This document shows, one piece after another, positions 1 through 64,000 of a DNA stretch of 64,000 nt. Position 1 is the stretch's first letter. Each line of letters begins with the position of its first letter. Location: assembly GCA_937924775.1 (NCBI GenBank), contig CALDUT010000004.1, positions 1-64,000 on the forward strand, given 5' to 3'. The notes beneath the pieces were generated by a model. The model searched no databases. It saw nothing but the letters and a program-made list of their open reading frames with translations, and was not told the origin of the DNA. Both the position numbers and the translations under genes were made by a program. This stretch comes from an uncultured Gemmata sp. (lineage in GTDB: Bacteria; Planctomycetota; Planctomycetia; Gemmatales; Gemmataceae).

Positions 1-37
1 GACTTCCGGACTGAACATCATTACCGAGGAGGATTCT

Positions 38-1378
38 ATGGCGAGTATCAGCAATGACCCTAACGGCCGGCGACGTATCCTTTTCGTGGCTCCGGATGGA
101 AGCCGTAGGACGATTCGTCTGGGCAAGATCGACCGCAAGACGGCCGAGAGCATCGGCCGCCACGTCGAGGCCCTGCTCGGTGCGAAGATGAGCGGGCAGC
201 CCATCCCCAGAGATACGGCGGCCTGGCTGGCGAACATCGAGGCAAAACTCCGCGACAAGCTGGCGGCTGTGGGGTTGATCGCAGCGGAACACGATAGTTG
301 CGTGGCACTGAGCGACCTTATTGAGCGATACCAGCGAGAGCGAGAAGCCAGCAACAAACAATCGACGCTCACGAATCTGGGCCTAGTGGTCAAAGACTTA
401 GACCGGGTTTTCGGTCTGGAGTGTGACATTCGGCGTATCACGATTGCCGGTGCGGTCGGATTCCTGAATCACTACAAGGAACGCGGTCTTGCACCATCGA
501 CGATCGCTCGACGGCTTCGCCGCGTGAAGGCCATCTTCGCCTACGCCGTGAAGCGGAAGCTGCTGGCCGAGAACCCCTTCGCGGAAGTGAAGATATTGGC
601 GACCCAGCCGGCCGAGCGGGAAGCCTACCTAACCCTCGAAGACACTCAGAAGCTGCTGGATGTCGCCCCGCCGGACTGGCGGGTGATCATCGCCCTGGCT
701 CGCTATGCTGGCCTGCGCTGCCCGTCAGAAGTACTCAGCCTACGTTGGCAAGATATTGACTTCGCCACCGACAGAATGGCTGTGACTTCGCCCAAGACGG
801 CCCATCTGCCTGGCAAAGAGTATCGTATAGTGCCCTTGTTTGCGGACTTGCGGCCCCACCTGGAAGAGGCCTTCGAGTTGGCCCCCGAGGGGGCCGAGTA
901 TGTGATATCTCGGCCGTGGGCCGACCAATGCCGGCAAAAGGCCCTTGGCCCAAGCGGTTGGGTATCAGTTAACCTGCGAACCCAGATGGCCCGATTGGTC
1001 CGTCGTGCCGGCTTGCCCCCCTGGCCCAGGATGTTCAACACTTTACGGGCATCGGCCAGCACTGACATTCGGAACACCTACGGCGAGGTGGCCGAGTCGG
1101 CATGGGTGGGGCACTCGCCCGCGATCGCCCGTCGGCACTATTCGCGAATCCCTGAGGCGCTGTTCAAAATGGCTAGCCGGAAGGCGGCGCAAAATCCGGC
1201 GCACCAAGGGGCGCAAAATACGGCTCAGCAAGCAACCGCACGGAGTTGCACACAAGAGAGCCTATCGCCGCAAGTTGTTGTCCAGCCGAAGGATACGCCA
1301 TTTCTTGCCGAATACTGCGATTCCGTGCAGTGTACAAAATTGACCCTATCGGGATTCGAACCCGAGTTCCCGCCTTGA
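38..1378 (+). CDS. Tyrosine recombinase / integrase of an integrative element
   Basis: A 446-residue phage-type integrase that would carry out site-specific recombination of an element lying to the left of the window. Residues about 85-170 look like the SAM-like core-binding domain and about 195-370 the catalytic domain. Visible active-site positions are Arg227 (AGLRCPSE), a likely beta-hairpin Lys253 (SPKT), Arg337 in FNTLRAS, His359 in VGHS and the nucleophile Tyr368 (RRHYSRI). The His of the usual HxxR box is Asn334 here. The start is well supported by GAGGAGG at 26-32. The C-terminal tail after about residue 380 is low in conservation signs. Its last eleven or so residues (ending GFEPEFPP) are encoded by the 3' half of the tRNA-Glu gene on the other strand, as expected if the gene abuts the attachment site. 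Confidence 0.93.
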   Translation: MASISNDPNGRRRILFVAPDGSRRTIRLGKIDRKTAESIGRHVEALLGAKMSGQPIPRDTAAWLANIEAKLRDKLAAVGLIAAEHDSCVALSDLIERYQREREASNKQSTLTNLGLVVKDLDRVFGLECDIRRITIAGAVGFLNHYKERGLAPSTIARRLRRVKAIFAYAVKRKLLAENPFAEVKILATQPAEREAYLTLEDTQKLLDVAPPDWRVIIALARYAGLRCPSEVLSLRWQDIDFATDRMAVTSPKTAHLPGKEYRIVPLFADLRPHLEEAFELAPEGAEYVISRPWADQCRQKALGPSGWVSVNLRTQMARLVRRAGLPPWPRMFNTLRASASTDIRNTYGEVAESAWVGHSPAIARRHYSRIPEALFKMASRKAAQNPAHQGAQNTAQQATARSCTQESLSPQVVVQPKDTPFLAEYCDSVQCTKLTLSGFEPEFPP

Positions 1379-1380
1379 AA
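1341..1380. other. Presumed attachment site (att) inside the tRNA-Glu 3' half
   Basis: The integrase gene lies directly at the 3' side of an intact tRNA gene, and its stop codon at 1376-1378 lies within the anticodon-arm region of that tRNA. tRNA 3' ends are the usual att cores for tyrosine recombinases. The second att copy is outside the window, so the exact core and its borders cannot be seen and this placement is inference. Confidence 0.55.
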
Positions 1381-1413
1381 GGGCGGTGTCCTAGGCCACT
1401 AGACGATAGGGCC
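1341..1413 (-). tRNA. tRNA-Glu (anticodon UUC)
   Basis: Read on the minus strand this folds as a complete 73-nt tRNA. The acceptor stem is GGCCCTA against TAGGGTC with discriminator A. The anticodon stem-loop is CCGCC-CTTTCAA-GGCGG with anticodon TTC, and the T arm contains GGTTCGAATCC. CCA is not encoded. The 3' half overlaps the end of the integrase frame, so this tRNA is the probable integration target. A strong promoter-like pair sits just upstream at 1443-1471. Confidence 0.95.
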
Positions 1414-1442
1414 TTACAGTCCTCCGTAGTGAGGACAAACAA

Positions 1443-1471
1443 TTATTAGGAACGGTTCGCCTGCGCGTCAA
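1443..1471 (-). promoter_or_regulatory. Promoter of tRNA-Glu
   Basis: On the minus strand, TTGACG (1471-1466) and TAATAA (1448-1443) are separated by exactly 17 bp. This predicts a transcript start about 22 nt before the mature tRNA 5' end. It fits a housekeeping sigma-70-type promoter well. Confidence 0.6.
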
Positions 1472-1866
1472 CAGGTTCTGCCACAACTCGTGTCGAATCG
1501 CTGGGTACCCAGGGGCCTGTGTCGCGGAAATCTCGAGGGGGTCTTCAACGTAATTCGAACCGATGAACCCACGGTTTCGTGAAGCCCGGTGTCGAAATCC
1601 ACAGTGCCCGGCCTCACCCTCACAACGCATTCCCGATGGCTTGATCCACTGTTTCATGGCAGCGGGTTTCTCATTCTGTGGCGGCAGAGAGCCTGCAACG
1701 CATTGCGGATGGCTGGAGCCCGTGATTCTCCGGGAATCTCGTCGGTTGATGTGATCCGTCACCGGGGAGTGTATTCCGGACAGCGTGGTCCGGTGTTTTG
1801 GTCCTTCTGGCGATTCTTTGGCGGTCAATTTCCGCGGGTTTGGCAGCACCGCGTAAGGACTGTTGG

Positions 1867-1895
1867 TTGGTCGGGTAATCTCTATCGTGTAGAAT
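1867..1895 (+). promoter_or_regulatory. Likely promoter of the thioredoxin gene
   Basis: TTGGTC (1867-1872) and TAGAAT (1890-1895) are separated by 17 bp, about 57 bp before the thioredoxin ATG. A ribosome-binding-like GTGAGGA precedes the start at 1952. Confidence 0.45.
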
Positions 1896-1951
1896 AGTCC
1901 GTAATTGCTCGCCAACTTGCGGGTGTTTCCATTTCCTGTGAGGATTTGATC

Positions 1952-2281
1952 ATGGCTAGCCCGAACGTCATCGAACTGACGGAAGCCAACTGGAGTGAAC
2001 ACGTCTCTGGTAACACGTTGCTGGTCGCCGACTTCTGGGCTCCGTGGTGTGGGCCGTGCCGCCGCCTGTCCCCGACGATCGACGCCATCGCTGATCAATT
2101 CGCGGGCAAAGTGAAGGTTGGTAAGTTGAATGTCGATGAGAACCCTAACCTCGCTGTCAAATACGACGTGATGACGATTCCGCGGATTCTCTTCTTCAAG
2201 GGCAGCGATAAACCGATTCACACTGAAAGCGGTGTGCTTTCACCTGATGAATTGACGAAATTGATTCAGAAACTCGCCTGA
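1952..2281 (+). CDS. trxA: Thioredoxin
   Basis: A 109-residue single-domain thioredoxin, the normal size for the family, acting as a cytoplasmic dithiol reductant. The active site WCGPC is preceded by the usual DFWAPW context. The cis-proline motif appears as MTIPRILFF, and the following ends of the fold are intact. ATG 1952 is preferred over the upstream in-frame TTG at 1946 because it follows GTGAGGA and gives a normal N-terminus (MASPNVIELT). It is a single-gene unit, convergent with the hydrolase gene downstream. Confidence 0.95.
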   Translation: MASPNVIELTEANWSEHVSGNTLLVADFWAPWCGPCRRLSPTIDAIADQFAGKVKVGKLNVDENPNLAVKYDVMTIPRILFFKGSDKPIHTESGVLSPDELTKLIQKLA

Positions 2282-2319
2282 GTGGGCGAGCTATCAGTAC
2301 TTGGTTCGTTCCCTACTGG

Positions 2320-2346
2320 CGGTGGTCGTTGGTTCGTCGACCACCG
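2320..2346. terminator. Hairpin between convergent trxA and hydrolase genes
   Basis: CGGTGGTCG and CGACCACCG form a perfect 9-bp stem around a 9-nt loop, 39 bp after the thioredoxin stop and 29 bp from the end of the opposing gene. There is no clear T-run directly after it, so it is only a probable, possibly bidirectional, terminator. Confidence 0.45.
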
Positions 2347-2374
2347 GACGGTGGAACCCCTATTTTCCGACTTA

Positions 2375-3526
2375 TTACTGGCCTACCGCTTGAGCCACCA
2401 GGGTTCCCACTTCGCGGCGGAGGCGGGCCGCATTCCCTTTATCCTCGGGGTGAACGCGATTAGTGAGGATGATCACCGCGGTTTTCGTTCCCGGGTCGAT
2501 CCAAATACTGGTACCCGTGAAGCCGGTGTGGCCATAACCTGTGCCTTTCTGGAAGCGATCCCCACGCTGGACGGAGTAGCTGGTATCAACGTCCCACCCC
2601 AGCGACCGCTTCCCGGTGGTTTCCTGGCCTTTGGTCACGATGGGAACCGGATGAGCTTCCGTGAAAAGTTGGACGGTTTTCGCTTCAAGAATGCGAACGC
2701 CATCGAGTTCTCCGCCGCGTAACAGCATGCGGCAGTAGCGGGTCAGATCGTCGGCGCTGGAGAAAAGCCCGGCATGCCCAGCGATTCCGCCCATGCGGTA
2801 GGCCCGCGGATCGTGGACTTCGCCAAGAATGACTTTCCCATCGCGCAAACCGGTGGGGGCGATCCGCTCCCGCTGTTTCGCCGGCGGGTTGAAGCCAGTG
2901 TCGGTCATCTGGAGCGGTTCAAAAATGTGTTTGTGGGCGAATTGTTCGAGGGGTACGCCACTGATCCGTTCGACCAACTCCCCCAGCACGATGAACCCGA
3001 CATCGCTGTAGCGAAATTGCGTACCAGGTGGGCTCAAGAGCTTCAAATTCGCGATCCGTTCCAGAGCCTTCGCGCGACCCTCGGCGTAGTCGGCCAAGGC
3101 ATTGTCGGCCACCAGCCCGGAAGTGTGCAGCAACAACTGGGCGATAGTGACGCGGTCTTTGTCGTGGGCGGCAAATGCGGGCCAATATTGGCTGACACGA
3201 TCTTCGGCGCGGAGTTTCCCTTGTTGCATCAACAGCAGGATCGATGTTCCGGTGGCGATGGGCTTGGTGAGGGAAGCGAGGTCGAAGATGGTGTCGGTGG
3301 TCATGGGGCGTTTGTCGGGTTGCAAGGCCTGATGGCCGAAGGCTTTGCGGTAAACGACCTTGTCGTCGTGGATGACCACGACAACGGCGCCGGGGCAATC
3401 GCCCCGTTCAATCGCCGCTTCAACGACTTTGTCGATCGCGGCCAGGTGTTTGGTATCAACGGGTGCCGCGGCCACTGCTGGCGGCAGGATCATCAACAGG
3501 GCGAATAACCCCATCCAGCGGAACAT
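2375..3526 (-). CDS. Secreted serine hydrolase, class C beta-lactamase / penicillin-binding-protein-like
   Basis: A 383-residue protein of the beta-lactamase-related (PF00144-type) family. The N-terminal signal peptide ends near AVAAAP (residue 20). The nucleophile motif SxxK is SLTK at 85-88, the second motif is YSD at 173-175, and a GHTG motif (third-box equivalent) lies near residue 335 before the SIWIDP strand. Family members include esterases, D-aminopeptidases and DD-peptidases, so the substrate cannot be told from sequence. The gene stands alone on the minus strand. A second, more distant relative lies at 59597-61075. Confidence 0.85.
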   Translation of the reverse strand: MFRWMGLFALLMILPPAVAAAPVDTKHLAAIDKVVEAAIERGDCPGAVVVVIHDDKVVYRKAFGHQALQPDKRPMTTDTIFDLASLTKPIATGTSILLLMQQGKLRAEDRVSQYWPAFAAHDKDRVTIAQLLLHTSGLVADNALADYAEGRAKALERIANLKLLSPPGTQFRYSDVGFIVLGELVERISGVPLEQFAHKHIFEPLQMTDTGFNPPAKQRERIAPTGLRDGKVILGEVHDPRAYRMGGIAGHAGLFSSADDLTRYCRMLLRGGELDGVRILEAKTVQLFTEAHPVPIVTKGQETTGKRSLGWDVDTSYSVQRGDRFQKGTGYGHTGFTGTSIWIDPGTKTAVIILTNRVHPEDKGNAARLRREVGTLVAQAVGQ

Positions 3527-3607
3527 TGCAAATCCTCACATCATTGATGGATAACAGGTTTTTCAACTCCGGGGGATCAACGGGGAATCCTGGTCGGATC
3601 TTCGGAT

Positions 3608-3931
3608 TCACTCCAAGGTGGCCAATAATCCTTGCATTTCGCCTTCAGCGTGAGTGTCGCCGGCGGCACGGGCGGCCTGGATGCCATGGCGGAGGATGTC
3701 GGCGGCTTCGGCTGTCCGGTCAAGCCGGATCAGGGCTTGGCCGCATTGCAGAAACGCCGGGATGTAGGGATTGGCCGCGGTGCGTGCGATGAGGTCGCGG
3801 AGGATGTCGACACATGTCGCGTCGTCGCCGGCGCTGGCGTGCTCCATGGCCAGACCGTAGCGAAGGAAGGCATCGTCGGGGTCTTCGGCCAAGAGAGCTT
3901 CGATTTGGGCCATCCGGGGAGTTCGTGCCAT
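3608..3931 (-). CDS. Small TPR-type protein
   Basis: A 107-residue helical protein. Its alternating small and aromatic residues (FLRYGLAMEHASAG, PYIPAFLQCGQALIRL, AADILRHGIQAA) fit two to three tetratricopeptide repeats. The start at 3931 (MARTPRM) is chosen because the longer frame reading in from 4111 has no TPR character and spans the divergent promoter region. There is no signal peptide, so it is probably cytoplasmic. TPRs mediate protein contacts, and the partner is unknown. Confidence 0.65.
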   Translation of the reverse strand: MARTPRMAQIEALLAEDPDDAFLRYGLAMEHASAGDDATCVDILRDLIARTAANPYIPAFLQCGQALIRLDRTAEAADILRHGIQAARAAGDTHAEGEMQGLLATLE

Positions 3932-4233
3932 ACAATCGTTTCCGTTTTGGGGGAAAAATCGCCATTGAGGATAATTGTGTGAAGTTGGCTTCGTCGGAGG
4001 AGTTTCGGGGGCCGTTCCACCGCAGACTGTCCCCGCGCAACCGATAGGCCCGGTATCATTGGCGAATTCGGCCAATCGGTCCTTTCGGTTCATCGTATAC
4101 GCCCGGTGCAATAGAGCGCCTCGCCCGTGGCAGTTGGTCTTCGTCGCCGACCCCCGATGGAGCTTTTCCAGGAGAAATACCGAACAATTGTCTGCCGAAA
4201 TACGACGGACTGAACCGCAGGCACGGGGGCCCC
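3932..4233. other. Divergent intergenic region with inverted repeat
   Basis: About 300 bp separating the TPR gene (minus) from the protease gene (plus), so promoters for both should lie here. ATTGGC (4058-4063) and GCCAAT (4071-4076) form an inverted repeat around a 7-nt centre, nested within ACCGAT/ATCGGT (4040-4045, 4075-4080). This could be an operator. No gene is seen. Confidence 0.4.
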
Positions 4234-5679
4234 ATGCACACGGTGACCATCACCTCGATTCTCCACTCCCTGCGTCGCCGGCTTTTGGTGCCGGTGGGGT
4301 TGACAGCATTCACGGTCGGCAGCATCGGGGTGATCGCCTTCACCCCGGCGTTAAGCGAACCCTCGCTGCATGCCACCGCTGGCGAACGAACGATCACCCC
4401 TGGCAAGCGCCGCGATCAGGTCGTCGAAGTTTACGACCGGCTCAAACCCGCGGTCGTCAATATCCATAGCGAACGATTGGTCAATCCCCCGGCGGACGAT
4501 CCCTTCCGGCCCCAAAGCGGCCAAACCCAACGTGTCAACGGGATGGGAACCGGCATCGTCCTCGATGGCCGCGGGTATATTCTCACCAATTTCCACGTCG
4601 TCGACGATGTCAGTAGTTTGCGGGTTCGCCTCCACGATGGCACCGGTTACACTGCCCGCGTGATTGCTACCGACAAAGAAAATGATCTCGCGGTCATTAA
4701 GGTTGATCCTCACAAACCGCTCCCGGTGATTGGTTTGGGCACATCGTCGGACTTGATGGTGGGCGAATCGGTGATTGCGATTGGCAACGCTTTTGGCTAC
4801 GAGCATTCGATCACCGATGGCCGGGTATCCTACAAAGGCCGGGATGTGGCTCTCAACAAGGAAGTGAATTACAAAGGGCTGATTCAAACCAGTGCGCCGA
4901 TCAACCCAGGCAATTCCGGGGGGCCGCTCCTGAATGTGTTAGGCGAAGTGGTGGGGGTGAATGTCGCGATTCGCGCTGGAGCGCAAAATATTGGCTTCGC
5001 CTTACCCATTGATTCCGTTATTCCCCGGGCCGCGGATTTGATCAGTGTTCGCCGCCGCTTGGGGGTTCGCCACGGCCTGATCCTCCGCGACACCGCGATC
5101 CGCCCGGAAACGGAGGGTTTGTCGAAACGCAGTGTGTGCGTGGAACAGGTCGAATCGAACTCCCCAGCGGAGTTCGCGGGCTTCAAAGTCGGGGATGTCC
5201 TGGACAAGGTGGACGATATTGTGGTAGCCACTTCCATCGACTTTGAACGCGGGCTATTGGAGAAACCCCTTGGAGCGAAAATACCGGTACGGGTGCAACG
5301 GAACGGTGCTCCCGTGGATTTGGAATTGGTGCTTCAGCCGGTAATGCGCGGACCGGCGATTCCCCTGGGTGCGGCCGATACCGTGTGGAAGAAGTTGGGG
5401 CTGAAGATGACACCGGTGGGGCCCGAAGCGGTGGCCAAGGCCAATCCGCAACTGCGAGGTGGGTTGCTGGTGACCGATGTCGCCCCGGGAAGTGCCTCAG
5501 CCACCGCGGGCATTCAGAAGGGGGATATTCTCGTCGGCTTGCATCTGTGGGAAACGCTCAATCTCGACAATGTGACGTTTGTACTCCATCACAAAGACCT
5601 CAATACCTTCTTCCCCCTCAAATACTTCATCGCTCGTGAGGGCAAGCTTAAAGATGGGGTGATTACAACCTTGCCATGA
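4234..5679 (+). CDS. HtrA/DegP-type serine protease with two PDZ domains
   Basis: A 481-residue exported protease of the S1C family, expected to act in the cell envelope on misfolded proteins. The N-terminus has a hydrophobic segment at about 18-38, either a signal peptide or an anchor. The trypsin-fold domain carries His121 (TNFHVV), Asp151 (ENDLAVIKV) and Ser228 (PGNSGGPL). Two PDZ-like regions follow, at about 290-365 (SPAEFAGFKVGDVL) and 385-470 (SASATAGIQKGDIL). The second PDZ is divergent. The length and layout match DegP/DegQ-like proteins. The start at 4234 gives a sensible N-terminus. The gene is monocistronic by layout. Confidence 0.9.
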   Translation: MHTVTITSILHSLRRRLLVPVGLTAFTVGSIGVIAFTPALSEPSLHATAGERTITPGKRRDQVVEVYDRLKPAVVNIHSERLVNPPADDPFRPQSGQTQRVNGMGTGIVLDGRGYILTNFHVVDDVSSLRVRLHDGTGYTARVIATDKENDLAVIKVDPHKPLPVIGLGTSSDLMVGESVIAIGNAFGYEHSITDGRVSYKGRDVALNKEVNYKGLIQTSAPINPGNSGGPLLNVLGEVVGVNVAIRAGAQNIGFALPIDSVIPRAADLISVRRRLGVRHGLILRDTAIRPETEGLSKRSVCVEQVESNSPAEFAGFKVGDVLDKVDDIVVATSIDFERGLLEKPLGAKIPVRVQRNGAPVDLELVLQPVMRGPAIPLGAADTVWKKLGLKMTPVGPEAVAKANPQLRGGLLVTDVAPGSASATAGIQKGDILVGLHLWETLNLDNVTFVLHHKDLNTFFPLKYFIAREGKLKDGVITTLP

Positions 5680-6157
5680 ACCCCTGCAATGCCGTCCCAG
5701 CCGGCTGGTCATTCGAATGATAATTGGATGAACACCCTCCTCCTCGCGCTACCCCGGGTCTCGCCGCCCGGGGTGGTGTCGTTTGCGACGTATCCTGGCA
5801 TTTCTCTAAACAGCGAGTGTTCGGCCTGGCTGTTTTGACGGTTTCTTTGGGGATTACCGGGGGCGATGGACGTGTTATTCCGCCGTAAATGCTTTTATAT
5901 AAAAGCTTTATGGCGATTATTTCACAGAAATAGACTAAGCAGCGTTGTGCCAGTCAGGAGGGCCAACCATCCTGTGATCTGATAGTCCGATGGATCGTCT
6001 ATAATGATAAAATTGCGAGAACATCGTCAGAGAACCGCAAAGGCGGACTTGTGGACCGGCGGTCTAACCTTTACACTCGAATCCAAACTCGCGTTGTGCT
6101 GCCACCTTGTGCTGCCACCGGCACGTACTGATCCCTCCCCCGTCCGGAGGCGTTGCT
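5680..6157. other. Intergenic region with palindrome, hairpin and promoter-like site
   Basis: About 480 bp without a gene. A hairpin, CCCCGGG-(8)-CCCGGGG at 5752-5773, lies about 75 bp after the protease stop and may aid termination, though no T-run follows. An AT-rich 35-nt palindrome sits at 5881-5915. A perfect TATAAT lies at 6000-6005 but has no convincing -35 partner. A GGAGG precedes the kinase start at 6158. Confidence 0.5.
5881..5915. repeat. 35-nt interrupted palindrome
   Basis: The centre GCTTTTAT/ATAAAAGC (5891-5906) is a perfect 16-bp palindrome. Outer arms CGCC(g)TAAA at 5881-5889 and TTTA(t)GGCG at 5907-5915 extend it, with one bulged T at 5890 and one mismatch. It may be an operator for a dimeric regulator or an RNA hairpin. 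Confidence 0.6.
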
Positions 6158-8380
6158 ATGCCACGCTTACAAGCCTTACTGGAGTGTGTTGGGCAAGCCC
6201 TGTGCGAAAAAGGGCGCAAAGCCCTTCAAGGGCAATGGCCATTCGCTGATGTGATGCTCGATGTGGCCCGTGTGGCCTTCGATTATGCCCACAAGAAACT
6301 ACCAGGAGATGACCTGCGCGCCGCCCTGGCCGAGTGCGCCGCGGTCGATCCTGACGAATATGAACGGCGGTTGGGTGAACTGCTGACGGAACTCTGCACC
6401 ACCCATGCTGTGCCGAAGGCGGAACTGATCAGCTATCTGCGGGCCTTCCCGGTTACGGTGCGTCAGATTCTCCGACGCCCCTCCAACGCCGACGGCACCA
6501 GCGTGCCCGAAAAACTGACACTGGCAAAACCCGAAGAATTCGCGGTTTTCCTGCCGCCGCGAATCCCACGGTTCCGCCCCGGCGACAAACCACCCGGCCT
6601 CGATAACTGGACACTCGTTTCTCTCCGCGGATTGGGGCAAAACTCCGAAGTCTGGCGCGGGGAAGACCCCACCCAACCCCACCTCTCTCCGGCCGCTCTC
6701 AAATTCGTCATCGACACCGAATCGCAAGAGCGGGTTAAAGCCAATACCGAACTGTTCACCCAGGTTTTCGATCTCAATGACATCCCCGGGATTCTTCCGC
6801 TGCGGTCGGTTTATCTCGATACCTACCCGCCGTGCCTCGAAGCCCCGTTCGTCTATGGCTACGATCTGGCCGGGCTGATGTTCGATTGGAAGTGGCGCTA
6901 CGATTCGCCCAAACCGGAAGCGGCCCTCAAATTGATCCGCCGCTTGGCGGCGATTGTGGCCAAAGCCCACGAAAAAGGCATCATTCACCGCGATCTGAAG
7001 CCCAGCAATGTGTTGCTTCACCCCACCGAAGGCGGCAAATTCACCATGTGGGTCAGCGATTACGGGTGGGGGCAGATCGAGAGTGTCCGGGGGCTGGAAT
7101 TGGCCAAAAGCGGCCCCCGGGGCGAGCAGATTCTTTTAGCTGAACGCGGAGCTGCGACCAGTCTGTACGCCTGCCCGCAGCAGGTGAAACGCGAACCGCC
7201 CGCACCCACCGACGACGTGCATGCCATCGGCATGATCTGGTACCAGTTGCTCCGTCGCGATCCCACGGTGGAAGCCCCGTTCGGTTCCGAATGGATTGAG
7301 GAATTGCGGCCCTTTGGTTTTACCGATTCCCAAGCCCGGGTTTTGCAAGCCTGCCTGAGTACCCGTGCCGATAAACGCCCCAAAAACGCCGCGGCTTTGG
7401 CCGAAAGCCTCGCTACGGTCACGGTCGCTCCCCCCAGCGCGACCGGGCCCGACGGTTCGAAACTCATCACCCTCGCGGGCCCCGGGTCGGCGATCTATAG
7501 GCCCGCCCCGGCCGCCGCGCCGGCGGTCATCACCAGCCGCGGCAAAACCTACGATCTCGAAGCCGCCGCCGGGGCCGCCGCCGCGCTTTTGTCGGCGGCC
7601 GGCGGGGGCCCGCTGAGTGCCGGTCCGCGGTCCTCGACCGTCGGCGGCCATATGCGGCTGATCAAAAACTCCATCGGTATGACTTTCGTGCGTATCCCCC
7701 CGGGCCGGTTCCTAATGGGCGACGATACCTCCGGACGATCCTTTGAAGGACCGGTCCATGAAGTGAAAATCACCCGGCCGTTCTACATGTCGGTTGTGCC
7801 CGTGACCCAAGCACAGTACGAAGCCGTCAAAGGAAAGAATTGCAGCAAATTCAACAAATACCACGGCGGGGGGCCGGATCATCCGGTGGAAAACTGTACC
7901 TGGGCGCAAGCCGTCCGCTTCTGCGACAAACTGGGGCGAATGCCCGAAGAGCAGGTTCACCGGCGCATCTACCGCTTGCCTACGGAAGCGGAGTGGGAAT
8001 ATGCCTGCCGGGCCGGAACCACCACGGATTTTTCCTGCGGCGATAAGCTCACGGGGCAAGATGCTCTCTTCGCCACCTCCGGGCACAAGCAATCCGGGAA
8101 ATCGACCTGCCCGGTGGCGCAATTTCTGGCCAATCCTTTTGGTCTGCACGACATGCACGGCAACGTCCAAGAGTGGGTGAACGATTGGTTCGATGAATAC
8201 TACTACTTTGAAAGCCCCGTCGAAGATCCACCGGGGCCCAAAACCGGGCAACTTCGCGTCGTGCGCGGAGGCTGCTTCGGCATGCTCCCGATCGATTGCC
8301 GCAGCGCGGCCCGCCGCGGACACGACCCCGATTCACCCTCAGAAACCATCGGCTTCCGCGTGGTGATGGAAGTGCAATAA
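6158..8380 (+). CDS. Ser/Thr protein kinase fused to an FGE-sulfatase-type domain
   Basis: A 740-residue fusion. Residues 1-140 form an unrecognised helical region. Residues about 150-420 form a Hanks-type kinase with a weakened glycine loop (GLGQNSEVW), Lys182, the catalytic HRDLKPSN (Asp279), DYG in place of DFG (Asp301) and no normal APE motif. A Pro/Ala/Gly-rich linker follows at about 440-510. The last 230 residues match the formylglycine-generating-enzyme/SUMF1 fold (IPPGRFLMG, RLPTEAEWEYACRAG, GNVQEWVNDW, VRGGCFG, CRSAARRG, GFRVV). In such fusions the C-terminal part is often non-catalytic and may bind a ligand. The start at 6158 (MPRLQ) follows GGAGG and is preferred over the upstream ATG at 6107. 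It is probably cytoplasmic, since no transmembrane segment is seen. Confidence 0.85.
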   Translation: MPRLQALLECVGQALCEKGRKALQGQWPFADVMLDVARVAFDYAHKKLPGDDLRAALAECAAVDPDEYERRLGELLTELCTTHAVPKAELISYLRAFPVTVRQILRRPSNADGTSVPEKLTLAKPEEFAVFLPPRIPRFRPGDKPPGLDNWTLVSLRGLGQNSEVWRGEDPTQPHLSPAALKFVIDTESQERVKANTELFTQVFDLNDIPGILPLRSVYLDTYPPCLEAPFVYGYDLAGLMFDWKWRYDSPKPEAALKLIRRLAAIVAKAHEKGIIHRDLKPSNVLLHPTEGGKFTMWVSDYGWGQIESVRGLELAKSGPRGEQILLAERGAATSLYACPQQVKREPPAPTDDVHAIGMIWYQLLRRDPTVEAPFGSEWIEELRPFGFTDSQARVLQACLSTRADKRPKNAAALAESLATVTVAPPSATGPDGSKLITLAGPGSAIYRPAPAAAPAVITSRGKTYDLEAAAGAAAALLSAAGGGPLSAGPRSSTVGGHMRLIKNSIGMTFVRIPPGRFLMGDDTSGRSFEGPVHEVKITRPFYMSVVPVTQAQYEAVKGKNCSKFNKYHGGGPDHPVENCTWAQAVRFCDKLGRMPEEQVHRRIYRLPTEAEWEYACRAGTTTDFSCGDKLTGQDALFATSGHKQSGKSTCPVAQFLANPFGLHDMHGNVQEWVNDWFDEYYYFESPVEDPPGPKTGQLRVVRGGCFGMLPIDCRSAARRGHDPDSPSETIGFRVVMEVQ

Positions 8381-8497
8381 GATAGTTAGCCCCCTGACAG
8401 ATGTCGCCAGGGAGCCTTAACGGCTTCTTAACCGCGGCCGCGACCCGCTTCGTTCACGAATTCCTGTGGTGTTGCGCAGGCGATAGAAAATTGACCT

Positions 8498-9898
8498 TCA
8501 GCGGCCCAGCAGGAATCGCAAAGCCATCTCCAAATCGGTATGCTCGAATACGAAGCCGCTGGCTAAGAGCTTCGCCGGTTGGACCTTCATACTGGCGAGC
8601 AGGGCTTCGTCCGCCACCTCGCCAAAGATCACCCGCAGGGCCGTACCTGGCAGCCACAGAAACGCCGGACGACTCAAAACTCGGCCCAAAGTCTTGGTGA
8701 AAGTCTGGTTCGTGACCGGGTTCGGACTCACCAGGTTCACCGGGCCTACGAGAGAGTCGGTGAAAAGAGCATGATGAATGGCCCCGATCAGATCGTGCAG
8801 AGTAATCCAGGGGGTCCACTGCTGCCCGCTGCCCAGAACGGCTCCTCCACCCATGCGGAAGGGCAGCAGTTGTTTGCCCAAAGCGCCCCCCTGGGGCGTG
8901 AGAACCACCCCGATCCGCAAATGGACCGTGCGGACAGCTGCCGCCTGCGCTGGCTCGCCTGCGGCTTCCCAAGCTCGGGCCACCTCCGGCAAGAACCCCT
9001 GACCGCTCGCCGATTCTTCCGTGAGTTTCTCCTCGCCCCGGTCGCCATAGTAGCCCACCGCGGAAGCACACAAAAACACCTTCGGACGGCGTTCCGCGGG
9101 CGTGGCCGCGATCGCCTCCGCGATGTGCCGGGTGGGAATGGTCCGGCTGTCCATGATTTTCCGCTTCTTGTCGTCGTTCCAGCGGCCTTCGGCCACATTC
9201 TCGCCAGCTAAATGAATGACGGCGTCGATGCCGTCGAAGATCCCCGGTGGCAGTGGCGCTTCGGGCTTCCACGCGATCCACGTCGTGCCGTCGTCGTAGG
9301 GAGGCGTTGCAGAACCGGTGACCAAACGCACCACCGAATGTCCCCCGGTGGCGAGGAAGGGCACCAGTTGCGAGCCGATGAGTCCGCGGCTGCCGGTGAC
9401 GGCGATCGTCTGCCGCGGACGGTCACGGAACCGCCGGTGGCGTTGGAGATCGCTGGCCGTCAGTGTGTGCCGGTAGCGGAACATCGCGGCCAGCCGCTTT
9501 TGGACCCAACAATCCCCGAAAAGCCGCCCCACCATCCCCAGCGGCAGGCGATATTCGATGTGATCTTCCAAAAACGACGCCTCTTCCCCATGGGGAATCA
9601 TCCGGTGCGTGTGATGCCAAAAGGCGAACGGGCCGCGGAGCTGGCGATCTTCAAACTGCCGCCCCGGTTGGAAGCCAAAGACTTCCGCAACCCACGTTGT
9701 CGCCAATGGCCCCACGGTGGCAGCCCGGATGGTCACGCGCAGACCCTCGGTTCCGAAGGTTCCCTCCTGCCGGACGATTTCCGCGCTCTCCCACGGTGGT
9801 TGCAGTCGCTGAAATGCCAGCGGGCGAGCATGCCACGCGTACAATTCTTCCGCCGACACGGGCATCGGCGAACGCAGGGTGAATGTGGAGTGGGGCAT
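8498..9898 (-). CDS. SRPBCC domain fused to TIGR01777-type epimerase (SDR family)
   Basis: A 466-residue two-domain protein. Residues 1-150 resemble an SRPBCC (START-like) ligand-binding domain. Residues about 163-460 are a TIGR01777/SulA-type extended SDR with the dinucleotide motif GSRGLIGSQL, followed by GIDAVIHLAGENV and the family-typical SAVGYYGDRGEE. The usual single-domain protein is about 300 residues; the SRPBCC fusion is a known variant. The substrate is unknown. The gene is divergent from hutH with 66 bp between starts, so the two may share a regulatory region. Confidence 0.85.
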   Translation of the reverse strand: MPHSTFTLRSPMPVSAEELYAWHARPLAFQRLQPPWESAEIVRQEGTFGTEGLRVTIRAATVGPLATTWVAEVFGFQPGRQFEDRQLRGPFAFWHHTHRMIPHGEEASFLEDHIEYRLPLGMVGRLFGDCWVQKRLAAMFRYRHTLTASDLQRHRRFRDRPRQTIAVTGSRGLIGSQLVPFLATGGHSVVRLVTGSATPPYDDGTTWIAWKPEAPLPPGIFDGIDAVIHLAGENVAEGRWNDDKKRKIMDSRTIPTRHIAEAIAATPAERRPKVFLCASAVGYYGDRGEEKLTEESASGQGFLPEVARAWEAAGEPAQAAAVRTVHLRIGVVLTPQGGALGKQLLPFRMGGGAVLGSGQQWTPWITLHDLIGAIHHALFTDSLVGPVNLVSPNPVTNQTFTKTLGRVLSRPAFLWLPGTALRVIFGEVADEALLASMKVQPAKLLASGFVFEHTDLEMALRFLLGR

Positions 9899-9964
9899 GG
9901 TCCAGGTCCGAAGAGTCGCACTCGCGGTGCTGGGCTGGCATCGCAGGTGCGGAGGTTAACCGCA

Positions 9965-11470
9965 ATGAGTGTTCCGCGTATCACGATTCGGCATTTATAC
10001 ACGGATTTAGCCGCCAGTATGGCGTATTTCGCCCACGATTCCTCCGCGGTGGAATGGAGCCGGGCGCGGGTGGAGGCGGCGTTGGCCGATGGGCAAGCCC
10101 ACTATGGCGTCAATACCGGCTTTGGAGCTTTGGCTCGCTGCCGGGTGGCCGACGATCAACTAGTCACACTGCAACGCAATTTGCTGCTCAGCCACGCTGT
10201 GGGGGTAGGGGATCCGGTACCGGTCGAGATTACGCGACTCATGCTGCAACTGAAAATTCATGCTTTAGGCTTAGGTTACTCCGGCATTTCGCTCGCGGCC
10301 TTCCGCCGTTTGCTCGATTTTCATCAGAATAACCTCGTGCCGGTGGTGCCCAGTCGCGGCAGTGTCGGGGCCTCGGGCGATTTGGCCCCCTTGGCGCATC
10401 TGTGCTTACCGTTGATCGGTTTAGGCGAATTTTGGGACGACGAAGGGAAAGGGAGCATCCCGGCGGCCGAGGTCCTGCGTTCCCACGCCTGGGCTCCCGT
10501 GGAATTGGCCCCCAAAGACGGGTTGGCCCTCATCAACGGCACACAGCTGATGTCGGCTTATGGGGCGTATGTGCTGGAACGTTGCAGCCGGCTGGTGGAT
10601 TATTTCGATCTGGCCGCGGCCATGTCGCTGGAGGCCCTGCAAGGTAGTATCCAGCCGTTCGATGAGCGGATTTACGCGGTTCGCCCACACCCGGGGCATG
10701 GGGTGGTTGCTGCCCATGTCCGCTTCTGGTTGCAAGAGAGTGAAATTCTCGAATCGCACCGCCATTGCGGCAAAGTGCAAGACCCATACTGCCTGCGGTG
10801 TGTACCCCAAGTGCATGGGGCCAGTCGCGATGCACTGGCGTATGCCACCCGCGTACTCGAAACGGAAATCAATGGCGTGACCGATAACCCGCTGGTGTTC
10901 GACAACGGCGAAATTGTTAGCGGGGGCAACTTCCACGGGCAGCCCCTGGCCCTGGCGCTCGACTTCGCAGCCATAGCACTGGCCGAGTATGCCAGCATTT
11001 CGGAACGCCGCATCTATTTGCTGCTCGAAGGTCACGATGGTTTACCGCGGCTGCTGATGCGGGAAACGGGGCTGAATTCTGGCTTCATGATCCCGCAGTA
11101 CACAGCCGCGGCTTTGGTCAGTGAAAACAAGGTACTGTGCCATCCGGCGAGCGTCGATTCAATTCCGACGAGTTTGGGTCAGGAAGATCATGTGAGTATG
11201 GGCAGTGTCGCGGCCTTGAAGTTGCTGCGGGTTTTGCGCAATGTGGAAATGGTCTTGGCGATCGAGTTCCTGACGGCGGCGCAGGCCCTCGACTACCGCC
11301 TCCCGTTGCGACCCGGCCGTGGGGTCGAACGGGCGCACCAGTGTATTCGCAGTGTCACCCAGCACCGCGAGAGCGATTATCTGTTCCAAGAGGATTTGCA
11401 ACGGATCGGCGAGCTGATCCACACACGAACCCTGCTCGACGCCGCCGGTCTGCCTCAAGACGGACCATGA
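9965..11470 (+). CDS. hutH: Histidine ammonia-lyase
   Basis: A 501-residue aromatic amino acid lyase that deaminates L-histidine to urocanate, the first step of histidine breakdown. The MIO cofactor-forming triad Ala-Ser-Gly is at 136-138 (SVGASGDLAPLAH). The N-terminal YGVNTGFG motif, NGTQLM and the FHGQP motif are all present. The start at 9965 follows GGAGG (9951-9955). The open frame continues far upstream, but that part is antisense to the SDR gene and is not used. No hutU, hutI or hutG lies next to it, so the gene is separated from the rest of the pathway. Related lyases acting on Tyr or Phe have similar sequence, and the HAL assignment is the most likely. Confidence 0.9.
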   Translation: MSVPRITIRHLYTDLAASMAYFAHDSSAVEWSRARVEAALADGQAHYGVNTGFGALARCRVADDQLVTLQRNLLLSHAVGVGDPVPVEITRLMLQLKIHALGLGYSGISLAAFRRLLDFHQNNLVPVVPSRGSVGASGDLAPLAHLCLPLIGLGEFWDDEGKGSIPAAEVLRSHAWAPVELAPKDGLALINGTQLMSAYGAYVLERCSRLVDYFDLAAAMSLEALQGSIQPFDERIYAVRPHPGHGVVAAHVRFWLQESEILESHRHCGKVQDPYCLRCVPQVHGASRDALAYATRVLETEINGVTDNPLVFDNGEIVSGGNFHGQPLALALDFAAIALAEYASISERRIYLLLEGHDGLPRLLMRETGLNSGFMIPQYTAAALVSENKVLCHPASVDSIPTSLGQEDHVSMGSVAALKLLRVLRNVEMVLAIEFLTAAQALDYRLPLRPGRGVERAHQCIRSVTQHRESDYLFQEDLQRIGELIHTRTLLDAAGLPQDGP

Positions 11471-11566
11471 GCCGCCGTGCAGGACCGCACCGACGTCCTC
11501 AGACCCAGGAACGAGGGAATCCCCGGGCGCCGGCTCGGTGTGACCGACTGTACTGGTCGCAAGATG

Positions 11567-11590
11567 GCGGGCATGCGGGCCGATGCCCGC
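11567..11590. terminator. Hairpin after hutH (convergent genes)
   Basis: GCGGGCAT-(8)-ATGCCCGC is a perfect 8-bp stem about 95 bp after the hutH stop, between two convergent genes. No T-run follows, so termination is inferred from position only. Confidence 0.35.
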
Positions 11591-11687
11591 ACGATCCGCG
11601 GACTGCCGAGGAGCATGCCCGCGCAAAACGCCAGCGCAGGTCTTTTCAAGGGTTTGGAATTGTAGCTTCATCGTGCTTATCGCCGGT

Positions 11688-12536
11688 TCACTTCTTGTCA
11701 GGAAGAGCCTCGAATTTCAGCTTCATTGTGCCTTTGGCATCCACCGTTTGATCGCCCGTAACGAGTTGGAACGTGACATCGACATCGGCGGTTCCGGACG
11801 TCCATTCTTTGCGCTGGGTGTCGTACAGCAGCGCCCCCTTCAAGTTGTACTTGGCGTCTTTGATGACGCCGCCGCCTTCGGCTTTTACATTGTCGGCATG
11901 GAGTATGCCGGTGGCTTGAACGGTCTGGCCCTCACGGCCTCCCGCCACTTTCTTGAGTGTGACGGTTCCGGTGGCTAAACCTTGCCCCGCACTGACACTG
12001 CTTTCCGTTTCCCATTGCTCTTTATCCGCGAAGTAGGGGGGGTGGAAGAAGGTGGCGTTGGCAATCATTCCGGTATCGATGGCGATTTTCGCCCCCGGCT
12101 TGGCGAGGATTGTTCGTTTGAGTTCTTTACCGTTGGCATCCACTTCGATCTTGCAGAGCGGGGTTTCGAACGTGTCGCGGAGCAGTGTTTGGAGTTCTTC
12201 AGGGGCTTCCTCGAAGGGGATGTTCAATTTTCGGCCTGCCTGCACACCGAACATGCCAGCCCGGCTCATCGTGGTTTTCATCAGCTGCCGGTTGCCGGCT
12301 TTCATGTCCACTTCCAAGGTGAAGAGGGCCAGTGTGCGGGTAGAGCCCTCGGTTTTCCATTGGTACTCGAAGCCGCTGTAAGCTTTCAACGTCTCGCTCT
12401 GACCACCGGCTTGCATGGTGAAGTCGGAGTCGACCCCGAGTTTGAATTTATTGACCGTCGCCGGCGGATCCGCCGCCAGACTCTGCAGACTCATCGCGGC
12501 ACACGCCGTGACGGTGGCGACAAAGCGAATCCACAT
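11688..12536 (-). CDS. Secreted protein of unknown function
   Basis: A 282-residue protein with a Sec signal peptide (hydrophobic stretch followed by SLAADPP, cleavage near residue 21). The rest is rich in beta-strand patterns (DSDFTMQAGGQSETL, GQGLATGTVTLKKV, SGTADVDVTFQLV) and has no recognised catalytic motif. It lies 28 bp downstream of the kinase gene at 12565-14055 on the same strand, so the two are probably co-transcribed and may be functionally linked. A GAAAGGAG precedes the ATG (GGAGaattcc on the sense strand). Confidence 0.7.
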   Translation of the reverse strand: MWIRFVATVTACAAMSLQSLAADPPATVNKFKLGVDSDFTMQAGGQSETLKAYSGFEYQWKTEGSTRTLALFTLEVDMKAGNRQLMKTTMSRAGMFGVQAGRKLNIPFEEAPEELQTLLRDTFETPLCKIEVDANGKELKRTILAKPGAKIAIDTGMIANATFFHPPYFADKEQWETESSVSAGQGLATGTVTLKKVAGGREGQTVQATGILHADNVKAEGGGVIKDAKYNLKGALLYDTQRKEWTSGTADVDVTFQLVTGDQTVDAKGTMKLKFEALPDKK

Positions 12537-12564
12537 GGAATTCTCCTGAAATGAAAGGAGGGGG

Positions 12565-14055
12565 TTACTCGCTATTAGCGAGCGGCTGATCGGCAGGTAC
12601 CAATTCCCGTAATTTTCCCAGCAATTGCTTCATCGTGATGCCGGGGTCGACCAAAACCACCGTGTTCGGTCCTTCCCGGACCAGGCTGCGCCAGGGCGTT
12701 TGCTCCTCGGAGAGGAGCAGAAAGGCACTCACTTCCATGCCGACCTGACCGGCGATGCGGAGAACGTCGTTGAAGGCATCGACGCCTTCCCGGCCCACGG
12801 TCCGAGCATCCACGATCAGGGCGTGATAAGCCTGCTGTTTGTAGCGTTTAGGAGCCTGGGTGGGGTCGATCGACAGCCACACGCGATAGCCCCGTTCGCG
12901 GAGTTTTTCCCGGAACGCATCCTGTAATTTGGGGTTTTGCTCGACCACGAAAACCGTTTTCGGCCCGATCGGGTTGCGGTTCTCGGTTCCCTGTGTTGTC
13001 AAGTCGACACGGCAAGCCTGAACAGCTTCGAGGAGCTGCCCTGGGGTTTGGAAGCGTTGGGTCGGATCGAAAGCGACCATCCTGGCCAGCAACCGCATCA
13101 CCAGCGGGGGGATGCCCAACTGCGGACCGCGAAGGCGCAGAGTGTCTTCCACATCCCGATAGCGTTGCGGTTGCATCCGGGCCTGGCGGTCGCGGGTCAC
13201 GGGCATCAGTGGTTCTCCGGTCAGGCATTCATATAGCACGCAACCGAGAAAGTAAATGTCGCTGCGGACGTCGCCGGGTTTCTGCCCGGTGGCTTTCTCC
13301 AGACCCGCGTAATCGACTGTGCGGTCCACCGCGACGTCTTCATCCGCTTCGATTTGCCGCTGCAAATGCACGGCCGTACTGGAGCTGATTTCCGCCAAGC
13401 CGAAATCCACCAGTTTCGCTTGCCCGGTGGGAACGGCAATCAAAATGTTCGTTGGTTTGATGTCGCGGTGCGTCAATCCGCGCGTGAAGGCGTAATTCAG
13501 CCCCTGAACGCATTCATCGAGAATCCGCAGGGCTTCATCAGCAGCGAGCTTTTTGCGGGCTTGTAACAAATCCCGCAGGTTCCCGCCTTCGATAAACTCC
13601 ATGACAATGAAGTATTGACCGGTTTGCGCGTCCTGATTGACTGCCAGAACCGAGACGATGTTCGGATGGCGAATCGACAAACCCAGGCGGCCTTCCCGCA
13701 TGAACAGGTCGACCTTCTGTTTGTCCATCGTCCACTTGTTGCGCAGAACCTTGACGGCCACCACCTGCCCGGTCCGCGGGTCGTCGCCACGGTAGACGCG
13801 GCCAAAGCTCCCAGAGGCGATTTTGTACAAAATCCGGTAGCCGCCCAAAAAATAGCCATCAAGATCGCCTTTGAGCAGCTTCCGCGCTTGCCAGGGCGTG
13901 AGGTATTTGCGCCGTTCAAACAGCCGGATGAGGTCTGCCGCGGGGGCTTTTTTGTCGTCCAACTCCGTCAGGCATTCGCGAACTTGGTCGTCGCTGACCA
14001 AACCCAGACGCAACGCGAGTTGACCAATACCAGAAGCATCAAGATTAACAGACAT
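12565..14055 (-). CDS. Ser/Thr protein kinase with C-terminal pseudo-receiver domain
   Basis: A 496-residue protein when started at MSVNLD (14055); an upstream in-frame ATG at 14088 is less natural. Residues 1-65 form a small helical domain ending in TPWQARKLLKG, a lead-in often seen in planctomycete kinases. Residues 70-345 are a Hanks kinase with GSFGRVYRG, Lys102, HRDIKPTN (Asp198) and DFG (Asp217). Residues about 366-486 resemble a response-regulator receiver (KTVFVVEQN, ALIVDARTV with Asp416, FLLLSEE). The acidic pair is reduced to Glu-Gln, and the conserved Lys is replaced in VLVDPG. The receiver is therefore probably not phosphorylated in the usual way. No transmembrane helix is seen. 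Confidence 0.87.
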   Translation of the reverse strand: MSVNLDASGIGQLALRLGLVSDDQVRECLTELDDKKAPAADLIRLFERRKYLTPWQARKLLKGDLDGYFLGGYRILYKIASGSFGRVYRGDDPRTGQVVAVKVLRNKWTMDKQKVDLFMREGRLGLSIRHPNIVSVLAVNQDAQTGQYFIVMEFIEGGNLRDLLQARKKLAADEALRILDECVQGLNYAFTRGLTHRDIKPTNILIAVPTGQAKLVDFGLAEISSSTAVHLQRQIEADEDVAVDRTVDYAGLEKATGQKPGDVRSDIYFLGCVLYECLTGEPLMPVTRDRQARMQPQRYRDVEDTLRLRGPQLGIPPLVMRLLARMVAFDPTQRFQTPGQLLEAVQACRVDLTTQGTENRNPIGPKTVFVVEQNPKLQDAFREKLRERGYRVWLSIDPTQAPKRYKQQAYHALIVDARTVGREGVDAFNDVLRIAGQVGMEVSAFLLLSEEQTPWRSLVREGPNTVVLVDPGITMKQLLGKLRELVPADQPLANSE

Positions 14056-14263
14056 ACCCGCGACGATTGGAGAATGAAAGAAAATCACCGCATCAGGTCG
14101 GCTCTGGATACCTTACCACTGCCGGGCCACTCACGCAATTGGCCGCGGATCGCTTCACTGTGAGGATTTCGCCCACCGTCGGCATAGCCCCACCCCAGCG
14201 GGACCCGCCTCAAGGGGGGGCACTGGCCCCATTCTGAAGAACAACCTCAAGGGATACAAAGAC

Positions 14264-15019
14264 TTAGAACGAAACTCGCGGCGGCACCAGTTCGTACACC
14301 GCGACTGGTCGCGGATCCGAACCGCCTCCCAGCGACCAACGGGCATAGCGCACCTGCCAACCCGCGGCTTCCAGGCTCTCCAGAAGCCGCAAGCTCGACG
14401 GTCGGTAAGGGTCCGCGATCAGCAACCGGCCCCCGGGGGCCAAATTCGTGTGGAAAATGTGCCGCAATTGGTCATGCAGCGTATCGGCATACAGAATATC
14501 CGACCCGATGATCCAATCGTAACAGGCACGATCAGTCCATTCCGCCCAATCCGCGACCCGGTATTCGATACTGTGAATGCCGTTGCGTTCGCCGTTCATC
14601 CGACTCACGGCAAGGATCAACTCCGAGCGATCGGTTTGAACGACCCGAGCCCCCAACGCTGCGGCCACCAATCCCGGCAGCCCGGTCCCGGCTCCCAGCT
14701 CCAGCACCGAGTGGCCACGAAATTCCCCGGCCCGTATCGCAATGTCATGGGCCAGGGCAATTGCCGCCGGCCACAGGACGATGCCATAAGGGGCCCGATT
14801 CTCAGTTTGATGGAGAAACCGCGTTTCTTCCTCCAGGCTGATGACCGTGGTGGTATGCAGAAGGGACAGTTCCCGGTCGCCCACCCTCAGTCGGCATTCT
14901 GCCAGTGGGAAATCCCCCATGCTAGTACCCAGAACCGGCGGCTGTTGCGCACCCTGCATTGTCATCATCCTGCGGTGGATCCGCGAGAGTGCCGAAAGGA
15001 GACACCCGCGAGCGGTCAT
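14264..15019 (-). CDS. SAM-dependent methyltransferase (METTL21/FAM86-like)
   Basis: A seven-beta-strand methyltransferase of 251 residues if started at 15019. The SAM-binding motif I is VLELGAGTGLPGLVAA. An acidic loop after strand 2 (VVQTDRSE) and the motif DWIIGSDILYAD follow, as in the lysine-methyltransferase group containing METTL21 and FAM86, which suggests a protein substrate. The ATG at 15019-15017 overlaps the TGA of the upstream gene (ATGA), supporting translational coupling. Later Met codons (near MGDFPLAE) are alternative starts because the first 45 residues show little conservation character. Confidence 0.75.
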   Translation of the reverse strand: MTARGCLLSALSRIHRRMMTMQGAQQPPVLGTSMGDFPLAECRLRVGDRELSLLHTTTVISLEEETRFLHQTENRAPYGIVLWPAAIALAHDIAIRAGEFRGHSVLELGAGTGLPGLVAAALGARVVQTDRSELILAVSRMNGERNGIHSIEYRVADWAEWTDRACYDWIIGSDILYADTLHDQLRHIFHTNLAPGGRLLIADPYRPSSLRLLESLEAAGWQVRYARWSLGGGSDPRPVAVYELVPPRVSF

Positions 15020-15516
15020 CGCCGCCGCGCGTGGTCCCAACACCACGCAAACAGCAAATCCCACTCGAGCTGTTGTACGCGTTGGGCGATGGCTTCGTCT
15101 TCGCGGCCCGTGTCGCGGACGCGCTCACAGAAGTCCACAAAAGCTTCGGGCGACGTGAACGCATAACCCACACCGGGGGCGGATTCCCGCAATTGCGTCA
15201 GTACTGGGTGGTTCCCCACGCGGCGAAACCAATACTTGCTGTTCCAGGCATCCGGTTCCCGACGATGCATGATGGCATGCCAGAAATTCCGATCCGGATC
15301 GCTTTCATCGGCTTGACTGATGGCATGGGATTCGTCAAGGAAGTCGAAACGCAGCCACAGACCCGCGGCACAGGACGGCGGCAGCTCTGTGCAAACCGCC
15401 GCGATCGACGCCCGCAGCGGCTCACACGCCCGCCCCGGGCCCAGCGCCACGGGATGGTCCACGCAGAGTAATTCCCTCACCGCAGCCGGATAGTTCGGCA
15501 TCACCCGATTCTCCAT
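15016..15516 (-). CDS. Conserved-looking hypothetical protein, coupled to methyltransferase
   Basis: A 166-residue soluble protein with no recognised domain. It is rich in Trp, His, Asp and Arg (for example DRNFWHAIMHRREPDAWNSK), a composition typical of real folded proteins rather than chance frames. A four-base ATGA overlap links it to the methyltransferase, which may modify it or act with it. Weakly protein-like sequence continues upstream in another frame (see 15422-15715), so the true N-terminus is not certain. Confidence 0.6.
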   Translation of the reverse strand: MENRVMPNYPAAVRELLCVDHPVALGPGRACEPLRASIAAVCTELPPSCAAGLWLRFDFLDESHAISQADESDPDRNFWHAIMHRREPDAWNSKYWFRRVGNHPVLTQLRESAPGVGYAFTSPEAFVDFCERVRDTGREDEAIAQRVQQLEWDLLFAWCWDHARRR

Positions 15517-15982
15517 GACGCCATTGCTCCACTCGGTAATCGACGTTGTATCGCCAGAGCCATTGATCTACCATCCGTGGTTCGGGCCCACAACACCCTG
15601 AAGCAGGCAAATTCGGCCCCAGATAAAAGTCGGTGGCGTTGATTACCCAGGAGTTCCTACCCCCAGCCCCTTGAGATGGCAAACCTGGGTCGGGATTACC
15701 CCCACCAGCTCCCATCGGGCGATCGTGTCCCGGGTTCGGCAGGATACCGGACCGAAGGATTTCGGCGTCAAACCCAAATGGTGGATCGGGAAGCAGACGT
15801 CTGGGCGGCTGAACTCGGTACCGCTACTTGCCTAAAGACTATGAGCGGACCACGCCGAGCTGCAGCCCGTTTATGTCTGTGGCGAAGATCCCTAGGATGC
15901 TCCGCCGCCTCACAAGCTAATCTTGCTTTGAGGACAGGCTTTTCGGGAAGTGGCCCTCGCGGGGCTTCCTCGCCGTTAGGGA
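15517..15982. other. Region without a clear gene
   Basis: About 465 bp between two minus-strand genes. A minus-strand frame entering from 15715 contains a stretch that looks protein-like (VINATDFYLGPNLPASGCC), but it lacks a plausible full-length gene. Nothing else is identified. A GC-rich region near 15950-15975 could aid termination of nearby transcripts. Confidence 0.4.
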
Positions 15983-17221
15983 TCAGCCGGTTTGGGGAAG
16001 CCCGGTGGTGGCTTTGAGCATTTCCAAGAGCTTGTGGGCACATGCCGTGGCGAACGCCGGGTCGTTGATGTGGTTATCGAGTTCCACCACCTCGACATTT
16101 GGGGCGATCCAATGGCGTAGACTTGCAAAAAGCGCGGCATCCGCTTCCGGCCACCAGAACGGTTTTCCTTCGGCATCAATCGCGGAAACACCCTTCAGTG
16201 GAATCATGACGCAGGTGGGGCCGCGGGCGGCGCTGGTTTTTTCCGCAATGCTTTTGCCAAGGCGATCCATTTCCTCGGGTGTGGTCCGCATCAGCGTGAC
16301 AGTCGGGTTATGCTGATAGAGCAACCGGTGCTTGTACCGATCGGGTACACTATCGCGGGGGCCGAAGTTGACCATGTCGAGCGCGCCGAGGGAAACCACT
16401 TGGGGAATGCCTTTCAAGCCCGCGGCCGTGAGTCGATCCGCGCCGGCACTGAGAATGCCGCCGGCGAGTTCATCGGCCAATTCGGTTGTGGTGATGTCGA
16501 GAACACCAGCCAAAAGCCCATCGCGGATCAGCTCTTCCATTGTCCGGCCGCCGGTACCGGTGGCGTGGAAGACCAACACTTCATACCCCGCGGCTTCGAG
16601 AATGCCCCGTGCGATTTCGACACACGGCGTAGTGACACCGAACATAGTCGCGGCAATCACCGGTCGATCGATCCCCTCCACGGGTGTCGGGCGAGCCTTC
16701 GCGACAACCATACCGGCCATCGCGGCGATGGCATTATCGAGTACCGCACGACTGATACGATTGATTCCGGCGATGTCCACCACCGAATACATCATCAGGA
16801 TGTCGCGGGTGCCGACGTAGGGCTGGACCGGCCCGCTGGCGAGCGTGCTGACCATCAGTTTGGGAACACCGACCGGCAAGGCCCGCATGGCGGCGGTGCC
16901 GATGGTGGTTCCCGCGGAACCACCGAGACTCAGCACCCCCGTGATTTTCCCTTCGCTATAAAGTTGCGAGGCGATCTTAGCCACCCCCACTGCGGCCCGT
17001 GCGATGGCTTGGCCGCGATCCTGGGTGGCTTTCACCTGGTCGTAATTCGCGCCGGCGGCGGAAAATATACTCTCGCGTGAAATATCCGGCGTGAATGCCG
17101 GTGGCCCGATCACGCCGGCATCAGCGACCAATACCGGTACGCCCGTGGCCCGCAGTTGATCGCGGACATAGGCGAACTCCTTCCCTTTCGTATCGAGCGT
17201 GCCCACGAGCAAGACGGCCAT
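15983..17221 (-). CDS. UPF0261 / Tm-1-like ATP-binding domain protein
   Basis: A 412-residue protein matching the UPF0261 family from end to end: MAVLLVGTLDTKGKEFAYVRDQL at the start, the nucleotide-binding-type GGSAGTTIG, MVSTLASGPVQPYVG, the ATMFGVTTPCVE region and VFHATGTGGRTMEELI. In the tomato antiviral protein Tm-1 this domain is joined to a TIM-barrel domain. A protein matching that second half is encoded nearby at 17911-18771. In bacteria the biochemical role is not settled, and a metabolic role is likely. It is transcribed away from the small membrane protein gene, leaving 71 bp between starts. Confidence 0.88.
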   Translation of the reverse strand: MAVLLVGTLDTKGKEFAYVRDQLRATGVPVLVADAGVIGPPAFTPDISRESIFSAAGANYDQVKATQDRGQAIARAAVGVAKIASQLYSEGKITGVLSLGGSAGTTIGTAAMRALPVGVPKLMVSTLASGPVQPYVGTRDILMMYSVVDIAGINRISRAVLDNAIAAMAGMVVAKARPTPVEGIDRPVIAATMFGVTTPCVEIARGILEAAGYEVLVFHATGTGGRTMEELIRDGLLAGVLDITTTELADELAGGILSAGADRLTAAGLKGIPQVVSLGALDMVNFGPRDSVPDRYKHRLLYQHNPTVTLMRTTPEEMDRLGKSIAEKTSAARGPTCVMIPLKGVSAIDAEGKPFWWPEADAALFASLRHWIAPNVEVVELDNHINDPAFATACAHKLLEMLKATTGLPQTG

Positions 17222-17292
17222 AGTCTGTCTCCGCGAACAGGTTTTGCGTGTTATGTTACACCAGAAGCCCCGCGGCCTCCGCGAGAATTGCC

Positions 17293-17724
17293 ATGCATCC
17301 GCTGCTCCACCGTATTGCGTTCCACGGCACGATCACCGCGATCGTATTGGCCCTTGTGGGGCTGATTTTGGCCGAGATGGCCGAATTCTGGACCGCCAGT
17401 ATGGCCGTTCGTCCCGGTTCGGCCGACCTGAACTTCCCCGTGGCGCAAGAGTTACGCGCCACGATGCCCATGCGGCTGGCGGCGTTCGGGTTCGCGTTTA
17501 TTGTGGTGGCAGAATTTTCACTTTATGCATTCAGTCGGCACAAGCCGGTAGCGGTACACACTTCACCGTCGCCGGACGACGCGGAGAAACTCCTTAACGA
17601 GCTGTTGGCCCAGGCCGAAGCCCGCATGGCCGCGACCAACACCGATACCGCAGCGCCCACCGAAGCCGAAACTCACTCAGTCAACGACCCCCCCGCCGTT
17701 GTCGGTCCAGCCAAATCCGAATAA
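17293..17724 (+). CDS. Small membrane protein of unknown function
   Basis: A 143-residue protein with two hydrophobic segments (about residues 10-28 and 57-80) separated by a short loop, and an acidic, Ala/Thr-rich C-terminal tail with an apparent helical stretch (AEKLLNELLAQAEARMA). The start at 17293 gives a basic residue before the first transmembrane helix. No domain is recognised. It sits between the two halves of the Tm-1-like module and is probably transcribed in the same direction as the TIM-barrel and kinase genes. Confidence 0.6.
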   Translation: MHPLLHRIAFHGTITAIVLALVGLILAEMAEFWTASMAVRPGSADLNFPVAQELRATMPMRLAAFGFAFIVVAEFSLYAFSRHKPVAVHTSPSPDDAEKLLNELLAQAEARMAATNTDTAAPTEAETHSVNDPPAVVGPAKSE

Positions 17725-17910
17725 TCCCCGGCTTCCACACCTTTTGCCACCCCTGTGGCCATCGGGGACGCTCAATCCCAATACTGTCTGCGGTCTCCGC
17801 TTCCCCGGAGGGCCGTTGGCTGTTGAGCTTCTCAGTGACTCGCAGTACGTACCCGTTATGTGTATGCTGTGGGGGTTCGGGCATCCGTAATGGTGGGGGG
17901 AAATGTCATC

Positions 17911-18771
17911 ATGCCTTTGCGTACTGAAATTCTGGCTCGTTTGCGGCAGCAGGTGGCCGCGGGGATTCCCATTATCGGCGGTGGGGCCGGTACCGGGATT
18001 TCTGCCAAATGTGCGGAAATGGGCGGTATTGATCTGATCATCATTTACAATTCGGGTCGTTTCCGCATGGCCGGGCGCGGGTCGCTGGCGGGCCTGCTTC
18101 CCTATGGCGATGCTAATCAGATCGTCATGGACATGGCCCGCGAGGTGCTGCCCGTGGTTCAACATACCCCGGTGCTAGCCGGCGTGTGCGGGACCGATCC
18201 GTTCCGCATCATGAAACGTTTCCTGTTGGATGTGAAGGACGCGGGTTTCGCCGGTGTGCAAAATTTCCCTACTGTCGGGCTATTCGATGGAACCTTCCGC
18301 ATTGGCTTGGAAGAAACCGGCATGGGCTACCAGCGGGAAGTGGACATGATCGCTCAAGCGCGCGAATACGATCTGCTCACCTGTCCGTATGTCTTCACCC
18401 CCGAGGAGGCCGCGGCGATGGCCCGCGCCGGAGCCGATCTTCTTATTCCACACATGGGATTGACCACGAAAGGCAGCATCGGGGCGAAAACCGCCCGTAC
18501 ACTGGAACAGAGCGCCCGCTGTGTCCAAGAATTGGCTGACGCGGCCCGAGCCATCAATCCCGAAATTCTTGTCCTTTGCCACGGCGGGCCAATTTCCGAA
18601 CCCGACGACGTGCGATACATTCTCGAACACACACACGGGATTGTTGGCTTCTTTGGGGCTTCCAGTATTGAACGGCTACCCACTGAAGTCGCGATCACCC
18701 ACTGTGTCCAGCAGTTCAAACAACTGAAAGTGAACTCACGGCCGATGGCGTCCGGCAGTTCCCACAACTGA
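17911..18771 (+). CDS. TIM-barrel protein, PEP-hydrolase-like / Tm-1 C-terminal domain family (PF09370 type)
   Basis: A 286-residue barrel enzyme. It shows [31 protein letters not shown] near the N-terminus, [10 protein letters not shown], a [12 protein letters not shown] strand-loop, and CHGGPI followed by [12 protein letters not shown] near the C-terminus. The family corresponds to the C-terminal half of plant Tm-1 and to phosphoenolpyruvate-hydrolase-like proteins. The start at 17911 is preceded by a G-rich tract (GGTGGGGGG) that may serve as ribosome binding site. The FGGY kinase begins 57 bp downstream, so the two form an operon. The exact reaction is unknown. Confidence 0.87.
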
Positions 18772-18827
18772 CTGTGAAATCATGGCCTCGCTCACCGACA
18801 CCGAGCTATCCATTCGGGAGCCACCGT

Positions 18828-20336
18828 ATGTCTCAACCGCTACGCTGCGTGCCCATCGATGCCTTGATCGTCGGCTACGATTTCAGCACCGGTGGTGTGA
18901 AAGCGCTGGCCTTCGATCGCGACGGCAACACCGTGGTGCAGGTGCGTCTGCCCACCGATTTATGGACCGAGGGCGGGGTGTCGGAACTGAATCTCATGCA
19001 GCTGGAAGGCCAAGTGCGGGCCGCCACGCGGGCGATTTCCGAAGCGCTACCCGAAGGTTCGCATCCCTGCTGGCTGGCCTGTGGCATTTCGGCCACCCAC
19101 CACACCGCGGGGCGTATCGGCTGGCGCGGCAATCCCATCCGCCGGGCCATTTGCTGGAACGACCAAACCCTCGCTCCCTATCACGCGGAAGGCTTGAAAC
19201 GGCTCGGTGGTCAACAGCGGGCTTTAGCACTCACCGGTGGCCCGTGGGCGGTCCGCTACTCGCTGACCCATTTGGTGAAAGACGAACACACCCTCAGCGA
19301 GGCCGATTGGCGTCGGACCAAGGCTATCCTGACACACGGTTCGCTGGCCGCAGGCTACCTGACCGGCCGCTTTGATTGCACCAGCATTTCTTCTGCCGCT
19401 TCCACCGGCATTATGGACTTACGCACCAATCAGTGGCGGAAGGAAATGCTCGAGGCTATTGCCAACCGGGAATACCGCGAATGGGCGTGGCGATGTTTGC
19501 CGACCATCCTCACCGATATGAACCAGCCGGTGGGTCCGATGGCTGATCACGTCCGCCTCGATGCTATGCTCGGCCATGCCCAGCCCCTGGTTTTCCCCAC
19601 CCTCGACGACCAGGCCGCGGGGCTGATCGGCGGGGGGGCGGTGGATGCGGGGCAGGTGGCGATCATTCTGGGCAATTCCGCGGTGGTGAATTCGTCATCA
19701 TCACAATTGCCCCAATCCGGCAACCTCGACGCTATGAAACTCAATTGGGGGCCGTATCTGTGGATGCGGTGTTACTCCAACGGAGCGTTGTTCGTGGATA
19801 CCGTGGCGGGCAAGGATTGGTACACGCTCGAAGCGGAGGCTGCCCACGTTCCGCCGCGATGCCAGGGCGTGAGTGTACTGCCGTTTTTGCTCTCAGAGCC
19901 GTCGATTGGCGTTGAACAGCCTCGGGTGCAGTGGACGCCCAGCGAACCCACAGATCGCGCCGTTCGCGTGCGGGCCTGCTTGGAGGCACTGGCGTTTCTG
20001 CTGGCGCGGGCAGTGAAGGAGCATGAAACCGCGGGGCAGACGATCACGCGGATCACCGTTTCTGGCGGTATGGCCCGGAGCCATTTGATGTGCGAAATCC
20101 TGGCCAGTGTTCTCAACCGCCCCCTGGAACGGTTGGTTTCGGACGAAGGCCCGGCGTTAGGAGCGGCCGTGGTGGCACTGGCGGGGTTGGAGTCGTACTT
20201 GCGGCGGCAACGGGGCATGGCCGAACCCTACACCGCGGCCGACGCCGTCGCGGCTATGGTGAAGTTCCGCGATCGGGTCGAACCTGTTCCGGCGTGGGTG
20301 GCGGCGTACTCGGGGGAACCACCGCCTTTCGTCTGA
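18828..20336 (+). CDS. FGGY-family carbohydrate kinase (xylulokinase-like)
   Basis: A 502-residue sugar kinase. It has the N-terminal ATPase-fold motif VGYDFSTGGVKALAFD, the ICWNDQT segment, and the C-terminal ITVSGGMARSHLMCEILASVLNRPLE signature region followed by GPALGAAVVA. The family phosphorylates sugars or polyols such as xylulose, ribulose, glycerol or gluconate. Which one cannot be told here, and no isomerase or transporter lies beside it. The start at 18828 follows CGGGAG. It is placed directly behind the Tm-1-like barrel gene and probably acts in the same pathway. Confidence 0.87.
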   Translation: MSQPLRCVPIDALIVGYDFSTGGVKALAFDRDGNTVVQVRLPTDLWTEGGVSELNLMQLEGQVRAATRAISEALPEGSHPCWLACGISATHHTAGRIGWRGNPIRRAICWNDQTLAPYHAEGLKRLGGQQRALALTGGPWAVRYSLTHLVKDEHTLSEADWRRTKAILTHGSLAAGYLTGRFDCTSISSAASTGIMDLRTNQWRKEMLEAIANREYREWAWRCLPTILTDMNQPVGPMADHVRLDAMLGHAQPLVFPTLDDQAAGLIGGGAVDAGQVAIILGNSAVVNSSSSQLPQSGNLDAMKLNWGPYLWMRCYSNGALFVDTVAGKDWYTLEAEAAHVPPRCQGVSVLPFLLSEPSIGVEQPRVQWTPSEPTDRAVRVRACLEALAFLLARAVKEHETAGQTITRITVSGGMARSHLMCEILASVLNRPLERLVSDEGPALGAAVVALAGLESYLRRQRGMAEPYTAADAVAAMVKFRDRVEPVPAWVAAYSGEPPPFV

Positions 20337-20366
20337 GGGTGAAATATCTCAGCTAATGTGCTCATC

Positions 20367-20383
20367 TGTCCAAAATATGGACA
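20367..20383. repeat. 17-bp palindrome, copy 1 (TGTCCA-N5-TGGACA)
   Basis: A perfect 6-bp inverted repeat with an A/T centre, 30 bp after the FGGY kinase stop and 115 bp before nuoI. Closely similar sites occur at 28180-28196 and 31195-31211. Confidence 0.6.
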
Positions 20384-20497
20384 CCTGTCCGCTATCGCTG
20401 CCAGGGTAGGGGCAACGCGGCCGCTCCCGTGCTTGCGAATCCCGGGGCGATTCGCGTACAATCAAAGCAACGGATGTTGTCCACACGGTGGGCCGTT

Positions 20498-21094
20498 ATG
20501 CGCACATGGCTTCGCAATGTCTATCGGGCGACGGCAACCATCGCCGCGGGAATGTATGTAACACTCTGGTACTTTGTGCAAACCTTCCGGCGGCGCCCCT
20601 TCACGGCTCACTTTGCCTACCCGGAACGGCCCGTGCCGATCCGCCCACGCTACCGGGGCTTCCATCGCTTCGACCTAACGACCTGCATCGGTTGTGACAA
20701 ATGCGCCCGTGCTTGTCCGGTCGATTGCATTTATATCGAGAAAGAAAAAGCTCCGCCTCCGGCGAAAGGGTTCGTCGTCACCGGCTTTAAGATCGACTAT
20801 ACAAAGTGCATGTTCTGCGCGTTGTGTGTGGATCCGTGCCCGGTCGATTGCATCTTCATGGGGTCGAATTACGACATCAGCACCTACACCCGCGACGGCT
20901 GCATTGTGGATTACGCCAAACTGCCGCTGAACGTGGCCTGGGGCCAGGCGACCCTCAACCCCACAGCCATTCACGAATCCAAACGCGTTAGCTTGCCGGT
21001 GTGGACGAAAACCGCCGAAGTTGCCAAAGCTACTACCCCCCCCCAGCCCACGGATGCCGGGCAACCCGCTACCGATAAGCAGCCTCCAACATGA
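20498..21094 (+). CDS. nuoI: NADH-quinone oxidoreductase subunit I (NuoI)
   Basis: A 198-residue ferredoxin-like subunit of the complex I peripheral arm, bearing clusters N6a and N6b on the path to quinone. Two 4Fe-4S motifs are intact: CIGCDKCARACPVDC and CMFCALCVDPCPVDC. The N-terminus (WYFVQTFRRRPFTAHFAYPE) matches the family's amphipathic helix. The C-terminus carries a Pro/Thr-rich extension after about residue 170. ATG 20498 is chosen; an upstream in-frame ATG at 20474 cannot be excluded. It is the first gene of a nuoI-nuoA-nuoB unit and overlaps nuoA by ATGA. Confidence 0.92.
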   Translation: MRTWLRNVYRATATIAAGMYVTLWYFVQTFRRRPFTAHFAYPERPVPIRPRYRGFHRFDLTTCIGCDKCARACPVDCIYIEKEKAPPPAKGFVVTGFKIDYTKCMFCALCVDPCPVDCIFMGSNYDISTYTRDGCIVDYAKLPLNVAWGQATLNPTAIHESKRVSLPVWTKTAEVAKATTPPQPTDAGQPATDKQPPT

Positions 21095-21636
21095 CGACGC
21101 TGGTTCTTTTCCTGTTGATCTTCATCGCTGCGGGCCTGACGCTTCTGGCCGCCAACCTCATTTTGGGCTGGTTGGTTCGTCCAGAACGACCCCATCCGGA
21201 AAAAGCCGAAGTGTATGAATGTGGGGAACAACCAGTTGGCAGTGCGTGGGTGCAGTTCGACTTACGCTTTTATGTGGTGGCGTTGCTATTTGTGATTTTT
21301 GATGTCGAATTGGCCTTTTTCTTCCCGTGGGCGGTCATTTTTGGCAGTGCTATTCGAGCCGGCGATGAGAGCCTACCAGCAGAAGTGCGGATCGAAGCAG
21401 CGAAAAACCTGCAACCACAGCCGCTGGCCGCCTCCGCAGCCGACCTGATACCGCCCACACCCGCCGCGGCCCAGCAACTCGCGTGGATTGCCTTCGCGGA
21501 TATCATGGTTTTCTTCGGGGTACTGCTGGTGGGTTTTGCGTATTTATGGCGGCGTGGGGATTTAGAATGGGTCCGCTCCACCGCCGCCCAGCAGGAACCC
21601 ACTTTAGTACTCGTTGAACCCAAGGGGAGGAAATAA
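21091..21636 (+). CDS. nuoA: NADH-quinone oxidoreductase subunit A (NuoA), enlarged
   Basis: A 181-residue membrane subunit of complex I. Three transmembrane helices are visible (about 5-29, 60-86, 132-152). The conserved loop motif [20 protein letters not shown], with its quinone-site-proximal cysteine, and the [11 protein letters not shown] motif are both intact. About 45 extra residues (86-130, Ala/Pro-rich) lie between helices 2 and 3; typical NuoA proteins are 120-150 residues. Its start overlaps the nuoI stop (ATGA), and its stop shares a base with the nuoB start (TAATG), so translation is probably coupled. Confidence 0.92.
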
Positions 21637-22250
21637 TGGGACTTCTGGAAGGCCGGATGGAAGATGGTTTCCTGGTGACCAACCTCGAACACGCGATCAA
21701 TTGGGCGCGGGAATCGAGTTTATGGCCCATGACCTTCGGGCTAGCCTGTTGTGCCATCGAGATGATGGCGACCGGAGCTTCCCGTTACGACATTGACCGC
21801 TTCGGGGCGGGGGCCTTCCGGGCTACGCCGCGGCAAGCCGACCTGATGATCGTCGCGGGGACGGTCAACCTGAAGATGGCCGAACGGGTGCGACGCCTGT
21901 ACAACCAGATGCCGGACCCGAAGTTTGTCATTGCGATGGGCGCTTGCACCTGCGGCGGCGGGCCATACTACAAGTATGGTTACAACGTCGCGAAGGGTGT
22001 TGATCTGATTGTTCCGGTGGATGTTTATGTGCCAGGCTGCCCACCGCGGCCGGAAGCGTTACTCGAAGGCTTGATGCGTGTTCAAGATAAAGTTCGCAAA
22101 ATGCGCGACCTGACCAAGGGCCACCCGGAAGAACTACCTATTCCCACACGCACCGGGCACGCTTTGTTGCCCCCTGAACTCGCCGACCCCGAGAAGGCCG
22201 TCGAGTTTCTCAAGGAGAACAAAGAGCGAGCGAAACCCGTGAAAGCTTAG
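21636..22250 (+). CDS. nuoB: NADH-quinone oxidoreductase subunit B (NuoB)
   Basis: A 204-residue subunit carrying the terminal cluster N2 of complex I. The cluster ligands appear as Cys38-Cys39 (LACCAIEMM), Cys104 (GACTCGGG) and Cys135 (VPGCPPRPE). The quinone-pocket sequence [14 protein letters not shown] is typical. The C-terminus has a charged extension. It ends the nuoIAB unit. The remaining complex I genes are not in the window, so the complex must be encoded in more than one locus. Confidence 0.95.
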
Positions 22251-22324
22251 GGGCTGCCCCCCAGCCAGGCGCTTCCCGGTCTTCGCCCAAGTCTGCGCGA
22301 ATGTCTCAGAGGTGTAGGCCGCGA

Positions 22325-23293
22325 TTACTTACCCAGCCATTTCAGCAACACCGGGCCGGGCACCGCAATTTTCACCACCATTTGCTGCGCGGAACCGTGT
22401 GTGGGCTTCATGTCGGGCTTGTCGTTGGGTTTGTCGCCGGGGGGGGAGTGCCGGCGGGATTTTCGCCCCCGCAGCGGGTTTTTCAGCTTCTTCTCGGCAG
22501 GGGCGTCGTCGACCGCCTCGAGACTGAGGGTGCTGGCGGCCATCCCCACCACGGCCCCATATTTGTTGAGGATCGGGGCACCGCTGGAACCACTGGCGAA
22601 TTCCACGGTCACGTTCATCCACCGTTCGCGTCGGCCGTCGTCGGTTTTGTTGGTGCTATAGCGGGTGACCGTTCCTTGGGTGAAAACGTAAAAGAGATCG
22701 CCGGGGTGACTGAGGGCCGCGACCCACGAGCCAACGTCTGCGTAGACCGGGGAAACGGGCAGTGGCGTCAGCCCCTTGGCCGCGATGCGGAAAATCGCGA
22801 CATCCGCGGTTTTGTCGCCCCCGAGAAAATCGGTCAGCGGATAAACGTGACCCTGAATGTCGGCGGCCCCGAACACTTCCCCCTTGTTCAGGTCTTCAAA
22901 CACATGCCAATTTGTCACCAACACGCCGTCAGCCGCGATCACCCACGCGGTGGCGTAAGTCCCCACTTCCCAGAAACCGTCGTCCTCGGGGTAGAGACTG
23001 CCGATGATGAAGACACTGGACAGAGCGGTTTTGTAGACCTCTTCCGGGGATAAGGCTTTGTCCCGCGGGGCCTGCGGGGCGACATTCGCTTTCCCCGATC
23101 GGAGCTTCGCGATGAGTTGGGCATGAGCCAGCGGCTTTTGGGCTTTAGCAAGCCCTTCGAGTTGATCGAAGAATTTCTCATAAACTTCATCATCGTCGAT
23201 GAATCCCGGCTCTGTCGGAGCAGGTGCAGCCGCGGGGGCCGACAGAACGTAACTGATGATGACCGTTGCTGTTAGAGCCAAAACCACTCGCAT
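22325..23293 (-). CDS. Secreted trypsin-like serine protease
   Basis: A 322-residue exported protease. Starting at MRVVLALTAT (23293) gives a clear signal peptide ending near SAPAAAPA. The catalytic triad is visible as His130 (VTNWHVF), Asp164 (KTADVAIF) and Ser237 (ASGSSGAPI). There is no PDZ domain. The C-terminal tail has a basic, Pro-rich stretch (RGRKSRRHSPPGDKP) before a last hydrophobic segment. It lies 25 bp downstream of the deoxyhypusine-synthase-like gene on the same strand, which suggests co-transcription. The substrate is unknown. Confidence 0.82.
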   Translation of the reverse strand: MRVVLALTATVIISYVLSAPAAAPAPTEPGFIDDDEVYEKFFDQLEGLAKAQKPLAHAQLIAKLRSGKANVAPQAPRDKALSPEEVYKTALSSVFIIGSLYPEDDGFWEVGTYATAWVIAADGVLVTNWHVFEDLNKGEVFGAADIQGHVYPLTDFLGGDKTADVAIFRIAAKGLTPLPVSPVYADVGSWVAALSHPGDLFYVFTQGTVTRYSTNKTDDGRRERWMNVTVEFASGSSGAPILNKYGAVVGMAASTLSLEAVDDAPAEKKLKNPLRGRKSRRHSPPGDKPNDKPDMKPTHGSAQQMVVKIAVPGPVLLKWLGK

Positions 23294-23318
23294 ACAAGCT
23301 ATCCTCACCTCGCGGGTC

Positions 23319-24473
23319 CTATTCGGCACGCTGTGCCCGTGTCTGAGCGTAGCTTTCTTCGAGCCGTCGCGTCAACTCTGTTAGGCGATCGAACAGCCGC
23401 TTGGGCGGGCGTTGGGCGCAACGCGTAAGTGCATAAGCGGTTAAGAGCGGTAAGGCGATGGTGGAATCGACGTAACAGGTAACGGAATCCGGGAGTTTAT
23501 CCGGATCGACTTTACCCCAGGTCATGGCTTCGCTGGGAGTGGCCCCCGAAAGACCACCGGTATCGGGCCGGGCATCGGTGAATTGCAGGAAATAGTCGTG
23601 CCCGGCTTCCGTAAGTCCTAACACTTCTTGGATTTGTGGTTCGGTTTGCAGCATGAAGTTCTTGGGGCTACCGCCGCCGAGAATCAGGACCGAACTAGTA
23701 CCGCCGTGGACTTTCGCATCCCAAACAATCGCCGCGCTTTGGTTGACGTCGCGGAGCGGATCGATCCGCAATTGAGACCCTTCAAGCATCAAAGCGGCCA
23801 AGTTCATCCCAATGCTGCTATCCCCGGGAGAACTGGTGAATACTGGTACGCTGTGGCGGTAGCAGGCTGCGAGGAGATTCTTCCCTCCCAGACCGGTTTG
23901 TTGTTCTCGTTCGTGAAGGTATTTGCCCACCAAGTGGTGGAATTCCGCCGTGCCCATCGTTTGCTGGAAGTCCTTGCCGCGGCAGAGTTTGCGGAAAAAC
24001 TGATCGGTCCCGAGCAGATTTTCATAGTCGAAAACAATGTCGTAGATACGGATCACTTGGTTTTCCCGGAGTTCATGATCCGGCAGATTCGGCCCGGCTT
24101 GATAGAGGTCCATACCGAGGGCGTAATGCGTATCGTGGTAGAGGTTGGCCCCGGTGGAGACGATCCAATCGATGAAACCGGCTTCCACCAGCGGAACCAG
24201 GCACGAAATGCCCAACCCCGCGGGTGTGAGAGCCCCCGAGAGCGCCAACCCCACCGTGCCGTTGTTGGCCAACATTTTCTTGACGAATAATTGGCAGCCT
24301 TCGCGGAGCCGCCCGCCGTTGTAGGAGAGAAAGGCGCTATCGATGAGGTCGGCGGCGGAAGTCCCGGCCACGATAGCCTTGGGGTCGATGCGCTCGCGGC
24401 TGATCCGTTGGAGGAACTGCTTGTTTTGCGGCGTGCCGGGCTGGCGGTGGTAATGAGGCTTGTGGGGATGCAT
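23319..24473 (-). CDS. Deoxyhypusine-synthase-like protein
   Basis: A 384-residue member of the deoxyhypusine synthase family, an NAD- and spermidine-dependent aminobutyl transferase fold. It shows the NAD-site-type [12 protein letters not shown], the [17 protein letters not shown] segment, [18 protein letters not shown] containing the Lys that forms the enzyme-substrate imine in eukaryotic enzymes, and a long conserved N-terminal half ([12 protein letters not shown]). Bacteria lack eIF5A, so the product cannot be hypusine on that protein. Some bacterial relatives are reported to make homospermidine, which is a reasonable guess here. It is the leading gene of a probable two-gene unit with the protease. 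Confidence 0.88.
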
Positions 24474-24547
24474 GGTGCGTTCTCGCCCGTTGAATCGACG
24501 TACTTCAATACTGAGCCGACCAGACCATTCTAGTTACGTCGTCGGGT

Positions 24548-25159
24548 TTATTCGGCGGCCGTTTCCAATTCGCGTACTGCGGCCTGGTAATCCTCGGGGG
24601 TGTTGATGTTCCGCAGGGAGTCCCAAAGCGGATCCCCAGCGGCCCGTTCGGGGAGATCAAGGATTCGTGCGGGAAGCGCTGTGACGAAGTCGTGCATGCG
24701 TAAGTGTTTGTTAGCCAATTGGTTGCGTGCGATCGGCAACACATTGATACGATAGGCCGCGGACAGTGGATGAAGCCGGTGGTGAATGCGCGGCACACTC
24801 GCGGGGGTATCCCCCAAAAACATCAGAACCTGGCGAATGAACTCCGGCTTCAAAAACGGAACATCACACGCCGACAGATACACCGCCTCGCACGTTCCTT
24901 CCAGAGCCGTCAGCCCCGCGACCAATCCAGCCAATGGTCCGCACCCCTCCACCTCATCGCGAACGACCCGAACAGCGGCGGGTAGCGGCGGGATCGCTTG
25001 CCCCGGAGCGGCCACGACAACCACCGGTTCCACCACACAGCCAACAATGCGAACCACCCGGGCCAGAAGCGTCTCACCCGCGATGGGTAGCCATGCTTTG
25101 GGTGTCCCCATTCGCGACGAACGCCCCCCGCACAGAACAATCCCGCCGAATTTGATCAT
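24548..25159 (-). CDS. mobA: Molybdenum cofactor guanylyltransferase (MobA)
   Basis: A 203-residue nucleotidyltransferase that attaches GMP to molybdopterin to give the bis-MGD cofactor. The N-terminal signature LCGGRSSRMGTPKAWL (9-24) contains the GTP-binding loop and Lys. VRDEVEGCGPLAGLVAGL and YLSACDVPFLKPE supply the metal-binding Asp. NINTPEDY near the C-terminus is the typical family end. Length is normal. No other molybdenum cofactor genes are adjacent. Confidence 0.92.
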   Translation of the reverse strand: MIKFGGIVLCGGRSSRMGTPKAWLPIAGETLLARVVRIVGCVVEPVVVVAAPGQAIPPLPAAVRVVRDEVEGCGPLAGLVAGLTALEGTCEAVYLSACDVPFLKPEFIRQVLMFLGDTPASVPRIHHRLHPLSAAYRINVLPIARNQLANKHLRMHDFVTALPARILDLPERAAGDPLWDSLRNINTPEDYQAAVRELETAAE

Positions 25160-25270
25160 CGCAATTTTTTCAGCTTATAGTGAAAGTGCCGTGGTTTTCC
25201 CCTCGGGATCATTCACGACCTAACCTTGGAGGAGAATAGCGGAGTTGTTGTTGTCCGGCTCGTGACCATC

Positions 25271-26203
25271 ATGTTTTTCAAAGCTTTCACGCGACTGTTT
25301 CGCCGCCAACCGGTGGCCGCCGTCATCCCCACCACCGAGCTTTTGCGCGATCTGACTAAGGTCGAATCGCTTCCCACATTATCCGATACGAGCGTGCGGG
25401 CCCTGCAGCTCATTCACGACCCGCAGGCGACATTGGCCGATGTGACGGAGTTGGTCCGTCGGGATGGGATTCTCACCGCAGGGATTCTGAAACTGGCCAA
25501 TTCACTGGCTTACCGGGGCAAGTACCCCACGGAAGATGTCGCTAAAGCGACTTTGCGATTGGGCCTCAACGGCTGCCGCCAGGTAATTGCCGCGGTGGGA
25601 GTCCGTAGTGTGTTTAAACACCGCTCGCCGCAGGTGGAGGAGGCGTGCGAGGTGTTGTTACGGCATGCGTTGTTCACGGCGATTTTGACGTCACGGTTCA
25701 ATCGCGTGGTACAGTTGGGCTTTCAGGGGGAGGAATTCACCGCCGGGTTGCTGCACGATATTGGCCGGATCATCCTTTGTACCCGCGTGCCTTATTGGTT
25801 CAGTGAGCTGGATTTATTGTCGTTTCATGAGGATGCTCAAACACTGGCTCGGGAACGGAAGTGGCTGCGGATCGACCATTGCGTGCTGGGAGCCGAGTTC
25901 GCGAAGGTCAACCGGCTGCCCGATTCGGTGATCAGTGCCATTCTGCATCATCACGAGCCGGAATCGGAAAGGCGGCATCCGCTGTTGGTGGCATTGGTCG
26001 CCCTGGCGGATTCGTTGGCCAACCATGTTCAACAGGATCACAAAGTCACCAATGTGCGGGTGGAGCAACTGCGAGGGTTTGCGGTGTTAGCGCAGCGCGA
26101 AGGACCGGTGGCGTGCGCGGCGGTGCGGGCGGCCATTTCCGAGGCCGTGGTGGGGGCATTACGGGAAACCCGGGCTATGCTCCGGATCGCCCAGGAAGTT
26201 TAG
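25271..26203 (+). CDS. HDOD domain protein
   Basis: A 310-residue signalling protein with an HDOD domain over about residues 25-225: LPTLSDTSVRALQLI, VRRDGILTAGILKLANS, a helix with LLHDIGRIIL, and ILHHHEPE. HDOD proteins are HD-related but usually have no known catalytic activity, and in many bacteria they work in chemotaxis or cell-cycle signalling. Starts at GTG 25262 and ATG 25271 are both possible. A strong GGAGGAG lies at 25228-25234, further upstream than usual. The gene is divergent from mobA. Confidence 0.85.
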   Translation: MFFKAFTRLFRRQPVAAVIPTTELLRDLTKVESLPTLSDTSVRALQLIHDPQATLADVTELVRRDGILTAGILKLANSLAYRGKYPTEDVAKATLRLGLNGCRQVIAAVGVRSVFKHRSPQVEEACEVLLRHALFTAILTSRFNRVVQLGFQGEEFTAGLLHDIGRIILCTRVPYWFSELDLLSFHEDAQTLARERKWLRIDHCVLGAEFAKVNRLPDSVISAILHHHEPESERRHPLLVALVALADSLANHVQQDHKVTNVRVEQLRGFAVLAQREGPVACAAVRAAISEAVVGALRETRAMLRIAQEV

Positions 26204-26355
26204 AAATGGACTCAGCCGTTCTTGGATCCCCTGGGCCTGTTTTCGAGAGGCTGATGCGCTTCGAGAACTTTTTCACTTTTTCCATTTCCCCCAATTTCCC
26301 CCAACAATCGGTGGAAATCAAGGGTGATGAGAACCAAGGGGGATTTAAGAGCCAG

Positions 26356-26399
26356 GAAAAAACAAACCGCCCTGCGGGGACTCACAAACCGCAGGGTGG
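26356..26399 (-). terminator. Intrinsic terminator of the DUF1559 gene
   Basis: On the minus strand, CCACCCTGCGG pairs with CCGCAGGGCGG (10 of 11 Watson-Crick plus one G-T) around an 11-nt loop, followed directly by TTTGTTTTTT. It begins 27 bp after the stop of the prepilin-like gene. This is the clearest Rho-independent terminator in the window. Confidence 0.85.
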
Positions 26400-26425
26400 T
26401 GGAGGGTGAGCCGTGAGGTCGCGGT

Positions 26426-27223
26426 TTACCAGTTGTTCGGCAGAACTTCGCCTTGGTCGGCGGTGCAAGCGGCCGTCCAGGTGGCCGGGGTCACTGCGGT
26501 GGTGACGCCGCGGACGCTACCATCGCACAAGAGAACTTGCAGGCTGCCCGAGGACAAGCCGTGGGGGATCAGCGGGGCGGCAGCCGCTTGTTGCACCGAC
26601 GGTTTGATGAGGAATGAGGGGTTGATTGCGGTGGCGACGTTGGCACCCACTTGGAAGAGGAAGAAGTTGGTGTTGGTATTGGCGTAGAAGTCGGTGCCTT
26701 TGCAGTAGCGTTCGGCGATGGCGACGGTATTGGAGGTACCATCGGGAACACCGTTGAGGTTGATACGGCCCGGAGTCCCAATATTGAACACGCTGTTGTG
26801 ACCATTACCGGCATAGCTGGTGAAGCCTTGTTGGCCGGTGAAGGTCGGGTCGGCCGGACCTTGGTAAGTTTTCACGAAAGTGCCGGCCGCCGGGTTAAAG
26901 GTCGTCGGGTTCGGGACGACCAGCCGGTAAATGTTGTCTTGTTCCATGAAGGGGAGGATGTGAACCGTCCAGGGCAGGGCCAGAGGTTGACCGATGGCGG
27001 CCGCACCATAGCCCGGGGGGAAGCGGTCGTTGGCCGTCAGGGCAAAGTTGTGCAGAGCCTTACCCATTTGGCTGAGGTTATTGCCGGATTGCATCCGGGC
27101 CGCCGCTTCGCGAACTTTTTGCACCGCGGGCAGCAATAGACCAATCAAGATGGCGATGATGGCGATCACCACCAACAGTTCGATCAGCGTAAACCCACGC
27201 TGACCCGTGCGAACCTTCGACAT
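26426..27223 (-). CDS. DUF1559 prepilin-like protein (type IV pilin / type II pseudopilin N-terminus)
   Basis: A 265-residue protein of the large planctomycete DUF1559 family. Starting at MSKVRTG (27223, behind AAGGAG on the minus strand), a short basic leader is followed by the prepilin peptidase site [10 protein letters not shown] and one hydrophobic helix. The globular part has [22 protein letters not shown] and a C-terminal H-to-DG segment (LIPHG...[10 protein letters not shown]), as is usual in the family. Genomes of this group carry dozens to hundreds of copies; their role, surface or pseudopilus-linked, is unproven. It has a strong terminator of its own. Confidence 0.92.
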
Positions 27224-27610
27224 GCGAGACTCCTTGGAGCAGAAAAAGGGACAAGAAGAACAACACCAATCATCCACGATGGATGGAATGGTCTCCTATT
27301 AGTGTAACAGGGGAAACTCCCTCGTGGAGTGATTTTCGGTGGTTGATCTTAAACCGAGAACGCCAAGTAAACCCATGGCACGGCGGATTGCAAGTAAAAA
27401 ATGTGTGGGGTTCCCGTTTAGTTCGTGCAATACGGTCGTTCCCCGGAATAATATCCACCGTTAACTATCCTACGGTCGATAGTTCCACAATATTTCAGGC
27501 CAGACCGTGGATCATTCTCTTGACCTGCTAGACAATCATTTAACAATAGGATCCTGAAAGGAATTTTGCCCCAACTATAAAACGATCGAGCGCCACATCC
27601 CGAGTGAATA
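27224..27610. other. Divergent intergenic region
   Basis: About 390 bp between the DUF1559 gene (minus) and the DJ-1/PfpI gene (plus), lower in GC than its surroundings. AACTATC (27463-27469) and GATAGTT (27478-27484) form an inverted repeat, and the octamer TACGGTCG occurs twice, 40 bp apart (27431 and 27471). These could be regulator sites. No gene is seen. Confidence 0.4.
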
Positions 27611-28159
27611 ATGAAAACCATCTTGATGCCCATCGGTGATGCAGCCGAAGTATTGGACACATATTATCCCTTATTCCGATTGCGGGAAGAGGGTTTTCAA
27701 GTTTTTTTGGCCGGTCCGGAAAAACGGGTATACCATTTGGTTCTCCATGAGCGGCCCTCGGGCTGGGATATCACCCAGGAACGCCCGGGGTATACCCTCG
27801 CGGCCGACTATGCATTCCGCGACATCGATCCGCAGTCTCTCGATGGCATGGTCATCACCGGGGGGCGTGCCCCGGAGTATCTCCGCTACGATCCTGACCT
27901 GATGCGGATCACTAAAGCCGTGTTTGCGGCCCACAAACCGGTGGCGTGCGTCTGTCACGGCATTGAAATTCTCGCGGCTGCTGATGTTATTCGGGGCCGG
28001 GAAGTGACCACCGTGGCCAAGTGCGCCTACGATTGCACCTTCTCAGGCGGCATCTATGTGGACCGAGAGGTAGTCGTCAGCGGGAATCTTGTCACCAGTC
28101 GCACCTGGCACGACAACCCGGCCCTTATGCGCGAATACATGAAGCTTCTCCGCGGTTAA
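27611..28159 (+). CDS. DJ-1/PfpI family protein
   Basis: A 182-residue protein of the class-I glutamine-amidotransferase-like superfamily. The nucleophile elbow is VCHGIE with Cys115-His116. The strand and loop MVITGGRAPEYLR (80-92) and the C-terminal VSGNLVTSRTWHDNPALMREY match the PfpI/YhbO type. Members serve as proteases, chaperones, glyoxalases or deglycases, so the activity is open. The length is normal and the protein should be cytoplasmic. The gene is single, with a palindrome 20 bp after its stop. Confidence 0.9.
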   Translation: MKTILMPIGDAAEVLDTYYPLFRLREEGFQVFLAGPEKRVYHLVLHERPSGWDITQERPGYTLAADYAFRDIDPQSLDGMVITGGRAPEYLRYDPDLMRITKAVFAAHKPVACVCHGIEILAAADVIRGREVTTVAKCAYDCTFSGGIYVDREVVVSGNLVTSRTWHDNPALMREYMKLLRG

Positions 28160-28179
28160 CACGGCCGGGAAGGGCGGTC

Positions 28180-28196
28180 TGTTCAAAAAATGGACA
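28180..28196. repeat. 17-bp palindrome, copy 2 (TGTTCA-N5-TGGACA)
   Basis: Inverted repeat with a five-A centre and one G-T-type mismatch in the arms, 20 bp after the DJ-1/PfpI stop and 235 bp before acnA. It matches the sites at 20367 and 31195 in length, arm sequence and A-rich centre. Confidence 0.55.
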
Positions 28197-28212
28197 AGCT
28201 TCTCGTCGGGCC

Positions 28213-28239
28213 GAAGGCGATTGTTGGTAATCCGCCTTC
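28213..28239. terminator. Hairpin between DJ-1/PfpI and acnA
   Basis: GAAGGCG-(13)-CGCCTTC forms a perfect 7-bp stem about 55 bp after the DJ-1/PfpI stop. No T-run follows, so it is a weak terminator candidate. The rest of 28160-28431 (270 bp) is GC-rich with no gene and should contain the acnA promoter. Confidence 0.3.
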
Positions 28240-28431
28240 AATTCATAGCGCCGGCCGAAGGCCCACGTTGGCGCCATCGGCCGGCTACGGCGCTGTTTTC
28301 TCGCCTGTGGCGATTCAATTCCGATCCATCTCCGCGAATCGTACATCTGCCGCTCGGCTACTGGCCGCTGCGCGTTTGGTACCAACAATACCCTTATCCG
28401 GTTCTTTTCAGTCCTGCACGCGGGTATCATC

Positions 28432-31191
28432 ATGCCGACCGGCAATAGCTTTGGTAGTCTCTCCACGCTTTCGGTAGGGGGAAAACCGTACACCATTCAC
28501 CGGTTGGCCGCGGTTGAAGCGGCCCATCCTCAGGCCAAGAAACTGCCTTTCTGTCTGAAAGTCTTGTTAGAAAACCTCTTGCGCAATGAAGGGGCCAGCC
28601 TGGCGGTCCGCAAGGCCGACATTGTCGCTTTGGCGTTGTGGGATCCCAAAGCGGAGCCGAACGCCGAAATCGCCTTCACGCCGGCGCGGGTGCTGATGCA
28701 AGACTTCACCGGGGTGCCTTGTGTCGTCGATCTGGCCGCGATGCGGGATGCGATGAAAGCTCTGGGGGGGGACCCGGCGAAAATCAATCCCTTGGTCCCG
28801 GTTGAACTGGTCATCGACCATTCCGTGCAGGTCGATGAATATGGCACACCCACTGCGTTTGCGGATAACGTCCAACGCGAATATCAACGCAACGAAGAGC
28901 GTTACCAATTCCTGCGCTGGGGGCAAAAGGCATTCAACAATTTCAAGGTGGTTCCACCGGGCACGGGTATTTGTCATCAGGTGAACCTCGAATTCCTGGC
29001 CCGCGGGGTGTTCGTGGATGCCAACGGGAATGCCTATCCGGATACACTGGTCGGTACCGACAGCCACACCACCATGATCAACGGTTTGGGCGTGCTGGGC
29101 TGGGGCGTGGGGGGCATTGAAGCCGAAGCGGCCATGCTCGGCCAACCGGTGTCGATGCTGATTCCGCAAGTGATTGGTTTCAAACTCTCAGGCCAGCTGT
29201 CCCCGGGGGCCACCGCGACCGACCTCGTTCTCACCGTGACGCAAATGCTGCGGAAAAAAGGGGTTGTGGGGCGGTTTGTCGAATTTTTCGGCCCCGGACT
29301 CGCTGAATTGCCGCTGGCCGACCGTGCCACCATCGCCAACATGGCCCCGGAATACGGGGCGACCTGCGGCATTTTCCCCGTCGATGCCGAAACGCTTCGC
29401 TACCTGACACAAACCGGCCGGCCGCCGGAACAAGTCGCTTTGGTGGAAGCGTATTACCGCGAACAAGGCATGTTTCACGAGGCCAATACGCCGGAAGCCA
29501 ACTACACGGACACGCTGGAGCTGAACCTCGCGGATGTGGTTCCCAGCCTCGCCGGGCCCAGCCGCCCGCAGGACCGCGTACCGCTTAACCAGATGAAATC
29601 CGCGTTTGCCGAAGCCCTTCCCAAACTTAAAGCCGGAGCCAAGAAAGCCACTAGCGTGTCGTTGCCAGTCACGGAGGGGGGGGGCGGAGGAGAACCGGCC
29701 CACCCGCCGGCTACACCGGAGATTCCCCCCCCCGAATTGCACGATGGCTCGGTGGTTATTGCCGCGATCACCAGTTGTACCAATACGTCCAATCCGTCGG
29801 TGATGGTCGCGGCAGGCTTGTTGGCACAAAAAGCGGTCGCGAAAGGACTGAACAGCAAACCGTGGGTGAAAACCAGCCTAGCCCCCGGTTCCCAGGTGGT
29901 CACCGATTATCTCACCGAAAGCGGGCTGATGGACGCCCTCAACCGGCTTCGCTTCCATCTGGTCGGTTATGGGTGTACGACGTGTATTGGGAATTCAGGG
30001 CCATTGCCCGAGGCGGTTTCGAAGGCGATTGCCGAGCAGGGTTTGGTTGTCGCCGCAGTCTTGTCGGGCAACCGGAATTTCGAAGGCCGGGTCCATCCGG
30101 AAGTTCGGGCCAACTACCTCGCGTCGCCACCATTGGTGGTGGCCTACGCTCTGGCCGGTCGGATCGACATCGATTGGGAGAATGAGCCCATCGGGGAAGG
30201 CAAAAACGGCCAACCCGTCTATCTCCGCGACATCTGGCCTAGTCATGAGGAAGTACAAGACGTCATTAACCGAACGGTGAAACAAGAATCGTTCAAGCGG
30301 ATTTACAGTTCGGTCTATGAGGGCGACGCCCAGTGGAAGGCTCTCCAAGTACCCAGCGGTAACTTGTATGCGTGGAATGCCAGTTCCACCTATATTGCCA
30401 AACCGCCGTATTTCGCGGGCATGAGCAAAGAACTGCCGGAGATTCGCGAAATCACCGGAGCCCGCGTCCTGGCTCTTTTGGGCGATAGCATCACCACCGA
30501 TCACATCTCGCCCGCGGGCAACATCAAGAAAGATTCGCCTGCCGGCCAATACCTGCTGGAGCGTGGAGTGGACCCCAAAGACTTCAACCAATATGGTGCC
30601 CGGCGGGGGCATCACGAAGTGATGATGCGGGGCACCTTCGCCAACGTGCGGCTGAAGAACCTGCTCATTCCACCCCGCGACGATGGTTCCCGTGTGGAAG
30701 GCGGCTTTACCCGATTCTTCCCCAGCGGCGAGCTGATGAGTATCTACGACGCCGCAATGGCTTACCAGAAAGCCGGGGTGCCCCTGCTTGTCATCGGCGG
30801 CAAGGAATACGGTTCTGGCTCCAGCCGCGATTGGGCTGCGAAAGGCACGAAGCTTCTGGGTGTCAAAGCGGTACTGGCCGAAAGTTTTGAGCGGATCCAC
30901 CGCTCGAACCTCGTCGGCATGGGCGTATTGCCACTGCAATTCCTCCCGGGGGAAGGGGCGGCGATGCTGGGACTGACCGGGGAAGAAGTTTACGACATCG
31001 CCGGGCTGATCGCCGGCCTTGAGAAGAACTTCGACGGCGCCAGCCGGGAATTGACCATCACCGCGACCAAACCGGATGGCTCGGTCGTGACCTTCAAAGC
31101 CCTCAGCCGGATCGACACGCCGCAAGAAGTCCAGTACTACAAGCACGACGGCATTCTGCCGTATGTGCTGCGGCAACTGTTGGCGGGCTAA
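28432..31191 (+). CDS. acnA: Aconitate hydratase AcnA (aconitase)
   Basis: A 919-residue aconitase of the IRP/AcnA type, interconverting citrate and isocitrate in the TCA cycle. The 4Fe-4S ligands are Cys449 (SCTNTSNPS), Cys515 and Cys518 ([10 protein letters not shown]). Other family blocks include [56 protein letters not shown] and [12 protein letters not shown]. It is slightly longer than usual because of a Lys/Gly/Pro-rich stretch around residues 400-440 just before the first cluster cysteine. The start at 28432 gives the normal N-terminus. Confidence 0.96.
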
Positions 31192-31194
31192 CAC

Positions 31195-31211
31195 TGTCAG
31201 AAAATCCGACA
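31195..31211. repeat. 17-bp palindrome, copy 3 (TGTCAG-N5-CCGACA)
   Basis: Same length and layout as the sites at 20367 and 28180: TGTC and GACA ends with an A-rich centre, starting 4 bp after the acnA stop. The inner arm bases differ from the other two (AG/CC rather than CA/TG), so pairing is imperfect. Confidence 0.45.
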
Positions 31212-31322
31212 CCCGCTCGGGGGCCGACGGTGGGTCCATTAGCCGCTGGCCCCCCTGTTTTGGCCGGCTCCATCTCCAATGACGCGTCAGTCGCACTTAC
31301 GACCGTTTCCCGTGGCTTGTGC

Positions 31323-32786
31323 TTATTCACTGACGCCACAGGGGCGGACTCCCTTGCCTACGGTTTTTGTGAGGGAATCGCCCAGTTCGACGCGGGCGGC
31401 CTCCGCGAGGGCTACCAACCGCTGGACGACCTCCGGATGTTGGGCGGCCACGTTGGTCGTTTCTCCGATGTCGGTTTCCAAATCGTAGAGCGACAGTTCG
31501 ATCTTCGCCACTTTGTAGCCGTGGCGGCTGGCGATGCCACGCAGTCCGGAGGAGGTCATCGCTTCCGGTTTCTGTTGGCCGTGGTTGGCAGGTTTGCCGT
31601 CGGTACGGGTGGGCCCGGCGACGGTGAGGTACTCGTGGGGCAGGTGTAGTTTCCACTTCCCTGAGCGGACGGCATGGAGTTCATCGCCGGCGTAGAAGAA
31701 GTAAGCGTCGTGGGGCGTGCGGGCGTTTTTTTCTCCGAAAAGAACGGGGCTGATGTCTTTTCCGTCGATGGTTCGTCGCGGCAGGGGGGCACCGGTCAGC
31801 TGACAGAGGGTGGGGAGAAGGTCGATCGTCATGAGCGGTTCGTCGCACACGCGCTGGGCGGGGATTTTCCCTGGCCAACGCATCACACACGGCACGCGAA
31901 CTCCACCTTCGAAGGTGGTCAGCTTACCTTCCCGCAGGGGGCCGGCACTGCCGGCGTGTGTGCCATACGACAAAAACGGGCCATTATCCGACAAAAAGAT
32001 CACCAGTGTCTTCGTTTCCAGATTGTAGCGTTTCAGGGCGGCCAGTACGTCCCCAATCCCGGTATCAAGTTCTTCAATCACATCGCCATAGAGCCCCGCG
32101 TTTGACTTTCCGCGGAAGGCTTCCGACGCAAAGATCGGCACATGCGGCATCACATGGGGAACGTACAGGAAAAACGGTTCGTGCTGATGCTGGGCGATGA
32201 ATTCGATGGCCAAATCCGTAAAGCGGCGGGTGAATTGCGCCTGGTCAGGGTCTTTTTCGATGATCTTGTCGCCGCGGTAAAAAGGCAGAGGAGGAAGCCC
32301 GGGCACGGTGGGGTGCAAGGGGCCATTGTCGTTGGAGTAGGGAATTCCGGCGAAGTCATCGAAACCGCGTCGGGTAGGCAGAAACGGCGGGCGGTCGCCG
32401 AGGTGCCACTTGCCGTAGCAGGCCGTGGCGTAGCCTTTGGCCTTCAGCAATTCCTGAAGCATTTGTTCGTCTTTGTGAATACCCACCTTGCTGAGGTGAT
32501 TGAGGGCACCTGACATTGAGACGCGGTTGGCATAGCAACCGGTCAAGAGGGACGCCCGGCTGGCTGTGCAAACCGGTTGCGACACATAAAAGCTCGTAAA
32601 GCGAGTGCCTTCGCGAGCCAGTTGGTCGATGTGAGGGGTCCGGATTTTGGTATTCCCGAAACAGGCAAGATCGCCATAACCCATGTCGTCGGCAAAGAGA
32701 ATCACAATATTGGGGCGTTGGTCGTCCGCGATGGCTGACAGACTGCCCGCAACGAGCATCAGGAGGGAGAGTTGACTACGCAGCAT
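31323..32786 (-). CDS. Secreted sulfatase (arylsulfatase family)
   Basis: A 487-residue alkaline-phosphatase-superfamily sulfatase. It has an N-terminal signal peptide (ends near SAIADDQ), RPNIVILFADDMGYGD with the metal-binding Asp pair, and the modification motif C-T-A-S-R at Cys73. That motif fits the formylglycine C-x-A/P-x-R consensus in its Ala form. GKWHLGD and IFLSDNG supply further active-site residues. It would hydrolyse sulfate esters outside the cytoplasm, typically of polysaccharides. Planctomycetes carry many such genes. The start follows AAGGAG on the minus strand. The maturing enzyme must be elsewhere, since the FGE-like domain at 6158-8380 is part of a kinase. Confidence 0.92.
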   Translation of the reverse strand: MLRSQLSLLMLVAGSLSAIADDQRPNIVILFADDMGYGDLACFGNTKIRTPHIDQLAREGTRFTSFYVSQPVCTASRASLLTGCYANRVSMSGALNHLSKVGIHKDEQMLQELLKAKGYATACYGKWHLGDRPPFLPTRRGFDDFAGIPYSNDNGPLHPTVPGLPPLPFYRGDKIIEKDPDQAQFTRRFTDLAIEFIAQHQHEPFFLYVPHVMPHVPIFASEAFRGKSNAGLYGDVIEELDTGIGDVLAALKRYNLETKTLVIFLSDNGPFLSYGTHAGSAGPLREGKLTTFEGGVRVPCVMRWPGKIPAQRVCDEPLMTIDLLPTLCQLTGAPLPRRTIDGKDISPVLFGEKNARTPHDAYFFYAGDELHAVRSGKWKLHLPHEYLTVAGPTRTDGKPANHGQQKPEAMTSSGLRGIASRHGYKVAKIELSLYDLETDIGETTNVAAQHPEVVQRLVALAEAARVELGDSLTKTVGKGVRPCGVSE

Positions 32787-32913
32787 TGGCAGCGCTCCTT
32801 GGAGTGGTTCTCAGATTCACTTGCCCTTGATGTTATAGCCGAAGGAGGCGATGAGGCGGTCGCATCCCGGCGGTTGTTGAGAAATGCCCCACCCCCCACC
32901 GGTGCGATGGGGT

Positions 32914-33828
32914 TCAGGGTTCCGTGTATAGCCGGTTCTTGATGACGTTGCCGACTTCGTCGGGCACCAGTGGGAAAAACTTCAAGCCGGTTTTCTGTTC
33001 CACGTCCCCGACGGTCACGAGGTACTGTTTCCAATTCGGGCCCACCGATTGATCGTTAGGCATCACAGCGGCGAGAGTCGGGGTTTCCGCGTCCGGCACG
33101 GCCTCGGCGTTGGGGAGAATCATCACGACTTTCCAAACGGCGTTGGGTACGGTGATGGCATTTTTGCGGGATAACGTGATGGCGGTTTTAAAGCCTTCCA
33201 GCCCGGTTCCGCCCTCGCCATGGGGGCCACAGACGATGTACAGTTCCCGACCTCTTTGGGCTAAGCGGCGACAATCGACTTCCAACTGGGCCCAGGCCCG
33301 CTGATTGCACGCGGGCGATTGGGGGACGATGTTGGTCATGTAAAAGGTGGCCCGGTTGTTTTCGCGGGTATCGGAACGGTCTTTAGAGGGGCACATATGA
33401 CCCCGGTCGAAGCCGGAGTTGTTGTAATCGGCTTGTTTGACCGCGTAGAACTCCCGGGGCAGGTCCGGGTCGGGCAAAAAGCCCGGTTCGCGGTCCGTTT
33501 TGCCGATGTCGCTTTTGGTCAGGTGCCAACTGACCCAATTGGGAATCTTTTTCGTATCGTTGTACGACAAAACGTACTGTTCGCGGGCGATGAGGAAGGC
33601 TTCGCGGCTGGCCGGATCAGCTTGAGCGGGGCCGGGCAGGCCATAGCGGATGTTGCGGTTAGCAAGGGTTTCGCCCGCTGCCGGGGCCGGGGTTGGAGCG
33701 GTCGCAGGCTCGGGCCGCGGCGTCCAGCGGCTGACCAACGCCACCACACCGAGAATCACCACCAGGAGAATTGCCGCGATCCACCGTTGCCGCGGGGGCA
33801 GGGGCTGGAGGGGGCTCGTGACAGCCAT
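32914..33828 (-). CDS. Membrane-anchored DNA/RNA non-specific endonuclease (NucA type)
   Basis: A 304-residue beta-beta-alpha-metal nuclease. A hydrophobic segment (about 17-33) without a clear cleavage site suggests a membrane anchor with the enzyme outside. A Pro/Ala-rich spacer follows. The catalytic motif is DRGHMCPSKDR (His144), followed by the metal-binding Asn in FYMTNIVPQSPACNQRAW. The C-terminus has the typical VPNAVWKVV strand. It probably degrades extracellular nucleic acid for nutrition. Confidence 0.9.
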   Translation of the reverse strand: MAVTSPLQPLPPRQRWIAAILLVVILGVVALVSRWTPRPEPATAPTPAPAAGETLANRNIRYGLPGPAQADPASREAFLIAREQYVLSYNDTKKIPNWVSWHLTKSDIGKTDREPGFLPDPDLPREFYAVKQADYNNSGFDRGHMCPSKDRSDTRENNRATFYMTNIVPQSPACNQRAWAQLEVDCRRLAQRGRELYIVCGPHGEGGTGLEGFKTAITLSRKNAITVPNAVWKVVMILPNAEAVPDAETPTLAAVMPNDQSVGPNWKQYLVTVGDVEQKTGLKFFPLVPDEVGNVIKNRLYTEP

Positions 33829-34054
33829 CAGATGCTTCCTTTCCCGATGGGAGTGAGGCGAAATTCTGGAGGAGGGACTTCAGAATCTACCGTAAGTCCT
33901 TGTCTTTGTTATTCTTACAAGACTCATAGGTTCAGTGATGGTACGCCGGACGGCGGGTCGGTGTCTGGGCGTCGGTGTTGTACCGAGCCGGCCGCGGCGG
34001 GCTTCGGGTCCGTCTGGCGCCCGGTGTGTGGATGAAGGGGTGGATCAACCGTTA
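33829..34054. other. Intergenic region
   Basis: About 225 bp between the nuclease gene and the end of the NHL-repeat gene, both on the minus strand. It should contain the nuclease promoter. The part next to the NHL gene is very GC-rich with partial inverted repeats, but no clear terminator or gene is seen. Confidence 0.4.
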
Positions 34055-35140
34055 TTATTTCTCTCGCACGATTTTGAGAACTCGGCCATTGTCGGCATCC
34101 GAGATGTAAATGTCGCCGGTTTGGGGATGCACGCTGACACCATGCGGGCGGTTGAATTCCGCCTGGCGGGGATCGCCGTTACCGAGCGATTGGCCGCGTT
34201 TGCCTGTCCCCGCGACAAGAGAGAGCGTGTTATTCATCGGGTGGAAGCGAACAATCCGGTGATTCTCGGTATCCGCGATCAGCACGGTGCCATCGCGATC
34301 GAGGCAGAGGTGTTTGGGGCCGTTCAGAGCGGCTTCGCGGGCTGGGCCAAGGCCCATGCCGGCTTTCCCGGTACCCGCGACGGTGCGAATTTTCCCGGCG
34401 GCATCGACCACCCGCAGGGCGTGGCCACCCCGTTCGAGAATCCACAGGTGGCCTTCCCGATCGACGGCATGCGCGCGCGGATCCACGAGCGGCTGTTGCG
34501 TCGCGTCTTCGCCGTCTTGAGGAATGCCCTTCTGACCATTGCCCGCGACCGTGGTGACAGTTTTCGATGGTAACTCCACTTTGCGAATGCGTTTATTACC
34601 CAAATCGGTGATGTACAGATTTTTCTTGTCGGGATCGAAACTGACGCAGAAAACACCCCCGAATCGGGCTTTGTCCGCCGGTCCGCCATCGCCCGAGAAA
34701 CCTTTTTCTCCCGTGCCCGCGAAGGCATCCACCTGCCCGGTGGCGATCGCGTAAACCCGCACCCGGTGGTTCCAAGTGTCGGCCAAAAAGATGTGACCGT
34801 TGGGGCCCACGGCCAGGCTGTGCATCCCATTGAAGGTAGCCTTCTGGCCTGGTCCGCCATCCCCGGCATTCCCTTTGACCCCCGCAGAACCGGCCAATGT
34901 CACCAACCGGCCATCTGGTCCGATAGCCCGTAAACGCTCGCCTTGGGCCATTTCCACAATGAAAATTGTCTTGCCATCGTCCGAGAAATCGACACCAAAG
35001 GGCTGGATGAGCTTCGCCTGCGCGGCTGCGGTCCCGTCGCCACCGTTGCCGCCACCGGCCACCAGCTCGATTCTGTCGGCTCGGGCTACCGAAACCATCA
35101 CCACCAGCCCGATCATGGCCAATCCGGTTGAACGCAGCAT
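34055..35140 (-). CDS. Secreted NHL-repeat beta-propeller protein
   Basis: A 361-residue protein. Starting at MLRSTGLAMIG (35140, behind AGGGAGA on the minus strand) gives a signal peptide ending at VARAD. The rest consists of five to six NHL-type repeats, with recurring patterns such as GNIFLADTWNHRVRVY-like strands (here HIFLADTWNHRVRVY, NLYITDLGNKRIRKV, TVLIADTENHRIVRF, DIYISDADNGRVLKI) and spacer blocks of the VAGTGKxG form. This forms a beta-propeller used for binding. Any ligand or enzyme activity is unknown. The open frame continues upstream to 35308, but that part lacks coding character. Confidence 0.85.
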   Translation of the reverse strand: MLRSTGLAMIGLVVMVSVARADRIELVAGGGNGGDGTAAAQAKLIQPFGVDFSDDGKTIFIVEMAQGERLRAIGPDGRLVTLAGSAGVKGNAGDGGPGQKATFNGMHSLAVGPNGHIFLADTWNHRVRVYAIATGQVDAFAGTGEKGFSGDGGPADKARFGGVFCVSFDPDKKNLYITDLGNKRIRKVELPSKTVTTVAGNGQKGIPQDGEDATQQPLVDPRAHAVDREGHLWILERGGHALRVVDAAGKIRTVAGTGKAGMGLGPAREAALNGPKHLCLDRDGTVLIADTENHRIVRFHPMNNTLSLVAGTGKRGQSLGNGDPRQAEFNRPHGVSVHPQTGDIYISDADNGRVLKIVREK

Positions 35141-35332
35141 GAACTTTCTCCCTGGGTAACAATGAGCCACCGTAACGAGAGCGTACCGGGCCACGGGCCG
35201 AACCGTCAACACGCTTGGAGGAAAACGAGTAACATTGGGGCCTCCCCGCTCGCCGTTGGCTAGCCGTCGGCCTACTTTGGAATCGTCGCCTTGTGTGTCA
35301 GGCGGCACAACAACATACCGGAGGAACCAGTT

Positions 35333-35728
35333 ATGCGAACTGTCTGGGGCATGGGCTTAGTGTTAGTGTTCGCCTGCGGCACAGCCTTGGGCGATGATAC
35401 CAAGATCGACGCCAAAAAGCTCATCGGCAAGTGGGAACCGAAGGAAAAGAAAGGTGAACAGATGGTTATGGAATTCACCAAAGACGGCAAACTGACCGTG
35501 ACCGGAGATTTGGGCGGCAAAGAATTGAAGATGGAAGGAACCTATACCCTCGAAGGTAATAAACTCTCGTTCAAACTGAAATTCATGGATGTGCCGATCG
35601 AAGAGACGGTCACCATCACCAAACTCACCGATGATGAACTCGAAGGCCAGGACAAAGATGGCCGGGTCGAAGCCTTCCGCAAAGTGAAGCCCAAGGCCAA
35701 GGAAAAAATGAAAGACAAGGATAAATGA
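35333..35728 (+). CDS. Small secreted protein, TIGR03066-like, paralogue 1
   Basis: A 131-residue protein with a signal peptide (cleavage near TALGDD) and a compact beta-rich domain: LIGKWEPKEKK, a KDGKLTVTGDL strand, GTYTLEGNKLSF, and ITKLTDDELEGQDKDG, followed by a Lys-rich tail. It resembles the lipocalin-like paralogous family first described in Gemmata (TIGR03066), an assignment made from memory of the pattern. The start at 35333 follows GGAGG. It is the first of three tandem relatives, with the leader GAGGAACCAGTTATG shared almost exactly with the second. Confidence 0.72.
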   Translation: MRTVWGMGLVLVFACGTALGDDTKIDAKKLIGKWEPKEKKGEQMVMEFTKDGKLTVTGDLGGKELKMEGTYTLEGNKLSFKLKFMDVPIEETVTITKLTDDELEGQDKDGRVEAFRKVKPKAKEKMKDKDK

Positions 35729-35912
35729 GCCTGATGCGGTCCTATTGGCAACTCCACAAGGCCGCGGCGCCAGCTCGCGGCCTTCCTCCCGGCCTTAGTG
35801 TGCTTGTGCCCATCGGTCGGCGTTGTTTGGCTCTTTTTTCGGTCGGCTCGCCCCACTATGCTCGGTACACGCTGGGGGGGGGCCGCGCGGCTGCATTCAC
35901 GAGGAACCGGTT

Positions 35913-36305
35913 ATGGGTCATCTCCTGCGCTCGATGGTCGCCGTGGTGGCTGTAGGTTGGATCGGCACGGCGACCCCCGCCGCCGATCCGGCGATCGATG
36001 CGAAAAAACTCCTTGGCCGTTGGGAATTGCCCAAAGCCGGCCCGAACGACCCGCCCATGATTATCGAGATGATGGACAAAGGCAAACTGACGATGTCGAT
36101 CATGGTTCAAGGCGCAACCGAACGCCGCGACGGCAGCTACAAACTCACTGGGAACAAATTGGAGATTGAAATCGCCCTCATGGGGCAAACGCTCAAAGAA
36201 ACACTGACCATCGTGAAGTTGACCGACACGGAATTGGTGACCAAAGACTCCAAAGGTATTGAAGAAACTCTCAAACGCATCAAAGACCAAAAGAAATCCC
36301 CGTGA
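35913..36305 (+). CDS. Small secreted protein, TIGR03066-like, paralogue 2
   Basis: A 130-residue protein with a signal peptide (near ATPAADP). It shares with its neighbours the LLGRWELPK opening, the GSYKLTGNKLEI block and the IVKLTDTELVTKDSKG block. The ribosome-binding leader (GAGGAACCGGTTATG) differs from that of paralogue 1 by one base, which supports tandem duplication including the leader. The 184-bp gap before it could hold its own promoter. Function is unknown. Confidence 0.72.
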   Translation: MGHLLRSMVAVVAVGWIGTATPAADPAIDAKKLLGRWELPKAGPNDPPMIIEMMDKGKLTMSIMVQGATERRDGSYKLTGNKLEIEIALMGQTLKETLTIVKLTDTELVTKDSKGIEETLKRIKDQKKSP

Positions 36306-36395
36306 TGATCTCGACGCCATCTGCCCTCTGTTCTGGCTCTTTACGCCTCAGGCCGCATGCGGGTATGCTGGGGGAAGGTGCCGGAGGATCACACG

Positions 36396-36791
36396 ATGCG
36401 AGGTCTGGTGGTGTTGATCGGGTGGGTGGGGGCCCTTCCGGTGGTGGCGGCTCCGATTCCCAAAGAACGGCTCGAAGCGGAACGGATTGTCGGGACGTGG
36501 AAAATGACGCTCGGGGCCCATGGAGAAACCAACGTCAACTTGGAACTCGACTTCTTCCAGAGCGGCCGGATGGTCATTCGCCAACGGATGCCCGATGGTC
36601 GTTTGGCGGTTTATGAAGGCATTTATAGTGTCATCGGCGATCGACTGCCCTACGACGTTCGCCAAGGTGCGTCGCACAAGAAAGAAACTCTCACTATTAC
36701 CAAGTTGACCGACACTGAGCTGATTGTAGTGGACCCGGATGGCCTCAAAGAAGAGTTCATCCGGCTCAAGAAAGACCCGCGACAGAAGTAG
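36396..36791 (+). CDS. Small secreted protein, TIGR03066-like, paralogue 3
   Basis: A 131-residue, more divergent member of the tandem trio. The signal peptide ends near VVAAPIP. It keeps IVGTWKMTLG, a GIYSVIGDRLPY block in place of GNKL, and ITKLTDTELIVVDPDG. The start at 36396 follows CGGAGG. All three genes run in the same direction, with gaps of 184 and 90 bp. Function is unknown. Confidence 0.7.
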   Translation: MRGLVVLIGWVGALPVVAAPIPKERLEAERIVGTWKMTLGAHGETNVNLELDFFQSGRMVIRQRMPDGRLAVYEGIYSVIGDRLPYDVRQGASHKKETLTITKLTDTELIVVDPDGLKEEFIRLKKDPRQK

Positions 36792-36903
36792 TGTCCCGGG
36801 GAACACACTGCCATCGTCGCTAGCGATTCTTTTTCAGGCAATTTTCGACGAAGCACCCATCGGTTCGGGGCCATTTCACTATTTGCGGCTACTCTCCGGT
36901 GAT

Positions 36904-37929
36904 CTATTTTGCCAGTTGCTGAATCGCGGCGGCGGCCTGGCGGCACTGTTCCCGCGACACGTCCAAATGTGTGACCGCGCGGATCACGTTGTCCCCGAGG
37001 GGGGCGACCAAGACGCCGTAGCCCCGCAGCCGCTCGGCGACCTGCTTGGCCGTTCCCAGTCGCGGATGCACTTCAAACCACACCAAATTCGTTTCGACCT
37101 CCGCAGGGGTTAGTTGGAGCCCCGGGACCGTCGCCACGGCCTCCGCGAGGATTTGGGCATTGGCGTGGTCGTCTGCCAGCCGTTCGATGTGGTGATCGAG
37201 GGCGTAATGGCACGCGGCCGCCAGGTAGCCAACTTGCCGCATGGCACCGCCAAAGAGTTTACGAATCCGCCGACCGTGGGCGATCAGGTCGCGAGGGCCC
37301 AGGAGCATCGAACCCACGGGGGCCCCCAATCCTTTGCTGAAACACACAGCGATGGTATCGAAGGCGTGGCCCCATTGGGCGGCGCTGATACCGGTTTTCA
37401 CGATCGCATTCCAGATGCGGGCCCCATCGAGGTGCATTGCCAGGTGATGTCGGCGGGCCCACGCGGCGATGGCGGTGACCGCGTCGTGGGAATACACCGT
37501 CCCGCCACCGCGATTGTGGGTGTTTTCCAAACACACCAAGCGCGTGCGAACCGCGTGCATGTCATCGGGGCGAATCTTGCCTTCCAATTGGGCAACTGCC
37601 AGCCGCCCGTGGTGGCCGTCGAGGGGGCGGCACGTCACGCCGCTGAGAGCCGCCGGGCCGCCCGCTTCCCACAGGTAAATGTGGCTAGTGCTTTCAATGA
37701 GGATTTCATCCTGCGGGCGGCAGTGAACGCGTACCGCGATCTGATTGGCCATCGTGCCAGTGGGCACGAACAATCCGGCCTCCTTGCCGAAGAGGGCCGC
37801 GACCCGCTCTTCCAGTTCGTTGACTGTGGGGTCTTCCCCCAAGACATCATCTCCCACCTCAGCGTGCATCATCGCGGTCAGCATGCCGGGGGTGGGTTTG
37901 GTTACCGTGTCGCTGCGGAGATCGATCAT
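36904..37929 (-). CDS. ltaE: Low-specificity L-threonine aldolase
   Basis: A 341-residue PLP enzyme of fold type I cleaving L-threonine or allo-threonine to glycine and acetaldehyde. The family N-terminus [15 protein letters not shown] and the [15 protein letters not shown] block are present. The cofactor Asp lies in [11 protein letters not shown] (Asp168), and the PLP Lys is 199 in [28 protein letters not shown] is also typical. The length is normal. The gene is single on the minus strand, convergent with the small secreted paralogues. Confidence 0.94.
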
Positions 37930-38004
37930 CGGGAAACCTGTGCGAAGAAGGCCAAGGCTTTCCCAGACAGCATACGAACCTCGCTCAGGTTGTGTTGAAG
38001 CCGA

Positions 38005-38613
38005 TCAAGGTTCTTTGCGGACTTCGGCTTGCCGGTTCTCGATGAACCAGCGGTTACCGATTTTGGTGAAGAAGATGGCGCGGTTTTTGAGGTCGGGGTG
38101 GCTGGCGGCGGCGTTCATATCGGCATCCGCGAAACTGCCGTTGGCCAGGACACGGCGGAACACGCGCACGGTTTGCAGGTCGTCTGAGAGTTTGCGGCTG
38201 ACCTCTTGCACCAGTTGTTGGAAGCCCAGTTCCCGGGCCTTTTGGTCGACCCGCTGACGAAATTCTTGCGGGTCGAATGGTAACCGATCGGCTGGGTCGA
38301 TGCGGTCGCGGTTGGCCCGTTGGAATTCCCGCAGCCGAATGAGGTCGCGTTCTGCGGTTGGCAGCAATTCTTGGGCCCGTTCCTGGACGGCGTCGTCGAC
38401 AAACTTCGGGTCGAGTAAATGGGCGACCAAGTAGGCGAAGTCCTGGTTGTCGATCGCGGTCAGGACCGATTTCAGCGTGTCCTTGGGGGTTTTCTGGGGA
38501 TATTGCTTGAGCCGGGCTTTCATGCCGTAGCGTGTTTGCGGTTCCTGGGGGGCTTGTGCGCACAGTGCAGCTGTGACGGTGAGGAATACGGTAACGGTTA
38601 ATCCGGTACGCAT
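38005..38613 (-). CDS. Secreted protein of unknown function
   Basis: A 202-residue protein. Starting at MRTGLTVTVF (38613) gives a signal peptide ending at ALCAQAP. The mature part is highly charged and helical, with PKDTLKSVLTAIDNQDFAYLVAHLLDPKFVD near its N-terminus and a C-terminal strand KNRAIFFTKIGNRWFIENR. That layout recalls DUF4878/SnoaL-like or NTF2-like accessory proteins, but no firm family can be named. It lies 75 bp upstream of ltaE on the same strand and may share its transcript. Confidence 0.65.
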   Translation of the reverse strand: MRTGLTVTVFLTVTAALCAQAPQEPQTRYGMKARLKQYPQKTPKDTLKSVLTAIDNQDFAYLVAHLLDPKFVDDAVQERAQELLPTAERDLIRLREFQRANRDRIDPADRLPFDPQEFRQRVDQKARELGFQQLVQEVSRKLSDDLQTVRVFRRVLANGSFADADMNAAASHPDLKNRAIFFTKIGNRWFIENRQAEVRKEP

Positions 38614-38668
38614 GGTGTTGGTCTCCCGGAGTCGGCGTGCTTCCAATTTACCCTACGCTTTTAGAGGC

Positions 38669-38699
38669 TTCACAAGCCTGGTGGCCGATCGGCTACAAT
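38669..38699 (+). promoter_or_regulatory. Possible aroC promoter close to the start codon
   Basis: TACAAT at 38694-38699 lies 7 nt before ATG 38707, with TTCACA (38669-38674) as a weak -35 at 19 bp spacing. A start of transcription near 38706 would give an almost leaderless mRNA. There is no ribosome binding site in this stretch, which fits. Confidence 0.35.
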
Positions 38700-38706
38700 T
38701 ATGGGC

Positions 38707-39810
38707 ATGGCAGGCAACACATTCGGTAAGTTGTTTCGAGTCACCACGGCGGGCGTCAGCCATGGCCCGGGGTATTTGTGCATCATCGACGGCTGCCCGG
38801 CCGGATTGGAGCTATCTGTCGAGGACTTGTTGCCCGACTTGCGGCGGCGGCGGCCTGGTCAAAGCCTGTTGACGACGCAGCGGGACGAAGCCGACATCCC
38901 CGAGATCTGGTCTGGGGTGTTCGAAGGCCGGACCGACGGCACGCCCATTGGCCTTCTCTTCCGCAATGCTGATCAGCGCAGTACCGACTACAGCGACATT
39001 CGAGAGAAATACCGGCCCGGTCACGCCGATTACACCTTCGATGCCAAATACGGCTTCCGCGACTACCGCGGCGGGGGCCGCAGCAGTGCCCGGGAAACCG
39101 TCTGTCGCGTGGCTGCCGGCGCGATCGCCAAAAAACTTCTAGTTCGTGCCGGTATTCGGGTGGTGGGCTATGTGAAACAGGTCGGCCCGGTGGTGGCCGA
39201 CATTCCCGATCCGACCGTCATCACCTTGGAACACGTTGAAGCCACCCCGGTTCGCTGCCCGATTCCCGAGACAGCACAGCAGATGATAGCGCTCATCGAC
39301 ATGGTTCGCAAGGACCGCGATTCGATCGGCGGCATCTGCGAATTGGTGGCCACCGGTGTACCGCCGGGGCTGGGCGAACCGGTCTTCGATAAATTGAAGG
39401 CCGATTTGGGCAAGGCGATGCTGTCGCTGCCGGCGGTTCTCGGCTTTGAGTACGGGGCCGGCTTTGCCGTAGCGACGGCCCGCGGCAGTGCGAACAACGA
39501 TGTGTTCGTCCCCGCGGCGACGCCCCGAGCAACGTCGGGAGTGAACCTTCAGACAGAGACCAATCGCCATGGCGGCATGCTCGGTGGCATCTCCAGCGGC
39601 ATGCCGATTGTTTGCCGCGTGGCCATCAAGCCGACCAGCAGCATACCCCGGGCCCAACGCACCGTAACGCGAACCGGTGAACCGACGGAGATTCTCGTCA
39701 AAGGCCGGCACGACCCGTGCTTGCTGCCGCGGTTTGTCCCCATGGGCGAGGCGATGATGGCCCTAGTGCTGATCGACCACCTGTTGCGGGCCAAAGTCAG
39801 CCGGCTTTAG
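38707..39810 (+). CDS. aroC: Chorismate synthase
   Basis: A 367-residue enzyme making chorismate from EPSP with reduced FMN, the last step of the shikimate pathway. Conserved blocks are MAGNTFGKLFRVTTAGVSHGPG, RPGHADYTFDAKYGFRDYRGGGRSSARET, and GGMLGGISSGMPI with RHDPC near the C-terminus. The usual FGESHG motif reads AGVSHG. ATG 38707 matches the family N-terminus; ATG 38701 is an alternative two codons earlier. The stop overlaps the stop of convergent glyS by two bases. Confidence 0.95.
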   Translation: MAGNTFGKLFRVTTAGVSHGPGYLCIIDGCPAGLELSVEDLLPDLRRRRPGQSLLTTQRDEADIPEIWSGVFEGRTDGTPIGLLFRNADQRSTDYSDIREKYRPGHADYTFDAKYGFRDYRGGGRSSARETVCRVAAGAIAKKLLVRAGIRVVGYVKQVGPVVADIPDPTVITLEHVEATPVRCPIPETAQQMIALIDMVRKDRDSIGGICELVATGVPPGLGEPVFDKLKADLGKAMLSLPAVLGFEYGAGFAVATARGSANNDVFVPAATPRATSGVNLQTETNRHGGMLGGISSGMPIVCRVAIKPTSSIPRAQRTVTRTGEPTEILVKGRHDPCLLPRFVPMGEAMMALVLIDHLLRAKVSRL

Positions 39811-41285
39811 CTGGGCCGCAAGGCCGCTTCGATCCGAGCCCGCACTTCGTCGATCGGAACGCGTTGCTGGTGCAGTGTGTCGCGGTCGCGGATAGTGACG
39901 GTACCATCCTTCATGGTGTCGCCGTCCACCGTAATGCAGAAAGGCGTACCGGCTTCGTCCTGCCGGCGGTAACGTCGGCCGATCGCCCCGCTTTGATCGT
40001 AGACAACGTTGAAGTACGGCCGTAGCGACCGATAGAGTTCCTTGGCCTTCTCATCCATACCGTCCTTGTTCACCAACGGGAAAATTGCGGCTTTGATTGG
40101 GGCCAGTCGCGGATGAAACCGCATCACGATGCGTTCTTCGAGCTTGCCTTGGGCGTCGGGCACCTGGTCCTCGTGGTAGGCTTCGCACAATACCGCAAGG
40201 GTGAAGCGATCGACCCCGGCGCTGGGTTCGATCACATGCGGCACAAACTGGAAGTTCGCCTTGACCTCTTGCTCCAGCTTCTTTTTTTCTTCCTCCCGTC
40301 GGGTTTTGTCGTTGGTGAAAGGAGCCAGCCGTTGCTGAAGCAGAGCGTTCCAACCATCTTCATCGAAATACGTCAGATCCTTGCCACTGTGTTGGGCATG
40401 AGCCGACAGGTCGAAATCGCCGCGGTGGGCGACGCCTTCCAGTTCTTGTGGTTCGTCGGAGAAGGGGAACAGATACTCAATGTCGGTGGTACCGACGGAG
40501 TAATGGGCCAACTCGTCCTTTCCCTGTTCGCGGGGGATGAGGTTGTCACTTTGGATACCTAGCGTGGTGTACCACTTTCGCCGTAAATCACGCCAATACT
40601 CGTACCAGCGGCGCGATTCCTGGGGGTGGCAGAAGAATTCGATCTCCATTTGCTCGAATTCGCGGGAACGGAAGGTGAAGTTCCGGGGGTTGATTTCGTT
40701 CCGGAAGGCTTTGCCAATTTGGGCGATGCCAAATGGCAGCTTCAAGCGCGACGAATCCAACACGTTTTTGAAGTTGACGAAAATTCCCTGCGCGGTTTCC
40801 GGTCGCAAATAGGCGATATGCTCCTCACTTTGCACTGCACCGACATAAGTTTGGAACATCAGGTTGAACGCTCGCGGTTCGGTCAGTTGGCACTCGCTAT
40901 GCTGCCCCGGGGCTTTGCTAGGCTTGCGGGGGCATTGGGCGTTGGCGATTTGATCGGCCCGGAAGCGGCCTTTGCAGGTTTTGCAATCGACCATCGGGTC
41001 GGAAAAACCGCTGACGTGACCGCTGGCCACCCACACTTTGGGATTCATGATGATGGAACAATCCAACCCGACCATACGGATTTCCTGTCCGTCGGGCCCC
41101 GGCGGCGGATTGCGAACCATATCGTGCCACCACGCATCCTTGATGTTCTTTTTCAATTCCACACCCAAAGGGCCGTAGTCCCAAAAGCCGTTGATGCCGC
41201 CATAAATTTCCGAGGATTGATAGATGAAGCCCATGTCCTTACAGAATTTGGCAAATTTCGCCATATCCACGATCTTTTTCGGCAT
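39807..41285 (-). CDS. glyS: Glycyl-tRNA synthetase, alpha2 (class IIc-like single-chain) type
   Basis: A 492-residue single-polypeptide GlyRS (eukaryote/archaeal-like dimeric type, not the bacterial alpha2beta2 form). Recognised parts are the N-terminal GFIYQSSEIYGGINGFWDYGPLGVELK, motif 2 (FRNEINPRNFTFRSREFEQMEIEFF), LRPETAQGIFVNF, IEPSAGVDRFTLAVL (motif 3) and a C-terminal anticodon-binding domain. CKTCKGRFRADQ is a possible zinc-binding insert. The start at MPKK (41285) is preferred; Met at 41264 is an alternative. Confidence 0.95.
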   Translation of the reverse strand: MPKKIVDMAKFAKFCKDMGFIYQSSEIYGGINGFWDYGPLGVELKKNIKDAWWHDMVRNPPPGPDGQEIRMVGLDCSIIMNPKVWVASGHVSGFSDPMVDCKTCKGRFRADQIANAQCPRKPSKAPGQHSECQLTEPRAFNLMFQTYVGAVQSEEHIAYLRPETAQGIFVNFKNVLDSSRLKLPFGIAQIGKAFRNEINPRNFTFRSREFEQMEIEFFCHPQESRRWYEYWRDLRRKWYTTLGIQSDNLIPREQGKDELAHYSVGTTDIEYLFPFSDEPQELEGVAHRGDFDLSAHAQHSGKDLTYFDEDGWNALLQQRLAPFTNDKTRREEEKKKLEQEVKANFQFVPHVIEPSAGVDRFTLAVLCEAYHEDQVPDAQGKLEERIVMRFHPRLAPIKAAIFPLVNKDGMDEKAKELYRSLRPYFNVVYDQSGAIGRRYRRQDEAGTPFCITVDGDTMKDGTVTIRDRDTLHQQRVPIDEVRARIEAALRPS

Positions 41286-41506
41286 GTGCCAAGCCCTCAG
41301 AGTGCGTAGTTCTTGGTCTGAACCCCGCGGTGGTGGTGACAACGGGAGAAGGAAAATCGACCAAATTCCCCCGATTCGCCCTTCATCATACAGATTGCGT
41401 GCGGTGGCGGATGGCCCGGTTGGCCCACCCCGCTAGCTTGTTGGGGCCAACTTGTCCCTGCAAACGGATGTTGACAACAAAAGCTAGCACGGTTAATCCC
41501 CCTGGC

Positions 41507-42790
41507 ATGCGTTTTTTGCAACGAGCGGCAACACGGTGGAGCCAATCCCGGTGTCGGTGGGGGCTACCGATGGGGATTGGTCTGTTGGTGGCCGGACTTC
41601 TTGTCGGTTGCCAACCACGTCTCGCGGTAGAGCGATTTCCGCGGTGGGGTTGGGGCCAGCGCGAAACTCCGGCCGTTGTGCCTCCGGGCGTGATTCTCGA
41701 ATCTCCCAACGATCTGATCCCCGGATTGCGTTCGCCGCGGAACCTTCTGGCTCTTTCCAGTGGCGGCTTGTACGGGGCCTATACCGCCGGGGTTCTGGAT
41801 GGCTGGTCGCGCACAGGAGGGCGGCCGGAATTCGACGTCGTGACCGGTTCTAGCACCGGGGCGCTCATTGCTCCCTTCGCCTTTCTGGGCAGTGAATACG
41901 ATGCCATCGCCATGCAGTTGTACACCAGCGTGCAATCGGAGGACATCTACCGGATACGTGCCTGGGTGACCATTCCTTTCCGGGATGCCCTCGCCACCAC
42001 AGCGCCACTCAAACGCCTGATCGCAGAACAAATCCATCACAACTTGATGGAGAAAATCGCCGCAGAACACCGCAAAGGGCGGCGGCTGTATGTCGGTACC
42101 ACCGATTTACGCACTAAACGCGCTGTCATTTGGGACATGGGAGCGATCGCTTCGCTTCCCAGTCCGGAGGGATGCCAACTGTTTCGCGATATACTGCTAG
42201 CCTCAGCATCGGTGCCGGGGGTATTTCCACCGGTGGAATTTCTGTGGGACGTCGACGGTCGGCGGGAAAAGACACTGCACATCGACGGGGCCGTGACCGC
42301 GCCATTGTTCATGCCACCGGGGGTCTTCGCTGCTATCGCCCTGGCCAATGGGCCACAGTTTCAACCGCAACTGCCGCCGGGCGCACCGAATTTCTACGCC
42401 ATCGTGGCCGGCAAAGTGTACCCCGAAGAAAGCCCCGTTCGTCGCCGCATCCTCCCGGTTTTGAGTGCCACGACCGAAGCGGTTCTTTTTGCGCATATGC
42501 GAGCCGAATTGGCCAATTTGTATTGGCAATCGCGCCTCGCGGGGGTTCGCTACCACATGATCTCGCTGCGGCAAGATGCCGCCATTACCGCCCGCAGTTC
42601 GGTCAGTTTCAACCAAACTATCATGAAGCAACTGTACCATGAAGGACTTTACGACGGGTGGGCCGGGCCGCGGTGGCGCTTCATTCCGCCTACCCTCAGC
42701 CCCTGCGAGGATTACCCCAGTCGCGCTAACCGCTGCCGCATTCTCATGGTGAACCCTATGCCAGCGATGAATCCCATGTCCACTCCCTAA
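41507..42790 (+). CDS. Patatin-like phospholipase, predicted lipoprotein
   Basis: A 427-residue protein. Starting at MRFLQRAATR (41507) gives a lipoprotein signal with lipobox LLVGC (Cys35). The patatin fold follows: oxyanion loop SSGGLYGAYTAG (84-95), nucleophile elbow GSSTG with Ser116, and the dyad Asp in HIDGAVTAP. It would act as a lipid acyl hydrolase at the envelope. An upstream in-frame ATG at 41468 exists but would spoil the signal sequence. The gene is divergent from glyS. Confidence 0.88.
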   Translation: MRFLQRAATRWSQSRCRWGLPMGIGLLVAGLLVGCQPRLAVERFPRWGWGQRETPAVVPPGVILESPNDLIPGLRSPRNLLALSSGGLYGAYTAGVLDGWSRTGGRPEFDVVTGSSTGALIAPFAFLGSEYDAIAMQLYTSVQSEDIYRIRAWVTIPFRDALATTAPLKRLIAEQIHHNLMEKIAAEHRKGRRLYVGTTDLRTKRAVIWDMGAIASLPSPEGCQLFRDILLASASVPGVFPPVEFLWDVDGRREKTLHIDGAVTAPLFMPPGVFAAIALANGPQFQPQLPPGAPNFYAIVAGKVYPEESPVRRRILPVLSATTEAVLFAHMRAELANLYWQSRLAGVRYHMISLRQDAAITARSSVSFNQTIMKQLYHEGLYDGWAGPRWRFIPPTLSPCEDYPSRANRCRILMVNPMPAMNPMSTP

Positions 42791-42937
42791 CGCCCCATTG
42801 TGGTTTCACCGCGACTTCTTTCCGTCCATTCTTGATCCATTTCCAGTTGCCCAGCAGTCACTGATCGCTTCCCTCCGGCCCAATTCATATCAATAGTGGC
42901 CAAGATCGTGGTGAAACGACCAACCGGGACTTTGGGC

Positions 42938-44182
42938 ATGACAAGCCATGCTGCGTGGACGATTGTCGGGCTGTTGTGGATTGTCGCGGTGCTGAACTAC
43001 CTCGACCGACAGTTGCTGGTCAACATGGCCGCCCCGGTGAAAGCCGATCTCGCTATTGCCGACGAACGCTTCGGCCTGTTTTCATCGATGTTTCTGTGGG
43101 TGTATGGGATCTGTTCTCCTCTCGCGGGCTACCTGGGCGACCGTGTGGGTCGCAAACCAGTGATAATTGCGAGCCTTGTCGTGTGGTCGTTGGCTACGCT
43201 GGCTTCAGGTTTGGTTACGTCGTTTGAGCAAATGCTGATCGCCCGGGCCTGCTTGGGAATTAGTGAAGCGTTTTACATGCCCGCAGCAGTCGCGTTGATC
43301 GTGGATCATCACACCACCCGGACGCGCTCGCGGGCCACTGGCTTGCATCTGAGTGGGGTGTACGTCGGTTCCATCCTCGGGGGGTTGGGCGGATGGTTGG
43401 CCGAAGAGCAGGGGTGGCGGTTCGGTTTCATTCTGTTTGGTTCGTTGGGTGTTGGGTATGCGCTGTTTTTGGTCATCGTTTTGCGAGTGGGGGATCGTGT
43501 CGTCGAGGACGAACCGCTGCCGCGGTCCGAGGGCGTGGCGACGGGCCCGCCGCGGACCGGTTCGTTGCCTGTAACGCCGCGGGTGAATCCGTTTCGGGCG
43601 TTGCTATCCTCGCGGGGCTTTGTGTTGCTGCTGGTGATGAACGCTCTGAATGGGGCCGCGTATTGGCCAGTGCGCAATTGGCTGCCATCGTTTTTTAATG
43701 CCGAATTGGGGGTCAGCCTCACTTGGTCTGGGTTGTACAGTACCGCTGCCTTCAACGCGGCGGCATTCGCGGGCATGCTGTTGGGCAGCACGATCTCGGA
43801 TCGGCTGGCGGTTCGCAATCCGCGTGTGCGAGCTTTGATTCCAGCCATCGGTTTCTGTTTGGCTGCCCCATGCCTGGTGGTGTTGGGGCTGGGAGTGTTC
43901 ATTCCAGTGTTGGTGGGGTGCATTCTCGTGGTCGGGATGTCGCAGGGATTCTTGGACGCCAATCTGATGCCCGCAGTGTGTACGGTGGCTGATGTCCGCC
44001 ATCGGGCTACCGGTTATGGGATGATGAACTTTGTGGGCACCAGTGCCGGCGGCATCATGACGTATGTCGGAGGGCGCATGAAAGATGCCCAAATCCCATT
44101 TACGGACATGTTTCCATTCGTGGCAGCGATGATTTTCGTGGCCGGGTTGTTGCTTTTCGCTGTTCGCCCGGCCCAGCGCTGA
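42938..44182 (+). CDS. MFS transporter
   Basis: A 414-residue major facilitator superfamily permease with about 12 hydrophobic segments. The loop 2-3 motif GYLGDRVGRKPVII (motif A) is clear, and a matching, weaker loop is in the second half (GSTISDRLAVRNPRVRAL). TM1 carries NYLDRQ, as in sugar-acid/anion:cation symporter-like members (the hexuronate or galactonate type), so organic anion uptake is possible but unproven. ATG 42938 is chosen; a GTG at 42896 would add 14 residues. It is a single gene upstream of the flagellar cluster. Confidence 0.87.
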   Translation: MTSHAAWTIVGLLWIVAVLNYLDRQLLVNMAAPVKADLAIADERFGLFSSMFLWVYGICSPLAGYLGDRVGRKPVIIASLVVWSLATLASGLVTSFEQMLIARACLGISEAFYMPAAVALIVDHHTTRTRSRATGLHLSGVYVGSILGGLGGWLAEEQGWRFGFILFGSLGVGYALFLVIVLRVGDRVVEDEPLPRSEGVATGPPRTGSLPVTPRVNPFRALLSSRGFVLLLVMNALNGAAYWPVRNWLPSFFNAELGVSLTWSGLYSTAAFNAAAFAGMLLGSTISDRLAVRNPRVRALIPAIGFCLAAPCLVVLGLGVFIPVLVGCILVVGMSQGFLDANLMPAVCTVADVRHRATGYGMMNFVGTSAGGIMTYVGGRMKDAQIPFTDMFPFVAAMIFVAGLLLFAVRPAQR

Positions 44183-44261
44183 CCCGAAGCCAGTGGAGGC
44201 ATTGCAAGTTACAGACGAAATTCTGCACTCGGGCCTGAATCGAGAGCCCCTCCAGGTCTGT

Positions 44262-44276
44262 TGGCCACGGTTTTGC
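44262..44276 (+). promoter_or_regulatory. Sigma-54-type promoter before fliC
   Basis: TGGCCACGGTTTTGC matches the sigma-54 layout: TGG at -24 and TTGC at -12, with exactly 10 bases between the invariant GG and GC. It predicts transcription from about 44288, giving a leader of about 100 nt before the flagellin ATG. Sigma-54 control of late flagellar genes is common in bacteria, but use here is inferred. Confidence 0.45.
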
Positions 44277-44388
44277 GCACAAATCGCAGCAAATTTTCTT
44301 CGTGCCACTTCGATAACCCTCTCAGACACGACGGGTGGAATGTCCGACCCGCCAGAGCAAAACACACCAGTAACGGGAGTAACTCGTA

Positions 44389-45213
44389 ATGGGTCTGTCG
44401 CTTATTAACAACGTTCCCTCACTGACCTCGACGCACAGCCTCAACAAGACGAACCTGAACCTGTCGCGTTCGTTGGAACGGCTTTCAACCGGTTTGAAAG
44501 TCAACCGGGGTGTCGATGGCCCGGCCGCGTTGGTCATCAGCGAACGGATGCGGGCACAAATCAGCGGCTTGCGAACCGCCCTCGACAATACCAATAAAGC
44601 GGTGGCGCTGGTTCAGGTGGCCGAAGGCGCGCTCAACGAAATCAACACGCTGCTCAACAAAGCCCGTAGCTTGGCGCTCGACTCGGCCAACGAAGGCGTT
44701 AACGATGCCGCTTCGCTCGATGCCAATAACGCCGAATTGCAAAACATCATTCAATCGATCGACGATATTGCCAACCGAACACAGTTCAACGGCCGTAACC
44801 TTTTGAACAACACGGATACACTGACCTTCCAAACCGGGGCCAACGATGGCGATACAGCCACTATCGACATGGAAGACATGCAAGCCAACGCTCTGGGTAT
44901 TGACGCCCTCGACATCGGTGATGGTGGTGACCCCAGCACGGCGTTGGCAGCGATTGATCAGGCGATTGCCACGGTGTCGCAGTTTCGAGCCACACTCGGA
45001 GCCTTCCAAGCCAACAACCTCGAATCGAACGCCAATACATTGCGAACCGCCCTGGAAAACACCGTTGCGGCCGAATCGGTGATCCGCGATACCGACTTCG
45101 CCACCGAAATCGCCACCTTCACCAAACTGCAAACGCAAATGCAAGCCGGGGCCACCGTGCTGGGCAACGCCAACCAAATGACCGCCTTGGTCGCCCAGCT
45201 GTTGCGTGGTTGA
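44389..45213 (+). CDS. fliC: Flagellin
   Basis: A 274-residue filament protein made only of the conserved D0/D1 parts, with no large variable domain. The N-terminal helices (SLNKTNLNLSRSLERLSTGLKVN, ALVISERMRAQISGL) and C-terminal helices (VIRDTDFATEIATFTKLQTQMQAG, NANQMTALVAQLL) match flagellins. It is exported by the flagellar type III system, so it has no signal peptide. A ribosome site GGGAG precedes the start. It is the first gene of the flagellar cluster and is followed by fliD and the chaperone fliS. Confidence 0.95.
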   Translation: MGLSLINNVPSLTSTHSLNKTNLNLSRSLERLSTGLKVNRGVDGPAALVISERMRAQISGLRTALDNTNKAVALVQVAEGALNEINTLLNKARSLALDSANEGVNDAASLDANNAELQNIIQSIDDIANRTQFNGRNLLNNTDTLTFQTGANDGDTATIDMEDMQANALGIDALDIGDGGDPSTALAAIDQAIATVSQFRATLGAFQANNLESNANTLRTALENTVAAESVIRDTDFATEIATFTKLQTQMQAGATVLGNANQMTALVAQLLRG

Positions 45214-45233
45214 TCGAACCGCAGCGTGGGCAT

Positions 45234-45264
45234 CGGTGGGGTTGGGCCCCATCGGTTCCCACCG
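45234..45264 (+). terminator. Hairpin after fliC
   Basis: CGGTGGG-(17)-CCCACCG, with GGGCCCC within the loop, lies 20 bp after the fliC stop. It may partly end the abundant flagellin transcript and lower readthrough into fliD. There is no T-run, so the call is tentative. Confidence 0.35.
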
Positions 45265-45325
45265 GCTGCTAGTGTGTTCTAAGCTTTATTGGATCTCCTT
45301 TCGTGTTGTGAATTGAAGGTGTCGC

Positions 45326-47311
45326 GTGTCATTGCTCAGTGGACTCAACTCGAACGGCTTGGCTTTCAGCGGGCTGGCCACCGGCATTAATACCGACTCC
45401 CTGATTGCCGGTTTGACGAAAATCAATCAACGCCGGATCGACGCACTGAAAGCCCGTGAAGCGACCTTGCAAGCACGGCAATCAGCCTTTGCGACGCTCC
45501 AAGGGCGTACGTTCGATTTGCAGTCGAAAGCGGCTGCCTTAGCTCGTTCGGTGGGCAGTGCTTTCGATGCACAGCAAGCCATCAGTTCGGATACTGCGGC
45601 ACTGACAGCGGTCGCCGGCAGCGCCGCTTTGCCCGGGGCGTATAACCTTACGGTCACAGCGCTAGCTCAGGCCCATCAGTTAGCCTCCGCAGGTTACGCC
45701 GATATCAATACGCAGATCAAACAAGGTACGCTGACGCTGCAGGTGGGCTCAGGACCAGCCACCACCATCACCATCGACGCGCAAAATAACACGCTGCAAG
45801 GGCTGGTGAGCGCCATCAATGCCAGGGGCGCGGGTGTTCGCGCCTCCATCATCAACGACGGTTCGGATGCGCCGTTTCGTGTCGTTCTGACGTCAACTCG
45901 TACTGGGGCTGCCAACGCGATCCAAGTGACCGCGAACCTGACCAGCGGTTCGGGGGCCGATTTCGACCCCGCGGCGACAACCTTGCAAGCAGCGAGCGAC
46001 GCTGAAGTGCGCTTCGGCACCGGCCCCAGCGCGTTGGTAGTAACGAGTTCGACCAATCAGTTCAACAATCTCATTCCCGGCGTGAGCGTCAACGTTTTGC
46101 GCGCAGATAATAGCAAACCCATCACGCTCACCGTGACTCCTGATACCGCGGCGGCCACGCGGGCTGTGCAGGAATTCGTCAACTCTTACAACGCTGTCAT
46201 CGACTTTATCGCGCAACAATCACACTTCGACCCCAAGACGCAAACCGGTGGCGTGTTGTTGGGCAACCGCGATGCTCGGCAACTGACCCATGAGCTGACC
46301 GCGGCCCTGGTGGTCGCCGTGCCGGGCTTGAATCCGGCGGCCAACCGTCTCTCCAGCGTGGGAATTTCCTTCGACAACCGGGGCCGATTGGTCCTCGATT
46401 CCGCGAAGCTCGATCGGGCGCTCAAGGGCGAAACCGGGGCCACCATCGCGGATTTGAAACGGCTCTTCGGCCTCACGGGGGTCGTATCGAATAATCCGGG
46501 CATCGAATTTGTGTCGGGCAGTGACAAAACCAAACCCACTGGAAATACGCCCTACGAAGTTCACATCACCGCACCAGCCACACGCGCGACCGTGACGGCA
46601 GCCAGCCCACCCCTATTGATCTGGCCTCCGAACGCGTCGTTGATGCTCCGATTGAACAACATCGCCGGTGAAGTAACCCTGCCAGCGGGCATCTACACAC
46701 CCGATGAGCTGGTGTCTACGCTTCAAAAGCGTATCAACGAAACTCCGGCGTTCGCCGGCAACACGGTCGCGGTGAGCCTGGATAGTCATGGACATCTGCT
46801 AATTACCTCCCAACGCTTTGGGTCGTCGTCGCGGGTGGAGATTCTGGGCGGCACGGCAGCGGCCGCTTTGGGCTTCACGGGCACCGAAAGTGCCACCGGC
46901 ACTGACGTGGAAGGTTACTTCGTGGTCAACGGCCAAAACGAGGCCGCGACAGGCAATGGCCAACTGCTTCGTGGCAACGCCGGCAATGCCAATACCGATG
47001 GGTTGCAAGTCCGCTCGACCCTGACCGCGCCGGGCAGTGCCGAACTGACCGTCACCCAAGGATTGGCGAGTCGGCTGAACGAGGTTCTCAATAAGTACCT
47101 CGATGCCGGCCGGGGGCGATTCCCAGCGATCCGCGAGGGCTTCCAACGTTCCATCGACGACATCGGCCGGACCATCACCCGGCAAAACGACATGCTGTCC
47201 CAGCGAACTCAAGAACTCCTGCGGCAATTCGCCGCGATGGAATCCGCCGTCAACAGCCTCCGCGGACTCCAAACACAATTGAGTTCTCTCATCCAACAGC
47301 GCCGTAACTAA
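45326..47311 (+). CDS. fliD: Flagellar filament cap protein FliD (HAP2)
   Basis: A 661-residue hook-associated protein 2, the cap that folds flagellin at the filament tip. The N-terminus (FSGLATGINTDSLIAGLTKI) and the coiled region matching residues 40-75 are typical of FliD_N. The C-terminal FliD_C region carries the helices LNEVLNKYLDAGRGRFPAIREGF and RQNDMLSQRTQELLRQF. The GTG start at 45326 follows GAAGG. The middle holds extra beta-domain sequence (about 390-560), making it longer than enteric FliD (about 465). Confidence 0.94.
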   Translation: MSLLSGLNSNGLAFSGLATGINTDSLIAGLTKINQRRIDALKAREATLQARQSAFATLQGRTFDLQSKAAALARSVGSAFDAQQAISSDTAALTAVAGSAALPGAYNLTVTALAQAHQLASAGYADINTQIKQGTLTLQVGSGPATTITIDAQNNTLQGLVSAINARGAGVRASIINDGSDAPFRVVLTSTRTGAANAIQVTANLTSGSGADFDPAATTLQAASDAEVRFGTGPSALVVTSSTNQFNNLIPGVSVNVLRADNSKPITLTVTPDTAAATRAVQEFVNSYNAVIDFIAQQSHFDPKTQTGGVLLGNRDARQLTHELTAALVVAVPGLNPAANRLSSVGISFDNRGRLVLDSAKLDRALKGETGATIADLKRLFGLTGVVSNNPGIEFVSGSDKTKPTGNTPYEVHITAPATRATVTAASPPLLIWPPNASLMLRLNNIAGEVTLPAGIYTPDELVSTLQKRINETPAFAGNTVAVSLDSHGHLLITSQRFGSSSRVEILGGTAAAALGFTGTESATGTDVEGYFVVNGQNEAATGNGQLLRGNAGNANTDGLQVRSTLTAPGSAELTVTQGLASRLNEVLNKYLDAGRGRFPAIREGFQRSIDDIGRTITRQNDMLSQRTQELLRQFAAMESAVNSLRGLQTQLSSLIQQRRN

Positions 47312-47326
47312 TTTCGGAAACCAAAC

Positions 47327-47749
47327 ATGAATCCGTATCTGAAATATCGCCAGCGCGAGGAACCCACTGGTTGGACTCGCATCGACTTATTGTTAGCGCT
47401 TTACGATAAAGCTCTGGAACGATTGGACCGAGCGGACGCGGCCTTGAAGGCGGGGCTAACAACCGTGGCTGCCGGTGAGCTGGCAAAAACGCAACTCATT
47501 CTCACAGCGCTGGTGTCGGGAGTTCGACCCGAAGTCAATCCCGATTACGCCGGCAACATTTTACGCCTCTATGAGTATGTGAGCAATCAATTGCGTTTTG
47601 TCAAATATGAAAATATTATGAATGCCCGAAACGTTCTCCGGACGCTCCGGGAAGGCTTCGACGCGATTCGCGATGAAGCCAACCGCTTGGAGCGTTCGGG
47701 GCAAATTCCCGCGGCCGAAGAAATTCAAATGGTACTCGCGACAGCGTAA
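47327..47749 (+). CDS. fliS: Flagellin export chaperone FliS
   Basis: A 140-residue helical chaperone that binds the flagellin C-terminus and holds it for export. It shows the typical RIDLLLALYDKALERLDRADAAL and LILTALVSGVRPEVNP...LRLYEYVSNQL helices. The Tyr of the usual N-terminal motif falls in MNPYLKYRQ. It starts 15 bp after fliD, so the two are co-transcribed. Its length is normal. Confidence 0.92.
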   Translation: MNPYLKYRQREEPTGWTRIDLLLALYDKALERLDRADAALKAGLTTVAAGELAKTQLILTALVSGVRPEVNPDYAGNILRLYEYVSNQLRFVKYENIMNARNVLRTLREGFDAIRDEANRLERSGQIPAAEEIQMVLATA

Positions 47750-47883
47750 GGAGGGCATCTCACCTGGGTGGCCAGTGGGTAAGTTGCGTTCCGCGTTGGC
47801 CGATTTTGCGGAAAGTAGTGAATGAATGCGGTTTTGCCGGTCGATGATTCATCGGGATATCTGTAACGACCGGTAGACCCCTT

Positions 47884-48612
47884 ATGATCCGCGGAATGTA
47901 CAGTGCTGCGTCGGCCCTGGTCGTTGCTTCCGAAGAGCAGGAAGTGACGGCTTATAACCTTGCCCAAGCGAACCAAACCGGTTACCGGGCCCGCGGCCTT
48001 GTGGTGGAATCGTTTGACCGTGTTTTGGGTCGAACAACCGAACCCACTGGTGACATTGTCGGGGCTCGCACCGTAGAAGCCTATCACGACTTCCGCCCGG
48101 GTGCCTTAGAACAAACCGGCCATCCTTACGATCTCGCTTTGGCCGAATCCGATCGCTTCTTCGTCCTCGAAGGCCCCAATGGCCCGCTGTACACCCGCAA
48201 CGGAACTTTCTTTCGCACTGCCGATGGGCAATTGGTGAGCCCAGCCGGCTTTCCGCTGCAGGGGGAAGATGGACCGCTGACGTTTCCCCCGAATATCGTT
48301 GAACTTACTATCGCCAGCGATGGTTCCGTCACCGCCGACGGCCAGCCGCTAGGTAACCTGAATATCGTGCGGTTCACGAATTTACGCGAATTAACTGCTG
48401 TCGGTCCAACACTTTACACCGCTTCGCCGCAGGCAGGACCGGTGGCTGAGCCGGGGCGAGTGCTGCAAGGTTATCGCGAAGGTTCCAACGTTCAACCGGC
48501 GGACGCGATGGTGAAACTGATCATCGCAGCCCGATCCTATGATGCCGCACAACGGGCGTTACGCACGCTGTCCGAATCGGTGCAACTGAACACCCGGCCG
48601 CAAGCCAGCTGA
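47884..48612 (+). CDS. flgF: Flagellar basal-body rod protein FlgF
   Basis: A 242-residue proximal rod protein. N-terminal MIRGMYSAASALVVASEEQEVTAYNLAQANQTGYR is a variant of the rod-family helix and NxANxxTxGYK motif. The central part has LALAESDRFFVL...YTRNGTFFRTADGQLV, and the C-terminal helix is LQGYREGSNVQPADAMVKLIIAARSYDAAQRAL. Being the shorter of the two rod paralogues in front of flgG, it is called FlgF. The 134-bp gap before it holds no clear sigma-54 site. Confidence 0.88.
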   Translation: MIRGMYSAASALVVASEEQEVTAYNLAQANQTGYRARGLVVESFDRVLGRTTEPTGDIVGARTVEAYHDFRPGALEQTGHPYDLALAESDRFFVLEGPNGPLYTRNGTFFRTADGQLVSPAGFPLQGEDGPLTFPPNIVELTIASDGSVTADGQPLGNLNIVRFTNLRELTAVGPTLYTASPQAGPVAEPGRVLQGYREGSNVQPADAMVKLIIAARSYDAAQRALRTLSESVQLNTRPQAS

Positions 48613-48704
48613 TCCGACTTCATCCGCGGCCGGAAGCCGCCGGAATCTGCGAAATCTCCTTGAACCTCCGGTCGGAAACACCCTGATCTTAAGGGAGGTG
48701 GTCA

Positions 48705-49496
48705 GTGATCAAATCTCTGTTCACCAGTGCGACGGGCATGAATGCCCAAACAACATATATCGACAACACGGCCAACAACATCGCCAATGTCAATACCAAC
48801 GGCTTCAAGAAAGGACAAGTCACCTTCCAAGACTTGCTTTATATCAATTCGATCGCTCCGGGCTCAACAGTGGCCCAAGGTCTGCAAACGCCCACCGGTT
48901 TGCAAATCGGCAGTGGTACACGCGTTTCGGGAATTACCAAAGTCTTCACGCCAGGGGCGTTGATCAACACCCAAAACCCGTTCGACATTGCCATCGAAGG
49001 TGATGGTTTTTTTCAAGTGACGCTGCCTAATGGGGAGTTGCGGTACACCCGCGACGGGGCGTTACGCCTCAATGCACAAGGGAATTTGGTGACCAGCGAT
49101 GGCTTTCTCATTTCGCCGCAAATCACCATCCCGCCGCAAGCGGTTTCGGTTTCGATCGGCCCCGATGGCACGGTTTCGATTCAAAACGCTGGGGCCCTCA
49201 ATGCGTCCACCGTTTTGGGGCAACTGACACTGGTCCGCTTTCAGAACCCCGCGGGTTTGAGTGCGGAGGGGCGCAATTTGTTTGCCGAAACCGCTTCCAG
49301 CGGGGCCCCGATTATCGCCACACCAGGGCAAAACGGTGTCGGACTGACGCAACAGGGATTTCTCGAACGCTCAAATGTGGATGTGGTGACCGAACTTATC
49401 AACCTGATTCTCGCCCAGCGAGCCTACGAATTCAACACACGCGCGGTACGCACCGCCGATAACATGCTCGCGTCCACAACCGATCTTGTTCGCTAA
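48705..49496 (+). CDS. flgG: Flagellar distal rod protein FlgG
   Basis: A 263-residue rod protein, closely matching FlgG: MIKSLFTSATGMNAQTTYIDNTANNIANVNTNGFKKGQVTFQDLLY at the N-terminus, the central GDGFFQVTLPNGELRYTRDGALRLNAQGNLVT, and the C-terminal LERSNVDVVTELINLILAQRAYEFNTRAVRTADNML. It builds the distal rod that passes through the P and L rings encoded downstream. The GTG start at 48705 has an excellent GGAGGTGG ribosome site at 48694-48701. Confidence 0.96.
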   Translation: MIKSLFTSATGMNAQTTYIDNTANNIANVNTNGFKKGQVTFQDLLYINSIAPGSTVAQGLQTPTGLQIGSGTRVSGITKVFTPGALINTQNPFDIAIEGDGFFQVTLPNGELRYTRDGALRLNAQGNLVTSDGFLISPQITIPPQAVSVSIGPDGTVSIQNAGALNASTVLGQLTLVRFQNPAGLSAEGRNLFAETASSGAPIIATPGQNGVGLTQQGFLERSNVDVVTELINLILAQRAYEFNTRAVRTADNMLASTTDLVR

Positions 49497-49556
49497 TTAC
49501 CCCCCCGCGGTGCCCATCGTCCCTCCGTCGCGGGGCGGCCCTTCGGAGATAGCAGG

Positions 49557-50459
49557 ATGCGGTTTACGCAACGGATATTGGCCCTCGTGGGCCTGACATT
49601 TCATTTGGGCAAGGGGTGGGCCGCACCACCGGTGACGATCGAACTGCAAGAGCGTGTGGGTGTGGGTTCGTCGATCGTCACACTGGGGGACATAGCCCAC
49701 CTTGGTGGTGGCGATGCGCTGACGCGGGCCAGAATCGCTCGCCTCGACCTTGCCGAATTGAAGTTGCGCGAACCCAGCGTGCAACTGGGGCGACGCGCGG
49801 TGGAATACCGTTTGCAACTCGCGGGCTTCCCGCAAGAGGCTGTGCGGATCACAGGGGCGCAACACTGTAACGTGACGCTTCTCAAACGACCGCTGACAGC
49901 CGACGAAGTCGCCGCGGCGGCCCAGGCGGCACTGTTGCCGCTGCTGCCCCCCGGGACCGATGCCAATTCCGTGCAATTGGCGTTGCCGATTGTCGTGAAA
50001 CTCCCCGAAGTTCCCACAAACGAGCGGCCGATCATCACCGCTAAGCCGCGAGGTGCGGTGCCCCCGTCGGGTCGCGTGCAGATGGATGTTTCCATTGCCA
50101 CCGCGACCGAGCCACTTCTCAGTTGTGCCGTGTATTTGCAAATTACGTCACCACAAACTCGGACTGCACCGAGTGCACCCGCTCGCCCCATGCCGCCCCT
50201 TAGCCCAGGGCCAACATCCCCACCCCCGGTAGGGACGACGCCGGGCGCACCAGCCACGGACGTCCTCATTCGCCCCCGCCAACGGGTGACCATGGAAGTC
50301 CGTACGGGGGAGTTGGTGGTCAAAGCCCTCGGCGAAGCGTTGCAAGAAGGGCGATTGGGTCAAAGCATCCTGGTGCAAAATGTCGATTCCAAGAAAACGA
50401 TCACGGCTCGTGTGACCGGGCCGCAAACGGTGGAAGTGGATATTGGAGGTTCCCCATGA
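49557..50459 (+). CDS. flgA: Flagellar P-ring assembly chaperone FlgA
   Basis: A 300-residue periplasmic chaperone for P-ring formation. The signal peptide ends near GKGWAAP. An N-terminal region has the VTLGDIAHLGG motif, and the C-terminal SAF-like domain contains VLIRPRQRVTMEVRTGELVVKALGEALQEGRLGQSILVQNVDSKKTI. A Pro-rich insert of about 40 residues (198-236) lies between the two halves and lengthens it over typical FlgA (about 220). It overlaps flgH by ATGA, so the two are translationally coupled. Confidence 0.92.
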   Translation: MRFTQRILALVGLTFHLGKGWAAPPVTIELQERVGVGSSIVTLGDIAHLGGGDALTRARIARLDLAELKLREPSVQLGRRAVEYRLQLAGFPQEAVRITGAQHCNVTLLKRPLTADEVAAAAQAALLPLLPPGTDANSVQLALPIVVKLPEVPTNERPIITAKPRGAVPPSGRVQMDVSIATATEPLLSCAVYLQITSPQTRTAPSAPARPMPPLSPGPTSPPPVGTTPGAPATDVLIRPRQRVTMEVRTGELVVKALGEALQEGRLGQSILVQNVDSKKTITARVTGPQTVEVDIGGSP

Positions 50460-51100
50460 GTCGGTGGCCGTGGCGGCGATTTGTCCTCGCGGGCGCTTTA
50501 CTCGCCCTGACAACCGTTTCAATGTCGCGAGCCGACTCGATCTGGGATCGCCGCGATCCACGCTATGCCTACCTGTTCAAAGACAACCGCGCTCGCATGA
50601 TCGGGGATACGCTCATCGTGACCATCAGCGAAGCAACTGTCGCCAATGAACAGGATCAACGGACCTACTCGCGAACGACCAGTGGCAGCGGCCAAGTGAC
50701 GCTGTTTGACCGCCTGCGCACCCCCGCGGGGGCCGACGCTGGCAGTGCCGGAGCCACGCAGTTCCAGTTCCCCAGCCAAAACACGGCTCTTCAGTTCAAC
50801 GGGAACGCCCAAAACCAGGTGAACCGCGTGTTCACCGATCAGATGGCCGTGACCGTGGTGGACATCATGCCCAACGGGAATTTGGTCGTCGAAGGCTACC
50901 GGAGCCGGATTGTGCAAGGTGAAGAGCGGGTGCTGCGGATCACCGGCATTGTCCGGCAAGCCGATATTCAGGTAGGTAACGTGATTCCGTCCGGTGCCAT
51001 CGCCAATTTCCGCATCAGTTATTTGGGTCGCGGACCGGCCACGCGAACCAACAAACAGGGGATTCTCACCCGGATCAACAGCCTTTTCCGGCTCTTCTAA
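50456..51100 (+). CDS. flgH: Flagellar L-ring protein FlgH, lacking a lipobox
   Basis: A 214-residue outer-membrane ring protein. The FlgH core is clear: SIWDRRDPRYAYLFKDNRARMIGDTLIVTISE, VTVVDIMPNGNLVVEGYRSRIVQGEERVLRITGIVR, and a C-terminal NFRISYLGRG. The signal peptide ends around SMSRADS. In most bacteria FlgH is lipidated on a cysteine; this protein has no cysteine at all, so lipidation cannot occur. It overlaps flgA by four bases and is followed by flgI after 13 bp. Confidence 0.94.
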   Translation: MSRWPWRRFVLAGALLALTTVSMSRADSIWDRRDPRYAYLFKDNRARMIGDTLIVTISEATVANEQDQRTYSRTTSGSGQVTLFDRLRTPAGADAGSAGATQFQFPSQNTALQFNGNAQNQVNRVFTDQMAVTVVDIMPNGNLVVEGYRSRIVQGEERVLRITGIVRQADIQVGNVIPSGAIANFRISYLGRGPATRTNKQGILTRINSLFRLF

Positions 51101-51113
51101 GTGAGGACGGCTC

Positions 51114-52220
51114 ATGTTCCGTATCGCGATCGTTGCCACGGTGGGCTGGCTGGTGTGTGGGACCGCGTCGGCTCAAGTGCGTATCAAGGACATCACTGAT
51201 GTGGCCGGGGCTCGCCCGAACCAACTTTTTGGCTTCGGTTTGGTCGTTGGTCTGGATGGTACCGGCAGCCGCAGTACCTTCACGCAAGATGTGGCCGTGC
51301 AGATGCTTCAACGTCTCGGTACGACCACCCAGATTTTCAGCCAATTACCTGCGGAATCGGTGATCCGCTCCACCAGTATCGCCGCGGTGATGGTGACGGC
51401 GGAACTGGGGCCGTTTGCTCGCAAAGGGAGCAAAATCGACGTGACCGTGTCGGCCATCGATGATACCCGCAGCCTGCAAGGCGGAACCCTGATCTTCACG
51501 CCACTGCGGGGGGCCGACGGAAACGTGTACGTTCTGGCGCAAGGGGCGCTGTCGGTCGGTGGTTTCTCAGTCAACGTGGGCGGGGGCGGCATTCAAAAGA
51601 ACCAACTGAACGTGGCCCGCATTCCCGGAGGAGGGATTGTGGAAAAAGAAGCCCCGGGGGAATTCGTGCAGAATGGGAAAGCCGCTCTTCTGCTGAAAGA
51701 CCCCGATTTTAACACGGCCCGGCTCATCGCCAAAGCGATCAACGAACGCTACCCCAATACCGCGGTGGCGACCGATCCTGGGGCTGTGACAATCTGCCCC
51801 CCGGCTGATCCCTGCAAAACACCGACACAATTTCTTGCAGAAATCGGCTTACTTTATGTGCGGCCCGACATTCCCGCGCGGGTGGTCATCAACGAACGCA
51901 CCGGAACAATCGTTGCCGGAGAGAATGTGTCGATTTCCAGCACCGCTATTGCCCATGGTAACTTGTATATCGGTGTGGCGATCACGCCCTTTGTTTCGCA
52001 ACCGCCGCCCTTTTCGGGCGGTACCACGGTGGTGGCGGGGATTCCCCAATTTACCGGTAGCGAACAGCAAGCCCGGCTGATCGCCGTTCCCAAATCCACG
52101 ACGGTGGCCGAAGTGGCCCGCTCACTGAATGCCTTGGGCGTCACCCCTCGCGACCTGATCAGCATCTTCCAAGCGATGAAGAAAGCCGGGGCTTTGCATG
52201 CCGAGTTGATTATTGACTGA
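51114..52220 (+). CDS. flgI: Flagellar P-ring protein FlgI
   Basis: A 368-residue periplasmic ring protein that surrounds the rod in the peptidoglycan layer. The signal peptide ends at TASAQ. Typical blocks are RIKDITDVAGARPNQLFGFGLVVGLDGTGS, GSKIDVTVSAIDDTRSLQGGTLIFTPLRGADG, VVINERTGTIVAGENVSISSTAIAHGNLYIGV and the C-terminal EVARSLNALGVTPRDLISIFQAMKKAGALHAELIID. Length and start are normal. Confidence 0.96.
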   Translation: MFRIAIVATVGWLVCGTASAQVRIKDITDVAGARPNQLFGFGLVVGLDGTGSRSTFTQDVAVQMLQRLGTTTQIFSQLPAESVIRSTSIAAVMVTAELGPFARKGSKIDVTVSAIDDTRSLQGGTLIFTPLRGADGNVYVLAQGALSVGGFSVNVGGGGIQKNQLNVARIPGGGIVEKEAPGEFVQNGKAALLLKDPDFNTARLIAKAINERYPNTAVATDPGAVTICPPADPCKTPTQFLAEIGLLYVRPDIPARVVINERTGTIVAGENVSISSTAIAHGNLYIGVAITPFVSQPPPFSGGTTVVAGIPQFTGSEQQARLIAVPKSTTVAEVARSLNALGVTPRDLISIFQAMKKAGALHAELIID

Positions 52221-52299
52221 TCGCCAAATTGCTGAATGGCGGGGGCGCAAAACAATTGGTGTTCGCAGCATTGCCAATCATTGGCCCAAGGAGAAATTT

Positions 52300-52710
52300 A
52301 TGCCGACACCTGAAGGGATTTCGCCCATCAGCGCATTTTCACCTCCGCTTCGCCTCCATTCCGGTGCTACGCTGAAAGAGGCCGGGCATGCGAAGCTGAA
52401 GGAAATGGCCACCGAGTTGGAGGCCACCTTTCTTAGCATGCTCCTGAAGGAAATGCGGGAAACACTCGACCCGGACAGCGGCGGGTTATTCCCTGGTGAT
52501 ACGGGGGATGTCTACGGTGGGCTCTTCGACCTCTACCTCGGCCGGCACTTGGCCCAGAGCGGGGGCGTCGGAATGGCCGCCGCCCTGATGCGTCAACTGC
52601 AACCGCCGCCCCCGGCAACTACGACCACGACCACGAACCGCACCCATGCTCTCGCACCTCGTTCCGTCCCTCCTCCAACATCTGCACCAGGAGGAAACGC
52701 TTCTGCGTGA
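52300..52710 (+). CDS. flgJ: Rod-binding protein FlgJ, N-terminal domain only
   Basis: A 136-residue protein matching the rod-cap domain of FlgJ: LKEMATELEATFLSMLLKEMRETLDPDSGGLFPGDTGDVYGGLFDLYLGRHLAQSGGVGMA. The muramidase domain of enteric FlgJ is absent, as in many non-enteric bacteria. The C-terminal 35 residues are low complexity (a run of Thr, then Pro/Ala). The start at 52300 follows AAGGAG; an open frame from 52213 is longer but unnatural. Its 3' end overlaps the next gene by 65 bp. Confidence 0.9.
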   Translation: MPTPEGISPISAFSPPLRLHSGATLKEAGHAKLKEMATELEATFLSMLLKEMRETLDPDSGGLFPGDTGDVYGGLFDLYLGRHLAQSGGVGMAAALMRQLQPPPPATTTTTTNRTHALAPRSVPPPTSAPGGNASA

Positions 52711-53149
52711 AGCGCTCTCTAGCGCGCATGCGTTGTACGCGGCCTTGGTCGCGGGGGAATTACGCTCAGCCCAAAATTCTTCACTCCGGCAAGAATCGTT
52801 GGCGACGGCCTTGGGTGAGGCTGCCAGTCGGCGGGCCGACGCCGCGGCTGTGGTGGCGCACGCGGTTGGTTTAACGGGGTCCGCATTCACGCTTACAGCC
52901 TTGGCCGCCCGATTGCCAGAACCGCTGGCCACTGAAGTGACCATCACCCGCGACCGGCTGGCCGTACTCACCGCGGAGCTGACCGCGGCTCAAACCCGGA
53001 ACGCAAATCTGCTCCACCACCTTCGATCATATCTCCGTGGGGTCTTGTCAGAGGCTGACACAGACGTTCCGGCCCGGTATGGCCCCTCGGGTGTTCGTGT
53101 CGATTCCCCGGCGAATCTTTCTTCTCTCCGTGAACGAGCTACCGCATGA
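52646..53149 (+). CDS. flgN: FlgN-like export chaperone for hook-associated proteins
   Basis: A 167-residue all-helical protein between flgJ and flgK, where flgN commonly sits. The helical heptad pattern (LLQHLHQEETLLREALSSAHALYAALVAGEL, LRQESLATALGEAASRRADAA, LHHLRSYLRGVLSE) fits FlgN, which protects FlgK and FlgL before export. Sequence identity in this family is always low, so position carries much of the call. It overlaps flgJ by 65 bp in another frame and flgK by ATGA. Confidence 0.78.
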   Translation: MLSHLVPSLLQHLHQEETLLREALSSAHALYAALVAGELRSAQNSSLRQESLATALGEAASRRADAAAVVAHAVGLTGSAFTLTALAARLPEPLATEVTITRDRLAVLTAELTAAQTRNANLLHHLRSYLRGVLSEADTDVPARYGPSGVRVDSPANLSSLRERATA

Positions 53150-54801
53150 ACGCTTTGCAGATCGGGACGTCCGCGATTGCGGCCGGTCAACGGGGATTGG
53201 ATCTGGTCGGCCAAAACCTCGCCAATGCCGCGACACCCGGCTACCACCGGCAGGCGGTCAACTTCGTCAGCCGCGTGACGGGTGAGGTGTACGGAACCGG
53301 GGTGGCCGTGGCCAGTATTACCCGCTTCACGGCCCAATCGGTACGTACAGCGATTATCAGTAACAATTCGGCCCAGGCGGCGTTTACGACCCGGCTCGAT
53401 ATCCGCCGTCAGATCGAACGGACCCTCCGTACCGCAGACGGCGGAATTGCCGATCAGTTCAACCGTTTCTTCAACCAGATCGAACAACTCAGCAGCCGGC
53501 CCGACGATACTGCGGTCCGGCGACCGGTGATCGCCGCCGCAGGGGAGTTGGCACGGCAGTTCAACTCCGCCGCCGGGGATATCGACCGCCTCCGCGGGGC
53601 CCTCAGCGACCAGATTCCCCAAGCCATTGAGCAAGTGAACGAGTGGGCGAGCCGTATTGCGGATCTCAATATCCGAATTTCCATCCGAGAAAAAATCGGC
53701 GAGCAGGCGAATGATCTTCGCGATCAACGCGATCAGCTCATTCACGATTTGTCCCAGCTTGTGGACATAAAGACTGTGGATCAACCCTACGGAGTGGTGA
53801 ACGTGATCGCCGCCGGGGCGGCGGTGGTCGTGGGGGAATTTGCGAATCGCTTTGAGGTGAATACCGATCCCAACGGGAATTGGCTTGTTACACCCGCCGG
53901 AAGCACCCAACCAGTGACCTTCCAATCGGGTCGGTTGGGCGCATTGTTGCAAGAACATAACGTGGAAATTCCCGCCACTCGGGTCCGCCTCGATGCCTTA
54001 GCCCGTGAATTCGTGAATCGAGTCAATGCCATTCAGGCCACTGGTGTGGCGTTGACCGGTCCGCTGACGAGGACAACCGGTACCGTCAGTGCTTTGTCGA
54101 CCACGGTGCCCTTGGACTCTGCCGGTTTGCCCTTCCCGATTCAAAGTGGGCACTTAACGATCAGCGTGACCGATACCTCGACCAACACCCGCACTAGTAC
54201 CACGATACCGATTGATCCCGCCACCCAAAGCCTTCAAGACTTGGCGACCGCACTTAGCAGCATTCCGGGCCTGACGGCGACGGTCCCTTCCCCCGCGAAT
54301 ACGTTGCAAATTGATGCGCTGCCAGGGTTTGTGTTCGATTTTGCCGATGCCAACGCTGATACCGCCGGCCTTCTGCCAGCGTTAGGTATCAACGGCCTGT
54401 TTGTTGGTTCCACCGCTGCGGGTATTCGCGTGCGGCCGGAAATTGTCGCCGACCCCAACCTGCTGGCGGCCGGCACAACGCCCCAATCCGGAGATAGTAC
54501 CAACCTGGAGCGTTTGGCCGCGTTACGCGACCTGCCAGTGTTTGGGACTCGGACTTTTCAGGGCGAATTCGCCGATCAGGCGGCCGCTGTGGGGTCCGAC
54601 GTGCAATCCCTCGCCGACCGCCAGACAGCCCAGACGAACCTGATGCAGGCGCTTTTCGCCCAAGAGCAATCGGTGATCGGTGTCGATATGAACGAAGAGT
54701 TGGTCCGTCTGCTGGATTTCCAGCGGATGGTGCAGAGTGCGTCGCGGTATTTGTCGGTGGTGAATTCTGCTTTGGATGAGATTATCGACATTCTGCGGTA
54801 A
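53146..54801 (+). CDS. flgK: Flagellar hook-associated protein FlgK (HAP1)
   Basis: A 551-residue hook-filament junction protein. The N-terminus has the rod/hook-family helix and motif (GLDLVGQNLANAATPGYHRQAVNF). A typical FlgK segment FNRFFNQIEQLSSRPDDTAVRRPVIAAAGELARQFNSAA follows. The C-terminus (NMNEELVRLLDFQRMVQSASRYLSVVNSALDEIIDIL-type) contains the conserved heptad helix. It starts within the end of flgN (ATGA) and is followed by flgL after 47 bp. Confidence 0.95.
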   Translation: MNALQIGTSAIAAGQRGLDLVGQNLANAATPGYHRQAVNFVSRVTGEVYGTGVAVASITRFTAQSVRTAIISNNSAQAAFTTRLDIRRQIERTLRTADGGIADQFNRFFNQIEQLSSRPDDTAVRRPVIAAAGELARQFNSAAGDIDRLRGALSDQIPQAIEQVNEWASRIADLNIRISIREKIGEQANDLRDQRDQLIHDLSQLVDIKTVDQPYGVVNVIAAGAAVVVGEFANRFEVNTDPNGNWLVTPAGSTQPVTFQSGRLGALLQEHNVEIPATRVRLDALAREFVNRVNAIQATGVALTGPLTRTTGTVSALSTTVPLDSAGLPFPIQSGHLTISVTDTSTNTRTSTTIPIDPATQSLQDLATALSSIPGLTATVPSPANTLQIDALPGFVFDFADANADTAGLLPALGINGLFVGSTAAGIRVRPEIVADPNLLAAGTTPQSGDSTNLERLAALRDLPVFGTRTFQGEFADQAAAVGSDVQSLADRQTAQTNLMQALFAQEQSVIGVDMNEELVRLLDFQRMVQSASRYLSVVNSALDEIIDILR

Positions 54802-54848
54802 CCGGCAACACACCGAAAACGGCTTCTTCCTACGGTGGTTCTGACGCT

Positions 54849-55778
54849 ATGCGTGTGACAAATCAAACTCAGATCAACAACGCGATCGCCTACATGCAGA
54901 CCCGCAGCAAGGATCTGGCTCGGTTCCAGGACCAGGTTTCCACCGGCCTGCGTGTACGGACACCCTCCGACGATCCCGCAGCCTTTCCCGCTCTTCAGCA
55001 AGCCAGATCGGCTTCGCAACGGCTCGCGGCTTACACACAAACGATCGACGATACGACGTCGCTACTCAACGTGAGTGTGAGTTCACTACTGGACATGAAT
55101 AGCCTCTTGGTCCGGGCCCGCGAAATCGCTCAGGAAGGGGCCGACTCCACCAGTTCCGACCCTATTGTCCGCGAAGCGCTGGCGGTAGAACTGGATGGTT
55201 TGATCAATCGGGCTTTGCAGATTGCCAATGGGCAGCACGAGGGCAAGCGCCTCTTCGGGGGAACCGCGTTGACGAATCCACCGTTTGAAGTCGCTACCAC
55301 GGACGCCAACGGGCGACCGCTGAGCATTGTGTATGTGGGGGCTACCGAACGCGCGCGGGCTCTTACAGGACCGGACCAAACCACCGATACCCGTTATGTC
55401 GGCAGGAACGTCTTTCAGCGACCCGGGGCCGATGTCTTCCAATCCCTCATCGCGCTTCGCGACGATTTGCGTAATACAACGTATGACGATGTATCCCGGT
55501 CCACGGCCCTCAATCAACGCATCGCGGATCTGGAGTCGGCCCGCAATGCCGTCGCCGATGCGATTGGCGAGCAATCGTCCCATCTTGCGACCCTCGACGC
55601 CTTTCGCAATCTCACCTCCGAAGTGAAGCTCTTGGCCGATCAGCGGATCGGTGAGCTATCCGCGACGGATTATGCCGAAGCGGTGGTGAAATTACGCGAG
55701 ACAGAAACCGCGCTGCAGGCGATTTTCGCGGCCACGTCGCGTCTGCTTCAACCGGGGTTTCTCGACTTTATCCGCTAG
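54849..55778 (+). CDS. flgL: Flagellar hook-associated protein FlgL (HAP3)
   Basis: A 309-residue junction protein, related to flagellin at both ends: MRVTNQTQINNAIAYMQTRSKDLARFQDQVSTGLRVRTPSDDPAAFPALQQARS and a C-terminal LRETETALQAIFAATSRLLQPGFLDFI. The middle (RLFGGTALTNPPFEV) is typical of FlgL. It is the last gene of the flagellar run in this window, and a probable terminator follows three bases after its stop. Confidence 0.94.
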   Translation: MRVTNQTQINNAIAYMQTRSKDLARFQDQVSTGLRVRTPSDDPAAFPALQQARSASQRLAAYTQTIDDTTSLLNVSVSSLLDMNSLLVRAREIAQEGADSTSSDPIVREALAVELDGLINRALQIANGQHEGKRLFGGTALTNPPFEVATTDANGRPLSIVYVGATERARALTGPDQTTDTRYVGRNVFQRPGADVFQSLIALRDDLRNTTYDDVSRSTALNQRIADLESARNAVADAIGEQSSHLATLDAFRNLTSEVKLLADQRIGELSATDYAEAVVKLRETETALQAIFAATSRLLQPGFLDFIR

Positions 55779-55780
55779 TT

Positions 55781-55823
55781 GCTGGTGGTCAGGCCCATCT
55801 TTGGGTTTGATCAACCAGCGGCT
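55781..55823 (+). terminator. Probable terminator of the flagellar cluster
   Basis: GCTGGT (55781-55786) pairs with ACCAGC (55814-55819), with a nested CCCA-TGGG stem inside, and GGCTGTTTTCG follows. It sits directly behind the flgL stop. The T-tract is short. Confidence 0.4.
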
Positions 55824-56022
55824 GTTTTCGTGTCGTTTAGGATTGCGTCGATAGTTGACCTCCTCCGATTATTGTCTTTGGCGTAAGCGCCGCCGTGGCC
55901 GCTGGGAACGTTGGCGGCTCTGGTGGGTTGGCCTTTCTGGGTTCCATTCTTTTCAAAAACCGACGGCGCGGGTATGTTAGTAGTGGTGGCATTTTTGGCA
56001 GCAACGGTCATGGGAATCCGTC
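55824..56022. other. Intergenic region before the membrane-anchored protein gene
   Basis: About 200 bp. A plus-strand frame (from 55911) reads a hydrophobic stretch (GMLVVVAFLAATVMGIRHG) but runs on in antiphase to the real gene at 56023. No firm gene or promoter can be named. Confidence 0.3.
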
Positions 56023-57051
56023 ATGGCAGCACCACCGACCCTTCCGGCGGACGAGTCGCCACAACCCGAGGAAACGTTGATTCTCCCGGAGTTGCCGCAG
56101 GAGGAATTCTGGGAAGCGTACAACAAGCGGATGGAATTCCCACTGGCCGCGGTCGGTACCGTGTTTTTGCATGTGTTGGTGGGCGCGGTGTTGGTTTATC
56201 TGCTGGTGGGTTTGATGAATGCGGGGGAAGATCGTTCCAATCCGCCTTTGAAGCTCATGCGTGTGGGCGGAATGGGGGACGTGGGGGAAGGTTCTTCCGG
56301 CTCTGGCGGCAATCCCGATCAAGAAATCATCCGCGACGTCGATCCCTACCAAGCCCGGCAAAAGGCCTTTGCCACCCCGCAAGCCCTGGCCGATGCCCGG
56401 GCCAACATTCAGAAAATCGTCCTGGACGATCCCAACGGCAAACTGGCCATCGCCCCCGCCAACGCCGCAGCCTACCAAGACCTCGACGAAACCTTGCGGA
56501 AGAAACTCCTTGGCGTTGGTGGTCGGCAAGGCGACGGCAACCAACTGGGCATGGGTGACGATGGCTCGCCGGGCAGCGGTCCGGGCGGCACCGGGGCTGA
56601 CTCGACCCGGGCCCGGGGTCTGCGTTGGGTGTTACGCTTCCGTGTCATCCCCGGGGGCCGTGATTACATCGACCAATTACGCACCATGCGGGCTGAAATC
56701 CTTGTGCCCCTCACTTCCGACAAAGATTGCCTGATCGTCCCAGACCTGAGCAATCCCCGGGCTCATCGCGTGGCCACCAATGAGGACTTCAACCGGCTGG
56801 CCGGTAAAATCCAATTCAGCGACAATCGCCCGGCGATGGTCCGCGAAGTTCTCGACACACTCGGTATTCACTCCCAGCACGCCAAAGCCTTTTGGGCCTT
56901 CTTCCCCAAAGATATCGAGGAAGAATTGGCCATGAAAGAAAAAGCCTATCGCAACAAGCGCCCCGAAGATATCGAAGAAACCGTTTTCAAAGTCACCATT
57001 CGCGGCGGCAAGCCCGAAGTGGTTGTGGAAGACCAAATCCTCAAACGTTAG
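56023..57051 (+). CDS. Membrane-anchored protein of unknown function
   Basis: A 342-residue protein with a cytoplasmic N-terminus rich in Pro/Glu, one transmembrane helix (about 40-66, PLAAVGTVFLHVLVGAVLVYLLVGL), a Gly/Ser-rich linker (GDVGEGSSGSGGN), a helical stretch, a second Gly-rich linker (170-192) and a C-terminal domain (195-342) with RGLRWVLRFRVIPGGRDYIDQLRTM and ETVFKVTIRGGKPEVVVEDQIL. The single-helix-plus-linker layout recalls TonB/TolR-type envelope proteins, but no family motif is seen. No partner genes such as exbB or tolQ are adjacent. Confidence 0.7.
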   Translation: MAAPPTLPADESPQPEETLILPELPQEEFWEAYNKRMEFPLAAVGTVFLHVLVGAVLVYLLVGLMNAGEDRSNPPLKLMRVGGMGDVGEGSSGSGGNPDQEIIRDVDPYQARQKAFATPQALADARANIQKIVLDDPNGKLAIAPANAAAYQDLDETLRKKLLGVGGRQGDGNQLGMGDDGSPGSGPGGTGADSTRARGLRWVLRFRVIPGGRDYIDQLRTMRAEILVPLTSDKDCLIVPDLSNPRAHRVATNEDFNRLAGKIQFSDNRPAMVREVLDTLGIHSQHAKAFWAFFPKDIEEELAMKEKAYRNKRPEDIEETVFKVTIRGGKPEVVVEDQILKR

Positions 57052-57299
57052 GGCGCTTCTGCACTCTGCACCCAGGAACGGGGCTTCTCGATCCGATGGG
57101 CCCGTCTGTCGCTGCGGCCAACAATACACACGGTCCAACCCACAAAGCCCTGCCGGGCATCGATTCTCGCGGCAATAGGGGTTTCGACGGGGCAGGCTCC
57201 GAGCCAGGCCCCGATTGCATCGACAGCAATTGTGAGAATTCGCCTCATTGTGATGAGACATGGTCCCGAGGAGGTGTTGGTGGGCGCTGAGGCGGGCCC
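57052..57299. other. Intergenic region between convergent genes
   Basis: About 250 bp with no convincing gene. Both neighbouring genes end here, and no strong terminator hairpin was found by eye. Confidence 0.35.
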
Positions 57300-57974
57300 T
57301 CATTCCCACAATTGCAGAAGTGGGCGGAAATCGGACAAATCCGGTAGAAGCACATCCGGTTGGTGAGCGGCCAATTCGGCGAGCGGGTGCCAACCGGTGG
57401 CTACGGCCACCGCCTGGGCCCCAATCGCCCGGGCACAGCGGACATCCAACGGCGTGTCGCCAATCACCCATACTTCCACGGGGTTCACCTGCCGTCCCAA
57501 ATACGCTCCCACGGAGGCTAATGCCGACCGGGCGACGTCATCGCGGTCGTGGAAGTCGTCGCCAAAGCCACCGCAGCGGAAGAATTCCCACAACCCGAAG
57601 TAACTCAACTTCTCGGCAGCCCCCTGTTGTACGTTGCCGGTCAGTAACCCCAGCACCGTCTGGGTGCGTCCGTGCATCAGGGTGAGCAGTTCTCGCACGC
57701 CGGGACAAACATCACCACCTTTGGCCTTCAAACTGGCCGGGAGATGCTCCAAGTACGCGTTGCGGAGCCGCCGCTGATTCTCGGGTGTCGGCTCGATACC
57801 ATGAACCACGAGCAAATCGCGGGTGATGGCCATGTCGGTGCGGCCACTGTAGGGCACTTCGTCGCGGATGGCGGTAATGCCAAAGGCCGTTCGCAAGCCC
57901 GCTTCCATTGCGGCTTTGCCCGCGCCGCCGGTGCGGATCAAGGTGCCGTCGATATCAAACAGAAGAATTGGCAT
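57300..57974 (-). CDS. HAD-superfamily phosphatase (phosphoglycolate-phosphatase-like)
   Basis: A 224-residue HAD hydrolase. Motif I is LLFDIDGTLIRTG (Asp7, Asp9), motif II LGLLTGN, and motif IV VWVIGDTPLDVRCARAIGAQAVAVATG. The helical cap (about 15-85, SGRTDMAITRDLL) is of the subclass I (Gph/beta-phosphoglucomutase-like) kind. It probably dephosphorylates small metabolites such as phosphoglycolate. The start at 57974 gives the standard N-terminus MPILLFD. It is divergent from the phosphatase gene at 58015 with only 40 bp between start codons. Confidence 0.88.
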   Translation of the reverse strand: MPILLFDIDGTLIRTGGAGKAAMEAGLRTAFGITAIRDEVPYSGRTDMAITRDLLVVHGIEPTPENQRRLRNAYLEHLPASLKAKGGDVCPGVRELLTLMHGRTQTVLGLLTGNVQQGAAEKLSYFGLWEFFRCGGFGDDFHDRDDVARSALASVGAYLGRQVNPVEVWVIGDTPLDVRCARAIGAQAVAVATGWHPLAELAAHQPDVLLPDLSDFRPLLQLWE

Positions 57975-57980
57975 TGTGAT

Positions 57981-57988
57981 AGTATACT
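57981..57988. promoter_or_regulatory. Palindromic -10 element shared by divergent genes
   Basis: AGTATACT is self-complementary and yields TATACT on both strands. On the plus strand it predicts a start near 57995, with GGAG at 58001-58004 before ATG 58015. On the minus strand it predicts a start at about 57974, which is the HAD gene's own ATG. The -35 elements are weak on both sides. Confidence 0.4.
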
Positions 57989-58014
57989 GAGAGCGTTTCT
58001 GGAGATTCACGATT

Positions 58015-58701
58015 ATGCGTGTTCTGGCCATCGGCGACATTCACGGCTGCCGCGGCCCGTTGGATGATCTTTTGGCTTGGGTGAAGCCGGCCGCGGAGGA
58101 TGTGCTGATTTTCCTGGGCGATTATGTCGATCGAGGCCCAGATTCGCGAGGCGTTCTCAACCGGTTGTTAGAACTTCGTCAATCCCATCATGTCATTTGT
58201 TTGCGGGGAAATCATGAGATCATGATGGTCGAGGCCCGGCTGCGTGGGGGGGCTGAATTGAAAATGTGGTTGAGCGTTGGTGGGGGGCAAACCCTCGGCT
58301 CCTACGGATCGGCTCCCGGCTTGACCGGTACACTCGACGATGTCCCACCAGAACATTGGCAGCTGCTTCAATACGAATTGGCCAACTATTATGAAAATGA
58401 TTCTTTTATCTTTGTGCATGCCACTGTGTGGCCTTTATTACCGCTGAGCGAACAGCCCGAGGACCGCCTGTTTTGGGAATTCTTGCCCGCGGCGATGCGG
58501 CACCAGTCGGGCAAAATCGTCATCTGTGGCCACACGTCCCAGAAGTCCGGGATGCCCAAGATTGTTCCCGGAGCGGTGTGCATCGACACCTACGCCCATG
58601 GCGGCGGTTGGCTCACCTGTCTGGAAGTTCATACCGGCCGGTATTGGCAAGTCGATCTTTTGGGCCGCCGTCGAGAAGATCAGTTGCTCTACGAGCGATG
58701 A
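58015..58701 (+). CDS. Metallophosphatase of the PPP family (Ser/Thr phosphatase or diadenosine tetraphosphatase-like)
   Basis: A 228-residue calcineurin-like phosphatase with all signature blocks: GDIHGC (7-12), GDYVDRGPDSRGV, LRGNHEIMM and VICGHT. Bacterial relatives (PrpA/PrpB, ApaH-like) remove phosphate from Ser/Thr proteins or hydrolyse Ap4A, and the distinction cannot be made here. Given the Ser/Thr kinases in the same window, protein dephosphorylation is plausible. A ribosome site GGAG precedes the start. Confidence 0.9.
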   Translation: MRVLAIGDIHGCRGPLDDLLAWVKPAAEDVLIFLGDYVDRGPDSRGVLNRLLELRQSHHVICLRGNHEIMMVEARLRGGAELKMWLSVGGGQTLGSYGSAPGLTGTLDDVPPEHWQLLQYELANYYENDSFIFVHATVWPLLPLSEQPEDRLFWEFLPAAMRHQSGKIVICGHTSQKSGMPKIVPGAVCIDTYAHGGGWLTCLEVHTGRYWQVDLLGRRREDQLLYER

Positions 58702-58751
58702 GAAAAGGATGATCCATCCCCAGACAGCTCACAATTTCCGGTGTCATCGCC

Positions 58752-59480
58752 ATGATTGAAGTTCGCGATCTGTCCAAATGGTTTCGCGGTTCGGGGGGCG
58801 ATCGCGTGATGGCGGTCGATTCGGTCCGCTTCACCGTGCGTCCGGGAGAGGTTTTTGGCTTGCTAGGCCCCAATGGCGCGGGCAAAACCACCACGCTCCG
58901 CATGCTGTGTACGGTTCTCAAACCCTCGGCGGGCACGGCCACCGTGGCCAACTACAACGTGGTGACCCAAGCCAGTGAGGTTCGCCGGCATGTGGGGTTT
59001 CTTTCCGCCAACACTGGTGTTTACGATCGCATGAGCGCGTGGGAAATGGTGGAATACTACGGTCTACTGAATCAGATTCCGCCCGATATTCTCTACCCGC
59101 GGATGGAAGAACTGTTCACCACCTTGCAAATGACCAGTTTTCGCGATGTCCGTGGCGGGCAGCTAAGTACGGGGATGAAACAGAAGGTGTCGATCGCCCG
59201 GGCTCTCATCAACGATCCGCCGGTGCTGATTTTCGATGAACCCACCGCCGGTCTGGATGTGCTGGTGCAACGGGCTGTTCTGGACAACATCAAACGGCTC
59301 CGCGGCCGCGGAAAAACCATCCTATTTTCCACCCACATCATGCGTGAAGTCGAGAAACTGTGCGACCGTGTTGCGGTGATGGCTAAAGGCAAGGTGGTGG
59401 TCTGCGGTACCCTCGACGAACTCCGCGATCTCTATCACCAAAACGACCTGGAAGAACTCTTCTTCACATTAGTTTCGTGA
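58752..59480 (+). CDS. ABC transporter ATP-binding protein (NatA-like)
   Basis: A 242-residue ATPase with Walker A (GPNGAGKTT, about 39-47), signature (QLSTGMKQK), Walker B ([12 protein letters not shown]) and the H-loop His (STHIMRE). The sequence is close to the NatA/CcmA type of exporter ATPases (gliding, sodium or drug export). No membrane subunit lies next to it; the next gene is on the other strand. Its permease must be encoded elsewhere. The gene is 50 bp behind the phosphatase gene. Confidence 0.9.
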
Positions 59481-59494
59481 GCCGCTCGCCGCGG

Positions 59495-59527
59495 TGGGCC
59501 GTCGGGAATAGGCCCATCATTAATTTT
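59495..59527 (+). terminator. Terminator after the ABC ATPase gene
   Basis: TGGGCC (59495-59500) and GGCCCA (59511-59516) form a 6-bp stem with a 10-nt loop, followed by TCATTAATTTTT. It starts 15 bp after the stop codon, the normal distance for a Rho-independent terminator. Confidence 0.5.
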
Positions 59528-59596
59528 TGATGAGAATAGCGGTGAGTATGTTTACCGTTTATCATCCTTTTGCTCCGTTCAGGTACTATTCCCATC

Positions 59597-61075
59597 TCAT
59601 TTCCGCTGGAATTCGATGTCCATGAACTTGACAGCGACCGGCTTCTGATCGCGGACGGTGAAGCTTGTCAGCTCGTCTTCGAAGAAACCGTGGGTGATGC
59701 GGAAACTGTCGTGTTCGTAGTGTTCGAGCGAGCAGTTGAAGCCGCTGAAACGCAGCGTGAGTTGATTGTTCAGAAATTGGACAGTCGCCACACCGTAGGC
59801 GGGGTGTTCGTACTCACCCGCGAAGTCTCTTAAGGCGACCGAAGGCGGGGCCGCTGGATCACGGAGCCGGTCGCGGGTGGCTCGGGCTTGGCGTTTGGCT
59901 TTGGCTTCGGCATCAACGAGCTGGCGGTAATAACGGATCCAATCGCGGGTGGGCAGCCCCGCGTACAGATCGATGAGAGCGTTGGTGGTGGCGATTGGCA
60001 TGCGGTTATCGTGCAGATTCGTCAGTACCGCGAAGCCGAGGTTCTTCTCCGGCACCAGTGTGAGCTGAACGCGAAAGCCGTCGATGAGGCCGCCGTGGGC
60101 GACGATTTTCAGCCCGCGGTAGTCGTTCACCACCCAACCCATGGCGTAATTCATGAAGAGAGTTTCGGGGAACAGGGCGTGGGTGGTGTCATCCAGGCGG
60201 ATGATGGTCTGCGGGCTGCGGGTTTCGAGGAGGGCCTTCGAGGCGATGAGGCGTTCACCGTTGGGGGCGATGCCGTTGGCAAGGTGAAACTGCAGCCAGG
60301 GGACCAGATCGCGAGCGGTGGTGTGGAGGGAACCGGCGGGGTTGGGTTCTGCCATCTCGTAGGTGGCCATACGCTCGACGTCACCGCGTTTGTTCAACCG
60401 GTGTCCCCAGGCCCGGTCCGCATCTTCGGGAATGGCGGTGGTGGTGAAATAGACCGTCTTCATTTCCAGGGGTTCGCAAAGGCGATTCTGGATGAGTTTC
60501 TCCCAACGGTCCTGCCCGATTTTTTCGGCGATCCGCCCGGCGGCGATGAAGGGCACGCTGCTGTAGCGGTATCCGCTGCGGAAAGGATAATCGAGAGGCA
60601 AATGGCGAACTTTGGGCAGAATGTCGTCCAAGCGAGTGGGGGCGTGGTACCACAGCAGATCGTGACTGCCCAACCCGGTTCGGTGCGCAACCAGATCGCG
60701 CAGCGTCAGCAGTTCATTGGCGTGGGGATCTGACAACTGAAAGACCGGGTAGAGCTTCTTCACCGGCGTGTCCCAATCGAGTTTTTTTTCATGCACGAAT
60801 AAGGCTAAGAGGGTGGTGGTGAACTGTTTGGTACACGAGGCGAGGGGGAAAATGGAATTGGCGGTGACGGGTTGTTGTGCCTCGAGGCTGCGTTGGCCGT
60901 AGCCCTTGAGGACGAGGGTTTTGTCGCCGCGGACAACGACCACGGCCGCCCCCGGAACGCGAAAGGCCTGGCGGGCGCTGGCCACAATCGCATCGGTCGC
61001 TGGGGCCCGGAGGGCGTCAGCAACCCCCGGATGCATCAAGAGGCTGGACCATGCGAGCGCTAACAAAACGTTCAT
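59597..61075 (-). CDS. Secreted serine hydrolase, beta-lactamase-related
   Basis: A 492-residue exported protein when started at MNVLLALAWSS (61075), which gives a signal peptide ending near GVADA; an upstream Met at 61123 would spoil it. Catalytic motifs: SxxK as SCTK (80-83) and YSS (171-173). A third-box HGG occurs in KIVAHGGLIDGFRV. A C-terminal extension of about 90 residues (after about 400) forms a beta-barrel-like domain (FAGEYEHPAYGVATVQFLNNQLTLRF), as in many esterase or D-aminopeptidase relatives. The substrate is unknown. It is convergent with the ABC ATPase gene. Confidence 0.85.
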   Translation of the reverse strand: MNVLLALAWSSLLMHPGVADALRAPATDAIVASARQAFRVPGAAVVVVRGDKTLVLKGYGQRSLEAQQPVTANSIFPLASCTKQFTTTLLALFVHEKKLDWDTPVKKLYPVFQLSDPHANELLTLRDLVAHRTGLGSHDLLWYHAPTRLDDILPKVRHLPLDYPFRSGYRYSSVPFIAAGRIAEKIGQDRWEKLIQNRLCEPLEMKTVYFTTTAIPEDADRAWGHRLNKRGDVERMATYEMAEPNPAGSLHTTARDLVPWLQFHLANGIAPNGERLIASKALLETRSPQTIIRLDDTTHALFPETLFMNYAMGWVVNDYRGLKIVAHGGLIDGFRVQLTLVPEKNLGFAVLTNLHDNRMPIATTNALIDLYAGLPTRDWIRYYRQLVDAEAKAKRQARATRDRLRDPAAPPSVALRDFAGEYEHPAYGVATVQFLNNQLTLRFSGFNCSLEHYEHDSFRITHGFFEDELTSFTVRDQKPVAVKFMDIEFQRK

Positions 61076-61228
61076 GAGAATCTTTGGTGCGGGAAGCCGT
61101 TCTCTCAAGCCGTTCTGCGCCATCCTAGCGGTCGGCGGTTCCTTTTGCCATCGCGGGCGATCCTCCGTAAATCAATCTCGAACGTGTTGCCGCATGCGGC
61201 GGCGATCTCTCACACACTGCGGGTCATC

Positions 61229-63895
61229 ATGAGCACAAAGTACGTCTACTCATTTGGTGGCAAAACCGCCGACGGCGACGGCTCGATGAAGGAGCTGTTG
61301 GGCGGCAAAGGGGCCAATTTGGCCGAGATGTGCAAAATCGGCATTCCGGTGCCCCCCGGTTTCACCATCACCACTGAAGTTTGTGCCGCCTATTACGAAC
61401 AAGGCAAAAAGATCCCCGAAGCAGTTCTGCCTCAAATTGAGGAAGCTCTCAAGAAAGTTGAAGAGCTAGTGGGCAAAAAATTTGGCGATCCGAACGACCC
61501 GCTGCTGGTGAGTGTTCGCTCCGGGGCGGCCCTGTCCATGCCTGGGATGATGAACACCATTCTCAATCTTGGGCTCACCGATGCCAGCGTTGAGGGGTTG
61601 GCCAAAAAGACCAACAATGTCCGCTTTGCCTACGACAGCTACCGCCGCCTCATCGACATGTTCGGTTCCACCGCCATGGGACTCGATCACGATCATTTTG
61701 AGCATGAACTCCACTCGATGAAAGAAGCCAAAGGTGTCAAACTCGACACCGATCTGACGGCCGACGACCTCAAGGAACTCGTGAAACGCTATAAGGCCGT
61801 TTACAAGAAGGATGTTGGGGAAGACTTCCCCCAAGATCCCAAAAAGCAACTGATGCTCGCCATCAATGCCGTTTTCAACTCGTGGATGGGCAACAAAGCG
61901 GTCGAATATCGCCGCATCGAACGGATCACCGGGTTGAAAGGCACGGCGGTCAACGTGCAGGCGATGGTTTTTGGCAACATGGGCAACACTTCGGGCACGG
62001 GGGTGGCCTTCACTCGCGACCCCAACACCGGCGAGAACGTCTTCTACGGCGATTATCTCATCAATGCCCAAGGGGAGGACGTGGTGGCGGGGATTCGTAC
62101 CCCCGAGCCGATTTCGCAGTTGGAAAACGAGATGCCCGAGGTGTATCAGCAGCTCGTGCAGATCCGCTCGGTGCTGGAAAAGCACTATAAGGAGATGCAA
62201 GACATCGAGTTCACGGTGCAGGAAGGGGTGCTGTACATGCTGCAAACCCGCACCGGCAAGCGCACGGGCACTGCCGCGGTGCGGATCGCTGTGGACATGG
62301 TCCGGGAGGGGCTGATCGACGAAGCCACCGCCGTTAAGCGGGTCAATCCGGAAAGCCTCAACCACCTGCTGCAGCCGCAACTGGACCCGAAAGCCAAGGA
62401 AAAGCCGGTCGCCCAGGGGATTGCCGCCAGCCCCGGAGCTGCTAGCGGCAAAGTGCTACTTTCCGCGGAAGCTGTGGTCGCTCATGCCGAGAAATTCCCC
62501 AACGACCCGATCATCCTGGTGCGGAAAGAAACTTCGCCTGAAGATGTGGCTGGGATGCACCTGGCCAAAGGCATTCTGACCTCCACAGGCGGGAAAGCGA
62601 GCCATGCCGCGGTCGTGGCCCGCGGCTGGGGGAAACCGTGCGTGGTGGGCTGTGAAGCCATCAAAATCGACGAAGCCAACCAGCAAATCACCATCGCCGG
62701 CCATGTGGTGAAAGCCGGGGAATTCGTCACCATCAACGGGACCACCGGGGATGTTATCATCGGCCAAGTGCCAACAGTGCCGCCGTCGATGACGGGCGAC
62801 TTCGCCACCCTCATGCAATGGGCCGACAAGTTCCGCAAACTGAAGATTCGCACCAATGCCGATTCCCCGGCCGATGCTCTCAAGGCCCGCGAATTCGGAG
62901 CCGAAGGCATCGGTTTGTGCCGAACGGAACACATGTTCTTCGGCAAAGATCGCATTGCCGCGGTCCGCGAAATGATCCTCGCCACCACGGAGGAGGGGCG
63001 GAAGAAAGCCTTGGCGAAGATCGAACCCTACCAAAAGCAGGACTTTGTGGGGATTTTCGAAGCGATGGATGGTTTCCCAGTGACCATTCGGCTGCTCGAC
63101 CCGCCGTTGCACGAATTCCTGCCCCAACGCGACAACGAAAAAGGGGCGCAAGAAGTCGCCGAACAGATCGGCACCACCGTGGAAAAGGTCTTCGAACGGG
63201 TCGATGAACTGCATGAATTCAACCCGATGATGGGTTTCCGCGGCTGCCGTTTGCCGATCGTCTATCCCGAGATCGGGGATATGCAAATTCGGGCCATCAT
63301 CGAAGCGGCCATCGAAGTGAAGAAGAAGGGCAAGAGCGTTCTGCCGGAAATCATGATTCCGCTGGTGGGTACGGTTGAAGAACTTATCTTCCTCAAGAAA
63401 CGGGCCATCGCCGTGGCCGAGCAATGCATGAAGAAAGCCGGTGTTACGGTCGAATACCAGATCGGCACCATGATCGAACTGCCGCGAGCGGCGCTGACCG
63501 CGGATGAGATCGCCACCGAAGCCGAGTTCTTCAGCTTCGGTACCAACGATCTGACACAAATGACCTTCGGTTTCAGCCGCGACGACATCAAAGGCTTCAT
63601 GCCAACCTATCTCAAGGAGAAGATTCTCCCCATCGACCCGTTCCAGTCGATTGACCAAAAAGGCGTTGGTAAGTTGATCGACATGGGCATTCGCCTGGGG
63701 CGTGAAAGCCGTAAGTTGAAGCACAATCAGCACTTAAAGGTTGGTATCTGCGGTGAACACGGGGGCGACCCCGACAGCGTGGTCTTCTGCCACAAAGTCG
63801 GGATGGACTATGTCAGTTGCTCGCCGTTCCGTGTTCCGATCGCTCGTCTCGCCGCGGCTCAAGCGGCCTTGGGGGAAACCGTTCGCGACAAATAA
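61229..63895 (+). CDS. ppdK: Pyruvate, phosphate dikinase
   Basis: An 888-residue PPDK, which interconverts pyruvate + ATP + Pi with PEP + AMP + PPi. The nucleotide-binding domain begins with YVYSFGGKTADGDGSMKELLGGKGANLAEM. The phosphorylated His459 lies in STGGKASHAAVVARGWGKPCVVG. The PEP/pyruvate barrel contains GIGLCRTEHMFF, FGTNDLTQMTFGFSRDD and Cys841 in GICGEHGGDP. The length is normal for PPDK and excludes PEP synthase and enzyme I. ATG 61229 (MSTKYVYSF) is preferred over the upstream in-frame ATG at 61145. Confidence 0.96.
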   Translation: MSTKYVYSFGGKTADGDGSMKELLGGKGANLAEMCKIGIPVPPGFTITTEVCAAYYEQGKKIPEAVLPQIEEALKKVEELVGKKFGDPNDPLLVSVRSGAALSMPGMMNTILNLGLTDASVEGLAKKTNNVRFAYDSYRRLIDMFGSTAMGLDHDHFEHELHSMKEAKGVKLDTDLTADDLKELVKRYKAVYKKDVGEDFPQDPKKQLMLAINAVFNSWMGNKAVEYRRIERITGLKGTAVNVQAMVFGNMGNTSGTGVAFTRDPNTGENVFYGDYLINAQGEDVVAGIRTPEPISQLENEMPEVYQQLVQIRSVLEKHYKEMQDIEFTVQEGVLYMLQTRTGKRTGTAAVRIAVDMVREGLIDEATAVKRVNPESLNHLLQPQLDPKAKEKPVAQGIAASPGAASGKVLLSAEAVVAHAEKFPNDPIILVRKETSPEDVAGMHLAKGILTSTGGKASHAAVVARGWGKPCVVGCEAIKIDEANQQITIAGHVVKAGEFVTINGTTGDVIIGQVPTVPPSMTGDFATLMQWADKFRKLKIRTNADSPADALKAREFGAEGIGLCRTEHMFFGKDRIAAVREMILATTEEGRKKALAKIEPYQKQDFVGIFEAMDGFPVTIRLLDPPLHEFLPQRDNEKGAQEVAEQIGTTVEKVFERVDELHEFNPMMGFRGCRLPIVYPEIGDMQIRAIIEAAIEVKKKGKSVLPEIMIPLVGTVEELIFLKKRAIAVAEQCMKKAGVTVEYQIGTMIELPRAALTADEIATEAEFFSFGTNDLTQMTFGFSRDDIKGFMPTYLKEKILPIDPFQSIDQKGVGKLIDMGIRLGRESRKLKHNQHLKVGICGEHGGDPDSVVFCHKVGMDYVSCSPFRVPIARLAAAQAALGETVRDK

Positions 63896-63966
63896 ACGAA
63901 CAATGCCGCGACCTGTCTACCTAGCCGATTTCCGCCTGAGGTCATCGCGGCGAGGGAATCCTAAAC

Positions 63967-64000
63967 ATGCGTTCCGGATTTCTTCGCCGCAATCTGTTCA
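63967..64000 (+). CDS. Start of a further gene (truncated by the window)
   Basis: ATG at 63967 with GAGGG at 63951-63955 opens a frame reading MRSGFLRRNLF to the window edge. The basic N-terminus could begin a signal peptide, but too little is visible to say what it encodes. Confidence 0.35.
   Translation, partial: MRSGFLRRNLF

What the first reader, a model, noticed from the sequence alone, without database searches (positions are those of the whole stretch)
15983..18771. Split homologue of the plant antiviral protein Tm-1
The tomato ToMV-resistance protein Tm-1 joins a UPF0261 (Tm-1-like ATP-binding) domain to a PF09370-type TIM-barrel. Here the two halves are separate proteins encoded in opposite directions about 700 bp apart, with a sugar kinase directly behind the barrel gene. 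This supports a bacterial metabolic origin for Tm-1 and may show the ancestral pathway, possibly sugar-acid breakdown ending at a PEP-like intermediate.
Basis: partly seen in the sequence, partly recalled or inferred. Interest (0 to 1): 0.62.

Follow-up and report, generated by a model that had tools for sequence, protein, structure and literature searches.

The report
Bacterial ancestor-type pair behind Tm-1
Two neighbouring genes in a planctomycete bacterium are separate relatives of the two halves of the tomato virus-resistance protein Tm-1; the kinship was already published, but recent structures suggest that one half is a small-molecule kinase preparing a substrate for the other half.

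Summary
15983-17221(-) is a full UPF0261 protein and 17911-18771(+) a full PF09370 TIM barrel ("TBST"); each family has one match in this genome. Separate bacterial genes, co-occurrence, a fusion origin of Tm-1 and a planctomycete source are already published (PMC5028733, 2016). Added here: (1) the pair is a conserved operon across phyla (67 of 71 named loci: UPF0261 before TBST, one strand); the close head-to-head layout was seen only in the window and two near relatives. (2) The FGGY sugar kinase behind the barrel is not conserved there, so the sugar-kinase pathway is unsupported. (3) UPF0261 is probably itself a kinase: its nearest non-Tm-1 structure, 9MPY (Saro_1862), holds acetovanillone, and a 67%-identical relative lies in a carboxylase/HAD-hydrolase/beta-keto-cleavage operon, the layout of pathways begun by phosphorylation. 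(4) Tm-1's N-half carries the residues of the TBST-linked class and groups with planctomycete proteins encoded directly before TBST, the order of the Tm-1 fusion. Best reading: a kinase followed by a phosphate-binding, lyase/hydrolase-like barrel; substrate unknown, barrel chemistry inferred. This makes Tm-1's native enzymology testable.

The parts
15983..17221 (-). UPF0261 protein (homologue of the N-terminal half of Tm-1); proposed ATP-dependent small-molecule kinase
   Evidence: Pfam PF06792/PF23189; Tm-1 3WRY 7.7e-91 and Saro_1862 9MPY 1.2e-69 by sequence; model pLDDT 95.5, Z 46.4 to 3WRW and 33.6 to 9MPY
17911..18771 (+). PF09370 TIM barrel (TBST; homologue family of the C-terminal half of Tm-1); proposed to act on the phosphorylated product. 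ORF opens at 17860
   Evidence: Pfam PF09370 1.6e-130; 2P10 1.4e-112; model pLDDT 83.2, Z 38.9 to 2P10 and 17-21 to a phosphate-site TIM barrel and to PEP-mutase-type enzymes
17248..17724 (+). Small ORF between the two genes, 158 aa, two apparent hydrophobic segments (read by eye); function unknown; part of the local arrangement only
   Evidence: No Pfam match; homologues in the same place in L072 (29%) and L073 (40%)
18828..20336 (+). FGGY carbohydrate kinase directly behind the barrel gene; listed because the finding names it, judged NOT a conserved partner. ORF opens at 18774
   Evidence: FGGY_N/FGGY_C, far below the XylB cut-off; orthologues elsewhere not linked to the pair

Best explanation
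The two proteins are a conserved metabolic pair, not a defence system. The UPF0261 protein is an ATP-dependent kinase that phosphorylates a small metabolite (inferred from the Saro_1862/MarK branch of the family). The PF09370 barrel, a phosphate-site TIM barrel with PEP-mutase/isocitrate-lyase-like topology, then acts on the phosphorylated product, most likely by cleaving or rearranging it (inferred). The substrate of this TBST-linked class differs from acetovanillone and is unknown. Plant Tm-1 descends from the TBST-linked class and is such a pair fused in operon order; ToMV inhibition is a later use of its kinase half. The FGGY kinase next door is a chance or lineage-specific neighbour. Shown: families, co-occurrence, operon order, class residues, tree position of Tm-1's N-half. 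Inferred: kinase activity of this member, barrel reaction, order of steps.
For: Families and single copies. Co-occurrence 40 of 40 UPF0261 genomes among 199; 71 of 80 named TBST loci carry UPF0261 in the fetched stretch, 67 of the 71 in UPF0261->TBST order, and 8 of the other 9 genomes have UPF0261 elsewhere. 9MPY is titled 'Saro_1862, a UPF0261 domain protein ... with bound acetovanillone'; [quoted passage not shown] L176 encodes a UPF0261 protein 66.8% identical to Saro_1862 between a thioesterase and a beta-keto-acid cleavage protein on one side and three carboxylase components and a HAD hydrolase on the other, with no TBST in the stretch; PMC13101465 describes the Hpe/Acv pathway as kinase, three-component carboxylase and phosphatase. 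Of 70 positions conserved in at least 98% of 57 UPF0261 proteins from TBST loci, Saro_1862 keeps 49, among them D10, K12, E15, H219, D242, E247, R263, D282, N305, R312, N386. Tm-1 keeps 56 of the 65 it covers, and at the 20 comparable positions where Saro_1862 differs it sides with the TBST-linked class at 16; at M193, F194, T198, T244, N285, F286, L310, M311 window, Tm-1 and L042 agree and none of four TBST-less proteins does. Barrel fold neighbours. Neighbour genes are catabolic and transport genes, AP_endonuc_2 at least 10 of 257 near versus 2 of 131 far, ABC_tran at least 17 of 257 versus 4 of 131. No PADLOC match for the four window proteins.
Against: No activity is known for any TBST-linked UPF0261 or any PF09370 protein in what I could read. 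MarK = Saro_1862 is my inference; the MarK paper (Hall 2025) is not held. Saro_1862 is only 37% identical to the window protein, and the 9MPY match has rmsd 7.0 A over 390 residues. In two TBST-less relatives, L177 and L180, some shared residues (T246, D250, R312, S346) differ, so these need not be catalytic. A Thermomicrobium cluster holds the pair together with a PEP/pyruvate-binding protein and a PEP-utilizing enzyme, that is another possible kinase pair. Some regulators carry their own PF09370 domain, which would also fit a sensing role of the barrel. The mixture-model tree gives Tm-1 + L042 + L051 only 83/89, against 99/90 for Tm-1 + 10 planctomycete rows without the mixture.
Confidence: 0.55

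Rival explanations
1. One reading: the barrel and the FGGY sugar kinase form a sugar-acid breakdown route ending near PEP, with UPF0261 as an accessory ATP-binding protein.
For: The FGGY gene directly follows the barrel gene. FGGY genes also follow the barrel in L088 and L091 (acetogens) and stand on the other strand in L087: 3 of 72 immediate downstream genes. Aldolase (HpcH_HpaI, 5 of 59 immediate upstream genes) and sugar-isomerase-like neighbours recur.
Against: Close orthologues of the window's kinase in 3 of 199 genomes, adjacent only in the window, once without the pair at all. No kinase match in the stretches of L072, L073, L074. The kinases of L088 and L091 match it only over short stretches at 30-36%.
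Confidence: 0.1
2. One heteromeric enzyme: UPF0261 and the barrel form a complex that catalyses a single ATP-dependent reaction (ligase, lyase or carboxylase type), so neither is a stand-alone kinase.
For: Near-strict co-occurrence, operon order and the natural fusion in plants; PMC5028733 reports correlated distances of the two families (r 0.77 in bacteria) and suggests interaction.
Against: Saro_1862-type UPF0261 proteins lie without TBST (L176; also L177, L180, stretches only), and several TBST genes lie on another contig or elsewhere in the genome than UPF0261. These do not exclude a complex.
Confidence: 0.2
3. The barrel is a ligand sensor ('TIM-barrel signal transduction') rather than an enzyme, tuning UPF0261 or transcription.
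For: PF09370 is fused to AraC-type HTH in L119; 6 of 59 immediate upstream genes have PF09370, with sigma-54 or AraC domains recurring in that set; similar ORFs of about 600 aa stand beside the pair in several planctomycete loci.
Against: The stand-alone barrel has no DNA-binding part and about 80 invariant positions in 61 close relatives, many polar, as expected of an active site; regulators often reuse an enzyme fold to sense its ligand.
Confidence: 0.12
4. The bacterial pair is itself an antiviral (anti-phage) system like the plant protein.
For: Only the analogy with Tm-1.
Against: No PADLOC match for the four window proteins; metabolic neighbours; no TBST in 50,697 phage records at tblastn 1e-5. 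The virus-binding segment of Tm-1 is a recently selected region in a wild tomato (PMC5028733 introduction).
Confidence: 0.02

Closest known systems
Tomato Tm-1 (3WRV, 3WRW, 3WRX, 3WRY) and plant Tm-1-like proteins
   Same: UPF0261 half homologous over its length (Z 46.4 to 3WRW, 43% identity in 386 aligned residues); plants are reported to add a TBST domain (PMC5028733)
   Different: Plants have one fused protein; here two genes on opposite strands. Tm-1's N-half is nearer to another planctomycete group (L042, L051) than to the window
Saro_1862 (9MPY), probably MarK, of Novosphingobium aromaticivorans
   Same: Same UPF0261 family and fold (Z 33.6), 49 of 70 conserved positions kept
   Different: 37% identity; no TBST in the homologous operon L176; differs at class-specific positions, so another substrate is expected
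Mll9387 (2P10), annotated putative phosphonopyruvate hydrolase
   Same: Full-length PF09370 match, Z 38.9; its gene (MAFF_RS36495 in L154 is the likely one) also stands directly behind a UPF0261 gene
   Different: On a rhizobial plasmid with cupin and Gfo/Idh genes behind it; its own activity is not established in what I read
Hpe/Acv pathways (HpeHI or AcvAB kinase, three-component carboxylase, phosphatase)
   Same: Logic: phosphorylation first, then carbon chemistry; UPF0261 stands in the kinase's place in L176
   Different: The window pair has no carboxylase or HAD phosphatase gene beside it (ORFs); HpeHI is an unrelated ATP-grasp/swivel kinase (PMC12167813 abstract)
PEP mutase / phosphonopyruvate hydrolase / 2-methylisocitrate lyase / oxaloacetate acetylhydrolase superfamily
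   Same: Barrel topology, Z 17-19
   Different: Sequence identity 13-19%; 4ML9 (uncharacterized barrel with phosphate site, Z 20.6) is nearer; the superfamily signature KKCGH (recalled) is not visible in the barrel

Membership tests
UPF0261 (PF06792 + PF23189) | Full-length match to both domain profiles over the curated cut-offs | tested here: met
   218.2 and 319.1 bits against cut-offs of 27
PF09370 PEP_hydrolase / TBST | Full-length profile match over the cut-off | tested here: met
   434.5 bits against 33.8; positions 1-267 of 267
Tm-1-like two-domain protein | Both domains in one polypeptide | tested here: not met
   Two ORFs on opposite strands, 638 bp apart
Tm-1-like, N-half | Homology to solved Tm-1 and the residues of the same class | tested here: met
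   7.7e-91 to 3WRY; Tm-1 equals the TBST-linked consensus at 56 of 65 covered positions
Tm-1-like, C-half | Homology to the barrel of Tm-1 itself | not testable with these tools
   No plant barrel sequence in reach; PDB search found only 2P10
Saro_1862/MarK-type UPF0261 kinase | Shared fold and conserved polar positions | tested here: met
   Z 33.6; 49 of 70 positions
Saro_1862/MarK-type UPF0261 kinase | Residues of the acetovanillone class at class-specific positions | tested here: not met
   Window differs from Saro_1862 and L176 at M193, F194, T198, T244, N285, F286, L310, M311
Saro_1862/MarK-type UPF0261 kinase | Phosphorylation activity | not testable with these tools
   Needs an assay
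PEP mutase/isocitrate lyase superfamily | Superfamily barrel topology | tested here: inconclusive
   Z 17-19 to members, but also about 17 to IGPS, NanE-type and other phosphate-binding barrels
PEP mutase/isocitrate lyase superfamily | Catalytic metal ligands and signature loop in place | not tested
   No residue-level structural superposition was made; only the printed sequence was read
Known anti-phage defence proteins (PADLOC) | Profile match | tested here: not met
   0 families for 4 window proteins at 0.001
FGGY xylulokinase (XylB) | Equivalog cut-off | tested here: not met
   140.3 bits against 380.25; FGGY superfamily itself met

The most novel reading that the evidence does not exclude
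Tm-1, a virus-resistance protein, is a fused two-step catabolic enzyme: an ATP-dependent small-molecule kinase (N-half) feeding a phosphate-site TIM-barrel lyase/hydrolase (C-half). The fusion arose from one transfer of an already adjacent, collinear UPF0261-TBST operon from a planctomycete-like donor, rather than from two independent transfers as published.
Probability: 0.3. Interest if true: 0.7.

Novelty: new member of a known kind. Interest (0 to 1): 0.42.

Why it matters
The native function of Tm-1 and of its near-universal plant relatives is unknown (PMC5028733). If the TBST-linked UPF0261 proteins are kinases, that function becomes directly testable with ATP and phosphometabolite screens in two small bacterial proteins. 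It would also explain why the virus-inhibiting half binds ATP (the ATP-binding name is a database label; the detail is recalled). The operon order in the planctomycete group nearest to Tm-1 offers a simpler origin, one transfer and then fusion, which a plant-barrel tree can confirm or reject.

Tried and rejected
Sugar-kinase pathway: tested by orthologue search and in relatives, rejected as a conserved link. Cupin as a third core gene: an early clustering put it beside TBST in 33 loci (and note 1); that cluster was over-merged. A strict recount gives 15 of 79 named loci and 2 of 39 phylum loci, one of the two being a 427-aa ORF 189 bp away and doubtful, so it is an optional neighbour. Prokaryotic fusions of the two domains: long ORFs spanning both (e.g. 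L106, L135, L138) proved to be over-extended frames of the barrel, not fusions; no dedicated search for fusions was made. Anti-phage role: no PADLOC match, no phage record with the barrel. Literature: UPF0261 5 papers, 'Tm-1-like ATP-binding' none, Saro_1862 none, combined MarK/UPF0261 terms one, At5g66420/Tm-1L/SlTm-1 11, most of them unrelated; nothing found there states a reaction for the TBST-linked pair, but most subscription papers are not held. Co-occurrence outside this phylum with whole genomes could not be sampled. Fold rows other than those named were not pursued; families missing from the lists are not thereby excluded.

Results against my reading: Chloroflexota cluster with another possible kinase pair; PF09370 in regulators; weaker support for the planctomycete position of Tm-1 under the mixture model; residues that vary in L177/L180; the TBST-less rows form one side of the tree only at 90/68, and the program warned of long branches meeting. 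The TBST tree also drew long-branch warnings, and the ten loci nearest to Tm-1 by UPF0261 are not one clade there (3 changes), so joint inheritance of the two genes in that group is not shown. L074, in the window's TBST clade, has no UPF0261 on its 6.7-kb contig (one elsewhere in the genome), so the divergent layout is not even fixed in that clade. Rows dropped: trees used chosen subsets (77 of 113 available rows; 47 rows; 87 of 133); neighbour tallies used 72 of 76, 59 of 65 and 126 of 128 near genes and 131 of 229 far genes; gene calls came from a home-made classifier with training accuracy 0.91, so the tallies are rough. The 40 phylum stretches were chosen by me from 60 places listed.
Full report
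What is there. The window carries, head to head, a UPF0261 gene (15983-17221, minus) and a PF09370 barrel gene (17911-18771, plus; the ORF opens at 17860). Both are full length and far over the Pfam cut-offs, and each family has one match in this 4.8-Mb genome. The UPF0261 protein matches solved tomato Tm-1 (3WRY, 7.7e-91) and 9MPY (1.2e-69); the barrel matches 2P10 (1.4e-112). Between them lies a small ORF (17248-17724) conserved in place in L072 and L073; behind the barrel lies an FGGY kinase.

What is already known. PMC5028733 (main text and methods read) reports that prokaryotes and most fungi encode the two domains in separate genes, that 491 of 504 bacterial genomes with TBST also have UPF0261, that the families co-evolve, and that plant UPF0261 falls within planctomycetes, and it proposes two independent transfers followed by fusion. 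A profiling paper lists COG5441-COG5564 among the top fungal pairs (PMC8963296, one passage). So 'a split homologue supports a bacterial origin of Tm-1' is not new.

How tight is the pair. In 199 genomes of the phylum 43 have PF09370, 40 have UPF0261 and 40 have both. In 80 named TBST loci from several phyla (the best 80 of 584 confirmed relatives, so biased to close ones) 71 have UPF0261 in the fetched stretch: 67 in the order UPF0261->TBST on one strand, 2 reversed, 2 on opposite strands; matched regions lie within 250 bp in 65 of 71. Eight of the nine remaining genomes have UPF0261 elsewhere. In 40 phylum stretches 35 have both: 26 in UPF0261->TBST order, 8 reversed, 1 opposite at 5 kb. Close head-to-head copies were seen only in the window, L072 and L073, its closest relatives with both genes in reach (TBST clade with L074, 100/99). 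The window is therefore an unusual rearrangement of a conserved operon, not a picture of the ancestral state.

The sugar kinase. Matches at 60% identity or more occur in the window, G167 (which has no pair) and G145 (pair on another contig), 3 of 199 genomes. L072, L073 and L074 show no kinase match in the stretches held. FGGY domains are found in 3 of 72 immediate downstream genes of the named loci. It is most simply a neighbour.

What UPF0261 does. The model (pLDDT 95.5) is closest to Tm-1 (3WRW, Z 46.4) and to 9MPY (Z 33.6, rmsd 7.0 over 390), titled Saro_1862, a UPF0261 domain protein from Novosphingobium aromaticivorans with bound acetovanillone; below these, UDP-GlcNAc 2-epimerases match the N-domain at about Z 12. 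[quoted passage not shown] That MarK is Saro_1862 is my inference. Independent support comes from L176, a Sphingobium plasmid: a UPF0261 protein 66.8% identical to Saro_1862 stands between thioesterase and 3-keto-5-aminohexanoate cleavage genes and three carboxylase components plus a HAD hydrolase, the set that PMC13101465 gives for kinase-initiated hydroxyphenylethanone pathways, with UPF0261 in the kinase's place. L180 pairs another UPF0261 gene with a HAD-IA hydrolase. So the family contains a kinase branch, and 49 of 70 highly conserved positions are shared with the TBST-linked branch.

Two classes. At M193, F194, T198, T244, N285, F286, L310 and M311 the window, Tm-1 and L042 agree, and Saro_1862, L176, L177 and L180 all differ. 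Tm-1 sides with the TBST-linked class at 16 of 20 comparable positions where Saro_1862 departs. Tm-1 should thus be asked about the TBST-linked substrate, not acetovanillone.

What the barrel does. The model (pLDDT 83.2, with two weak loops) is nearest to 2P10 (Z 38.9), then 4ML9, an uncharacterized barrel with a conserved phosphate site (20.6), then PEP mutase, phosphonopyruvate hydrolase, 2-methylisocitrate lyase and oxaloacetate acetylhydrolase (17-19), with other phosphate-binding barrels at about 17. A phosphorylated ligand fits; the reaction is not shown. PF09370 also occurs joined to AraC and in genes directly upstream of the pair (6 of 59), so a sensing use of the same ligand is likely in regulators.

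Surroundings. Near genes (257 scanned) against far genes (131 scanned) of the named loci: AP_endonuc_2 at least 10 against 2, ABC_tran at least 17 against 4, Cupin_2 at least 13 and HpcH_HpaI at least 5 (neither in the far list's first 25), PF09370 at least 6. A cupin follows TBST directly in 15 of 79 named loci. Annotated plasmid loci show sugar or branched-chain-type ABC transporters, Gfo/Idh, MmgE/PrpD, cupin and GntR or IclR regulators in changing mixtures. This suits catabolism of varied small acids, not one fixed pathway.

Origin of Tm-1. The tomato N-half (residues 90-428) is most similar to L051 and L042 (54-55%) and falls with ten planctomycete rows at 99/90 under LG+G4; under the mixture model it stands with L042 and L051 at 83/89 inside a 13-row group (100/100) that also holds proteobacterial rows. 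In all ten planctomycete loci UPF0261 lies on the same strand directly before TBST, matched regions 29-93 bp apart, the domain order of Tm-1. One transfer of an operon followed by fusion is therefore an economical alternative to two transfers. I could not test it, since no plant barrel sequence was in reach, and in the TBST tree the ten loci are not one clade.

Verdict. Real, correctly recognised, largely published; the pathway proposal with the sugar kinase fails. The useful advance is the kinase reading for the UPF0261 half and the class residues that tie Tm-1 to the TBST-linked branch.

Noticed in passing
17248-17724 (+); L072:1306-1851; L073:771-1163: Small ORF (130-181 aa in the ORF calls) with two apparent hydrophobic segments and a conserved DxEKxLxELxAxAEA stretch, kept between the divergent genes in the window and two relatives; no Pfam match for the window copy.
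   Followed up: partly
L034:6861-8618, L042:6624-8795, L036:3943-5703, L119:6417-7607 and others: ORFs of about 400-730 aa with their own PF09370-like domain stand beside the pair, divergent from it in several planctomycetes; L119 is PF09370 + AraC HTH, suggesting that the regulator senses the barrel's ligand.
   Followed up: partly
L179 (Thermomicrobium roseum plasmid) 8992-18158: UPF0261-TBST in one cluster with branched-chain ABC transporter, cyclase family, fumarylacetoacetate hydrolase, xanthine-dehydrogenase-type genes and a PEP/pyruvate-binding + PEP-utilizing pair that recalls two-component dikinases.
   Followed up: no
L180 (Shinella plasmid) 397-10928: A TBST-less UPF0261 gene beside a HAD-IA hydrolase and a homoprotocatechuate (hpa) gene set; possible further kinase/phosphatase route for an aromatic compound.
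   Followed up: no
L093, L103, L104, L107, L121, L127: An HpcH/HpaI aldolase-type gene stands close to UPF0261 in this set of mostly planctomycete loci (cluster; Pfam match shown for L104).
   Followed up: partly
23319-24473 (-): Deoxyhypusine synthase family protein (PF01916, 6e-67), a family best known from eukaryotes and archaea (recalled), in this bacterial window.
   Followed up: no
L156 (Serratia plasmid pJSRIV004_1) 8905-9732: Orphan TBST gene near IS6 transposases on a conjugative plasmid, with no annotated UPF0261 gene in the stretch shown.
   Followed up: no
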